Below are positions 1-41,858 of a stretch of 41,858 nucleotides of DNA, piece by piece (positions within the stretch are counted from its first letter, which is position 1; every line of letters begins with the position of its first letter). Location: contig NZ_JACHOU010000028.1 of the NCBI RefSeq assembly GCF_014206975.1, forward strand, positions 1 through 41,858, given 5' to 3'. The position numbers and the translations under genes were made by a program. The stretch comes from Aminobacter aganoensis (GTDB taxonomy: Bacteria > Pseudomonadota > Alphaproteobacteria > Rhizobiales > Rhizobiaceae). The notes beneath the pieces are model-generated. The model did not search any database. It saw nothing but the letters and a program-made list of their open reading frames with translations, and had not been told where the DNA came from.

Positions 1-2
1 CA

Positions 3-80
3 ATCGGCGATATCTGTGACCTCTTCGACCCAACACAATGCCGAAACTTCTTCAAGGCTGCCGGATATGAGACCGATTAA
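3..80 (+). CDS. IS630-family transposase, C-terminal end (partial)
   Basis: Only the last 25 codons are inside the window, ending in TAA at 78-80. The readable tail, ICDLFDPTQCRNFFKAAGYE, has the pattern seen at the C-terminus of IS630-family transposases (DLF-P-(E/Q)-C-x-NFF-x-AAGY). IS630 elements move by a DDE transposase and insert at TA. Thirteen bases after the stop comes a TA that is part of the aspS stop codon, so the element's end probably lies about 81-93. Family assignment rests on a short tail, so it is moderate. Confidence 0.6.
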   Translation: MGDICDLFDPTQCRNFFKAAGYETD

Positions 81-92
81 GTGCGACACGCT

Positions 93-1883
93 CTAAGCTT
101 CTTTCTTGGCCACCGCGACGCGCAGCGACAGCTCGCGCAGCTGCTGCGGCTGAGCTTCGGCAGGGGCATTCATGAGCAGGTCCTGCGCCTGCTGGTTCAT
201 CGGGAACAGCGTCACTTCGCGCAGGTTCTTGGCGCCGACGAGCAGCATGATCACGCGGTCGACACCGGCAGCCATGCCGCCATGGGGCGGAGCGCCGTAC
301 TGGAAGGCGCGGTATAGGCCGCCGAACTGCTCCTCGACTTCCTCACGTGACTTGCCGGTGATCTCGAACGCCTTGACCATCGTCTCGGGCAGCTGGTTGC
401 GGATCGAGCCGGAAGCGATCTCGAAGCCGTTGCAGACCATGTCGTACTGATAGGCCTTGATGGTCAGCGGGTCCTGGCTGTTCAGCGCATCGATGCCGCC
501 CTGCGGCATCGAGAATGGGTTGTGGGCGAAGTCGATCTTCTTTTCTTCTTCCAGCCATTCGTAGAACGGGAAGTCGATGATCCAGCACAGCTCGAAACGG
601 TCGCGGTCGACGAGGTTCAATTCCTCGCCGGCGCGGGTGCGGGCGGCACCGGCGAACGACACGAACTTCTTGGGATCGCCGGCAACGAAGAACGCGGCAT
701 CGCCATCCGACAGGCCAAGCTGCTGGCGGATTGCTTCCGTGCGCTCTTCGCCAATGTTCTTGGCGATGGGACCAGCACCTTCGAGCTTGTCGCCTTCCTT
801 GCGCCAGAAGATGTAGCCGAGGCCCGGCTGGCCCTCGCTTTGCGCCCACGAGTTCATGCGGTCACAGAATGCTCGGCTGCCACCCGTCCTGGCCGGGATC
901 GCCCAGACCTCGACCTTCGGGTTGGCGGCGATCATGCCCGCGAACACCTTGAAGCCCGAGCCGTCGAAATGGCTGGTGACTTCCTGGATCTCGATCGGGT
1001 TGCGCAGGTCGGGCTTATCGCTGCCGTAGGTGCGCAGCGCGGTATCATAAGGAATGCGGCGGAACTGCTGGGTGACCGGCTTGCCGTCGGCAAACTTCTC
1101 GAACACGCCGCGCATCACCGGCTCCATCGTGTTCCAGACGTCTTCCTGGGTCACGAAGCTCATTTCGAGGTCGAGCTGGTAGAACTCGCCCGGCAGGCGA
1201 TCGGCGCGCGGGTCTTCGTCGCGGAAGCAGGGCGCGATCTGGAAGTAGCGGTCGAAGCCGGCAACCATAAGCAGTTGCTTGTACTGCTGCGGAGCCTGCG
1301 GCAGGGCAAAGAACTTGCCCGGATGGATGCGCGACGGCACCAGGAAGTCGCGCGCGCCTTCCGGCGACGACGCCGTCAGGATCGGCGTCGAATATTCGGT
1401 GAAACCCTCGGCGCCCATGCGGTTGCGCATTTCGGCGATGATCTTGGTGCGCTGGACGATGTTCTTGTGCAGCGTTTCGCGGCGCAGGTCGAGGAAGCGA
1501 TACTTGAGGCGGATGTCCTCGGGGTATTCGGGTTCGCCGAACACCGGCAGCGGCAATTCCTTGGACTGCGACAGAACCTCGATCTCGCCGGCAAAAACCT
1601 CGATCTCGCCGGTCGGCAGGTTGCCGTTGACGGCTTCGGCCATGCGCGCCTTGACCTCGCCGTCGACGCGGATGACCCACTCGCCACGCACGGTCTCGGC
1701 GACCTTGAAGGCCGGCGAATCGGGATCGGCGACGATCTGAGTCAGGCCGTAGTGATCGCGCATGTCGATGAACAGCAGGCCGCCGTGATCTCGCACGCGG
1801 TGCACCCAGCCGGACAGGCGGACGGCGGAACCGACGTCGGATTTCCTCAATTGAGCGCAGGTGTGGCTGCGGTAACGGTGCAT
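93..1883 (-). CDS. aspS: Aspartyl-tRNA synthetase
   Basis: A 596-aa class IIb aminoacyl-tRNA synthetase that charges tRNA-Asp with aspartate in the cytosol. The N-terminal OB-fold anticodon-binding domain (about 1-110, with [20 protein letters not shown]) is followed by the catalytic core: motif 2 at [19 protein letters not shown], a GAD-type insertion in the middle, and motif 3 near the C-terminus (GMAAGVDRV). The length matches the bacterial family. I chose the ATG at 1883 (MHRYRSHTC) because conserved sequence starts there; the upstream in-frame extension is basic and family-foreign. Alphaproteobacterial AspRS of this type is often non-discriminating and works with GatCAB, but that cannot be read from the sequence here. 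Its TAG stop lies against the end of an IS630-like remnant. Confidence 0.97.
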
Positions 1884-2032
1884 GGCAAATATTCCGGTTC
1901 GGGCTGTTGTCATACGGCGTCGAGGCGTCCGATGCGCCCGGGCCGAAATTTGGCGGGAAAAGCGCATGGGTGCCCGGTTTTGTCAAGGTAAAGCCACCAG
2001 TTCGGGCGGCTCCACCACGCAGAACGCCCGAG

Positions 2033-2452
2033 TTAAAGGCGCTTCTTCAGCCAGATGCGCGAATGCCCTGCCGGATAGTCATCGATACGGCCGAACTCCT
2101 CATAGCCCAGCCGCTTGTAAAACTCGGGGGCCTGAAAGGTGTACGAATCGAGATGAACGCCGATGCAGCCCCGGAGCCTCGCCACTTCCTCGGCCTTGCC
2201 GAGCAACTGGACGCCAAGGCCGCGGCTGCGATGGCCCGCGTCGATCCAGAGCCATTCCACGAAAAGCCACGAATATTCCGACGAGCCCTTCAATCCGCCT
2301 GCCACTGCGCCATCCCCGTCGCGTGCGACGATCCACAGATCCTGCTCATTGTGGGGACCTGCGGTCTTGTAGTTGTAGGCGTTCAAGCCGTCGCCGATGA
2401 GCTCTGCCGTCTCTCGATCGATGCTCGTGCTGACCGTCAGTGTCGTCATCAT
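2033..2452 (-). CDS. GNAT family N-acetyltransferase
   Basis: A 139-aa single-domain GCN5-related acetyltransferase. The acetyl-CoA pyrophosphate loop is visible as GHRSRGLGVQLL (R-x-x-G-x-G/A form, residues about 73-84), preceded by the beta-4 strand WLFVEWLWID and followed by a C-terminal strand ending in FYKRLGYEEFG, the usual GNAT tail. The substrate cannot be read from the sequence. It stands between aspS and a divergent MFS transporter, with 149 bp separating it from aspS, so it is probably its own transcription unit. The start at 2452 gives a complete fold. Confidence 0.88.
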   Translation of the reverse strand: MMTTLTVSTSIDRETAELIGDGLNAYNYKTAGPHNEQDLWIVARDGDGAVAGGLKGSSEYSWLFVEWLWIDAGHRSRGLGVQLLGKAEEVARLRGCIGVHLDSYTFQAPEFYKRLGYEEFGRIDDYPAGHSRIWLKKRL

Positions 2453-2611
2453 CAGCTCCCCTTCGCCATCCGTCAGAACGGCGGCTGCGCAAGCTAACCG
2501 TCACGGCGCTCGCCACGTTGGCGCAGCCGACGGAATATGTCGCGCCAGGGGGCGACTGGCATTGACCCGACGGAGTAACTATAGCCAACTCACCTTTTAC
2601 CGCGTTGCTGA

Positions 2612-3856
2612 ATGTCCTCCATCCGCCCCCTCATCCCGCTCCTGATCACCGCCGGCATCCTTTTGGGCGGCAACGGCCTGCAAAGCACCTTGATTGCGCT
2701 GCGCGGGGCGCAAGAGGGCTTTTCGGCATCGACGATCGGGCTGATGGGCACCTTCTATTTCATGGGGTTCCTGCTCGGCTGTCTCTTCATCACCCGCATC
2801 ATGAAGGCCGTCGGCTATGTCCGGGCCTTCGCAGCGCTCGCAGCCATCGCTGCCGCCGCGACGCTGATGCTGGTGGTGGTCATCGACCCGGTGATGTGGT
2901 CGCTCATCCGTTTCGCTACGGGCTTCTGCTTTGCCGGGTTGTTCACGGTGATGGAGAGCTGGCTCAATTCGGGCGTCTCCAACCACGACCGCGCCCGGGT
3001 GCTGGCCATCTACCGCATCATCGACATCGCGTCGGTGACCGGGGCGCAGTTCATGATCCCGGTCTTTGGCGCCGACGGCTTCACCATCTTCGCCATCATG
3101 TCGATCATGATCACGCTGTCGCTGGTGCCGGTCTCGCTCGGCGACCGCTCCAACCCGACGCCGCCCGAAGACGTCAAGCTCGACTTGAAGCGCGCCTGGC
3201 GCATCTCGCCGCTCGGCAGCATCGGCTGCATCTTCGTCGGCGTCACCAACAGCGCGTTTCGGACGCTTAGCCCGATCTATGCCGAGCAGATCGGCCTGTC
3301 CGTCACCGACGTCGTCACCTTCGTCAGCGTCGGCATCATCGGCGGCGCGCTGGTCCAGTACCCCCTCGGCTACATGTCCGACCTGTGGGATCGCCGCAAG
3401 GTGCTGCTCGTCACCACCGTTGGCGCGATGACCTCGGCGCTGATGCTGGTTTTCCTTGCCGGCAATTCGCCGCTGGCCAACTTCGTGCTGATCTTCATCT
3501 TCGGCTCGTTTGCCATGCCGCTCTATTCGCTGTCGGCGGCGCACGCCAACGACCGCGCTGAAAAGGGCGAGTTCGTGCTGGTCAACGCCGCGCTGATGCT
3601 GTTCTACTCGGTCGGCGCGATCGCCGGTCCGGTCGTCGCCTCGATCGTCATGGAACAGTTGGGGCCGCATGCGCTTTTCAGCTTCAGCGCAGCTGTCTAC
3701 GTCGCGTTCGTGGCGGTCATCGTCTATCGCATGGGATCGCGCTCGCCGGTGCCGGCCGGCAGGCGCGGCCGCTTCATCGCCTTGCTCCGAACGTCGCCGA
3801 TTTTCGCCCGCCTGGCAGGCCGAAACGGCCCGGCGAGCGGTCCGGACGCCGACTAG
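2612..3856 (+). CDS. MFS transporter (YcaD-like)
   Basis: A 414-aa major facilitator with about 12 hydrophobic segments and a loop between the halves near residue 190 (DRSNPTPPEDVKLDLKR). The first helices (PLLITAGILLGGNGLQSTLI, then GLMGTFYFMGFLLGCL) and the loop YMSDLWDRRKVLL, an MFS motif-A variant, resemble the YcaD/MFS_1 group of inner-membrane permeases. The substrate is unknown. It starts 159 bp from the divergent GNAT gene. No strong ribosome binding site is visible before the ATG at 2612. The C-terminal 30 residues are basic and hydrophilic. Confidence 0.85.
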   Translation: MSSIRPLIPLLITAGILLGGNGLQSTLIALRGAQEGFSASTIGLMGTFYFMGFLLGCLFITRIMKAVGYVRAFAALAAIAAAATLMLVVVIDPVMWSLIRFATGFCFAGLFTVMESWLNSGVSNHDRARVLAIYRIIDIASVTGAQFMIPVFGADGFTIFAIMSIMITLSLVPVSLGDRSNPTPPEDVKLDLKRAWRISPLGSIGCIFVGVTNSAFRTLSPIYAEQIGLSVTDVVTFVSVGIIGGALVQYPLGYMSDLWDRRKVLLVTTVGAMTSALMLVFLAGNSPLANFVLIFIFGSFAMPLYSLSAAHANDRAEKGEFVLVNAALMLFYSVGAIAGPVVASIVMEQLGPHALFSFSAAVYVAFVAVIVYRMGSRSPVPAGRRGRFIALLRTSPIFARLAGRNGPASGPDAD

Positions 3857-3941
3857 ACTTCATTACCGGACGCGGCAAGCGCTTGACGAATGGCCGCTCG
3901 ACTGAAATGGAAAGACAACGCGTTCTGATAAAAGCAATATT

Positions 3942-5099
3942 ATGCATGTAATAACGACCCAGGACGAACTCGAAACCGCCGTTGCCGCTCTCGAAAAATC
4001 CAACTTCGTCACGGTCGACACCGAGTTCATTCGCGAAACCACTTTCTGGCCCGAGCTCTGCCTGATCCAGATGGCAGCGCCTGGCGTTTCGGCGCTTGTC
4101 GATCCGCTCGCGCCCGGGCTCGACCTGAAACCGTTCTTCGAACTGATGGCCAACGAAGCGGTGACCAAGGTCTTCCATGCCGCGCGGCAAGACATTGAAA
4201 TCGTCTTCCATCTCGGCGGACTGATCCCGCATCCTGTTTTCGACACGCAGGTGGCGGCAATGGTCTGCGGCTTCGGCGACAGCGTTTCCTACGAACAGAT
4301 CGTCCAGAAGGTCACCGGTGGCCGCATCGACAAGTCATCGCGCTTCACCGACTGGCGCCACAGGCCGCTGTCGGAAAAGCAGCTCGAATACGCGCTGGCC
4401 GACGTCACCCACCTGATCGACGTCTACAAACACCTCGTCACCGAGCTGGAGCGCGAAGGCCGCGCGCACTGGCTGAACGAAGAGATGGAAGTGCTGACCT
4501 CGCGGGCAACCTACGACCCGCATCCTGAAGACGCCTGGAAGCGGCTGAAGATGCGCCTGCGCAAGCCGCAGGAGCTCGCCATCGTGCAGGCCGTCGCCGC
4601 GTGGCGCGAGCGGGAGGCACGCGAACGCAACGTACCGCGCGGACGCGTGCTCAAGGACGACGCGATCTACGAGATCGCCCAGCAGGCGCCGCGCGACACC
4701 ACCGCGCTGTCGCGCCTGCGCACCACGCCCAAAGGCTGGGAACGTTCGTCCTCGGCAACCGCCCTGCTCGGCGTCGTCAATGCGGCGCTCGAGATCCCGC
4801 GCGACCAGATGCCCAAACTGCCCAAGACCTTCCAGCCGCCCGAGGGTTCGAGCGCGGCGGCCGAACTGCTCAAGGTGCTGCTGCGCCTGGTGTCGGAGAA
4901 GGAAGGCGTGGCACCCAAGGTGCTCGCTTCGGGCGACGACATCGATAGGATCGCCGCCGAAGGCGAAGCTGCCGACGTCCCTGCCCTTCAAGGCTGGCGC
5001 CGCTCGGTGTTCGGCGAGATGGCGCTCAAGCTGGTGCGCGGCGAGATCGCCATCCGGTTCGACAAGCGCAAGATCGCGGTGTTCGAGATCGAAGCCTGA
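3942..5099 (+). CDS. rnd: Ribonuclease D
   Basis: A 385-aa 3'-5' exoribonuclease that trims tRNA and other small-RNA 3' ends. The DEDDy exonuclease domain fills the first 200 residues: Exo I VDTEFIRE (D-x-E), Exo II around FHAARQDIEIV, and Exo III with Tyr and Asp in YALADVTHLIDVY. One or two HRDC domains follow (about 205-285 and 290-370), giving the usual RNase D length. The gene is free-standing, 85 bp after the MFS gene, and converges on the MAPEG gene with 19 bp between stops. Confidence 0.95.
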   Translation: MHVITTQDELETAVAALEKSNFVTVDTEFIRETTFWPELCLIQMAAPGVSALVDPLAPGLDLKPFFELMANEAVTKVFHAARQDIEIVFHLGGLIPHPVFDTQVAAMVCGFGDSVSYEQIVQKVTGGRIDKSSRFTDWRHRPLSEKQLEYALADVTHLIDVYKHLVTELEREGRAHWLNEEMEVLTSRATYDPHPEDAWKRLKMRLRKPQELAIVQAVAAWREREARERNVPRGRVLKDDAIYEIAQQAPRDTTALSRLRTTPKGWERSSSATALLGVVNAALEIPRDQMPKLPKTFQPPEGSSAAAELLKVLLRLVSEKEGVAPKVLASGDDIDRIAAEGEAADVPALQGWRRSVFGEMALKLVRGEIAIRFDKRKIAVFEIEA

Positions 5100-5110
5100 C
5101 CTGCCTGAAC

Positions 5111-5130
5111 GGCGCGGTTCAGACCGCGCC
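5111..5130. terminator. Hairpin between convergent rnd and MAPEG genes
   Basis: GGCGCGGT-TCAG-ACCGCGCC forms a perfect 8-bp stem with a 4-nt loop just after the rnd stop codon. The MAPEG gene's stop codon (5119-5121) lies in the loop. No clear T-run follows on either strand, so a bidirectional transcript-end role is plausible rather than proven. Confidence 0.45.
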
Positions 5131-5538
5131 GGCAAGGTGCAGGGCAAACCAGACCCACAACAGCCCGAGCACCAGCCAGCCCAGGATGAAGGCCTGGCTG
5201 CGAAACCTGACCCGGTTGGCGGTCAGGTGAAACCAGGCGTGCGCATAACGCGTGGCGACGAAAAGCCAGGCAAGCCCGACACTGACGAATGACGCGCCCT
5301 CGGTCACGTAGAGCGACAGGCACGCCACGTAAAACAGCACCGGCAGTTCGAACTGGTTGATGACGTTGTTGGCGGCCGTGACGCTCAGCTCCGGCTCGGC
5401 GGCGCGCGTCCTGAACTGACTGACCCGGGCCTCGCCAGCGCGCACCGCCTGCCTGCGCCGCATGCCCAGCACGACATAGGCGATGTAGACCAAAAGCACC
5501 TGTGCGAGCATCGGCCAGAAAATGGCAGCCTGATTCAT
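5119..5538 (-). CDS. MAPEG family membrane protein
   Basis: A 139-aa integral membrane protein with four hydrophobic segments (about 8-26, 68-84, 88-104, 117-136). The MAPEG signature region is present: NNVINQFELPVLFYVACL at the start of helix 2, with the conserved N, E and P. The family includes microsomal glutathione transferases and related proteins; bacterial members are mostly uncharacterised, so no reaction is assigned. It is transcribed towards rnd and probably alone. Confidence 0.9.
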   Translation of the reverse strand: MNQAAIFWPMLAQVLLVYIAYVVLGMRRRQAVRAGEARVSQFRTRAAEPELSVTAANNVINQFELPVLFYVACLSLYVTEGASFVSVGLAWLFVATRYAHAWFHLTANRVRFRSQAFILGWLVLGLLWVWFALHLAGAV

Positions 5539-5663
5539 AAGAACAACCTCAACAAGCTCATATCAAATCGCCGAATCATCTACGCGGAACTCCATTCTGC
5601 TTAAGGGAGAATTTACGGCCATCGCCGAAACTGTGCCGTCGCAGTTCAACGGTCAATCGAAAC

Positions 5664-6758
5664 ATGATGCTCCCTGCAACCGCCAATCGCTACCAACCCG
5701 CTCTAGCAGTCATCCAGGCCGGAACCTACGCCCGCGAACGCGCAATGCGCGAGGATGCCCAGGCTGTGGGGGGCGTGAAGCAGCCCGGCGACATGACGCA
5801 GGCTGCACCGGCCCGTCCGAAGGACATGCAAGCGATCAACGAATATTACTTCGGCATCAGCCTGACGCCGATGGAAGTGATGTTCTCGATGGTCGAGCGG
5901 GCTGTCGACTACCTCAACGACAAGCTGGGCTTGGGCAGTGACGGCGACCCGGAAGAGGTCGAGGCCGGCAACAAGTGGCGCGAGCAAGCGCTGATCAAGT
6001 TTGCCGGGGTGGGCACCGGAGACGACTTCCGGATTCCGAAACCAGGCGAGAACGGCGTCACCTTCCGCGCTGTCGCCAAGCTCGTGCTGGAGAGTTTCAG
6101 GTCCGACTACCTGAACGGCGATGGAGATCTCAGAAAAGTTCTCGAGGATGCTGCAGGGTTCCGTCTCCAGGGGATGAGCACGATCGATCTGTTCGAGGCG
6201 TTCGCTGAACCGGAAAGCGATGCCGCAAAGAGGGTCTACGACGCGGCGTCGGAAGGCCTGGCCGGCCAGGCCGGCAGCAAGGCGTCGCAGCGGTTGGACG
6301 CGGCAACGTCCGGGGCCAAGTCGGTCGAAGAAACACTCGTCGAACAGAAAGGGTCTTCGATCGACGTCGTCGACAAGGAGACGATCGCCGACGACCTCAA
6401 AGCTGTCAGGACAGCCGAGGCCAAGGAAAAGCTCGACCAAGCGGCGGCAATTCCCGACACGATCCGAGAGGCGCTGGAGCAAGCCGAGGCCAGCAGTGAT
6501 GTACCTGGTCCAAACGGCTTGCAGGCCGCCCTGGCCGTCGTCCAGGCCCTGAACGGAATGAGCGAAACCGTGTCGTCTTCGGATCCGGAAGCCGGCCAAG
6601 TCGGCCCCGATCCGGAACTGGACATGTCCGAAATCGCCAAGGACGCGGCCGAGAAGGACAACGGCGGCAAAGGCAAGGCCCTGCGCGGGCTGCTTGCGAA
6701 CTACCTCGAATTCACCGCAGCGGCCGAATTCGAGCGAAACTATCGAGACCGGCCATAA
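5664..6758 (+). CDS. Hypothetical protein, 364 aa
   Basis: I do not recognise this protein. It has no signal peptide and no membrane segment. Residues about 55-160 look globular (YYFGISLTPMEVMFSMVERA, then FRAVAKLVLESFRSDYLNGD); residues about 185-310 are rich in Ala, Glu, Lys and Ser and look helical or coiled (SEGLAGQAGSKASQRLDAAT and following). The C-terminus is charged. Two adjacent ATG codons at 5664 and 5667 are possible starts and neither has a strong Shine-Dalgarno. It converges on the small membrane-protein gene with 5 bp between stops. Codon use looks like that of the host. Confidence 0.7.
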   Translation: MMLPATANRYQPALAVIQAGTYARERAMREDAQAVGGVKQPGDMTQAAPARPKDMQAINEYYFGISLTPMEVMFSMVERAVDYLNDKLGLGSDGDPEEVEAGNKWREQALIKFAGVGTGDDFRIPKPGENGVTFRAVAKLVLESFRSDYLNGDGDLRKVLEDAAGFRLQGMSTIDLFEAFAEPESDAAKRVYDAASEGLAGQAGSKASQRLDAATSGAKSVEETLVEQKGSSIDVVDKETIADDLKAVRTAEAKEKLDQAAAIPDTIREALEQAEASSDVPGPNGLQAALAVVQALNGMSETVSSSDPEAGQVGPDPELDMSEIAKDAAEKDNGGKGKALRGLLANYLEFTAAAEFERNYRDRP

Positions 6759-6763
6759 GCAGA

Positions 6764-9060
<2,297 letters not shown>

Positions 9061-9124
9061 TTAACGGTCAGCGCGGATGGCGGCTTGGCTGCCTCCAGAT
9101 GCATGCGCCACTGCGGAAAAGTCC

Positions 9125-10534
9125 GTGAACAGAACCACCCCGCTCATCCTTGCCGTCGCCCTGTTCATGGAGAACATGGATTCGACCGTCATCGCCACCT
9201 CGCTGCCGGCGATCGCGACCGACATCGGCACGAGCCCGATCGCGCTCAAGCTGGCGCTGACGGCCTATCTCGTCTCCCTCGCCATATTCATCCCCATCAG
9301 CGCCTGGATGGCCGACCGTTTTGGCGCCAAGCTGGTCTTCCGCGTCGCCATCGGCGTCTTCATGCTGGGTTCGGTCGCCTGCGCGATCTCGGGATCGCTC
9401 GGCGAATTCGTGCTCGCGCGCTTCCTGCAAGGCATGGGCGGATCGATGATGACGCCGGTGGCGCGCCTGGTGCTGGTGCGTACCACCGAAAAGAGCGGGC
9501 TGGTAGCGGCAATGGCCACGCTGACCATCCCGGCACTCGTCGGTCCGCTCATCGGCCCGCCGGTCGGCGGCTTCATCACCACCTTTTTTGCCTGGCACTG
9601 GATCTTCCTGATCAATATTCCCATCGGCGCGCTGGGCATCTGGCTTTCAGGGCGCTTCCTGCCCGAGATCCCGCCGGAGGCAACACGGCCGATCGACGTG
9701 CGCGGCTTCTTCCTTTCGGCCATCGCGGCCTCGGGGGTGGTCTTCGGCCTGTCGGTGGTCAGCCTGCCAGCGCTTCCGCCCATGGTCGGCGTCGTCACCA
9801 TTGCCGTCGGTCTCGCCGCAGCCCTGCTCTATATCCGCCACGCACGGCGGACGCCGTACCCGCTGCTTGAACTCAAGCTTTTCGCCAACCCGGTCTTCCG
9901 CACGGCGATCCTCGGCGGATCGCTGTTTCGCGTCGGCGTCGGCGCGGCGCCGTTCCTGTTGCCGCTGCTGTTCCAGCTCGGCTTCGGGCTGTCGCCATTC
10001 CAGTCCGGCATGATCACCTTCGCCACGGCGGCGGGTGCGTTGTCGATGAAGTTCGTCGCGCCAAAAATCCTGAAGAGCATGGGATTCCGCACGGTGCTGA
10101 CGGTCGCTTCGGTGGCTTCAGCCGGGCTGATGGCCGCCAATGCGCTGTTCACATCCCAGACGCCCTATCTCGTGATCCTGCTGGTGCTGTTCCTGGCAGG
10201 CTTCCTGCGCTCGCTCTTCTTCACGTCGTCGAACGCGCTGGTCTTTGCCGACATCGAAGCGGCCCAGAGCGGCCAGGCCACGGCGATTTCGGCAGTCGCC
10301 CAGCAAACCTCGGTGGCGCTCGGCGTGGCAGTGGGCGGCGGCGCACTGGAACTATGGTCGCTGGCCACCGGCCAGGCCATCGGCGGGGCCGGCTTCACCT
10401 TCGCGTTCCTGACGGTCGCGCTCATTTCGGGTCTGCCGGCACTGATGTACGCACGCATGGCGGCCGATGCCGGCGGCTCGGTTTCCGGCCACCGCCTGCG
10501 CCGGCGCGAAGCGGACGAGCCGCAGCAGCTATGA
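9125..10534 (+). CDS. MFS transporter, DHA2 (EmrB/QacA-like) family
   Basis: A 469-aa multidrug-type proton antiporter of the inner membrane, with about 14 hydrophobic segments. The DHA2 hallmark is the start of helix 1, [20 protein letters not shown] (motif D1). Motif A follows as DRFGAKLVF, and motif C as [16 protein letters not shown]. The GTG at 9125 (start VNRTTPLIL) puts the first helix near the N-terminus as in homologues; an ATG at 9077 would add 16 foreign-looking residues. The C-terminus is basic. Its stop codon overlaps that of the convergent rlmE by 6 bp. The substrate is unknown. Confidence 0.9.
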
Positions 10535-11248
10535 GGCGTCCGGCTCGGACCGGCCCTTGAAGTCCTTGGCGAGCAGATAGAGCTCCGCCGATTCGTCACG
10601 CGAGGCCGGCGGCTTGACGTGGTGGACGGTGCGGAAATTCTGCTTGAGCAGCGTCAAAAGCTCGGCCTCGGTGCCGCCCTGGAAGGTCTTGGCCAGGAAA
10701 TGCCCGCCCGGCTTCAGCACAGAGATGGCAAAGTCGGCGGCAACCTCGCACAGATGCATGGTGCGGATGTGGTCGGTGCGCCGGTGCCCCGTCGTGGGCG
10801 CAGCCATATCGGACAGCACCAGGTCGGGCGCGCCGCCGAGCGCCTCGGACAGGCGCGCGGGGGCCGCATCGTCGAGGAAATCCATGAGCAGGACGGGCGC
10901 GCCGGGCACCGCATCCATCTCGAGATAGTCGATGCCCACGACATGCGGGCTTTCGGCAGTCGAGTTGGTGCGGGCAGCCGCCACCTGGCACCAGCCGCCG
11001 GGGGCAGCACCCAGATCGATGACCTTCATGCCCGGCTTCAGCAGATGATGCTTGTCGTCGATCTCGATCAGCTTGTAGGCGGCGCGAGAGCGGTAGCCGT
11101 CGGCCTTCGAGCGCTGGACGTAAGGATCGTTCATGTGGCGTTCGAGCCAGCGGCGCGACGATTCCTTGAGGCCGTGCTTCTTCTTGATCTTGGTGCGGAG
11201 AACGCGCGTCGCGCCCGCTCCCACCGCTGGTTTTGGTTTCTTGGTCAT
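10529..11248 (-). CDS. rlmE: 23S rRNA (uridine-2'-O)-methyltransferase
   Basis: A 239-aa RlmE/FtsJ-type SAM methyltransferase that modifies the 23S rRNA A-loop (U2552 in E. coli numbering). Motif I is [16 protein letters not shown], and the catalytic K-D-K-E set is visible (Lys in the RSRAAYKL region, Asp in [10 protein letters not shown], Lys in LAKTFQGG, Glu near SAELYLLA). A basic N-terminal extension (about 1-35) is typical of alphaproteobacterial members. The ATG at 11248 overlaps the stop of the Ppx/GppA-like gene by 4 bp (ATGA), so the two are co-transcribed and probably coupled. Confidence 0.95.
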
Positions 11249-12597
11249 GTGCGCTGTCCGTTTCGCCAGTTGCGGCGCCACACGCCGTCGTCGGCCATCA
11301 ATTCGCTCAAAATGCCCTCGCGCAAGCCGCGATCGGCGACACGAAGCCGCTCCGACGGCCAGACCGCCCGAATAGCCTCCAGAATGGCGCAACCGGCCAG
11401 GACGAGGTCGGCGCGGTCGGCGCCGATGCAGGGATTGGCCACCCGCTGCTGGAAATCCCAGCCAAGCACCTTTTCGACCATGCGGTCGACGCTGGTTCCG
11501 TCCATCCACAGGCCGTCGACGCGGCGGCGGTCGTAGCGGTCGAGTTCGAGATGCACGCCGGCAAGCGTGGTGACCGTGCCGGAGGTCCCCAACAGGTGAA
11601 ATTTCGGGCTCGACACGACATGCGCCAGGCGATCCCGCCCGTCGAACGAGCGCAGGCGGTTGGCGACATCCTCGACCATCGCCGCGAAGATCTCGCGCGT
11701 CACCGTACGGCCGCCGAAGCGCTCGGCGAGCGAAACCACCCCAACCGGAAGCGACGTCCACGAGACGATGTGATTCGCCAACCGCGGCGAGCGATGGCGC
11801 GAAACATCGATCAGGGCGATCTCGGAGGAGCCGCCACCGATGTCGAAGAGCACGACCCCGTCAGTGTCGCGCTCGACCAGCGAACCGCATCCCGAGACCG
11901 CGAGCCGCGCTTCAGTCTGGCGGTCGATGATCTCGAGCTTGAGGCCTGCCTCGCGCTCGACGCGATCAATGAACTCGGCGCCGTTGGCTGCCGAGCGGCA
12001 GGCCTCGGTGGCGATCAGGCGCGCCTTCTTGATCTTGCGGTTGCGCAACTTGTCGCTGCAGACCTTGAGTGCTTCGACCGCCCTGTCCATGGCCGCCTGG
12101 CCGAGCCGGCCCGACGCCGACAGCCCCTCGCCCAGCCGCACGATGCGCGAGAAGGCGTCGATCACGCGGAACTGGCCCGGCCGGCCGGGCACGGCCACCA
12201 GCAGCCGGCAATTGTTGGTGCCAAGGTCGAGCGCGGCAAAGACCGGCAGGTCCGACACCGGCATGCGGCGCGGCTGTTCGGCCAGATCAGCCCTTGCGGC
12301 CGTATTGCCTGGCTTTACAGAAACGGCCGGCCCGGCCAAAGGCGCGGCGACCTCCGCCGGCTTGCCGCCAGCCGCAGGCTGGACGCCGTCGCGCGCGTAA
12401 ACCTTGCGGCCGCGGCGGCGCTTGCGCCTTTTCCTGGTCTTGCCCTTTGGTTGCGCGGCGTCCCCATTGCCGTGACCGTTGACCGGTCGCACGGCGGCCT
12501 GACGGCCCGGTCGGGGAGTGTCCCCGCCTTGACGCGACGGACCATCCCCGGAGACACCCGCATCCGACGCCCTGACGTCGGCTTCGCGGTCCTTCAC
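11245..12597 (-). CDS. Ppx/GppA family phosphatase
   Basis: A 450-aa ASKHA-fold phosphatase of the exopolyphosphatase / guanosine pentaphosphatase family. The phosphate-1 motif is [14 protein letters not shown] and the phosphate-2 motif [12 protein letters not shown]; a further conserved stretch is [13 protein letters not shown]. Residues about 1-120 form a low-complexity, very basic extension ([13 protein letters not shown]), which could bind RNA or polyphosphate; this is inference. The GTG at 12597 has a good ribosome binding site (AAGGAAG seven bases upstream) and is preferred to a start at 12654. The downstream rlmE overlaps by 4 bp. Whether polyP or (p)ppGpp is the substrate cannot be told. 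Confidence 0.88.
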
Positions 12598-12898
12598 CTT
12601 GCAACTTCCTTCTGGCGCCGCGCGAACCTTTCGGACGCTGCACGCGCATCTCATCTTGTGTTGGCGCCAGACTATCAGCGCCGGCCCCGATCACCAAGGC
12701 CCGCCGGCGCTGAAATTTGGCAACGCGGCACGGCGCCATCTGCTGGCCCGCTGCCTGGCCTGTCGAAAACCGCTGCTCGGGTTGAATAGCCGGCTTCGAT
12801 GAGGCAAAGCTTGAGGACGAGCCGGTCGTGCGGGCGGACGCATAGCCACAACGAGGGACTGAAACGCCAGACCGAAAGGAACGGGCAAGCGCTGCTGC
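12598..12898. other. Divergent intergenic region, no gene seen
   Basis: About 300 bp between the Ppx/GppA-like gene and the YbhN-like gene. I see no convincing coding frame, RNA gene or repeat. It should carry the two divergent promoters, but no strong -35/-10 pair stands out. Confidence 0.5.
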
Positions 12899-13843
12899 AT
12901 GAAGATCAAGGACTTTATCTGGCCCGTCATCGGGCTCGCCGCCGTCGCCGTATCCGCCTGGCTGCTCTATCATGAATGGCGCGAAATCTCCCTCGACGAT
13001 GTCTGGGACGGCCTGACCGCCATCCCCCTACACGGCTGGATCCTCGCCGCGATCAGTTCGATCGTCGCCTATGGCGCGCTGGCCGGCTATGACCACATCG
13101 CGCTCCTGCATGTCGGCAAGCGTGTGTCGTGGTTCTTCGTCACCGTCTGCTCCTTCACCACCTACGCGCTGTCGCACAATATCGGCGGCTCGGTATTTTC
13201 GGGCGCGGTGATCCGCTATCGCGCCTATGCCTCCAAGGGGCTGACCGGCCAGGAGGTCGGCGTGCTCGTCGGCATCTGCTGGTTCACCTTCGTGCTTTCG
13301 AGCGTGTTCGTCGGCGGCGTGGTGATTCTGCTCGAGCCTGGCCTGCTCGACCGCTACACAGAGGGCAGCTACGAAGCATGGTGGATCGCACTGGGCGTTG
13401 CCATGCTGCTGTCGGTCGGTGCCTACGTCTTCGGCAGCTGGCTGCATCTCAAGCCGCTCGCCATCCGCAGCTTCCGCCTGCATTATCCGGCGCTGCCGAT
13501 CGTGGCGCGCCAGCTGATCATCGGTCCGCTGGAAATCCTGGCTGCCGCGGCGATCATCTATTTCGCCCTGCCCGCCGAGCACAACCCGGGCTACCTGATC
13601 GTGCTCGGCATCTTCCTGTTCTCGTTTGCGGTGGCGCAGGCCTCGCATGCGCCGGGCGGACTGGGCGTGCTCGAAGTGGTGTTCCTTACCGGCCTGTCGG
13701 AAATGGATCCGGCGGCCGTGCTCGCCGCGCTTTTGGTCTTCAGGCTGTTCTACCTCATCATCCCGCTCATTCTCGGGATCATGGCGGTGCTTGCCTTCGA
13801 GCATTCGCAATTCGGCCGGGGCACCAAAAAGGACGAGGTCTGA
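12899..13843 (+). CDS. Lysylphosphatidylglycerol synthase TM-domain / YbhN-like protein
   Basis: A 314-aa inner-membrane protein with about eight hydrophobic segments. It has the conserved features of the MprF-type transmembrane (flippase-like) family: ALSHNIGGSVFSGAVIRYR after helix 3, then SHAPGGLGVLEVVFL and the Arg in VFRLFYLIIPLILG. There is no aminoacyl-transferase domain, so it is the stand-alone YbhN/UPF0104 form; such proteins are associated with lipid handling, but the substrate is unknown. It sits 114 bp upstream of tRNA-Gln on the same strand. Confidence 0.85.
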   Translation: MKIKDFIWPVIGLAAVAVSAWLLYHEWREISLDDVWDGLTAIPLHGWILAAISSIVAYGALAGYDHIALLHVGKRVSWFFVTVCSFTTYALSHNIGGSVFSGAVIRYRAYASKGLTGQEVGVLVGICWFTFVLSSVFVGGVVILLEPGLLDRYTEGSYEAWWIALGVAMLLSVGAYVFGSWLHLKPLAIRSFRLHYPALPIVARQLIIGPLEILAAAAIIYFALPAEHNPGYLIVLGIFLFSFAVAQASHAPGGLGVLEVVFLTGLSEMDPAAVLAALLVFRLFYLIIPLILGIMAVLAFEHSQFGRGTKKDEV

Positions 13844-13957
13844 AAACCAAAATTGCCGCAGCCGGTGGGGTTGACTATTTCCCGGCTCCGGCTACAAGGC
13901 GCGCACAGGTGGCCGCGTCCAACGCGACCCGCCGGCGCCGGACAAGCTTCGGCCTGC

Positions 13958-14031
13958 TGGGGAATAGGTTAACGGTAGACCCACGGACTCTGACTCCGTT
14001 AGTCCTGGTTCGAATCCAGGTTCCCCAGCCA
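13958..14031 (+). tRNA. tRNA-Gln (anticodon CTG)
   Basis: A complete 74-nt cloverleaf. Acceptor TGGGGAA pairs with TTCCCCA, the anticodon stem ACGGA/TCCGT encloses CTCTGAC (anticodon CTG), the T arm is CCTGG-TTCGAAT-CCAGG, and the discriminator G is followed by an encoded CCA. Its 3' end is the attachment site of the integrated element, and the tRNA stays intact at attL. Confidence 0.97.
14015..14031 (+). repeat. attL core (17 bp)
   Basis: TCCAGGTTCCCCAGCCA is identical to 32006-32022 and diverges on both sides. It covers the T-arm 3' strand, the acceptor 3' strand and CCA of tRNA-Gln, the classic target for tyrosine integrases. Confidence 0.93.
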
Positions 14032-14082
14032 CTGAACTTTTTTTGAATAAAACCAGCCACTTAGGTCCGACGCGAAAATCGC

Positions 14083-14101
14083 AACCGGAACAGTTTTCCG
14101 G
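14083..14101. repeat. Candidate arm-type integrase site at attL
   Basis: AACCGGAACAGTT (14083-14095) recurs exactly at 31923-31935 near attR, and here it continues into an inverted TTCCGG. It lies about 50 bp inside the attL core. Shared short motifs inside both att sites are typical of arm-type integrase binding sites; binding is inferred. Confidence 0.5.
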
Positions 14102-14179
14102 CGCACAAAACCGGATCAATGGCCAGGTTGCGCTCTCATCTTCCCTACCTCACAATTCGATTCTTGCGTGGGGGAAAGC

Positions 14180-14623
14180 ATGGATCAAGAGAGGCTAAGG
14201 CAGGTATGGCGCCAGACCAAGATCCCTGTCGTTATTCGGCGTGATGAGAAGGGCCACAAGTTGCGGGTGCGCCTCCCATATGACGATAACAACCGGAAAT
14301 GGCTAAACACGGTCGGAAAGTCGTCGGTAACGTGGATCGACGGCAAGAGCTACTGGGAGCTTCCCCGGAGCTGGTTCAACAGCTTCGTTAATCGCGCCTT
14401 AGAACGCCACGGCAAGCTCTACGTGATTCAGCCCTATCGGGAGCAAGAGAAGTGCGCCAGGAAGTGCATGGAAGCCATGGGCCACGAATGCAATTGCTCG
14501 TGCATGGGGAAGAATCACGGAGCGGGCGTCAACGGGAGTTGGTTTGAAGTATCGGATACGTTCGCCACGCGCTGGAATGAGAAGGAAATCGCTTGCCGAT
14601 TGATGGTCGCCAAAGGCCGTTAA
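14180..14623 (+). CDS. Cys-rich phage-associated hypothetical protein
   Basis: A 147-aa soluble protein of unknown function. The N-terminal half is basic with a W-L-N / W-x-D-G-K-S-Y-W-E-L pattern. The C-terminal half has a Cys/His cluster (CARKCMEAMGHECNCSCMGK, about residues 91-110, followed by NHG) that probably binds zinc; similar CxCSCMGxNHG patches occur in proteins of integrated elements. The ATG at 14180 has GGGGGA upstream; a GTG at 14168 would itself lie within that site. It is the first gene inside attL, the only plus-strand gene at this end, and its stop overlaps that of the convergent membrane-protein gene by 4 bp. Confidence 0.72.
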   Translation: MDQERLRQVWRQTKIPVVIRRDEKGHKLRVRLPYDDNNRKWLNTVGKSSVTWIDGKSYWELPRSWFNSFVNRALERHGKLYVIQPYREQEKCARKCMEAMGHECNCSCMGKNHGAGVNGSWFEVSDTFATRWNEKEIACRLMVAKGR

Positions 14624-15195
14624 CGCCCAGCCTCTCCTGAAGGGTCTTTGATAATCGCCAAGCGATAAACCGCGAGTGCAGCGGCAATCATCAGAATGAC
14701 AGAATAGACCAGCAAAAAGCAGCCTATAAACGAGCCGACCAAACTGACGCAAAGGAATATTTTTCGAGCGGATGGCTCATACACTTCCACGACCTTCATA
14801 AGGTCGAATAGCCAAGTCCCTTGATACAAGAAAGCCCACGCAAGGCATACCACTTGGATAAATATGTAGTGAAAGAAGACAGCGTTAATTGCCTCCAAAT
14901 AACTCACGCCATGCGGCGCTGCAACTTGCCGCAAAGCACCCTTTATTCGCCCGCCGACTATGCTGAAAATGATCGCATAAGTTCCAAGGCTGAAGCCGAG
15001 AAGACTAGGGATAAGGTTCTCTGCCTTCTCGATCCATTTTGGCTCCACCCATAGAGAATAGCTTAAGCCGGTGATCAAGATCGCAAGCCCGAAGAACGGG
15101 GATGCGAGCATCCCCGTTATTCCACCGTAGGCACGTCGATAGCGATTCAGCCACTTGAAAAGCGTTCCCCATGGCGCGAACCAGCGACGAATCAT
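14620..15195 (-). CDS. Four-TM protein, second gene of the DUF4747-like unit
   Basis: A 191-aa membrane protein with about four helices (near 28-50, 61-82, 105-125, 145-178) and short ends. I recognise no family. It starts two bases after the stop of the DUF4747-like gene (TAG-CG-ATG), so the two are almost certainly translationally coupled and act together. A soluble protein followed by a small multi-TM protein is a common layout for defence systems with a membrane effector; that reading is inference from architecture and position next to attL. Confidence 0.75.
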   Translation of the reverse strand: MIRRWFAPWGTLFKWLNRYRRAYGGITGMLASPFFGLAILITGLSYSLWVEPKWIEKAENLIPSLLGFSLGTYAIIFSIVGGRIKGALRQVAAPHGVSYLEAINAVFFHYIFIQVVCLAWAFLYQGTWLFDLMKVVEVYEPSARKIFLCVSLVGSFIGCFLLVYSVILMIAAALAVYRLAIIKDPSGEAGR

Positions 15196-15197
15196 CG

Positions 15198-16067
15198 CTA
15201 TTGCCCCGCATTTCTGCGGGCAGGAATTAGTCCGAAAAACGCGCTCCGCTCACTTTGCTGTTCGGGGTCATAGCGGTCGTGCAATTCTTTCGGAAAATTC
15301 TCGCTATTCAGGCGCACGGCCCCTCTTTCATCCCGACCGACCACCTCCACCGTTCCGTTTTCGAGCGCAACCTTGCTAATTTTCTTAATATCGTCGTCGG
15401 GTTTTATCGATCCATTCCCTTCCGATTTATAAGACACTGAGAACTCCCTACTGCCAGTGCTTTCTAGGTGCTTCTCAATATTAGACTCAAAATTGTCGTC
15501 GAATATGTCAGTATTCGGCTTAAGGATTTTTATATTTATCTCTTTTATTCGCTTAATTGCAAACATCGATTCAAGAGAAGACTTATCTTGAACAATTGTT
15601 ATTTTTGCCTCACCGAATTCGTTAGCGACTTCCGACCGAACCGATAACCCATTGAAAAAACGGAGCGCGGAACCCGCAGTAAGCACCTTACCCTTTGAGT
15701 AAGTTTGAAAATATATCTTGTGCTCCTGCACGTCGAAATAGAAATAGAACGCTGCAGCATTTGGAAATAGATTATGCGGGATATTTATCTCTGAAATATC
15801 CTCATCAGTTGCTTCTGCCATATGTTCGGAATTGAACCAATTTCCATCACCGTCAAATTTGACAAAAGTAGTGATTGCGCCGGTGATGACATTGCTCGCC
15901 GCACCGGAACGATCCAGACTGGATATCATCCCGTGCCGATCCCCATGCACTTGCGCAATCAATCGCTTGGAATAGATCGACTGCATCCACTGCATATAGA
16001 TTTCCGGCGAATGCGGGTGGAGTCGAACATTCAACGCCGATGCGGAAACCTTAACTTTTCGTGCCAT
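15198..16067 (-). CDS. DUF4747-like protein
   Basis: A 289-aa soluble protein. The N-terminus (RKVKVSASALNVRLHPHSPE, then VHGDRHGMISSLD and ITTFVKFDGDGNWF) and the middle part (FYFYFDVQEHKIYFQTYSKG) fit my memory of the DUF4747 family, found in phage and accessory regions; no function is established to my knowledge. The C-terminal third is polar and charged. Base composition is clearly richer in A+T than the neighbours, a sign of recent acquisition. Two adjacent ATGs (16070, 16067) follow a GGGGGA; I chose the second for spacing. The four-TM gene follows after 2 nt. Confidence 0.7.
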   Translation of the reverse strand: MARKVKVSASALNVRLHPHSPEIYMQWMQSIYSKRLIAQVHGDRHGMISSLDRSGAASNVITGAITTFVKFDGDGNWFNSEHMAEATDEDISEINIPHNLFPNAAAFYFYFDVQEHKIYFQTYSKGKVLTAGSALRFFNGLSVRSEVANEFGEAKITIVQDKSSLESMFAIKRIKEINIKILKPNTDIFDDNFESNIEKHLESTGSREFSVSYKSEGNGSIKPDDDIKKISKVALENGTVEVVGRDERGAVRLNSENFPKELHDRYDPEQQSERSAFFGLIPARRNAGQ

Positions 16068-16142
16068 CATTCCCCCAATTCTTTAGCCCGTCTTCGGAAG
16101 CTATATGAATGAGGCCTTTTTCTTCAATCCCCTAAACAGATA

Positions 16143-16168
16143 AAGCCCGCCGGTTGAGCGGCGGGCTT
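16143..16168 (-). terminator. Intrinsic terminator-like hairpin
   Basis: AAGCCCGCCG and CGGCGGGCTT make a perfect 10-bp stem with a 6-nt loop. Read on the minus strand it ends in GCTTTAT, so it would terminate the 194-aa gene before the DUF4747-like cassette. The T-run is short. Confidence 0.6.
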
Positions 16169-16191
16169 GCGGTCAGACGCTACCAGGCGGC

Positions 16192-16248
16192 TTACGCGTT
16201 GAATCCTTCAGCGAGCGAGCCGCTGTAGTCCATGTATACTTCGCCCAT
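16192..16248 (-). CDS. Possible 18-residue micro-ORF
   Basis: ATG at 16248 lies two bases after the TAG of the 194-aa gene (TAG-CG-ATG) and runs to TAA at 16192, encoding MGEVYMDYSGSLAEGFNA. The spacing would allow re-initiation, and the terminator hairpin follows. It is too short to support by composition; it may be chance. Confidence 0.25.
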   Translation of the reverse strand: MGEVYMDYSGSLAEGFNA

Positions 16249-16250
16249 CG

Positions 16251-16835
16251 CTACACCGCACATGCTGATCGCCCCAGATCGGCAGGGATCGTGTTCCGGC
16301 CGGAAAGGTCGTGGAGCATTCCCTTGATCCAGTCACGCGACGATACGGCCGCGAGAGGATAAGTGTTGATCACGCGACCGTGGAAGGTGCGCGGCATACC
16401 GATTGCTGTCAAAGCCTCGACAAGTTCACCGGTCATCTTGCGGTCGGACATCCGGGTAAGATCAAGGTAACGCTTGAGTGTATCGCGCAAGTCCCGACTC
16501 TCAGCACGATGAAGTGCCCTAGCCGTTTCAAGCATCAGGTTGGGGACGCCACGGGCGTCAATATAGGCGTCGCGTATATGGCGCAAAGCCTGCACAGCGC
16601 CCTCCATCTTATCCACCTTCTCATCAAGCGACGAAATGATGAATTCGTCGGTAGCGTGAGGATCATGCACAAGTGCCGCGATCTCGCCCACAAATGCATC
16701 TGCCCCGTCCACGTCCACTTCAACGCGCCCGAGTGCGTCAATGCCTGCGGGGCTAGCCAAGACCTCCTGAAATGAGGCCCTCGCGTCCTGGCTGTTTGCC
16801 AGTGCGTTCGGCGAAGTGCTATTGGTGTCGTTCAT
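16251..16835 (-). CDS. Hypothetical element protein, 194 aa
   Basis: An acidic, mostly helical soluble protein that I do not recognise. Heptad-like stretches (DEKVDKMEGAVQALRHIRDA, then LHRAESRDLRDTLKRYLDL) suggest coiled-coil or oligomerising helices; there is no clear helix-turn-helix or catalytic motif. The ATG at 16835 has GGAG eight bases upstream. It lies between the small 56-aa gene and the cargo cassette, the place where such elements often keep regulators. A strong inverted repeat (16890-16935) and an AAGTTATCTAAG motif (17081) lie in its upstream region. Confidence 0.65.
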   Translation of the reverse strand: MNDTNSTSPNALANSQDARASFQEVLASPAGIDALGRVEVDVDGADAFVGEIAALVHDPHATDEFIISSLDEKVDKMEGAVQALRHIRDAYIDARGVPNLMLETARALHRAESRDLRDTLKRYLDLTRMSDRKMTGELVEALTAIGMPRTFHGRVINTYPLAAVSSRDWIKGMLHDLSGRNTIPADLGRSACAV

Positions 16836-16889
16836 CGCTGGATCTCCATTGCTGCGATGTGTCGGCAGGTGAAGCGCCTGCCTCGCTTA

Positions 16890-16935
16890 TCTGTCGGTTC
16901 GGGTGCGGGTTCCAATCGACGCCCGAACCGACAGA
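16890..16935. repeat. 14-bp perfect inverted repeat upstream of the 194-aa gene
   Basis: TCTGTCGGTTCGGG (16890-16903) and CCCGAACCGACAGA (16922-16935) are perfect inverted arms around an 18-nt centre. No T-run follows on either strand. It could be a leader hairpin or an operator in the 5' region of the minus-strand gene. Confidence 0.6.
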
Positions 16936-17080
16936 ATTCCCAGACAGACGCGCATCGCCCCACGGACGCATAACGCGGCCGGGCGAACCTGCTTCGATTT
17001 GGGGAATACCTATAAGTCACAAGTGACGTTGGTTTTCACTAGGATTTTTTAGGAATTTTAAGGAATGCCGTATTTTCAAT

Positions 17081-17092
17081 AAGTTATCTAAG
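17081..17092. promoter_or_regulatory. Operator-like motif upstream of the 194-aa gene
   Basis: AAGTTATCTAAG shares the core found in the cluster at 17332-17380 upstream of the 56-aa gene. The same motif near two transcription units suggests one regulator; the regulator is not identified. Confidence 0.35.
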
Positions 17093-17096
17093 AGCG

Positions 17097-17267
17097 TCAG
17101 CCCGCCAAGCCTTGAATGCTCGCTGGCCAGACGCCGCCGATCTCACCAAGCGCCTCTTGAATCTTCTCAATGTTAGGGCCGCCATCCATCGGCGACGGCT
17201 CGATCCCAGCGAGCGCGTTCACCAGCTTCCAATAAGTTTCGTTCGGCAGGTAGTTGTCAGTAGGCAT
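17097..17267 (-). CDS. Small hypothetical protein, 56 aa
   Basis: The frame begins MPTDNYLPNETYWKLVNALA and ends IGGVWPASIQGLAG before TGA at 17097. An AGGAA lies about 6 bases before the ATG at 17267, and a promoter with a perfect TTGACA lies upstream (17300-17328). No signal peptide or membrane segment is present and I do not recognise a family. A regulated promoter of its own in the control region suggests an early or regulatory role for the element, by inference. Confidence 0.6.
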   Translation of the reverse strand: MPTDNYLPNETYWKLVNALAGIEPSPMDGGPNIEKIQEALGEIGGVWPASIQGLAG

Positions 17268-17299
17268 GCTGTATTCCTGTGATGCTGATTTGCGCCGGG

Positions 17300-17380
17300 A
17301 ATGTGAGTCATCACGGAATCGCTGTCAAGACAGATAACTTAATAAATTCAATCACTTAGATAAGTAAACGCTGACTTATC
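17300..17380 (-). promoter_or_regulatory. Promoter and operator cluster of the 56-aa gene
   Basis: On the minus strand, TTGACA (17323-17328), a 17-bp spacer and CACATT (17300-17305) form a promoter. Immediately upstream are related motifs: AGATAACTTA (17332-17341), the palindrome ACTTAGATAAGT (17354-17365) and ACTTATC (17374-17380). They resemble a multi-site operator read by one protein. Confidence 0.5.
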
Positions 17381-17398
17381 ATCATGTGCGGTGTCGGC

Positions 17399-17432
17399 AA
17401 AAAAAGCCGCCCGGGGATACCTTCCGGGCGGC
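17399..17432 (-). terminator. Strong intrinsic terminator
   Basis: On the minus strand GCCGCCCGG, a 9-nt loop and CCGGGCGGC are followed by seven T. It ends transcripts coming from the 17.4-18.2 kb region and insulates the 56-aa gene's promoter from the late operon. Confidence 0.88.
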
Positions 17433-17469
17433 AGAGAGACAGAGTGTTTCAATTGGAAGATCTCAACGA

Positions 17470-17485
17470 CGACAGTATAGCAAAA
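17470..17485. repeat. 16-bp direct repeat, copy 1
   Basis: CGACAGTATAGCAAAA is identical to 18154-18169 and the two copies flank the candidate structured RNA. On the minus strand it reads TTTTGCTATACTGTCG, with a TATACT that could serve as a -10 element. This copy lies 38 bp upstream of the terminator. Confidence 0.7.
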
Positions 17486-17661
17486 TTACAGACAACTTGC
17501 ATGTCCGGACAAGCTTTTTCCTTCATGGATTCAGTTGGTTAAATCGAACGTTCGCCTTCGGCTCACCTGCGCGGTCGCTTCGCTTCCTTGCTCGCGCTTC
17601 GCGCGAACCTGTAGTCAGCCTGTTGTAGGCAACCCCACCAAATCCCTGCAGAGGCTGACTT

Positions 17662-17709
17662 TCCCCTGTCATGAAAGCGAAGGGTGATCGCCGCTTTCAT
17701 GACAGGGGA
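17662..17709. repeat. 18-bp perfect inverted repeat
   Basis: TCCCCTGTCATGAAAGCG (17662-17679) and its exact reverse complement (17692-17709) surround a 12-nt loop. It is the longest stem in the candidate RNA and stacks directly on the 9-bp helix ending at 17660. No T-run follows, so a terminator is unlikely. Confidence 0.85.
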
Positions 17710-18153
17710 TTCTTAGATGGGTCTGCATCGTCAGTGGTGAAGAGGCTAAGCTTGATAAGCCGGCGTGGTGGTATCCATTGACCACGCAAATACCTCCGAA
17801 TCCTGATCCTGGGATCAATACGGTTACGGGCTCGCCGTAGCGAGTTCCGAGCACCATGCGCGACTTACCTTCAATCGCGACATGGCCGGTGTTGTGGTTC
17901 CACAATCTAGGGACTCACAGAGCACCGTCTTGTTGGCAGATTTTACGCTGAGAGAGCGTCGGCTCTAACTAAACCGGGCGTCCGTGCATTTTCTGACGGG
18001 GAGCTGTCGGTTCAATCTTCCGTTCGATCTGGCTATCTCATCGCGCCGGTCGGTCGGGGAAACCCCTCATGTCCCGGTTATCGCGGAAATAGTCTAGCGC
18101 CAGTATGGCCCTTACCCGATTATCAACCCGGGCGGACTTTTGCTCTGTCAGGT

Positions 18154-18169
18154 CGACAGTATAGCAAAA
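18154..18169. repeat. 16-bp direct repeat, copy 2
   Basis: This is the second CGACAGTATAGCAAAA. On the minus strand it starts inside the TTTT of the hairpin after the tape-measure gene and would place a TATACT box just before the candidate RNA. No good -35 stands out. Confidence 0.7.
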
Positions 18170-18211
18170 CGTCGGATGCAATGCAGATGTTTTGCGCGCA
18201 TCCGACGTTTT
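18166..18211 (-). terminator. Hairpin overlapping the tape-measure stop codon
   Basis: AAAACGTCGGATGC and GCATCCGACGTTTT form a perfect 14-bp stem with an 18-nt loop. Its 5' arm on the minus strand includes the tape-measure TAA, and the 3' arm ends in TTTT. It could be a weak terminator or an mRNA 3'-end or processing structure between the late operon and the candidate RNA. Confidence 0.55.
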
Positions 18212-20864
18212 ACCTACTCCTTGTATTGCCCATGTTGCCGGGCCGCATCTGGCGAGCGAGTTCGCTGACAACCGTTGCTCGCATCGTGGCTTCCATCGTC
18301 CGGCCGATCTTGGCGGCGAGGTCCGCGTTTTCAGCCGGCGTGCCGCCGCTGGCGTTCACCGTAACGGGGGCGTTGATGTTCACCGTGGGCGCTGGCGCAG
18401 TGTTGGCGTTCGCGGGAACATGGATACGGCGCACGGCTGGCGCGTCACCGGTATACCCACCCTCGGCGAAACCACGCAGTGCTCCCTGGTGAAGCGCCTC
18501 AAGGTTGCCTACACCGATCCGGCGCGTTGCCGCCTTGCTCATCACATACTCGCCCTTATGGACGACACCGGCGGGCTGATGCTTCCCGCCATCGCCGGTG
18601 TAGCCGCCATCTGCGAAGCCGAACAGCGATCCAAACAAACCACCGCCGCTAGCCGTCCCGAACAGAGCGGCAAGCGGCCCCTGCCCCAAGAGCATCGCCT
18701 GAAGGGCTGCATCGATAAGAGCATTGGCGAGGTTACGAACGGCGTCCGTCACCGACATAGTGCCGGTGAGCAAGCCGGAAAGACTCGACGTGAATTGCTG
18801 GCCGAACCACATACCAGCCTGTTGCAAGGCGGTCTGCGATTGTTTGGCCTGCTGGTTTTCACCGTCCAACTGCTGCGTCAGCGCGATCTTCTCGCGCATT
18901 TTCTGGATTTCTTCGTCTGTCAGCGAGATGCCGGCGCGCTTCGCCTCCTGCTGATACTGGTAAAGCTGAAGCTCGACACGCTGCTGACTGGCGGACATGC
19001 CGGAAATCGACTGTTCAAACCGGGCGAGGTCTAAACCTTCCTGCACGGTCGAATTGAGCCGCTGGCGCGCTTCGGCCTGCTGCTTGGCAAGGTCGATCTG
19101 CTTTTGCTGCCCATCGGTCGGCGCAAGCGGCTGCGAGGCTGTCGCAGTGCCGTTGTAGGCGTTCTGGATGGTCGTATCATCGACGTTGCGCAGGCCCTCC
19201 CATTCGTTGCGCAGGCCGGCCATATCGCTACCGCGACGGCGAAGCAACGCACGCGCTAGTTCGTCCTGGGTGCCTTCATCGAACAGCCTATCGCCGGTAA
19301 GGCCAAGCTCTCCCATGAGACCATGAAGGGTGCGGCGGGTGATCTGGTAGCGGCCCACCGCCGACGAATTGAACGAGTTGTTCGGGTGCGCCAGCATCGA
19401 CTTCTGAAGGCCAAGGACCTGATCAAGCGTCATGCTGGTCAGGTTCACCGCACCACCGGTGAACGCGCCATAGCCGAGCGTCTCGTTGTAGCCGCGCCCC
19501 TTGTCTGTGCCTTCGGCCGCACCGATGAGGTCGAGCATGTTGTCGTGCTTGCCGAAGCGCGCAATCGACTTCGCCCGATTGGCGATGTCGGCGGCACCCA
19601 GCACCTCGCCCATAGTCCGGGCGCTGCCAGCGGCCTTGCGGAACGCCGCATCGATAACGTCGGTCTGCGACAGCGTTTCGAGTTCGGCCTTGAGTTCCGG
19701 GACAAGGCTTTTCAGATCGGCCAGGGCGGCCTTGAAGTTTCCCGCCGCACTGACATTGCGATTGAACGCGCCGCCGACATTCTGAGTGATGTCGGAAAGC
19801 TCTTTGAGCGCGCCCTTCAACTCGTCGCTACCACCGCCAAGCGAGACAATTTGTTCCTCAACGGCCTGGAGCGAGGCGCGAAGCTGGCGAAGCTCGAGCA
19901 CCTTGGTCGCAAAGTCGGGACCGTTATCGAGGTCGGCTATCTGCTTCTGAAGGCGTGTGCGCTGTTTCTCGGCCTGCCTAAGCTTGGCCTCGTCGGAAAA
20001 CAGGTAGTCATAGGCCTTCTGCTGCTTGTCATAGCCAGGAAGCCACTCGCCGCTCAGGGCCGAAATGATGCTGCCGGCATAACCAACGCCTTCGATTGCT
20101 GCCTGCTTCGCGTAGATCGTAACGTTGCGCCACAGGGTGGCGAACTCGGCGTCTATCTTCTTTGCGGCCGCGATCTGCTCATTGGTGAAGGTGGCGGCTT
20201 CGTTGCGCAGCTTCTGAATCTCGGCGACAGACAAGCCGAGTGCCTTGGCCAGTTCCTCCGCACCGGTGCCGCCGAACAGTTCGTCGAGGGCGCGCGTGCG
20301 CGCCGCTGCATCGAGCTTTTGGAGCTTCTCGACAAGCTCGTCGAGGAAGCGGCTCGGGTCGGCGAGCTTCCGGCCTACTTCCGCCGCACTGTAGCCGAGC
20401 GCTTCGAAAGCAGCCTGTGCGCTGCCCTTGCCGGTCTTGGCAAACTCGTCGCCGCGAATGTTCAGTTCCTTGAGCGCGTCGGTCATCCCGTCGATCGACA
20501 TGCCGGTGGCGGTCGCTACGGCGTGCCACTGCTGCCATACCTGGGTGGTCACGCCGGCCTTCTTTGCCTCGCGGTCAACCTCGGCAACGGAATCGGCGAT
20601 CTGCTTCACGGCCATCGCCGCGCCGGTGACGCCGGCAAAGACCGCGCCGCCGCGCAGGAAGGGCGCAAAGGCGCTTTCCAGGCCACCGGCGAGCTTATCG
20701 GCGGCGCGGCCTGTCATCTTCTCCATGTTACCGGAGAACTGCTTGGCGCGGCCTTCCATGCGCTTGAAGTTGTCATTGGTCGCACGGCCGGCGCGCTGCA
20801 TGTCGCGCTCATACTTGTTAAGGCGGGCCTCAAGCGCGACCACAAGGCGCTGTTCGTCGTTCAT
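18210..20864 (-). CDS. Tape-measure protein with lysozyme-like domain
   Basis: An 884-aa structural protein that would set tail length and be threaded through the tail. The N-terminal 250 residues show the tape-measure pattern (VALEARLNKYERDMQRAGRA, then a Gly/Ala hydrophobic stretch around 75-90 and a helical region ending ELFGGTGAEELAKALGL). Residues about 450-570 contain a muramidase-like domain: AAEGTDKGRGYNETLGYGAF with a candidate catalytic Glu, and SAVGRYQIT. Long helical segments and a Gly-rich C-terminus (LFGTASGGGLFGSLFGFADG) follow. It is the last gene of the operon, 9 bp after terL, and no tail-tube gene precedes it. The muramidase may be the element's only wall-degrading activity. 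Confidence 0.88.
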   Translation of the reverse strand: MNDEQRLVVALEARLNKYERDMQRAGRATNDNFKRMEGRAKQFSGNMEKMTGRAADKLAGGLESAFAPFLRGGAVFAGVTGAAMAVKQIADSVAEVDREAKKAGVTTQVWQQWHAVATATGMSIDGMTDALKELNIRGDEFAKTGKGSAQAAFEALGYSAAEVGRKLADPSRFLDELVEKLQKLDAAARTRALDELFGGTGAEELAKALGLSVAEIQKLRNEAATFTNEQIAAAKKIDAEFATLWRNVTIYAKQAAIEGVGYAGSIISALSGEWLPGYDKQQKAYDYLFSDEAKLRQAEKQRTRLQKQIADLDNGPDFATKVLELRQLRASLQAVEEQIVSLGGGSDELKGALKELSDITQNVGGAFNRNVSAAGNFKAALADLKSLVPELKAELETLSQTDVIDAAFRKAAGSARTMGEVLGAADIANRAKSIARFGKHDNMLDLIGAAEGTDKGRGYNETLGYGAFTGGAVNLTSMTLDQVLGLQKSMLAHPNNSFNSSAVGRYQITRRTLHGLMGELGLTGDRLFDEGTQDELARALLRRRGSDMAGLRNEWEGLRNVDDTTIQNAYNGTATASQPLAPTDGQQKQIDLAKQQAEARQRLNSTVQEGLDLARFEQSISGMSASQQRVELQLYQYQQEAKRAGISLTDEEIQKMREKIALTQQLDGENQQAKQSQTALQQAGMWFGQQFTSSLSGLLTGTMSVTDAVRNLANALIDAALQAMLLGQGPLAALFGTASGGGLFGSLFGFADGGYTGDGGKHQPAGVVHKGEYVMSKAATRRIGVGNLEALHQGALRGFAEGGYTGDAPAVRRIHVPANANTAPAPTVNINAPVTVNASGGTPAENADLAAKIGRTMEATMRATVVSELARQMRPGNMGNTRSR

Positions 20865-20873
20865 GTTTGGTCC

Positions 20874-22496
20874 TTATGCTGCGTCGGCGGTCAGCCGGTC
20901 GAATTCGTCGGGGTCCAGGTCGAGGAAGGATTTTCGGTTGTCGTTCGCGGCGGCGCGCGCAACGGCCATGACGGCAGCAACCGCGCCGTCGATACGGTCG
21001 GTTTTCTTGCCCTTGTGCATGCGGACAAGGCCGGTGTCGTTTCGCGAGGCCACGACGCTATCGAAGTGGTGGCGTAAGACAGGATGCCCGCCGTGGCGAA
21101 GCGCCTTGCCGTTCACGACGCGCTCAAGGGTGCCGATTGCCGGTCCCATGGTGAGCGGCCCTTGGCGCATCTCGACCGCCGGCAAGCCATCGTCGTGCAA
21201 TCGCTGCATGGTCATGCGTGCAAGGTGAGGATCGAAAGCGATCTCGCGCACGTCAAAGCTCGCGCAAAGCTCGCGAATATGCTGCTCAACCTCTGTCGGC
21301 TCGATCACCGGGCCGTCTATCACCGTGATCAGGCCATCGTCGCGCCACTGCTCGTAAGGCACGCCGTCACGTTCTGCCCTGCCCTTCAGATCGTCGCCGG
21401 GCACGAAAAACCATGGATGCACGATGATCCGGTCATCGTCGTGCCGCCACGCGGCGACAACGGAGGTCAGGTCGCCGTTCACCGACATATCAACACCGAT
21501 GAAACACGGCAGCGCTTCCATGTCGGCGAGGTCGAGCGACATCTTGCCAGCGTCATAGGTCGCCATGTCGAACAGCGGGTCGCGGGAATGCGCCTGCCAG
21601 ATATTCAGGTTGAATTGCTTGAAGGCGGCACGATCTGCCGGCCGATGCTCGGCTTCTTTCGCAGCCGTGCGCAGAGCGTCGAGGTTCGGGAAGCCGTGCG
21701 CAAGGCCGGGGTTGACGCGATGCCAAAGCGCCTCATCCTGCCAATCGTTGTCGTTGGCCGCCTCAAAGATGATCGGCAGATAGGCCGGATTGTCGATCTC
21801 GCCGCGCGCCACGCGCCGCGCATATTCGTATTGGTCAAAGCCGATGTTCTCGGATCCACGGCCGGCCGTGGTGGCGATCACCAAAAGCGTGCCGCTGGTC
21901 TTCACCATGCCGGACTTCAAGGCTTCCCAGAGGTCACGGCCCTTCCACACGTGGATTTCATCTACAAGCACGAAGGCCGGTGTCTTGCCGTGCTGCGCAG
22001 CGCCGTCGCTGGAAATAGCCTGAAGCTCGACGCCTTGCGCCTTGAAGGTGATTTTCTTCGCGCTGTTGTGCGCGTCATAGATGCGGGTCGCGGCGACAAG
22101 GCGCTTGTCCATCCGCACGATGTTTGCGGCTTCCTTGAAACCAAGGCCGGCTTGCTCGCGGTCGGACGCGGCAAAGATCACCTGTCCGGCTGGAACCTTC
22201 TCCGGGCCGATGGTGTGCAAGAGCGCGAGCGCAGCGGCGAGGCTGGTCTTACGGTTCCCGCGTGGAACCATCCAGAAGGCAGTTTCCACGATGCGCCGGC
22301 CGTCGGGGTGGCGCGGTCCATAGATACCGCGCACCATACGCTCAAATGGCCGGTAAAGCTGAAAAGCGTGGCCGGGTGCGCTGCTGTTCGGATGCTTCAG
22401 GCGGCGAAGGAACTCAACGGCGCGCTCCCCGTAGCCGAGCGGATCGGGAATCGGCGAATTGTCGAACAGCCATTCGGGATAGGTGCTCGCCATCAC
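20874..22496 (-). CDS. Terminase large subunit
   Basis: A 540-aa DNA-packaging motor. The ATPase part has an arginine-containing Walker A-like loop (VPRGNRKTSLAAALAL, about 72-87) and Walker B/catalytic Glu in FVLVDEIHVW. The nuclease part shows RNase H-type acidic residues at FIGVDMSVNGDLTS, IAFDPHLAR and RIDGAVAAV. Length and motifs fit the HK97-type TerL that pairs with P27-family TerS. The ATG at 22496 overlaps the terS stop by 4 bp. In this element terL lies near the end of the operon instead of before the portal gene. Confidence 0.95.
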   Translation of the reverse strand: MMASTYPEWLFDNSPIPDPLGYGERAVEFLRRLKHPNSSAPGHAFQLYRPFERMVRGIYGPRHPDGRRIVETAFWMVPRGNRKTSLAAALALLHTIGPEKVPAGQVIFAASDREQAGLGFKEAANIVRMDKRLVAATRIYDAHNSAKKITFKAQGVELQAISSDGAAQHGKTPAFVLVDEIHVWKGRDLWEALKSGMVKTSGTLLVIATTAGRGSENIGFDQYEYARRVARGEIDNPAYLPIIFEAANDNDWQDEALWHRVNPGLAHGFPNLDALRTAAKEAEHRPADRAAFKQFNLNIWQAHSRDPLFDMATYDAGKMSLDLADMEALPCFIGVDMSVNGDLTSVVAAWRHDDDRIIVHPWFFVPGDDLKGRAERDGVPYEQWRDDGLITVIDGPVIEPTEVEQHIRELCASFDVREIAFDPHLARMTMQRLHDDGLPAVEMRQGPLTMGPAIGTLERVVNGKALRHGGHPVLRHHFDSVVASRNDTGLVRMHKGKKTDRIDGAVAAVMAVARAAANDNRKSFLDLDPDEFDRLTADAA

Positions 22497-22879
22497 GTCA
22501 CCGCGAGCGGGTTGTCGTCGTCATCGTCGGCGTCGGCAGAACCGACGCGAGCACGCGACGTAGGCGTTAGCCCGTATTCGGCGGCAAGCTGCCGGGCTGT
22601 TTGCATGTAGCGAATCTGCAAGCCGCCAAGCTTCAGGTCGGGAATAGGCATTTCGGCCATAAGTTCGGTGATCTGGTCCACCACGCCGACGGCAACGCAA
22701 TAGTTCACGACGCCAGCAAGATCGGCCTTGGTGACGATCCGGCGGGTGATCAATTGCGGCATGACGCGCTTCCATTCGGCGCGCGCGTAATCATTCATCC
22801 GCGCCGGGGCGACAGGGACCTTGGTCAGCGCCTGATGGTCGGTGGACAGAGCCGGCTTGACGCCGCGAAGGTGCGTCAT
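22493..22879 (-). CDS. Terminase small subunit, P27 family
   Basis: A 128-aa protein that would recognise the packaging site and load TerL. The P27-family pattern is visible (APARMNDYARAEWKRVMPQL, then LITRRIVTKADLAGVVNYCV, and a helical oligomerisation segment around LGGLQIRYMQTARQLAAEYG). The C-terminus is acidic (DADDDDDN). It overlaps the genes on both sides by 4 bp. Confidence 0.9.
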   Translation of the reverse strand: MTHLRGVKPALSTDHQALTKVPVAPARMNDYARAEWKRVMPQLITRRIVTKADLAGVVNYCVAVGVVDQITELMAEMPIPDLKLGGLQIRYMQTARQLAAEYGLTPTSRARVGSADADDDDDNPLAVT

Positions 22880-23193
22880 GCGGTAGCCACCGCCCTAAGC
22901 TCAAGGCCGCGTCGGCGGCCGATCTCGGTCACTTCCTTGAGGTCATAGACCTGTCCGGCATAGGTCACGCGGTCGGCCGTGGTGATGCCGGCGAGATAGC
23001 GGATACGGAACGCGATGTTGCCGCTTTCCGCCTCCCCGAAGCCGGTCAGGAACTCTGATGCCGCCGATGTCACGATCTCGGCGCGCACCGTGGCGACGGG
23101 CGTCCAGGCAGCGACCACCGCGCCCGAGTCCGAAACGGCTTCGGATTTGCGTTCAATGGTGATCGTGCGATCAAGCTTGCCGGCGCGCATCAT
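22876..23193 (-). CDS. Head closure (head-tail adaptor) protein
   Basis: A 105-aa neck protein of the HK97 gp7 / SPP1 gp16 stopper type. The start MMRAGKLDRTITIERKSEA, the middle VWA-like stretch AAWTPVATVRAEI and the ending TYAGQVYDLKEV are typical of the family. The ATG at 23193 overlaps the DUF3168 stop by 4 bp (ATGA), which fixes the start. It connects the portal/connector to the tail. Confidence 0.87.
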   Translation of the reverse strand: MMRAGKLDRTITIERKSEAVSDSGAVVAAWTPVATVRAEIVTSAASEFLTGFGEAESGNIAFRIRYLAGITTADRVTYAGQVYDLKEVTEIGRRRGLELRAVATA

Positions 23194-23609
23194 ACGCTCC
23201 ACCGCATGACGGCTTCCACGGTGATAACGCCGTGGGTGTAAGCTTGGGCCGGATTAGGGTCGCGCATCCACCGGATGGCCGGCAGGCTGAATTCATCGAA
23301 GGCGAAGCTGGTTGCGTCGGGCGCTTGCTTCAGCACGTTGGACACGGCAAAGCCAATGGCCTTGGCAGTGTCAGCGCCGTCTTCCAGCGCCCAAATATGA
23401 AGGTCGAGGAATACGCGCGCGACATATTGCGAGCCGGAAGCGTTGCCGAGAAAAATGGTCTGGCCACCGCTCATGATGATCGACGGCAGCTTGTCCGGCC
23501 GCGTCGAGCCGGCGCGGATATGATCAACGGGCACAAGCGCGGCGACGGCCGGCGAGGCAACCAGTGCCGAACGGATGGCGGTCTGTAGGGCAAGCGTCGG
23601 TTCGATCAT
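23190..23609 (-). CDS. DUF3168 tail-completion protein
   Basis: A 139-aa protein of the DUF3168 family, which includes tail terminators that cap the tail at the neck. Signature parts are LALQTAIRSALVASPAVAAL at the N-terminus, HVDL-like strand VARVFLDLHIWALEDG, and YTHGVITVEAVMRWSV at the C-terminus. The ATG at 23609 overlaps the gp10 stop by 4 bp. A tail terminator without a tail-tube gene nearby is odd. Confidence 0.88.
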   Translation of the reverse strand: MIEPTLALQTAIRSALVASPAVAALVPVDHIRAGSTRPDKLPSIIMSGGQTIFLGNASGSQYVARVFLDLHIWALEDGADTAKAIGFAVSNVLKQAPDATSFAFDEFSLPAIRWMRDPNPAQAYTHGVITVEAVMRWSV

Positions 23610-24037
23610 TTTCCATTCCATTCGTCACGCACGGCTTTCCTAGCCGCACGGTTGAGGCGGTTCTGAAGGCGCAGGCGAAGCAACCGAAAGGCAGGCCAAA
23701 AGAACGGCTGTGCTTCAGCCTGGGCCGTGCCGAACTCGACAAGGTGCGCGTAGCGAACATCGGTGTTGCCGGCAGTCACGATCACTTCCGTCTCACCAGC
23801 AACACGCGAGCCGCCGGGCTGCGAATACGGCAGCGTCGATTGGCCGGGCTGTGTGACAGCGATGCTGTCGATCAACGCGCCGGTGTCGCGGGAGCTTTCT
23901 GCCAGCGAGCGCTGTGCGTCGGCGAGTTCGTCACCGGACTTAAGAAGCGCCGGCATAACGGCTGCGCGCGGTGCCTTACGGGCGCGCTCGATAGCAGCCA
24001 GGGTCGAGGCAAGGCCGTTGTCGTTCTTAGGCGGCAT
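23606..24037 (-). CDS. HK97 gp10 family protein
   Basis: A 143-aa neck/tail-joining protein of the HK97 gp10 family. Recognisable parts are AAVMPALLKSGDELADAQRS, then RDTGALIDSIAV, and RYAHLVEFGTAQAEAQPFFW (the conserved HxxEFGT followed by PFxxPA). The ATG at 24037 (MPPKND) matches the family's length and overlaps the upstream stop by 11 bp; 24067 is possible but adds residues without a ribosome binding site. Confidence 0.87.
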   Translation of the reverse strand: MPPKNDNGLASTLAAIERARKAPRAAVMPALLKSGDELADAQRSLAESSRDTGALIDSIAVTQPGQSTLPYSQPGGSRVAGETEVIVTAGNTDVRYAHLVEFGTAQAEAQPFFWPAFRLLRLRLQNRLNRAARKAVRDEWNGK

Positions 24038-24332
24038 CTTCGCCAAACCAGTTTTCGCGGTAGGCATCGGCGATACTGGTCACGCTGAAAGGCGCGATCT
24101 GCATGGTGCCGCCGAAAGCGACGGCCTCGCGCTGCTCGTAATGGAACGCAACCAGCTTCAGCGCTGCAAGCTTGAGGTCAGCCGGCAGTGGGTCAATGTC
24201 GGCGAGCGGCTTACCGATGTAATTGGACAGGTAGGCGTCGGCCGCGTCGAGGTAGAGGGAAATCAGGTCATCGTCGGTCGAACCGTCGACATTCATGTGC
24301 GCCTTGGCGAGCGCAAGGGTCACGATGCTCAT
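24027..24332 (-). CDS. Head-tail connector (gp6-like) protein
   Basis: A 101-aa all-helical connector of the HK97 gp6 / DNA-packaging family. It has the pattern LALAKAHMNVDGSTDDDLIS, then AADAYLSNYIGKPL and ALKLVAFHYEQREAV. It forms the ring below the portal in related phages. The ATG at 24332 overlaps the previous stop by 4 bp. Confidence 0.87.
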   Translation of the reverse strand: MSIVTLALAKAHMNVDGSTDDDLISLYLDAADAYLSNYIGKPLADIDPLPADLKLAALKLVAFHYEQREAVAFGGTMQIAPFSVTSIADAYRENWFGEDAA

Positions 24333-24586
24333 GCGTTTTCGGCCTTTTCTGAAAAAGTTATTTCGGGACTCTCTTGTGCGGTGCTCCCCGCGCCGGTCCC
24401 CTCGACAGGCAGAAAGTTGAACACCACCCCCGCTCGGCGCTGCTGGACGCTCGGAATGCAAACAGCCTGCTCGACGCTCCAACCCTCCTTCAGGCGGGCA
24501 TAGATCACCTTGTGCTCGACGCCGGATATTTCGGAAAGCTCGCGAAGCAGGTAGCGGTGGCCACGGAATTCGTAGAGGCGGATCAT
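24329..24586 (-). CDS. Small HTH-like protein
   Basis: An 85-aa protein. The segment LSEISGVEHKVIYARLKEGW (about 17-36) looks like a helix-turn-helix of the kind found in small phage proteins linked to homing or HNH genes (initiator helix, IYxRLxxGWS). The rest is Ser/Glu-rich and probably flexible. The ATG overlaps the HNH gene's stop by 4 bp, so it is made with it. DNA binding is inferred. Confidence 0.6.
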   Translation of the reverse strand: MIRLYEFRGHRYLLRELSEISGVEHKVIYARLKEGWSVEQAVCIPSVQQRRAGVVFNFLPVEGTGAGSTAQESPEITFSEKAENA

Positions 24587-24957
24587 TGGCGTTGGTTCCT
24601 ATAAGTTTCGGCGGGTGTCATTGGCGCACCTTCGCGAATGTAATCGCGGGCATTGCAGCGCCGGCAACCGGGACGCCAGTTGGCGCGCACCATGCGAAGC
24701 TCGGGGTGCCGGCGGATGCTGACAATATGTCGGACAAGCGTTGCCGGTGCGCCGCATTCACAGTGCTTATTGCCGGGAAGCTGAAGGAAGGCGCGGGCGG
24801 CTTCCTCCCATGCACGGTCATAACCGCGACGGCTGGCGTTCTCGCGGCGTGCATCGTGGCGGGTGTTACGCTCGCGGGCGGCTTGGCGCTGGCACTCACA
24901 ACGAACGCCGTGCGGCACGATACGGCCACAGGTGCAAAGGTGCGGTGGGCGGCTCAT
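24583..24957 (-). CDS. HNH-type nuclease, variant active site
   Basis: A 124-aa protein with the HNH layout seen next to phage terminases. Cys pairs that would hold zinc are in CTCGRIVPHGVRCEC and CECGAPATL, and the nuclease core is VRHIVSIRRHPELRMVRANW followed by RPGCRRCNARD. The usual D-H-I is R-H-I and the last residue of the triad is Asn (CNARD), an H-N-N form. Terminase-linked HNH proteins assist genome cutting in HK97-type phages. The Asp-to-Arg change may weaken it. Confidence 0.75.
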   Translation of the reverse strand: MSRPPHLCTCGRIVPHGVRCECQRQAARERNTRHDARRENASRRGYDRAWEEAARAFLQLPGNKHCECGAPATLVRHIVSIRRHPELRMVRANWRPGCRRCNARDYIREGAPMTPAETYRNQRQ

Positions 24958-25553
24958 GTTGCCCTCTGCTTGGCTAGACCGCGCAGTTTCGATATCCCGG
25001 CCTTTACCTTCTCAGGGGCAATTTCCTGGCGCGGATCATCCGACTTGGGATCTGCGTCGTCGGGGCTGCCGTGGATGGTTCTAAGCATGGCGATGTGGCC
25101 GGCGAAGGCCTCATTGATTTCTGTCGGCGTGGCGTTCCACGCAACTTCCGGCGCCCAGTGGAGTGCGCCTGTCGCCGTGCGGAAAAGCTGGCGGTAGAAG
25201 TCAGGCCAGGGCATCGGCTTGATGTTGGATTGGGGCTTGGTGTCGTTATCGGATACCGGGATGAACCCGGCGCATAATGCGAGCAACGGTGCGGTAATGG
25301 CGTCGGCAGCGCCCTTGAGCGGCGTGCTGTCTATCTGGTCGAGGAAGGCCGTTGCCTCTCGGCGGTCGGTTGCGGTGGCCATGATGGCAGTTCGAACAGT
25401 GCCAACATGGAATTCGCTGACATGCCGAAGCAGGCCAGCGAAACCGTCATGAACACGCTCAAGGCGGGAAGCAGCCCGCAAGGACGGGCGCAATCGGACG
25501 GTGTGGCCACCGAGCGCAAGCGTGATCTCGTCGATTGCGGGCCGGAAGGTCAT
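24954..25553 (-). CDS. Tail-assembly-chaperone-like protein, 199 aa
   Basis: The first 60 residues (ITLALGGHTVRLRPSLRAAS, then RLERVHDGFAGLLRHV) resemble GTA gp10-type chaperones. A central part (MPWPDFYRQLFRTATGALHW, then APEVAWNATPTEINEAFAGH) resembles the second half of split chaperones, in which a W-x-x-T-P-x-E motif is usual. It could be a continuous equivalent of the frameshifted G/GT chaperone pair. Assignment is by pattern only. It lies in the head-gene zone, far from the tape-measure gene. Confidence 0.55.
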   Translation of the reverse strand: MTFRPAIDEITLALGGHTVRLRPSLRAASRLERVHDGFAGLLRHVSEFHVGTVRTAIMATATDRREATAFLDQIDSTPLKGAADAITAPLLALCAGFIPVSDNDTKPQSNIKPMPWPDFYRQLFRTATGALHWAPEVAWNATPTEINEAFAGHIAMLRTIHGSPDDADPKSDDPRQEIAPEKVKAGISKLRGLAKQRAT

Positions 25554-25557
25554 GGCG

Positions 25558-25959
25558 CTATGCCAACGTAGGCTGCACAATAGGGCGAACCCTCGGGCGA
25601 CCCTTGATTGCGACCACGCTCACATTGCCGGAGCCGGAAACCCTGACTTTGATGTAGCGATGATGCGTGCCGTTGCCGATGTGAACGGTGCTGTTTGCGG
25701 GAAGTTCCAGTTTTGGCCTAAGCTCGACATACTTTCCGGTGGGCTCAGGATCGAGGGGCGCGGCAAATTCGGCGTCCAGGACATCGCTACCCCAAAAAGT
25801 GACATTCACTCCATATGGAGAGTCCACATCACCGGTCGAGATAGCGATTGTCAGGCTCCCAAAGTCGCGAACATCAATTGCCTCGCTGGTAAGAGAGTCG
25901 CCTATACTCTGCGGAGCGATGACGCTCACAACCGCGATATTGTTTGCAAGATCACGCAT
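25558..25959 (-). CDS. Putative head-associated protein
   Basis: A 133-aa beta-rich protein directly after the capsid gene. It follows a pattern common downstream of phage capsid genes: an N-terminal D-L-x-N-N-I start, FGSLTIAISTGDVDS in the middle, and RYIKVRVSGSGNVSVVAIKG near the end, reminiscent of decoration or head-fibre proteins. No catalytic motif is present. The ATG at 25959 is the conserved start. Confidence 0.6.
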   Translation of the reverse strand: MRDLANNIAVVSVIAPQSIGDSLTSEAIDVRDFGSLTIAISTGDVDSPYGVNVTFWGSDVLDAEFAAPLDPEPTGKYVELRPKLELPANSTVHIGNGTHHRYIKVRVSGSGNVSVVAIKGRPRVRPIVQPTLA

Positions 25960-25969
25960 GGTCGCCGCC

Positions 25970-27514
25970 TTAGCTCGTTGCCATCTTGAGCTTGCGCAGC
26001 GCCTTCGGCTGCACCACGTCGCCACCAACGCGGTGGCGGGCGTGAATGCGGATCAGGCCTTCCGTCGCAAGCAGATACGGATTCGAGAACACCGAAAGCC
26101 CCGACAGGCGATCATAGATGCGGTAGGCGGTGGCGAAGTCGCCAAACGCAATCGGGAACTCGTCGGCCTCGATATCCGGCATGTCGATCATTTCGACCAC
26201 AGGGCGGCCGAGAATGGTTTCGGGCTGTCCTGCCTGATAGGACGGCTGCCAGAGGTAGTTGCCCTGGCCATCCTTCAGCTTACGGATGGTGGCAAGCGTC
26301 GTGCCGCTCATGGCCCAAGTGCCACGGTTCCGATAGCCGGCAGGCATTGCATACATAAGCGAGATCAGCGCATCGGCCGACAGATTGGCTGCATGGCCGT
26401 TGAGCGTAACGTCGATATCGTCGGCGGTCATGAAACCGCGCGGCGCGAGAACGCCGTCGCCGTTGACGAATGCCGCGTCTTCCTTCTGACCAAAGTCTTC
26501 GGCAAGCGACATGCGCACTTCGGCCTCGGCGGCCGGTGCATCCTCTTCAAGCCAGTTCGAAATATCGACCAGGGTGCCGATTTCCTTCACCGGCAGTTCG
26601 ATCTGCCCGAAAGACGGCTCGCTGCCGGTAGTGGCCTGGGTTTCGCCCTTCCACAGGGCGTTGGTGCGACCGATGCGCTTGGGCAGGGTTACAGCCGGGG
26701 CGGCCGTCTGGCGAACGGTGGCGAGCGCGCGCATAGGCGAGAACTCGACAAGATCGCGAATGAACTCAGACGAGATTTCGGCCGGTGCGAGATAGCCGCC
26801 CCGCGCGTCATTCGACACGACAAGCGCCTTGAGTTCGGTCGCATCCTTGCCGTGGCGAAGATACGAACGGAACGCCTTGCGCTCGTCATTGTCGTTCTCG
26901 GCGGCCGGATGATTGTTGTTCGCCGCAATCGGGCGATTGGCCTTGGCCTCGATCTTGTCGAGACGGGCCTTGAGCGCGTCGAATTCCTTCTTTTCAATCA
27001 CCGGGTCAGCCTTCGCTTCCAGCTCGTTGACTGCTTCATTTGCCATTTCATTCTCCTTGACAGGTGCCGCGCCATCGGCGGCTTTGATCGTCGTGATTTG
27101 CGCGCCCGGATGGCAGGGGACCGCGACAACAGAGATTTCGTGAAGGTCGAGCGCCGTGATCGTCCGGCCGTTGCGGCGGGGTTTGGCGCTCTTGGTAACA
27201 AAGCCGATGGACAGGCCGGTAACGGCCTTGGCCTTGATCATGGCGCGAACCTCGCGGGCGCGCGCCACGTCATCGACCAGCAAGCGACCCTTTACGGTGA
27301 GGCCCTCGGCGGTTTCGGTGATCTGGTCCCAGACGCCAATAGTGTCGCGCTGGTCGTGCGCAAACAGCATCGGCACTGAAGTCGGCGCGGTGAAAGCGCC
27401 CTTTTCGATCACATCGCCGACACGATCAGGCGAGCCGAACGGCCAAGCGAGGCCGGTAATCTCGCCGGTGTCGTCAACGGTGAGCGCGGCCTTGATTTCG
27501 AGGCGTTCGGTCAT
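25970..27514 (-). CDS. Fused HK97 prohead protease and major capsid protein
   Basis: A 514-aa polyprotein. Residues 1-160 are an S78-type prohead protease: WPFGSPDRVGDVIEKGAF, catalytic His in MLFAHDQRDT, catalytic Ser in AVTGLSIGFV. Residues about 170-225 are a charged coiled scaffold (NELEAKADPVIEKKEFDALK), and from about 240 comes the HK97-fold capsid protein (GGYLAPAEISSEFIRDLVEF, then ETILGRPVVEMIDMP). In most relatives protease and capsid are two genes; here one frame spans both and should be self-cleaved. The ATG at 27514 overlaps the upstream stop by 4 bp. Confidence 0.93.
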   Translation of the reverse strand: MTERLEIKAALTVDDTGEITGLAWPFGSPDRVGDVIEKGAFTAPTSVPMLFAHDQRDTIGVWDQITETAEGLTVKGRLLVDDVARAREVRAMIKAKAVTGLSIGFVTKSAKPRRNGRTITALDLHEISVVAVPCHPGAQITTIKAADGAAPVKENEMANEAVNELEAKADPVIEKKEFDALKARLDKIEAKANRPIAANNNHPAAENDNDERKAFRSYLRHGKDATELKALVVSNDARGGYLAPAEISSEFIRDLVEFSPMRALATVRQTAAPAVTLPKRIGRTNALWKGETQATTGSEPSFGQIELPVKEIGTLVDISNWLEEDAPAAEAEVRMSLAEDFGQKEDAAFVNGDGVLAPRGFMTADDIDVTLNGHAANLSADALISLMYAMPAGYRNRGTWAMSGTTLATIRKLKDGQGNYLWQPSYQAGQPETILGRPVVEMIDMPDIEADEFPIAFGDFATAYRIYDRLSGLSVFSNPYLLATEGLIRIHARHRVGGDVVQPKALRKLKMATS

Positions 27515-27903
27515 GCCGGCACATCCGCATATGCTTCGCGGATTGCGGCGGCGAGGTCGCCGGTTGCTGCGGCCTGGGGCAAGTCCGAAACAGTTTCGGA
27601 AATGGCCGGCGTGCCGCTCCACCGGGCCTCAAGAATATCGGCCGCAAGCTGGAACGCCTCAATGATCGGCGTCGGTCGAGCGTAAGCCTCGACAAGCTCG
27701 TGCGCATCCTTCGGCGACATGCCGCCGCCGATCAGGCCGAGCCGGATTGTTTCGATGATGTCGGCATATTGAAACTGCCCGGTCATGACGCGCGTGTAGA
27801 TCGCGCCGATGGCCGCTCCGGTCTTGCGCTCAAGCTCCTGAATCTGGTCAGACGGCAGGGCGAAGGTCTTTTCGCCATCCCCGAAAAAGGCGACGTGCTT
27901 CAT
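27511..27903 (-). CDS. GTA gp10-like tail assembly chaperone
   Basis: A 130-aa protein of the GTA gp10 / phage tail-chaperone type (Phage_TAC_11-like). The family core is clear: FFGDGEKTFALPSDQIQELE, then IIETIRLGLIGGGMSPKDAH followed by ELVEAYAR. In other phages it sits just before the tape-measure gene; here it lies between portal and protease, about 7 kb from it. It starts within the portal stop (TAATG). Confidence 0.8.
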   Translation of the reverse strand: MKHVAFFGDGEKTFALPSDQIQELERKTGAAIGAIYTRVMTGQFQYADIIETIRLGLIGGGMSPKDAHELVEAYARPTPIIEAFQLAADILEARWSGTPAISETVSDLPQAAATGDLAAAIREAYADVPA

Positions 27904-29165
27904 TAGGCTGCGTCCTTTGCACCGGCGTTGTCGTTGTCACCGGCAGGAATCTTCCCGGCCGGCGCGCTGGTCGTGGTGTAGGGATTGGCAAGCTCGTCGC
28001 CGCCTGCGATGGCCGGCAGGTTCATGGCCGCGCGGACTTCGTTCGGGGTCATGGCGCGCATAGCGACCAGCTTGCCGAAGATTTCCGCCCTGCCCGCCGC
28101 GTCGGCGCGCTGAAGGTCATCAATGACGAATTCGAAATAGAGGTCGTCGCGCTCGTCGTCGGTCAGAAGCACAGTCGCGTAGGCGTCCTGCCAACGGTCG
28201 AGCCAAGGCCGAAGGCAAAGCTGAAGGAAGCTCGCCGCCATCTGTTCGGCGTTGCTCCACGTCGCGCGAGAAAGCTCATAGAGCATGTGCGGCGGCACGC
28301 CGAAGATTCGGGCGATCTCGCGCACCTGCTCCAGGCGATTCTCAAGGAACTGCGCGTCGGTCGAGGTCATGGCCGGCTGGTCGAATTTCCAGCCACCATC
28401 GAGAATCAGCGGGTCGCCGTTGGCGCTCTGCCTCCAGTTTCGGAATGACTTTAGAATGTTGCCGATGGTCTTCGCGCCGCTGTCGTCGCCGCCGAGCGCC
28501 TTGCCCTCATTGGAGATAACGCCGGACGGTCGAGCACCAGAGCCGAAGAACTGTGACGCATGGCGCTCAAGCACCATGGCAACGCCGATGGCCTCTTTGC
28601 CGAGCGTAATGGGCGATGCACAGCCGAAGGCAGGCAGATAGAGCACGTCGCGATAGGACAGGCGCACCTGCCGGTTATTCGCTTGCTGCACCAGATAAAA
28701 GGGCTCGCCGTCATCTTCGAAGCGGCGTTGCACGGTGCCAGGTGCGAGCCGATGAAGCTCGAAAGGCCGGTCATCGCTGGTGCGGGCAACCTGGGCGTAT
28801 CCTGCACCGTGCATGAGGGCATCGGCGGTTAGGTCAACGCGAAGCTGACCGGCGCTGGTCCAGTCGTTCGCGCGGTTATGGGTGAGCTTGTAAGCGGTGT
28901 CCTTGGCAGCTTCCTTGCTGTCGCCTTCCTCGCGGTAGAGCTTGCAGGGGAGCGATCCGACAGTTTCAGAGATAAGTCGGACGGCTTGAAGCACTGCCGG
29001 GACGCGCAAGGCAGTGCTGGCAGTAACAGCCACGCCAGAGGCGGACGGAATGACGCCGAACAATTCAGCAATGGCAGGATCGGACAGAGGCAGCGCCTTC
29101 TGCTCCGATCCATAACCAAGTGACTTCTTTACGCCGTTGAACGCCTTACGCAGCACTACAGACAA
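27903..29165 (-). CDS. Phage portal protein, HK97 family
   Basis: A 420-aa portal forming the dodecameric DNA gate at one vertex of the head. Family features: STALRVPAVLQAVRLISETV at the N-terminus, LPCKLYREEGDSKEAAKD, FGSGARPSGVISNEG, and IARIFGVPPHMLYELSRATW followed by SNAEQM. It is the first gene of the late operon. The start is uncertain: TTG at 29165 has AGGTG almost touching it, and GTG at 29156 has the same site ten bases away. Confidence 0.93.
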   Translation of the reverse strand: MSVVLRKAFNGVKKSLGYGSEQKALPLSDPAIAELFGVIPSASGVAVTASTALRVPAVLQAVRLISETVGSLPCKLYREEGDSKEAAKDTAYKLTHNRANDWTSAGQLRVDLTADALMHGAGYAQVARTSDDRPFELHRLAPGTVQRRFEDDGEPFYLVQQANNRQVRLSYRDVLYLPAFGCASPITLGKEAIGVAMVLERHASQFFGSGARPSGVISNEGKALGGDDSGAKTIGNILKSFRNWRQSANGDPLILDGGWKFDQPAMTSTDAQFLENRLEQVREIARIFGVPPHMLYELSRATWSNAEQMAASFLQLCLRPWLDRWQDAYATVLLTDDERDDLYFEFVIDDLQRADAAGRAEIFGKLVAMRAMTPNEVRAAMNLPAIAGGDELANPYTTTSAPAGKIPAGDNDNAGAKDAA

Positions 29166-29189
29166 ACACCTAAGATTGAACCTAGGAAT

Positions 29190-29219
29190 ATTGTCTCATA
29201 CTGCGATTCTTGCGGTCAA
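29190..29219 (-). promoter_or_regulatory. Candidate promoter of the structural operon
   Basis: On the minus strand TTGACC (29214-29219), an 18-bp spacer and GACAAT (29190-29195) lie 25 bp before the portal start. This would drive the whole 11-kb operon. Confidence 0.45.
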
Positions 29220-29327
29220 TAAAAAAAGGAAAGTAATCCTATAAAGTTTCAAATCGCCTTACAAACCCTCGCCAGGTCGAATACCCCAACATTGTAAATC
29301 TCCACGACTCGTCCATAGGTGGATGGC

Positions 29328-30104
29328 ATGAAAGAAATAAGAGCTTCTCCTTACCGGCTAGGCGCGCACGAGTTCTTGCGCGCAATGCGCTCAATGACGA
29401 AATTCGTGGAACCAGAGAAGATTTTCGCCGACCTTTCTGAGGCAAGACGACGGAGCGCGAATGCCTGCGGCAAAGGCCTTTTGTATTCTATCTTGTTGTT
29501 AATGATAATTTCTTCAACTGACTCAAATCTACTCATAAGAATAAAAACGCCGATATCCGACATCAGCATCATGAAGATCTACGCAGTATTTGCTCTTTCT
29601 GTGATTTCTTCATTTTCGATTATTGAGTTAGTAAATTGCTTTACCCTTAACGAATACCAGCGCATATTTTCTGATAAAATACTAAATTTTGACAACGCCT
29701 CCGCCAGAGCAACAATATATGATCCATCTAGCGCATGGTCTCATGGCCTCAGTATTCAGTTTCGATTTCTATCCACAAACACATACCACGCAATAAAATC
29801 GATTATTGTAATATCTATTTTATTTTTGCCTGTAATAATTTCCTATATTATTATATATTATTACTGCTTTTCATTTATGTCAGAATACATCTTGGGACAC
29901 AGTTACGTTGCCTTTGGTGATGCTCTTTCAATTATATCTATAATATCTATGATAGCTCCATTTTCTATAGTTCTTTTTCTTGCGATTCCAATAAACCTAA
30001 AAAGAAACAACTCATTCATAAGGTGGATATTTTTGCTTCGCATCTACAGAAGGGCTGAAGTTCGACGCATGGTGCCGAACCGCTGGCTGACACCAAAGAC
30101 CTAG
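29328..30104 (+). CDS. AT-rich four-TM cargo protein
   Basis: A 258-aa membrane protein of unknown family. A cytoplasmic, basic N-terminal part (about 1-48) precedes hydrophobic segments near 51-68, 82-105, 158-185 and 202-226, and a basic tail. Codons are strikingly A+T rich (runs of ATA, TTA and ATT), unlike the structural genes and the host. The ATG at 29328 has AGGTGG five bases upstream. It is divergent from the portal gene, convergent with the integrase (4-bp stop overlap), and in a position where prophages often carry morons. Superinfection exclusion or membrane-effector roles are possible but unproven. Confidence 0.75.
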   Translation: MKEIRASPYRLGAHEFLRAMRSMTKFVEPEKIFADLSEARRRSANACGKGLLYSILLLMIISSTDSNLLIRIKTPISDISIMKIYAVFALSVISSFSIIELVNCFTLNEYQRIFSDKILNFDNASARATIYDPSSAWSHGLSIQFRFLSTNTYHAIKSIIVISILFLPVIISYIIIYYYCFSFMSEYILGHSYVAFGDALSIISIISMIAPFSIVLFLAIPINLKRNNSFIRWIFLLRIYRRAEVRRMVPNRWLTPKT

Positions 30105-31888
30105 TAGAGGTGATCAAGGTGCAACTCGGAATAGGCGATGGAGTTCACCAGATCAACGCGCCGCTCAAGCATGCCCTGTGGCATGATGCCGTAACGGCCA
30201 GTCATGGTCGCGCTAGTGTGTCCAAGGATGAAGCCGAATTGCTCGTCTAGATGCCCTGCCCTGCGCAAGGCGTCGGCCGCACCATGCCGGAAGCTGTATA
30301 GCGACAGTCCGCGCCCGTGCTTGATCTCAAGCCGCGTAAGGTAGCGACCGAACTCACGCGAGAACTCGGCGATCATCTGGCCGCGCTCGTTGCGTTTGGC
30401 CTCTGGGAATAGGCGACTGTGCCCGGCCTCCTCCATGCCGTCGCGATATTTGATGAAACCGAGCCGGATCAGCTCGGGGTGCACCGGGACGACGCGCATC
30501 GAACCTTGCGTCTTTACGCTCTTGTCGCCGTCGCCTTCCGTGGTGATATGCATAATCCAATGGCCGTGCTCTTGGCGCACATCCGCAACGGAAAGCTGGG
30601 CAATCTCCGCTGGGCGAGCACCGGAGAACAGCATAACCAGCGGCACCCAGTAACGATGATCACGAATACGGACGTTGCCCGGCCTGGCAACGTTGCGCCA
30701 TTCATCGGCGCTCTGACATCCAGTGAACAGCGGCGACTTGAAGAGCACATTCAACTGGTCAGTCGTAAACGGCAGCGTCGTCTTATCTTTCGGCTTTTTC
30801 AGGAACATGCCATCCGTTGGATTGCCGTCCAGATAGCCATGGGCAACCAACCAGCTACAGAAGGCGCTCAGCCCCGCAAGGTAGCGGTTCACGGTGCGCA
30901 CGGTGATAACCGGCTTGCCGACTTTCTCATTGTGCCGGACAATCTGCGCCAGTTTCATCCCTGCGAAGGCATTGCTGTCCGTCGCCTTCACTGGATACTT
31001 CAGCAGCAGTGCCTTCCATTCACGGACGGCCTTCTTGTCGACCCTATGAACAAGGCAAGTGCTCCCGACGTAGTCGACAAAAGTGCCGACATCGCGCCGA
31101 GCCTGGGCAATCGTATCCGCCGCGATGCCCTTTGGGTTTTCGGCAGCGTATTGCTCGAACAGCTCCATGAGGGTTTCGCCGGGCTTCGCCTGCTCACGAA
31201 TAGTGCCGGTGGCGGGCACTACTATGGGGTCCTTCGGAGAGCCGCCATAGTTGCCCTTGTCGCGCTCAAGAGTGCGTTCAAGGGCCTCGATCTCAGCCCT
31301 GATCAAGCGGCGGGCAATATCGCCCCGATCCGGTGACAAGGGATCGATCAGCAGCTTGTTGCGCTCAAGATAGTCGTCCACCTCATAGTCGATCAGAGCA
31401 GTTTCACCTTCCACGAGATGCTTGCGCAACGCGAGCAGCTTCACGCGCCTGCTATTGGCATCGAACTTCCTACGATCCTTCAGGGCAGCGACATCAAGGG
31501 ATACATCGAACATTGCCAACGGGTCGCTGTGATCGATGCCTTCACGTTGAACGCGCTCAATCGCCTGCTCCATTGCCACGCCGATCTCGGCTTGGGTCGG
31601 CATCTGCTGTTGTGCCTGCTCGTAGCGCTCAAGAGTGTCCGTGTAGTGCTGCCAAACGGCATCGGCCTTATCGTCCACCGTCAGAATGCCCCGGGCTCGG
31701 GTGCCTTCGAATTCTGCGCGCCAAGCCTCGATTACCGGCCACAAACGCGTTTTGGCCGTCGTCTCGTCTTTCGTGCGCAGCGATTTCTTGCGGGTCGTGG
31801 TGCCGTAAAGGGGAACCAAATCCACAGGAATGTCGACACGAGCATAATAGGTTGCGCCGCGCCGCTCCAAGTATGTCAGCCTTGCCAT
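30101..31888 (-). CDS. Tyrosine-type site-specific integrase (DUF6538 type)
   Basis: A 595-aa recombinase that would integrate and excise the element at tRNA-Gln. The N-terminus is the DUF6538-type domain (LTYLERRGATYYARVDIPVD). A long helical region and a SAM-like core-binding domain (about 265-360) follow, then the catalytic domain: Arg in FSGARPAEIAQL, second Arg in LYSFRHGAADAL, His in LGHTSATMTGRYG, which also carries the nucleophilic Tyr. The first His/Lys of the usual H-x-x-R box is replaced by Tyr/Ser, as common in this subgroup. The ATG at 31888 has GGAAGGA five bases upstream. It lies 118 bp from attR. Confidence 0.93.
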   Translation of the reverse strand: MARLTYLERRGATYYARVDIPVDLVPLYGTTTRKKSLRTKDETTAKTRLWPVIEAWRAEFEGTRARGILTVDDKADAVWQHYTDTLERYEQAQQQMPTQAEIGVAMEQAIERVQREGIDHSDPLAMFDVSLDVAALKDRRKFDANSRRVKLLALRKHLVEGETALIDYEVDDYLERNKLLIDPLSPDRGDIARRLIRAEIEALERTLERDKGNYGGSPKDPIVVPATGTIREQAKPGETLMELFEQYAAENPKGIAADTIAQARRDVGTFVDYVGSTCLVHRVDKKAVREWKALLLKYPVKATDSNAFAGMKLAQIVRHNEKVGKPVITVRTVNRYLAGLSAFCSWLVAHGYLDGNPTDGMFLKKPKDKTTLPFTTDQLNVLFKSPLFTGCQSADEWRNVARPGNVRIRDHRYWVPLVMLFSGARPAEIAQLSVADVRQEHGHWIMHITTEGDGDKSVKTQGSMRVVPVHPELIRLGFIKYRDGMEEAGHSRLFPEAKRNERGQMIAEFSREFGRYLTRLEIKHGRGLSLYSFRHGAADALRRAGHLDEQFGFILGHTSATMTGRYGIMPQGMLERRVDLVNSIAYSELHLDHLY

Positions 31889-31911
31889 CACGGTCCTTCC
31901 GTAGCACCATT

Positions 31912-31935
31912 CCGGAACATCAAACCGGAACAGTT
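31912..31935. repeat. Candidate arm-type integrase sites at attR
   Basis: CCGGAACA occurs twice, 13 bp apart (31912-31919, 31925-31932), and the second copy lies in the 13-bp AACCGGAACAGTT shared with attL. They lie between integrase start and core, so integrase binding could also repress its own gene. Confidence 0.5.
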
Positions 31936-32005
31936 CTAGACTAAAAAACCCTTACTGCGCAATATATTGCACAAAAACATAGGCTTAATTTTTCTTGGAT
32001 TACTG

Positions 32006-32022
32006 TCCAGGTTCCCCAGCCA
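32006..32022 (+). repeat. attR core (17 bp)
   Basis: TCCAGGTTCCCCAGCCA, identical to 14015-14031. The rest of the tRNA is absent here, so chromosomal sequence resumes at 32023. Confidence 0.93.
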
Positions 32023-32278
32023 TTCTTACTTAATCACCCAAAATCAGCTATTTAGATGAATTCACCGGACGAAATGTCGGCAAATTCTAGAACAGCGTTT
32101 TTGGCTTCGTTGGCCGCCCGGCAAGCATCATCACGCTATACGTGCATGATGGCGCCGAAACGCCATCATAGGACGCATTGGGCCGCGCAAGGCCACAGGT
32201 TGCGCAGGACGCCATGGCCGGCGTTCCCCGGTATCATGTTGCTGGGGCGTTTTTGGCGCTGTAGCGCTCTCTAGTGGG

Positions 32279-32485
32279 GTGCCTGCGAACAGCATTGCTG
32301 CCGCCCTGCCGGCTCAGGTTTGCAACATCAAAGGCAACGTTAGCCAGAACAACGGCCAGCGCATCTATCATGTGCAAGGGCAGCGTTATTGCGAGGAAAC
32401 GCGAACCTCGCAATCGCAGGGCGAACGCTGGTTTTGCTCGGAAGCAGAAGCTAGGCGCGTGGGATGGCGCAGGTTGAGGGTGTGA
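32279..32485 (+). pseudogene. Fragment of a secreted ExoI/thermonuclease-associated domain protein
   Basis: The frame gives VCNIKGNVSQNNGQRIYHV, then ERWFCSEAEARRVGWRR, a small Cys-containing domain known in rhizobial secreted proteins and at the C-terminus of thermonuclease-like proteins. An in-frame Ala/Leu-rich stretch just upstream (VFGAVALSSGVPANSIAAAL) looks like a signal peptide, but I find no ATG for it before an upstream stop; a GTG at 32279 would delete most of it. I read it as a gene that lost its start. Confidence 0.55.
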
Positions 32486-32489
32486 GCCA

Positions 32490-32783
32490 CTAACCGATAT
32501 TCATCCGGCAATATGCTGCTGTCGCTGCAGCCAACACGCAGGCGACCGATGCAAGCCCCGCTACAATCGCTAACCAGTGGGTGCGCCCTATCCAATTATT
32601 TGTCTTAGGGTCCCAATGCGGCCAATGATCGTTTGACTCGATCACTCTGGGATCGACGCTCTCATAGAGCGCGTAACGCAGCGTCCAGTTGATCCACACC
32701 GCAAAGCCGAAGGCCAAATCCAAGATATGAGGCCAGTTACGTGTCGTTGTGGCTCCTTCAGATCGCGCTGGGACTTCTGCCAC
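32490..32783 (-). CDS. Putative small membrane protein
   Basis: A 97-aa frame with a hydrophobic segment near residues 22-40 and a second at the C-terminus (LAIVAGLASVACVLAAATAA), separated by a Trp-rich polar loop (ESNDHWPHWDPKTNNWIGRT). I do not recognise a family. The first 15 residues overlap a plus-strand gene fragment, so the true start may be internal or the gene may be truncated. Confidence 0.4.
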   Translation of the reverse strand: MAEVPARSEGATTTRNWPHILDLAFGFAVWINWTLRYALYESVDPRVIESNDHWPHWDPKTNNWIGRTHWLAIVAGLASVACVLAAATAAYCRMNIG

Positions 32784-32950
32784 TGGCGATCGTGCCTCTG
32801 CTCGGTGCCGTCGTCGCCACCGGGGTGGCGACCATGCTGTCGGCCGTTCTTTCGGGGATCATCTCGATCGCCGTCGCCGTTTCCTATGTCGAGCTGCGCT
32901 ACGTCAAGGAAGGCGCCGATGTGAAGGAGCTTGCAGAGATTTTCGCGTAA
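32741..32950 (+). pseudogene. C-terminal fragment of a membrane protein
   Basis: The frame reads LLQIALGLLPLAIVPLLGAV, another hydrophobic stretch, then VSYVELRYVKEGADVKELAE and the stop. The ending (Y-x-E-L-R-x-V-K-E-G-x-x-V-x-x-L-A-x-x-F) is common at the C-terminus of rhizobial multi-TM proteins of unknown function. The rest is absent upstream, where an unrelated frame runs on the other strand, so this is a 5'-deleted remnant. Confidence 0.6.
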
Positions 32951-33172
32951 ACTGGCCAAACTTTTACGGGCGGCAGTCATGGCGTTCGGCATTGCGATCA
33001 CGGCGGATGTCGCCGTTCGAATTGCTTCCGTCTTCGCTCGAAACCTGCCGTTCGTTCAGTATCTCCGGACGCAGAGCCATGACCGACGCTGACAGTCAAC
33101 TTCGCCAGCAGGCTAGTAGACGACATACGCAGTCACCTAGCCAAGGCGCGGCCCAGCCGTTGCCGGGTCCTC

Positions 33173-36046
33173 TCAGAAGTTCATGGCAAACCCGACCGTT
33201 CCCTTGATGCCATGGCTGCCGGCGAAGCTGGTGGAGCCAAGCGCCTCTCCATGCAGGGCATATTTGCCGTCGGCCCACCGATAGGTTCCGCCGAAACCGA
33301 GTTCGCCGCCAAAACGCTGCGCTGCGAAAGACGTATCCAAGCCTGACACCATCACGCTTGTCCCGTCGAGGAACTCGTAGGTCAGGTTGGCGATACCGTA
33401 GACCTGGGTTCCGGCCGGCCCTTCTTCATAGTTGGCGGCGATGCCGATACGGCCCTTCAGGCTGTCGCCGTCCTTCAGCGAGACGATCGCGCCGAACCGG
33501 TCGGTGAAGCTGTCGAAGTCGACGGACGACCAGGCAAGCTGCGCCTGGGGCGTCAGCGACCAGCCGTCGCCCAGCGCGACTTTCCGACCGGCCTCCAGGC
33601 TCAGCGCATGGCCGCTGCCGTGAATGCCGTCACCGACCCTGCCGATGCCGGCGGCATCCAGGTCGCTGCGCAACATGGCTATCTGCGCCTGGCCGTCGAC
33701 ATAAAAGCCGTTCTCGCCATACCAGCTCAGCGTCGCGCCGATGCCGTAGCTGGTGGTCGAGTTGGATCCGTCGCCGAGGCCGGAGAAGATGTCGGCGCTG
33801 GCGCGGCCATATTGCGCCGTCAGCCCGCCGACCCAGATGCCCGCGGCGTTGGCGGCCAGCTGGCCGTCGAGGCCTGCCTGCAACAGCAAGCCTGTGGTGT
33901 CGAAGGCGGCGTCGCCGCTGGTCGAAGCGCCTGATTTGACGCGGCCATGCGCGCCCTCGATGCGCGCCCAGATGGCGCTCGCAGCGCCGCCGCCGCTCGG
34001 GGCGCCACCGTCCAGCTCCGTCCAATAGCGAGCGCCGACGCGCTGCTGCAGGGTGGGCAGTTCGACCATGCCGAGCAGCAATTGCGGATAGGTCTCGTAG
34101 ACCGGCAAGGTCGGCGCCAGGCCGGACGAGCGCAGATACCAGTCGCCGTCGGCGGGGTCGGCAATGCCGTTGTGGTAAAGGCCATAGCGATAGGCGCCGG
34201 CGATGGCCGGTCCGGCGAGCGCAAAGGCCCCGGCATCGGAGATGCCATCGACCTGGACGATGCGGATGCCGTCGGCGGTGGTCAGGCCACCCGTGCCGCC
34301 GACATTGATGACGCTGACCAGCGTGGCACCGCTGCCACGAATGCTGTTGCCGGTGATGACGAGCAGGTCCGTCGGCGCGTTGTCCGTGCCGAGCTCGGCC
34401 GTAATCTCGAGCGCACCGCCATTACCGGTATAGTCGCCGGCGACGGTCAGCGTCGTGCCGGGAACGCGGCCGAACGTCATGCGACCGGCGTTGTTCAGCG
34501 ACGCGACAACCTGATCAAAGCCGTTGAGCGCAAGCGTGCCGCCGCCGAGAACCATATGCGCCGACCCGGCGCTGAAAACGTTCGCCGCCCCCGCTGCCAG
34601 CACCCCCGATGCGACGGTCGTGCCGCCGGCATAGCTATTGGCGCCGCTCAAGGTCAGCGTACCCAGCCCCTCCTTGGTCAGACCACCGACGCCCGTCATT
34701 TCGGGGGCGATGCCGATACTGTAGCCGTTGGTATCGAAGATACCGCCAGCGGCGCCAAGGGTGACCTGTTGAGCACCATAGTTGCGGAAGAACGTCGCAT
34801 TGTTGTCGATTGCCCGGATGATGCCCCCGTCCATGGTTACATTTGCCGTGCCCGCGCCACCGCGGAAACCACTGGTTTCCAGAACCCCGCGCGCACCTGG
34901 GGTGCCCAGCACATTCAGCGTGCCGCTTGCCGTGGCATTCGACATGCCGAGATAGACGCCGCTATGCGCAAAAACCCGGGCGCCGTCTTCGATGGCCATG
35001 GCGCCGACGCCGTAATTGCCCAAGGTGAGATTGGAGCCGGTCATCTCCCAGGTCGACCCAGCGCCTGTCACCGTGACGCTGCCGTCGCCACCGGGATTGG
35101 CGCCCACATAGCCCTGGTTGCTGATCACTCGGGCGCCGTCCTCGATCCGCAGGACGCCTTGGCCGCCCAGGCCGATCGTAAGCTGGTCCGTCATGGTCCA
35201 GGACCCGCCCGATGTCAGCAGCGCCTCGCCATATCCGCCGACGCCGACGATTGCGTCGTTGCTCGAGACAGTGGCGCCGTCGGAGACGGTAATTTGGCCC
35301 TGACCGAAATTGCCAATGTTGATCCGGCCGTTCGTCACGACGCGGCCGCCACGGGCAACGTTCAATGTGCCGTTCCCCTCATCGCCGATGTAAAGGTTGT
35401 TTTGCTGGGTCCAGGTCGAGGCATTGCCCTGTCCGTCGTTGCCCGACACGGTCACGACACCGACGCCGCCCGGGCTGGCGCCGATATAGCCGGTCTCGCT
35501 GCTGACGCGCCCGCCCGCCAGGACATCGAGCGTTCCATTGCCAAGCTGCCCGATGACGACGTCACCAACATTGTTCCACCATGAACCTTGGCCGGAAACC
35601 GTGACCGAACCGGTGCTGCCAGTCTCATAGCCGACATAGCCGCCGCTATCCGTCACCACGCCGCCATCGAGAATGTCGAGGGTCCCGGTGCCCTGACCGC
35701 CGACATGGAGAAGATCCGTGTTGGTCCAGGTGGAGGCATTGCCTGCGCCATCGCGCCCGGTGACGGTGACTGCGCCATCGCCGCCGATATTGCTGCCGAC
35801 CGAGCCCTGCCTATTGGTCAGCGCACCGCCATTCAGGATGGTCAAGGCGCCAATGCCGGTGCGGCCGATCTCCAGATCGTCACCGCCGGTGATGCTCGTC
35901 GGGTCCGAAGGATCGGCGTCGCCACTCAGGATGACCTGCTGGGCCGACACTGGCGCACTCGCCAGCATCAAGGCCAAAGGCGCGACAACCATAGACAAGC
36001 GACGGGACGGTTGGAAAGCCCCGGATGGGCGGCGATTCATCAACAT
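33173..36046 (-). CDS. Autotransporter outer-membrane protein
   Basis: A 957-aa type Va-like secreted protein. A basic N-terminus and Ala-rich hydrophobic segment ending SAPVSAQQ form the signal peptide. The passenger has degenerate beta-helix repeats of about 45-60 residues (GxGxLTIxNGG / YVGxxxGGxGxVTVSG), then a PATR-type autotransporter repeat (LTKEGLGTLTLSGANSYAGG). The last 280 residues are the beta-barrel, ending KGTVGFAMNF with the required C-terminal Phe. The ATG at 36046 (or 36040) puts the signal peptide at the start; 36133 would add 29 odd residues. A role in adhesion or surface interaction is family-based. Confidence 0.9.
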   Translation of the reverse strand: MLMNRRPSGAFQPSRRLSMVVAPLALMLASAPVSAQQVILSGDADPSDPTSITGGDDLEIGRTGIGALTILNGGALTNRQGSVGSNIGGDGAVTVTGRDGAGNASTWTNTDLLHVGGQGTGTLDILDGGVVTDSGGYVGYETGSTGSVTVSGQGSWWNNVGDVVIGQLGNGTLDVLAGGRVSSETGYIGASPGGVGVVTVSGNDGQGNASTWTQQNNLYIGDEGNGTLNVARGGRVVTNGRINIGNFGQGQITVSDGATVSSNDAIVGVGGYGEALLTSGGSWTMTDQLTIGLGGQGVLRIEDGARVISNQGYVGANPGGDGSVTVTGAGSTWEMTGSNLTLGNYGVGAMAIEDGARVFAHSGVYLGMSNATASGTLNVLGTPGARGVLETSGFRGGAGTANVTMDGGIIRAIDNNATFFRNYGAQQVTLGAAGGIFDTNGYSIGIAPEMTGVGGLTKEGLGTLTLSGANSYAGGTTVASGVLAAGAANVFSAGSAHMVLGGGTLALNGFDQVVASLNNAGRMTFGRVPGTTLTVAGDYTGNGGALEITAELGTDNAPTDLLVITGNSIRGSGATLVSVINVGGTGGLTTADGIRIVQVDGISDAGAFALAGPAIAGAYRYGLYHNGIADPADGDWYLRSSGLAPTLPVYETYPQLLLGMVELPTLQQRVGARYWTELDGGAPSGGGAASAIWARIEGAHGRVKSGASTSGDAAFDTTGLLLQAGLDGQLAANAAGIWVGGLTAQYGRASADIFSGLGDGSNSTTSYGIGATLSWYGENGFYVDGQAQIAMLRSDLDAAGIGRVGDGIHGSGHALSLEAGRKVALGDGWSLTPQAQLAWSSVDFDSFTDRFGAIVSLKDGDSLKGRIGIAANYEEGPAGTQVYGIANLTYEFLDGTSVMVSGLDTSFAAQRFGGELGFGGTYRWADGKYALHGEALGSTSFAGSHGIKGTVGFAMNF

Positions 36047-36314
36047 CGAAAACCAAAATGATTCAAACACTAAGCAACGTTTGAGAGCTTTATGCTTAAC
36101 AGTTCGATAATTTACCTCTGTCGGCGCAATCATAAATCCGTGGGCAAACGGACCTTGGTCAGACGGGTCCGCATCGGAGGCGAACTATCAGGAACCGCCG
36201 TGACGACTGTCGAGTGGGAGTCATCGCCGTCTCGCAGCCTTCGCGCGACGATGCCGAGTTGATCGACCGTACGTGGTTCCGCACGCACGGCCGGCGAGAT
36301 CCGCGATTGCATCA
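36047..36314. other. Intergenic, no gene seen
   Basis: About 270 bp between the autotransporter start and the MFS gene end. It should hold the autotransporter promoter. Nothing else can be supported. Confidence 0.4.
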
Positions 36315-37568
36315 TCATCCTGGTGGCGCGGGTGTCCCGGTCTCGGAATCGCTTTGGCGGGGAAGACGGGTGGCTGCGATGACGGCTCCGGTGATCGCGA
36401 TCGCCACCACCGCGCCGATCCACGCCCCATAGAGGCCCAGCCCGACGATAAAGCCCGCCATGACCGGAGAAGCGATATCCGTCACCGCGACCAGCGCCTG
36501 GCCTGTTCCCATGACCACCCCCTGCCGCTCGGACGGGACATGGACCGACAGCGCCGCGAGATAGGTCGGCTTTGCAAGGGCGTCGGCGGTGCTGATGCAG
36601 AGCACGGCAAAGGCGAGGACGGGAATGGTGCTCGCCAGTCCGGCAGTGAGGAAGCCGATGCAGAAAAGGGCGAAGATCAGGATGATCAGCCGGCGCTCCG
36701 AGAAGAACCGGCCGAGCAATCCGAGCAGGAAAAGCTGGACGAGAATGTTGATCACACCGTCCGCCGCGATGATGTAGGCAAATTCGCGCGGCCCGAGAGC
36801 GTGGCCGTTCCAGACAAACCGGTCGGCAAGGTAGATCGGAAGCTGCGAGGTATACATTCCATAGGCGAAGAAATGGCACAGCATGACGATGACGAGCACG
36901 CGGATGACCGGATGGCCAGTGATCGCCCGCAACGAAATGCGCTCGCGATCGGGTTCGTCGGTGGCCTGTCGCACCACCTTGCCGCCTTTCAGGCCGAACG
37001 TCGTCACGACGACGCCGGATGCCGACAGGGCGAGCGCCATGTAGATCGGGGCGGTCAGCGAGATATCGGACAGGACGCTTGAAAGTCCTGCGCCGACGAT
37101 CGCGCCGAGACCGAGTGCGGCGTTCACGACGCCGATCGCCTGGCGTCGGGTCGTCGGCGAACTGTTGTCTGCGGCGTAGGCGGCCGCAGCCGAGAAGTTG
37201 CCCGCAGTCAGTCCGAACAGGAAGCGCGCCAGGAGCACGGTGAAGATACTCTGCGCAAGGGCGAGCAGGAGCAGGCTGACGACCGCCACGACCTGGCTGG
37301 CCAAAAGCACCCGCCTGCGTCCGAAACGGTCGGAAAGCTGGCCGAGCAAAGGCGATGCGGCGGACAGGCTCAATGCTTCGGTGGCAAGGACGATGCCGAA
37401 GACCAGCGGACTCGCCCCCATCTCACGCAGATAGAAAGGCAGGACGGGCAGAACCGCGCCGATGCCCGCGGCATAGAGGGTGACTATGGCGAACAGCGGC
37501 AGCATCAGCCGCCAGTCGAGCCTGTCCGACAGGCCGGCCTCATGCTTCGAACATATCCCGGCGCTCAC
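36315..37568 (-). CDS. MFS exporter, TetA/MdtG-like
   Basis: A 417-aa 12-TM proton-drug antiporter. Motif A is LLGQLSDRFGRRRVLL in the loop between helices 2 and 3, and helix 4-5 contains the motif-C-like stretch NAALGLGAIVGAGLSS. The layout fits DHA1 tetracycline or multidrug exporters. The GTG start at 37568 overlaps the monooxygenase TGA by 4 bp (GTGA), so the two are translationally coupled and probably deal with the same compound: one modifies it, the other exports it. Confidence 0.87.
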   Translation of the reverse strand: MSAGICSKHEAGLSDRLDWRLMLPLFAIVTLYAAGIGAVLPVLPFYLREMGASPLVFGIVLATEALSLSAASPLLGQLSDRFGRRRVLLASQVVAVVSLLLLALAQSIFTVLLARFLFGLTAGNFSAAAAYAADNSSPTTRRQAIGVVNAALGLGAIVGAGLSSVLSDISLTAPIYMALALSASGVVVTTFGLKGGKVVRQATDEPDRERISLRAITGHPVIRVLVIVMLCHFFAYGMYTSQLPIYLADRFVWNGHALGPREFAYIIAADGVINILVQLFLLGLLGRFFSERRLIILIFALFCIGFLTAGLASTIPVLAFAVLCISTADALAKPTYLAALSVHVPSERQGVVMGTGQALVAVTDIASPVMAGFIVGLGLYGAWIGAVVAIAITGAVIAATRLPRQSDSETGTPAPPG

Positions 37569-39085
37569 TTCGTTTCCTCTTCGAGCGGACCGACGCCCAC
37601 GTGGCCCAGATATCTTTCAAGCTTCGCCGTCCGCTCTGCGCCAAGCATCAGGAACGCGCCGACATAGCCGTCCGGGCGGATCAGCACGCCCTCGCCCAGC
37701 GCCAGTTCGTAGGCATCGCGGACGTGCCCCCAGGCGTCGATGACGTCGCCCTGCGGGCCGATGTGGCGGACATGCAGCCCAGGCCTTGGCCCGACCATCT
37801 CTCTTTCCCCCTCATGGACGAGCAGCGTCCAATGCGTCCCCCGGAACAGTTGGAACAGCCGCGACGGCTGGCCCGCCGCACCCATGATCGGGGCGTCCGG
37901 CGCACGGTCGCCCGGACGCAGACTGCCGCTGCGTTCGGCCAGTTGCCTGGAAAGCGGCGAGTCCGGATAGCCGATATCGAGCTGGCGCACCTCTCGCCCC
38001 CGGCGCATTTCACCCTGCTTCTGCGCATCGAGCAGCCGGGACGCGAGGCCGAGCATCGATTCCGCCACCGGCCGCCGCTCGAACTCATAGGTGTCGAGCA
38101 GGAAATCCTCGCCGCCGCCGAGAACGGCGGCGAGTTTCCAGCCGAGATTGTAGGCATCCTGCACGCTGGTGTTCAGGCCCTGGCCGCCGGTCGGCGGATG
38201 GATATGGGCGGCGTCGCCGACGAGGAACAGCCGTCCGACCCGGTAGCGATCGGCAAGCCGCGCGTTCATGGCATAGGCCGAAGCCCAGGAGACCGAATGC
38301 ACAGGTATGTCGCCGCGCCCTGTCCGCTCGCCGATCATCCGTGCCAGCCCTTCGGCCGAGAGGTCGGCTTCGCCGTCGGGCGGAATCGGCGCCTGAAGCT
38401 GGAAGAGATCGGTTCCGGCCAGCGGACAGATCACGACCATGCGTTCCATGTCGCCGTCGTTGAACTGGTGCCAGGCATCGCGGTCCAGCCCCGTCAATTC
38501 CACATCCGCCACGATCGCCCGCACGCCCAGCGTCTTGCCGGGGAAACCCACGCAGAGCGCGTCCCGCACGAAGCTGCGGCCGCCGTCGGCCCCGACGAGA
38601 TAGCGGGCGCGAACGGTTTGCCCGCCATGTGGTCCCGCAAGGCGGGCCATGACGCCGTCCGCGTCTTGCTCGACCTCGACCAACTCGCATCCGAACTCGA
38701 CCTCGTGGCCGAGTTCGCCCAACCGCTCCCGCATGATCTCCTCGGTGCGGAATTGCGGGATCATCAGCGCGATGTGGTAAGGCTCGGCCGGCGTCGGATC
38801 GGGCCGCTCGCCGATGTCCTTTTCGGTATGGCTGCCGTCACTGCGATACGCGCGCACCGGCGGATAGATGCCGCCGGCGGCGACCACCTTGTCGAGAATG
38901 CCGAGGTCCTCGAAGATCTCCTGCGTCCTCGGCTGGATGCCCTTCCCGCGCGAGCCCCGGAAGGATCCTTCCCGCTTCTCGATCAGCCGGAAGGAAACGC
39001 CGCGCCGCGCAAGCTCGATCGCCAGCGTCAGGCCGGACGCACCCGCCCCGCAGATGAGCACGTCCGCAGTGAAACCGTTTGTCAT
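37565..39085 (-). CDS. FAD-dependent aromatic monooxygenase
   Basis: A 506-aa class A flavoprotein hydroxylase of the PgaE / MhpA / rifampicin-monooxygenase group. FAD-binding Rossmann motif LICGAGASGLTLAIELARRG near residue 10, the DG motif around LVGADGGRSFVRDAL, and the second FAD motif FLVGDAAHIHPPTGGQGLN are present. The C-terminal 130 residues resemble the thioredoxin-like domain of polyketide hydroxylases. The ATG at 39085 follows GGAGGC. It is divergent from a MarR regulator and coupled to an exporter, a set-up typical for antibiotic or phenolic detoxification; the substrate is unknown. Confidence 0.9.
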   Translation of the reverse strand: MTNGFTADVLICGAGASGLTLAIELARRGVSFRLIEKREGSFRGSRGKGIQPRTQEIFEDLGILDKVVAAGGIYPPVRAYRSDGSHTEKDIGERPDPTPAEPYHIALMIPQFRTEEIMRERLGELGHEVEFGCELVEVEQDADGVMARLAGPHGGQTVRARYLVGADGGRSFVRDALCVGFPGKTLGVRAIVADVELTGLDRDAWHQFNDGDMERMVVICPLAGTDLFQLQAPIPPDGEADLSAEGLARMIGERTGRGDIPVHSVSWASAYAMNARLADRYRVGRLFLVGDAAHIHPPTGGQGLNTSVQDAYNLGWKLAAVLGGGEDFLLDTYEFERRPVAESMLGLASRLLDAQKQGEMRRGREVRQLDIGYPDSPLSRQLAERSGSLRPGDRAPDAPIMGAAGQPSRLFQLFRGTHWTLLVHEGEREMVGPRPGLHVRHIGPQGDVIDAWGHVRDAYELALGEGVLIRPDGYVGAFLMLGAERTAKLERYLGHVGVGPLEEETK

Positions 39086-39096
39086 GGTCGCCTCCT

Positions 39097-39115
39097 TATG
39101 TGTATTATGCACATA
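39097..39115. promoter_or_regulatory. Operator 1, palindrome between marR and monooxygenase
   Basis: TATGTG-N7-CACATA, a 19-bp palindrome in the 44-bp divergent gap. It overlaps where the promoters must lie. The same ATGTG-N7-CACAT occurs 48 bp away, so it is a good candidate MarR site. Confidence 0.6.
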
Positions 39116-39129
39116 GTAGGAGATTCGGA

Positions 39130-39627
39130 ATGCCGTCAAGAAAAAATGTGAAAAATACACATATCGAGAGCCGCCAGATTCGTGAGCTCCACGGTGCACT
39201 GGTCGAAATCGTCAGCATCATGAACAGGCCCCAGCGCGACGAGAGCTTGGTGCGCGAAGCCGGCATCTCGCTCGACCGCGCGCTGTTTCCCCTGCTGGTT
39301 GGCATAGAACGGCTGGGGCCAATCGGCATCGTGGACCTCGCCGACCGCGCCGGTCGCGATTACACCACCGTCAGCCGCCAGGTCGCCAAGCTGGAAAGTC
39401 TTGGCCTCGCCGAACGCCGGCAGAGCGCGGCCGACCGCCGCGTGAACGAGGCCGTTGTCACCCCGAAGGGCAAGGCGATGACCGACAAGATCGACGCCGC
39501 GCGCGAGAGGAACGCCCGCGCCATCTTCGCGACCTGGGATGCCCGCGACATCGACGAGCTCATCCGGCTCATGCGCAAGTTCGCCGATTCGGTGAACGAC
39601 GAACCGGAGAGCCCCGCCGCGCCCTGA
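39130..39627 (+). CDS. MarR family transcriptional regulator
   Basis: A 165-aa winged-helix dimeric regulator. Core segments: VDLADRAGRDYTTVSRQVAK (helices with the recognition helix), then LGLAERRQSAADRRVNEAVV (the wing, with the conserved D-R-R), and a helical C-terminal dimer arm. The ATG at 39130 has GGAG eight bases upstream. It is divergent from the monooxygenase-exporter operon and most likely represses it and itself until a ligand binds. Confidence 0.92.
   Translation: MPSRKNVKNTHIESRQIRELHGALVEIVSIMNRPQRDESLVREAGISLDRALFPLLVGIERLGPIGIVDLADRAGRDYTTVSRQVAKLESLGLAERRQSAADRRVNEAVVTPKGKAMTDKIDAARERNARAIFATWDARDIDELIRLMRKFADSVNDEPESPAAP
39146..39162. promoter_or_regulatory. Operator 2, palindrome in the marR coding start
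   Basis: ATGTG-AAAAATA-CACAT within codons 6-11 of marR has the same half-sites and 7-bp spacer as operator 1. Its centre is 48 bp from that of operator 1. Confidence 0.5.
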
Positions 39628-39752
39628 TTTTTCGCGCAACTCCCTCTACAGCAGAGCACATGCGCTGATCTCTCAGGAAGAATTGTGGGGCGGAAGCCAT
39701 GCGCAAATTCGCGGCTGCGCGGCAGGTTTGCGGCAGCAATGAACCAAGGTCG

Positions 39753-39911
39753 GGCGGGCGGCACGACATTACGGGCACCTGTTGCGAGGATGGGATGGTC
39801 GTAGCCGCAGCGGCTGCCGTCGCCGAGAATGATCTGGTGGCTCGTCCGGGAAATCTCGGCCACGCGGACAGCTCGGATCGTAATGTCGAGCTGTGCGAGC
39901 AGACTGGCAAG
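39753..39911 (-). pseudogene. Ferredoxin reductase remnant
   Basis: A fragment of an FAD/NAD-dependent ferredoxin reductase: RVAEISRTSHQIILGDGSRC, then GYDHPILATGARNVVPP, the conserved V-x-x-I-D-R / Y-D-x-L-I-L-A-T-G-A-R region. The N-terminal FAD motif and the C-terminal two thirds are missing. It abuts the ferredoxin remnant in another frame. Confidence 0.65.
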
Positions 39912-40080
39912 TCGAAGCACGAGAGCTTGCACGCGGTACGTTCAGCATGTCGTTCTCAGGTATGCTCGGATTCCCAAGCGAAACTGCTGTTTCCTCGACT
40001 TGCACATGGCAAGTCCCGCACGCCATTGCCCACATTCTCCGATGCCATTTACGGAGCCAGGATGACCGAACTCCTTCGCA
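39900..40080 (-). pseudogene. [2Fe-2S] ferredoxin remnant with frameshift
   Basis: One frame gives AMACGTCHVQVEE, PENDML and the tail SRASTCQ; the frame before it gives NGIGECG. Restoring one G near 40036 joins them into GECGGAMACGTCHV, the C-x5-C-x2-C cluster of putidaredoxin-type ferredoxins. The N-terminal half is absent. Together with the reductase remnant it was once an electron-transfer pair for an oxygenase or P450. Confidence 0.7.
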
Positions 40081-40159
40081 ACCAATGCGGACCGGACCGC
40101 GCCGCCAAAGCCGTTCACCAGCTATCGCTGACCGATCCGCTGTCCGACCGGCCTGGTTT

Positions 40160-41092
40160 CTATCCCTTCGCGCGGAGAAAAGCGTCGATTTCCGCGCGTG
40201 TCGGCATGGATGGCGCCGTGCCAGGCTTCTGCACCGACAACGCGGCGAGCGCCGATCCGAAGCGAATTGCCTCGAGCGGTGGACGGCCTTCGGCGATCGC
40301 GACGGCGAAGCCGCCGTTGAAGGCGTCGCCGGCGCCGGTGGTGTCGACAACCTTCGCGACGCGGAACGCAGGCACAAAATGGGTACCCGCCGCGCCATGC
40401 AACAACGCGCCCTTCGATCCCAGGGTGATCAACGCATTGGCGGCGCCAAGCTCGACCAGCCGGGCAGCGGCACGCACCGCCCCCTCTTCCGTGGTCGTAT
40501 CGATGCCGGTCAGCGTCGCGGCCTCTGTCTCGTTGGGCGTCACGTAGTCGCAATGGGCGTAGATCGACGCCTCGACGGGGAGTGCCGGGGCAGGATTGAG
40601 GATGGTCGTGACGCCATGGCTGCGCGCCAGCCGAAGCCCTTCGATGGCAGCCTCGATGGGCTGCTCGAACTGCGTGACGAAGACCTTTGCGCCGGAGATC
40701 AACTGGGCGGCAGCGCGGACATCTGCGGCGCTCAGATTGGCGGCAGCACCGCTTTCGATGATGATCGCGTTGTCGCCGGTCTCGGAGGAGACGAAGATGA
40801 ACGCGGCCCCGGTGGGCGCGGTCTCGTCGATCAGGACGTGGGAGGTGTTCACTCCATCACCAGACCAGGTCTGCCGCGCCATTTCACCGAAGGCATCCTG
40901 CCCGACGCGGGTGATCATGGCCGAACGCGCGCCGGCGCGCGCTGCCGCGATGACCTGGTTCGAGCCCTTGCCGCCCGGCCCCATGGCAAAGCCCCGGCCA
41001 AGCAGCGTTTCCCCGATCACCGGCAGACGCTCGGCCTTGAAGGCCAGGTCAGCGACAAAGGTTCCAAGCACGACGATATCGGCACGATCCAT
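40160..41092 (-). CDS. rbsK: Ribokinase (PfkB family)
   Basis: A 310-aa sugar kinase that would phosphorylate ribose, or deoxyribose, with ATP. PfkB signature 1 is GPGGKGSNQVIAAARAGA (about 42-59) and signature 2, with the catalytic Asp and anion hole, is VDTTGAGDAFNGGFAVA. The ATG at 41092 has a very good GGGAGG site six bases upstream. It lies 29 bp after the nucleoside deoxyribosyltransferase gene; together they suggest salvage of a nucleoside and its sugar. Other PfkB sugars are possible. Confidence 0.88.
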   Translation of the reverse strand: MDRADIVVLGTFVADLAFKAERLPVIGETLLGRGFAMGPGGKGSNQVIAAARAGARSAMITRVGQDAFGEMARQTWSGDGVNTSHVLIDETAPTGAAFIFVSSETGDNAIIIESGAAANLSAADVRAAAQLISGAKVFVTQFEQPIEAAIEGLRLARSHGVTTILNPAPALPVEASIYAHCDYVTPNETEAATLTGIDTTTEEGAVRAAARLVELGAANALITLGSKGALLHGAAGTHFVPAFRVAKVVDTTGAGDAFNGGFAVAIAEGRPPLEAIRFGSALAALSVQKPGTAPSMPTRAEIDAFLRAKG

Positions 41093-41121
41093 CAGAATAC
41101 CTCCCAGTTGCAACGCGGACC

Positions 41122-41688
41122 TCAGAGCAGGAATTTGGCAGCCGCCTGCCTCAGGCATTCCTCGAACGCCTGATGGTCCGTGTACAGCTCGGCGGGCGCG
41201 ACCTCGCGCGTGATGACCATGCCGCCACGCGCCTCGATGCCGCCGTCCAGCATGAGGTTGTCGACCATGTCGAAATCTTCCACCGCCAGTCCGTCCGGTC
41301 CGCGCGGCCTGCCGTGGGCATCAGGCTCGATACGGCCGTCATGCAGGCATGAAACCCGTGCGTAATGGTCGCCAAGCACGTTCGAGAATGCATAGGCAGG
41401 GCAGCCGCGGGCGCACATGAAGCCAAGCTCGAAGGCCGTGCCGACATCGGCAGCGACGCCGCGGAACGGCGTGAGATTGGCGATGATCATGTCGGCGCTC
41501 ATCATCAGGCGCTCGTTGATCGAACTGATGGCCAGCCCCTTTGCCCTCTTGGCATCGGTTGCCGGTACCTCGAGGTCGCCCGGCGAGACCGGGACGAAGC
41601 CGTAGCGCCGGGTCAAATCGATCTTGCGGTCGAGCACCTCGCGGGCGTTGGACAGGAAGACTTCGGGGCCGGCCAGGTAGATTTTCAT
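41122..41688 (-). CDS. Nucleoside 2-deoxyribosyltransferase
   Basis: A 188-aa enzyme of the NDT family, which moves deoxyribose between bases or hydrolyses nucleosides or nucleotides. Family marks: MKIYLAGPEVFLSNA at the N-terminus, DMIIANLTPFRGVAADVGTA with the catalytic Glu just after in FELGFM. The ATG at 41688 is the conserved start. It is the first gene of the pair with ribokinase and follows the aldehyde dehydrogenase by 59 bp on the same strand. Confidence 0.87.
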   Translation of the reverse strand: MKIYLAGPEVFLSNAREVLDRKIDLTRRYGFVPVSPGDLEVPATDAKRAKGLAISSINERLMMSADMIIANLTPFRGVAADVGTAFELGFMCARGCPAYAFSNVLGDHYARVSCLHDGRIEPDAHGRPRGPDGLAVEDFDMVDNLMLDGGIEARGGMVITREVAPAELYTDHQAFEECLRQAAAKFLL

Positions 41689-41747
41689 CGGTAATCGTTC
41701 TCGTTCTGAAGAAATGACAAAAGCCCGGGGCATCAGGAGCCCTATGC

Positions 41748-41858
41748 TCAGTCTCCGTACGGCACCCAGACGTTCTTCACTTCGACGGCACGGCGGAGGA
41801 AGGCTTCGCCTTGTGCGGTTGGCCAGTCGAGGCTGCGGCCGTGGCCGGTCCAGACGCG
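41748..41858 (-). CDS. Aldehyde dehydrogenase, C-terminal end (partial)
   Basis: Only the last 36 residues are in the window, ending VEVKNVWVPYGD before TGA at 41748. The V-K-N-(V/I)-W-V ending preceded by GHGRSLDWP is characteristic of the NAD(P)-dependent aldehyde dehydrogenase superfamily C-terminus. The gene runs off the right edge. The substrate cannot be told. Confidence 0.75.
   Translation of the reverse strand, partial: RVWTGHGRSLDWPTAQGEAFLRRAVEVKNVWVPYGD

Follow-up and report, generated by a model that had tools for sequence, protein, structure and literature searches.

The window, by which we mean the whole 41,858-nt stretch of DNA that was analysed, is carried by contig C28 (NZ_JACHOU010000028.1) of the 5.76-Mb genome of Aminobacter aganoensis. 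It contains an integrated element that lies between direct repeats, next to a tRNA gene (Table 1). Among the ORFs that we scanned, the minus strand of this element encodes an integrase, portal, protease-capsid, HNH, neck, tail terminator, and head closure proteins, the small terminase, the large terminase, and a tape-measure protein (matches to phrog_10574 with E = 2.7e-84 and to phrog_430 with E = 2.5e-15). The initial annotation spoke of a phage late region. The island proteins scanned include none named as tail tube or baseplate, and as far as scanned the element is a satellite-like island rather than a full phage. Capsid-forming phage-inducible islands (cf-PICI) are small and have an integrase and their own head genes but no tail module. 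Likened from its genes alone, the island resembles them as a small integrated element (about 18.0 kb) with integrase, capsid, portal, and terminase genes; unlike them, it has a tape-measure gene. Neck and tail terminator genes are present as well.

Table 1. Features of the island and of the RNA locus (positions in the window).
Feature	Position	Strand	Remarks
tRNA-Gln gene	13958-14031		3' end is the left direct repeat, 14015-14031 (attachment site)
Integrated element	14015-32022	.	about 18.0 kb between 17-bp direct repeats, 14015-14031 and 32006-32022
Integrase	30101-31891	-	island gene
Tape-measure gene	18210-20864	-	directly upstream of the RNA; lysozyme-like stretch inside
Perfect 14-bp hairpin spanning the stop codon of the tape-measure gene	18166-18211	-	inverted repeat; 3' arm ends TTTT
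Promoter-like box	18154-18169	-	TTTTGCTATACTGTCG (extended -10 TGCTATACT); from sequence
Predicted transcript	about 18153 to 17399	-	about 755 nt; predicted ends
Conserved structured RNA	17644-18106	-	463 nt, bounded by the AUACUGGC box and the 3' GCAGG box; homologues occupy the equivalent position on the same strand; alignments A3, A5, A7
Long-range helix CUGGC/GCCAG	18029-18103	-	18103-18099 with 18033-18029; A7
CCGG/CCGG hairpin	18046-18077	-	18077-18074 with 18049-18046; A7 helix 2; window loop has an extra GGGG..CCCC insert
CUCCCCG...CGGACGC hairpin	17978-18003	-	A7 helix 3
Central core, H1-H5	17763-17933	-	A5
H1	17927-17923/17891-17888	-	
H2	17919-17916/17896-17893	-	
H3	17886-17873/17865-17853	-	
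H4	17818-17813/17808-17803	-	
H5	17787-17781/17769-17763	-	
Long perfect hairpin, 18-bp stem	17662-17709	-	family hairpin; stem sequence varies among distant members
3' box AAGUC-n-UAU-n-CC-GCAGG	17644-17661	-	here AAGUCAGCCUCUGCAGGG; directly after the long hairpin; variants in the family
GNA-triloop hairpin cluster	17549-17609	-	3' of the RNA; GGCCGAAGGCC and GCGAAGC types
Second exact copy of the promoter-like 16-mer	17470-17485	-	from sequence
Strong intrinsic terminator	17399-17432	-	GCCGCCCGG..CCGGGCGGC, then T7

A gap of about 0.75 kb separates the tape-measure stop (18210) from the terminator (stem 17432-17406 and a T run to 17399); for this gap the initial annotation proposed a large ornate RNA, possibly of a new class, and no convincing protein. 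The gap is real, and the stems that were named are present on its minus strand. The two ORFs in it of more than 60 aa (80 aa on the plus strand and 78 aa on the minus strand) have no match in Pfam. When folded, the 776-nt minus strand reaches −298.4 kcal/mol, versus a mean of −259.5 (sd 8.2) for dinucleotide shuffles (z = −4.7, with 0 of 20 shuffles as low).

Comparison with the homologues described below separates the stems that belong to a family from those that do not. The 18-bp perfect stem is exact (17662-17679/17692-17709) and proves to be a hairpin of the family, and the 10-bp bulged stem (17854-17885) is the core helix H3, which covaries strongly. The nested CGCG/CCGG/GGGG series is upheld in part: CCGG is a family helix, but GGGG is an insert seen solely in the window row of alignment A7. 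The C(UACG)G stem is present and sits where the family has a hairpin of variable length. Finally, the 9-bp stem (17613-17621/17652-17660) is on the minus strand, but we saw no conserved counterpart of it by eye. (We also considered a 15-nt match, 18127-18141 with a terminator arm, as a closing stem and rejected it: by eye it has no counterpart in the homologues compared.)

To find relatives, we gathered loci via the tape-measure protein: 48 viral loci, 42 loci from named genomes, and at least 80 viral loci by profile, with overlap between these sets. When the window RNA and non-coding stretches of the loci L051 and L044 were compared with 220 loci by sensitive BLAST, homologues appeared at the same place and on the same strand in Pseudaminobacter manganicus (L124, repeated as L152), Brucella endophytica (L107), Rhizobium paknamense (L108), two other Rhizobium spp. 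(L111 and L116), and the viral contigs L160, L161, L051, and L176. Another locus, L035, is identical to the window across the 841 bases compared. As DNA, the window RNA had nothing useful in phages (one 4% match at E = 0.3) and no similarity in plasmids, and the member L242, used as a DNA query, had no match in either set.

R1, a 160-position covariance model built for the central core, matched 24 of 94 other loci, and all of its matches there were full-length. Because 10 of these loci built the model, 13 were brought in by it, and 1 repeats L124, the informative part is the negative set: R1 had no match at E ≤ 1 in the 83 loci without the RNA by BLAST. R1 also matched 13 of 297 genomes of the organism's own family, at 14 places, of which 8 are near a terminase match and 6 are away from one. 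R2 matched 8 of 397 genomes of the order, 5 of which were kept, and 4 of 385 genomes of the class, 2 of which were kept (our own genome is included in both kept sets). The R2 matches in G160, G518, G527, G881, and G990 (19-29 bits) were dropped as chance; by eye they look like coding sequence, and the long hairpin is absent. Viral contigs were scanned with DNA patterns as well. A pattern from the 5' half found L245-L250, with the R1 core in 6 of 6, and a further scan gave the new members L267-L269. The pattern TCAGGA..GNCAATGGATACC gave 17 stretches, of which the true RNAs are L092 (the window's element) and L093 (the contig of L051); the 15 without BLAST similarity around the match were taken as chance. 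Similarly, a DNA comparison of the L051 region with 297 genomes of the order gave 3 short matches (37-58 bases) that we did not accept as members. With repeats removed, the members collected comprise 31 distinct cores including the window's, several of which are more than 93% alike.

That this is a real structured RNA family is, in our judgement, close to certain. Already in a MAFFT alignment of ten sequences, 30 of 48 consensus pairs have changed on both sides. Alignment A5 holds 20 core sequences with identities of 42-98% (mean 56%). In it, 29 of 35 pairs have changed on both sides, in 163 cells (not independent events, as several members are close kin), and 95.6% of 683 cells pair, whereas shuffles average 73.5% and none of 500 reached the observed value. 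Because A5 was aligned with its own structural model, it leans towards that structure; when the partners were moved by 1-3 columns, pairing was 32.4-46.3%, with at most 13 pairs. A7 covers the 5' half in 18 sequences aligned by MAFFT without structure, and its three helices were named after inspecting the sequences. There, 88.7% of 274 cells pair (19.4-37.6% for the slid structures), and 11 of 16 pairs have changed on both sides. (A7 contains 18 of the 23 prepared stretches. L161, L116, L111, L263, and L264 were left out for an unclear third hairpin or longer inserts, and L237, L176, L051, L265, L246, and L267-L269 fell outside the preparation.) All five positions of the CUGGC/GCCAG helix are paired in 18 of 18 sequences, and 4 of its 5 pairs have changed on both sides: besides CUGGC, the first strand reads GCGGC, UCGAC, UCGGC, UUAGC, GCUGC, and others, with matching partners. 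In helix 2 (CCGG), 4 of 5 pairs have changed on both sides and 83.1% of cells are paired, with the outermost pair failing in 10 of 17 sequences; the figures for helix 3 are 3 of 6 pairs and 83.2%. RNAalifold on the unedited 22-row alignment of the 5' half gave few pairs and a low energy (−8.2). A larger alignment, A6 (35 rows), still includes the five dropped R2 matches and two rows from the group B described below, so the case for covariation rests on A5 and A7. In both, with slid controls and shuffles, covariation goes beyond chance and relatedness, and the check across homologues that the initial annotation had asked for thus came out strongly in favour of an RNA. The members share a fold of about 460 nt.

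The core also indicates the strand. A5 contains 88 G.U cells versus 4 A.C cells (one invariant U.G pair accounts for 20 of the 88), and this excess points to RNA from the minus strand. In A7 the counts are nearly even (11 G.U and 10 A.C cells), which leaves the core as the sole source of the strand signal. One might ask if the structure acts as DNA, in the form of a packaging, replication, or recombination site. The 5' half would allow this, and a mobile element, the proximity of terminase, and stable GNA-triloop hairpins nearby would suit it. However, the G.U excess in the core is explained by one transcribed strand, and a covarying multi-helix fold across 460 nt is a further argument against a DNA site, to which we give hardly any weight. 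Conserved protein coding in one frame was the other reading to be checked. A translated comparison of 17 segments running from stop to stop, each 35 aa or longer, gave matches to other members in several frames and on both strands, mirroring the DNA similarity, so no single frame is conserved.

The part of the fold that follows the core is conserved in a different way. We searched the 260 nt on the 3' side of the core for the best hairpin, and 23 of 23 rows (22 distinct, as L248 repeats L108) gave a long one, with a stem of 12-24 bp that always lies 45-55 nt from the core. It nearly always starts with a C run and ends with a G run (it is weakest in L236), and after it comes the 3' box of Table 1 or a variant. 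By eye the hairpin is also present in L261-L265 and L267-L269; L246 is cut by the contig end. Close kin have the stem sequence in common (L107/L108/L161, L160/L244, L111/L116, and L239/L240), and in the other members the inner stems differ yet still pair. We propose that the long hairpin serves as a spacer or arm whose length and rigidity would matter, not its letters. A guide role for the variable stem was also considered and set aside, with the DNA searches of phages and plasmids described above as the evidence looked at.

To our knowledge, few very large, highly structured classes of bacterial RNA are known. With Rfam 15 (4227 models), the window had no match at gathering level except for the tRNA, and ten relatives (two from group B and none from group A) had none. 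The covariance-model search suggested at the outset thus yields no known family for the window, L107, or L242, or for group B as represented by L037 and L044; together with the covarying fold, this supports a large ornate RNA that may be a new class. A catalytic RNA or a self-splicing intron remnant of a known class could be of this size and could have tertiary-type features such as GNRA strings (found in the H4 loop in 16 of 20 sequences; in one of the 16, L237, the string is not a closed tetraloop). However, besides the lack of gathering-level matches, a search at E ≤ 10 gave just weak rows far below gathering for the window (14 of them in 17000-18300), L107, and L242, and we consider a known catalytic class quite unlikely. 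The one weak row that we describe here is the DUF3800-XI RNA (RF02975, a 48-position model), which matches H4 and the following stretch in L242 (3538-3589) with E = 0.099, or 0.028 in a smaller search, at 18.7 bits (gathering is 37.8); neither the window nor L107 has such a row. We found no earlier report of this RNA in the literature covered, although most subscription papers lie outside that coverage and an earlier report is possible.

The initial annotation likened the region to GOLLD and ROOL. Kretsch et al. (2025, PMC12286853) describe GOLLD as a large, ornate, non-coding RNA encoded by phages and prophages, with covarying stems and unknown function; many members exceed 800 nt, the 3' region is conserved and the 5' region less so, and the RNA forms a 14-mer nanocage. 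ROOL, by the same source, is prophage-borne, forms an octameric nanocage, is 659 nt long in env-120, and has a sequence-free linker at a fixed position. Both form RNA-only cages of unknown purpose (PMC12286853). The likeness holds in kind: the window RNA is also large, ornate, and non-coding, occurs in mobile elements, and has covarying stems, and with ROOL it has in common a similar length class and carriage by prophages. It does not extend to the covariance models: at E ≤ 10, the weak rows that the window, L107, and L242 return include neither GOLLD nor ROOL. There are other differences. First, the conserved span here is 463 nt and the predicted transcript is about 755 nt, and both halves are conserved. 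Second, the relatives of the window RNA were found in Alphaproteobacteria. Third, GOLLD and ROOL are often (though not necessarily) near tRNA islands, whereas the window has one tRNA, at the attachment site and more than 3 kb away. A possible parallel to the ROOL linker is the fixed-position hairpin, which changes its stem sequence but is base-paired. Judged by sequence, then, the new RNA has no relation to GOLLD or ROOL and is of the same kind of large ornate RNA. Another RNA that is similar by description is an abundant transcript of about 800 nt from phage ICP1, which has no ORF and is predicted to be non-coding (PMC7567579). It is alike in size and in being non-coding, and ICP1 is parasitised by a satellite family, PLE.

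The hairpin over the tape-measure stop codon is probably the end of the tape-measure message, and the promoter-like box follows it. Of 27 members, 19 have the motif GCTAT[AC] at a distance of 150-420 nt upstream of the core, versus 12.7% of random windows; it is missing by pattern in the other 8, and in some of the 19 (L124, L235, and L262) it is far from the expected place. A consensus scanner found no sigma-70 site. The terminator was read from the sequence, as the terminator scan did not report the 17432-17406 stem. On the 3' side of the RNA, at +100 to +400, at least one GNA-triloop hairpin is present in 16 of 27 members (6.1% of random windows). Clusters of such hairpins were also noticed in L107, L108, L160, L244, and others, and likewise in elements without the RNA (L036 and L040).

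Alternatively, the RNA could belong to the tape-measure operon, as its 3' untranslated region or as a trailer processed from it, where the structure would stabilise the late message or set its timing and there would be no separate RNA. Indeed, 20 of the 31 members have a relative of the tape-measure gene within 3.5 kb upstream on the same strand. However, the other 11 show none (4 of these, L237, L238, L242, and L269, are seen over less than 3.5 kb), and different genes are found upstream of them. Tyrosine integrases adjoin the copies in L235, L237, and L242, and a resolvase adjoins that in L243. L238 has a type I restriction subunit (HsdR) and a DUF3102 protein, L241 a TIM-barrel gene, L261 an aldehyde dehydrogenase and a Mu-type transposase, and L262 a portal-like fragment. 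In L264 a relative of the window's integrase lies about 5 kb away, and L265 has unnamed genes. Also, in the window the tape-measure gene is closed by its hairpin before the promoter-like box is reached. A trailer therefore seems improbable to us, if somewhat less so than a known catalytic class. Three features argue for an independent transcript, which we predict with good confidence: the promoter-like box, the hairpin closing the tape-measure gene, and the occurrence of the RNA in islands in which we found no such gene. It would start from its own extended -10 promoter and end at the terminator about 755 nt on, apart from the tape-measure message.

The place behind the tape-measure gene is itself variable: of the 43 loci, counted with duplicates, that have a tape-measure relative, 13 have this RNA, 5 have group B, and 25 have neither. 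The varied genes beside the RNA argue for a transferable cargo that helps mobile elements. Our overall explanation, to which we assign a probability of about 60%, is that the locus is a free-standing gene for a non-coding RNA of a new family, with its own transcript, whose product would be a particle carried as cargo. Upon induction of the element, the folded RNA might act as a particle, either as a homo-oligomer alone, in the manner of GOLLD and ROOL, or together with a protein of the host or of a phage, and so benefit the element. This is the weakest step: a scaffold- or cage-like RNA particle, proposed by analogy, is a tentative idea that we would put at rather less than even odds. The fullest version of it is more doubtful again, namely that this is a further natural particle-forming RNA family (a cage, ring, or other oligomer), unrelated in sequence to GOLLD and ROOL, that is transferable cargo of satellites and islands of Alphaproteobacteria and has a rigid hairpin arm of variable sequence at a fixed place.

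The main competing explanation is that the RNA functions when bound to protein, in a ribonucleoprotein like OLE or as a guide or effector in an island-borne system for defence or counter-defence. Some copies without a tape-measure gene have defence-like company (PDC-S06/AAA_13 by L235 and type I HsdR by L238), and conserved unpaired stretches, such as AAUGGA..CC in H5, could contact a protein. On the other hand, we found no protein family or neighbouring gene common to all of the contexts examined, three window neighbours that were scanned with PADLOC had no match, and most copies adjoin a virion gene. We view a protein-bound RNA as a real possibility, though a minority one. The protein by L235 (8200-10551) is an AAA_13 protein that matches the candidate defence family PDC-S06 (E = 1.4e-70) and lies beside both the integrase and the RNA.

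A new class that is unrelated in sequence to GOLLD and ROOL, and that resides in small satellite-like elements of rhizobia, would be a fresh and compact case for asking whether the formation of oligomers is general among such large RNAs. As the RNA could be deleted in harmless laboratory rhizobia, it also allows asking what the mobile element gains from it.

The four members of group B (L037:8980-9480, L044:8960-9460, L120:7020-7520, and L266) have in common a second conserved non-coding RNA, about 450-500 nt long, with a like layout and a long hairpin of its own, and in L037, L044, and L120 it follows the tape-measure gene. Groups A and B have BLAST-similar DNA 3' of the RNA in common, but not the RNA itself. 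R1 does not detect group B. In a search of 816 kb, R2 detects it weakly, at the right place and strand, in L037 (18.7 bits, E = 0.0058) and L044 (18.4 bits, E = 0.0069), and does not detect L120; chance matches of similar score arose in much larger searches. The R2 alignment is believable for L037 at H1, H2, and H4 and is poorer for L044. Group B is, from these sequence comparisons, a probable distant branch of the family.

In a third set of loci, group C (L036, L039, L040, L147, and others), the first 400 nt 3' of the tape-measure gene are partly conserved and apparently non-coding; RNAalifold on a poor alignment of these gave no structure. Lastly, the second copy of the promoter-like 16-mer in the window lies just before the terminator and could produce a short RNA. 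By eye, a second GCTATA box followed by a terminator is also present in L107, L124, L176, and L044.
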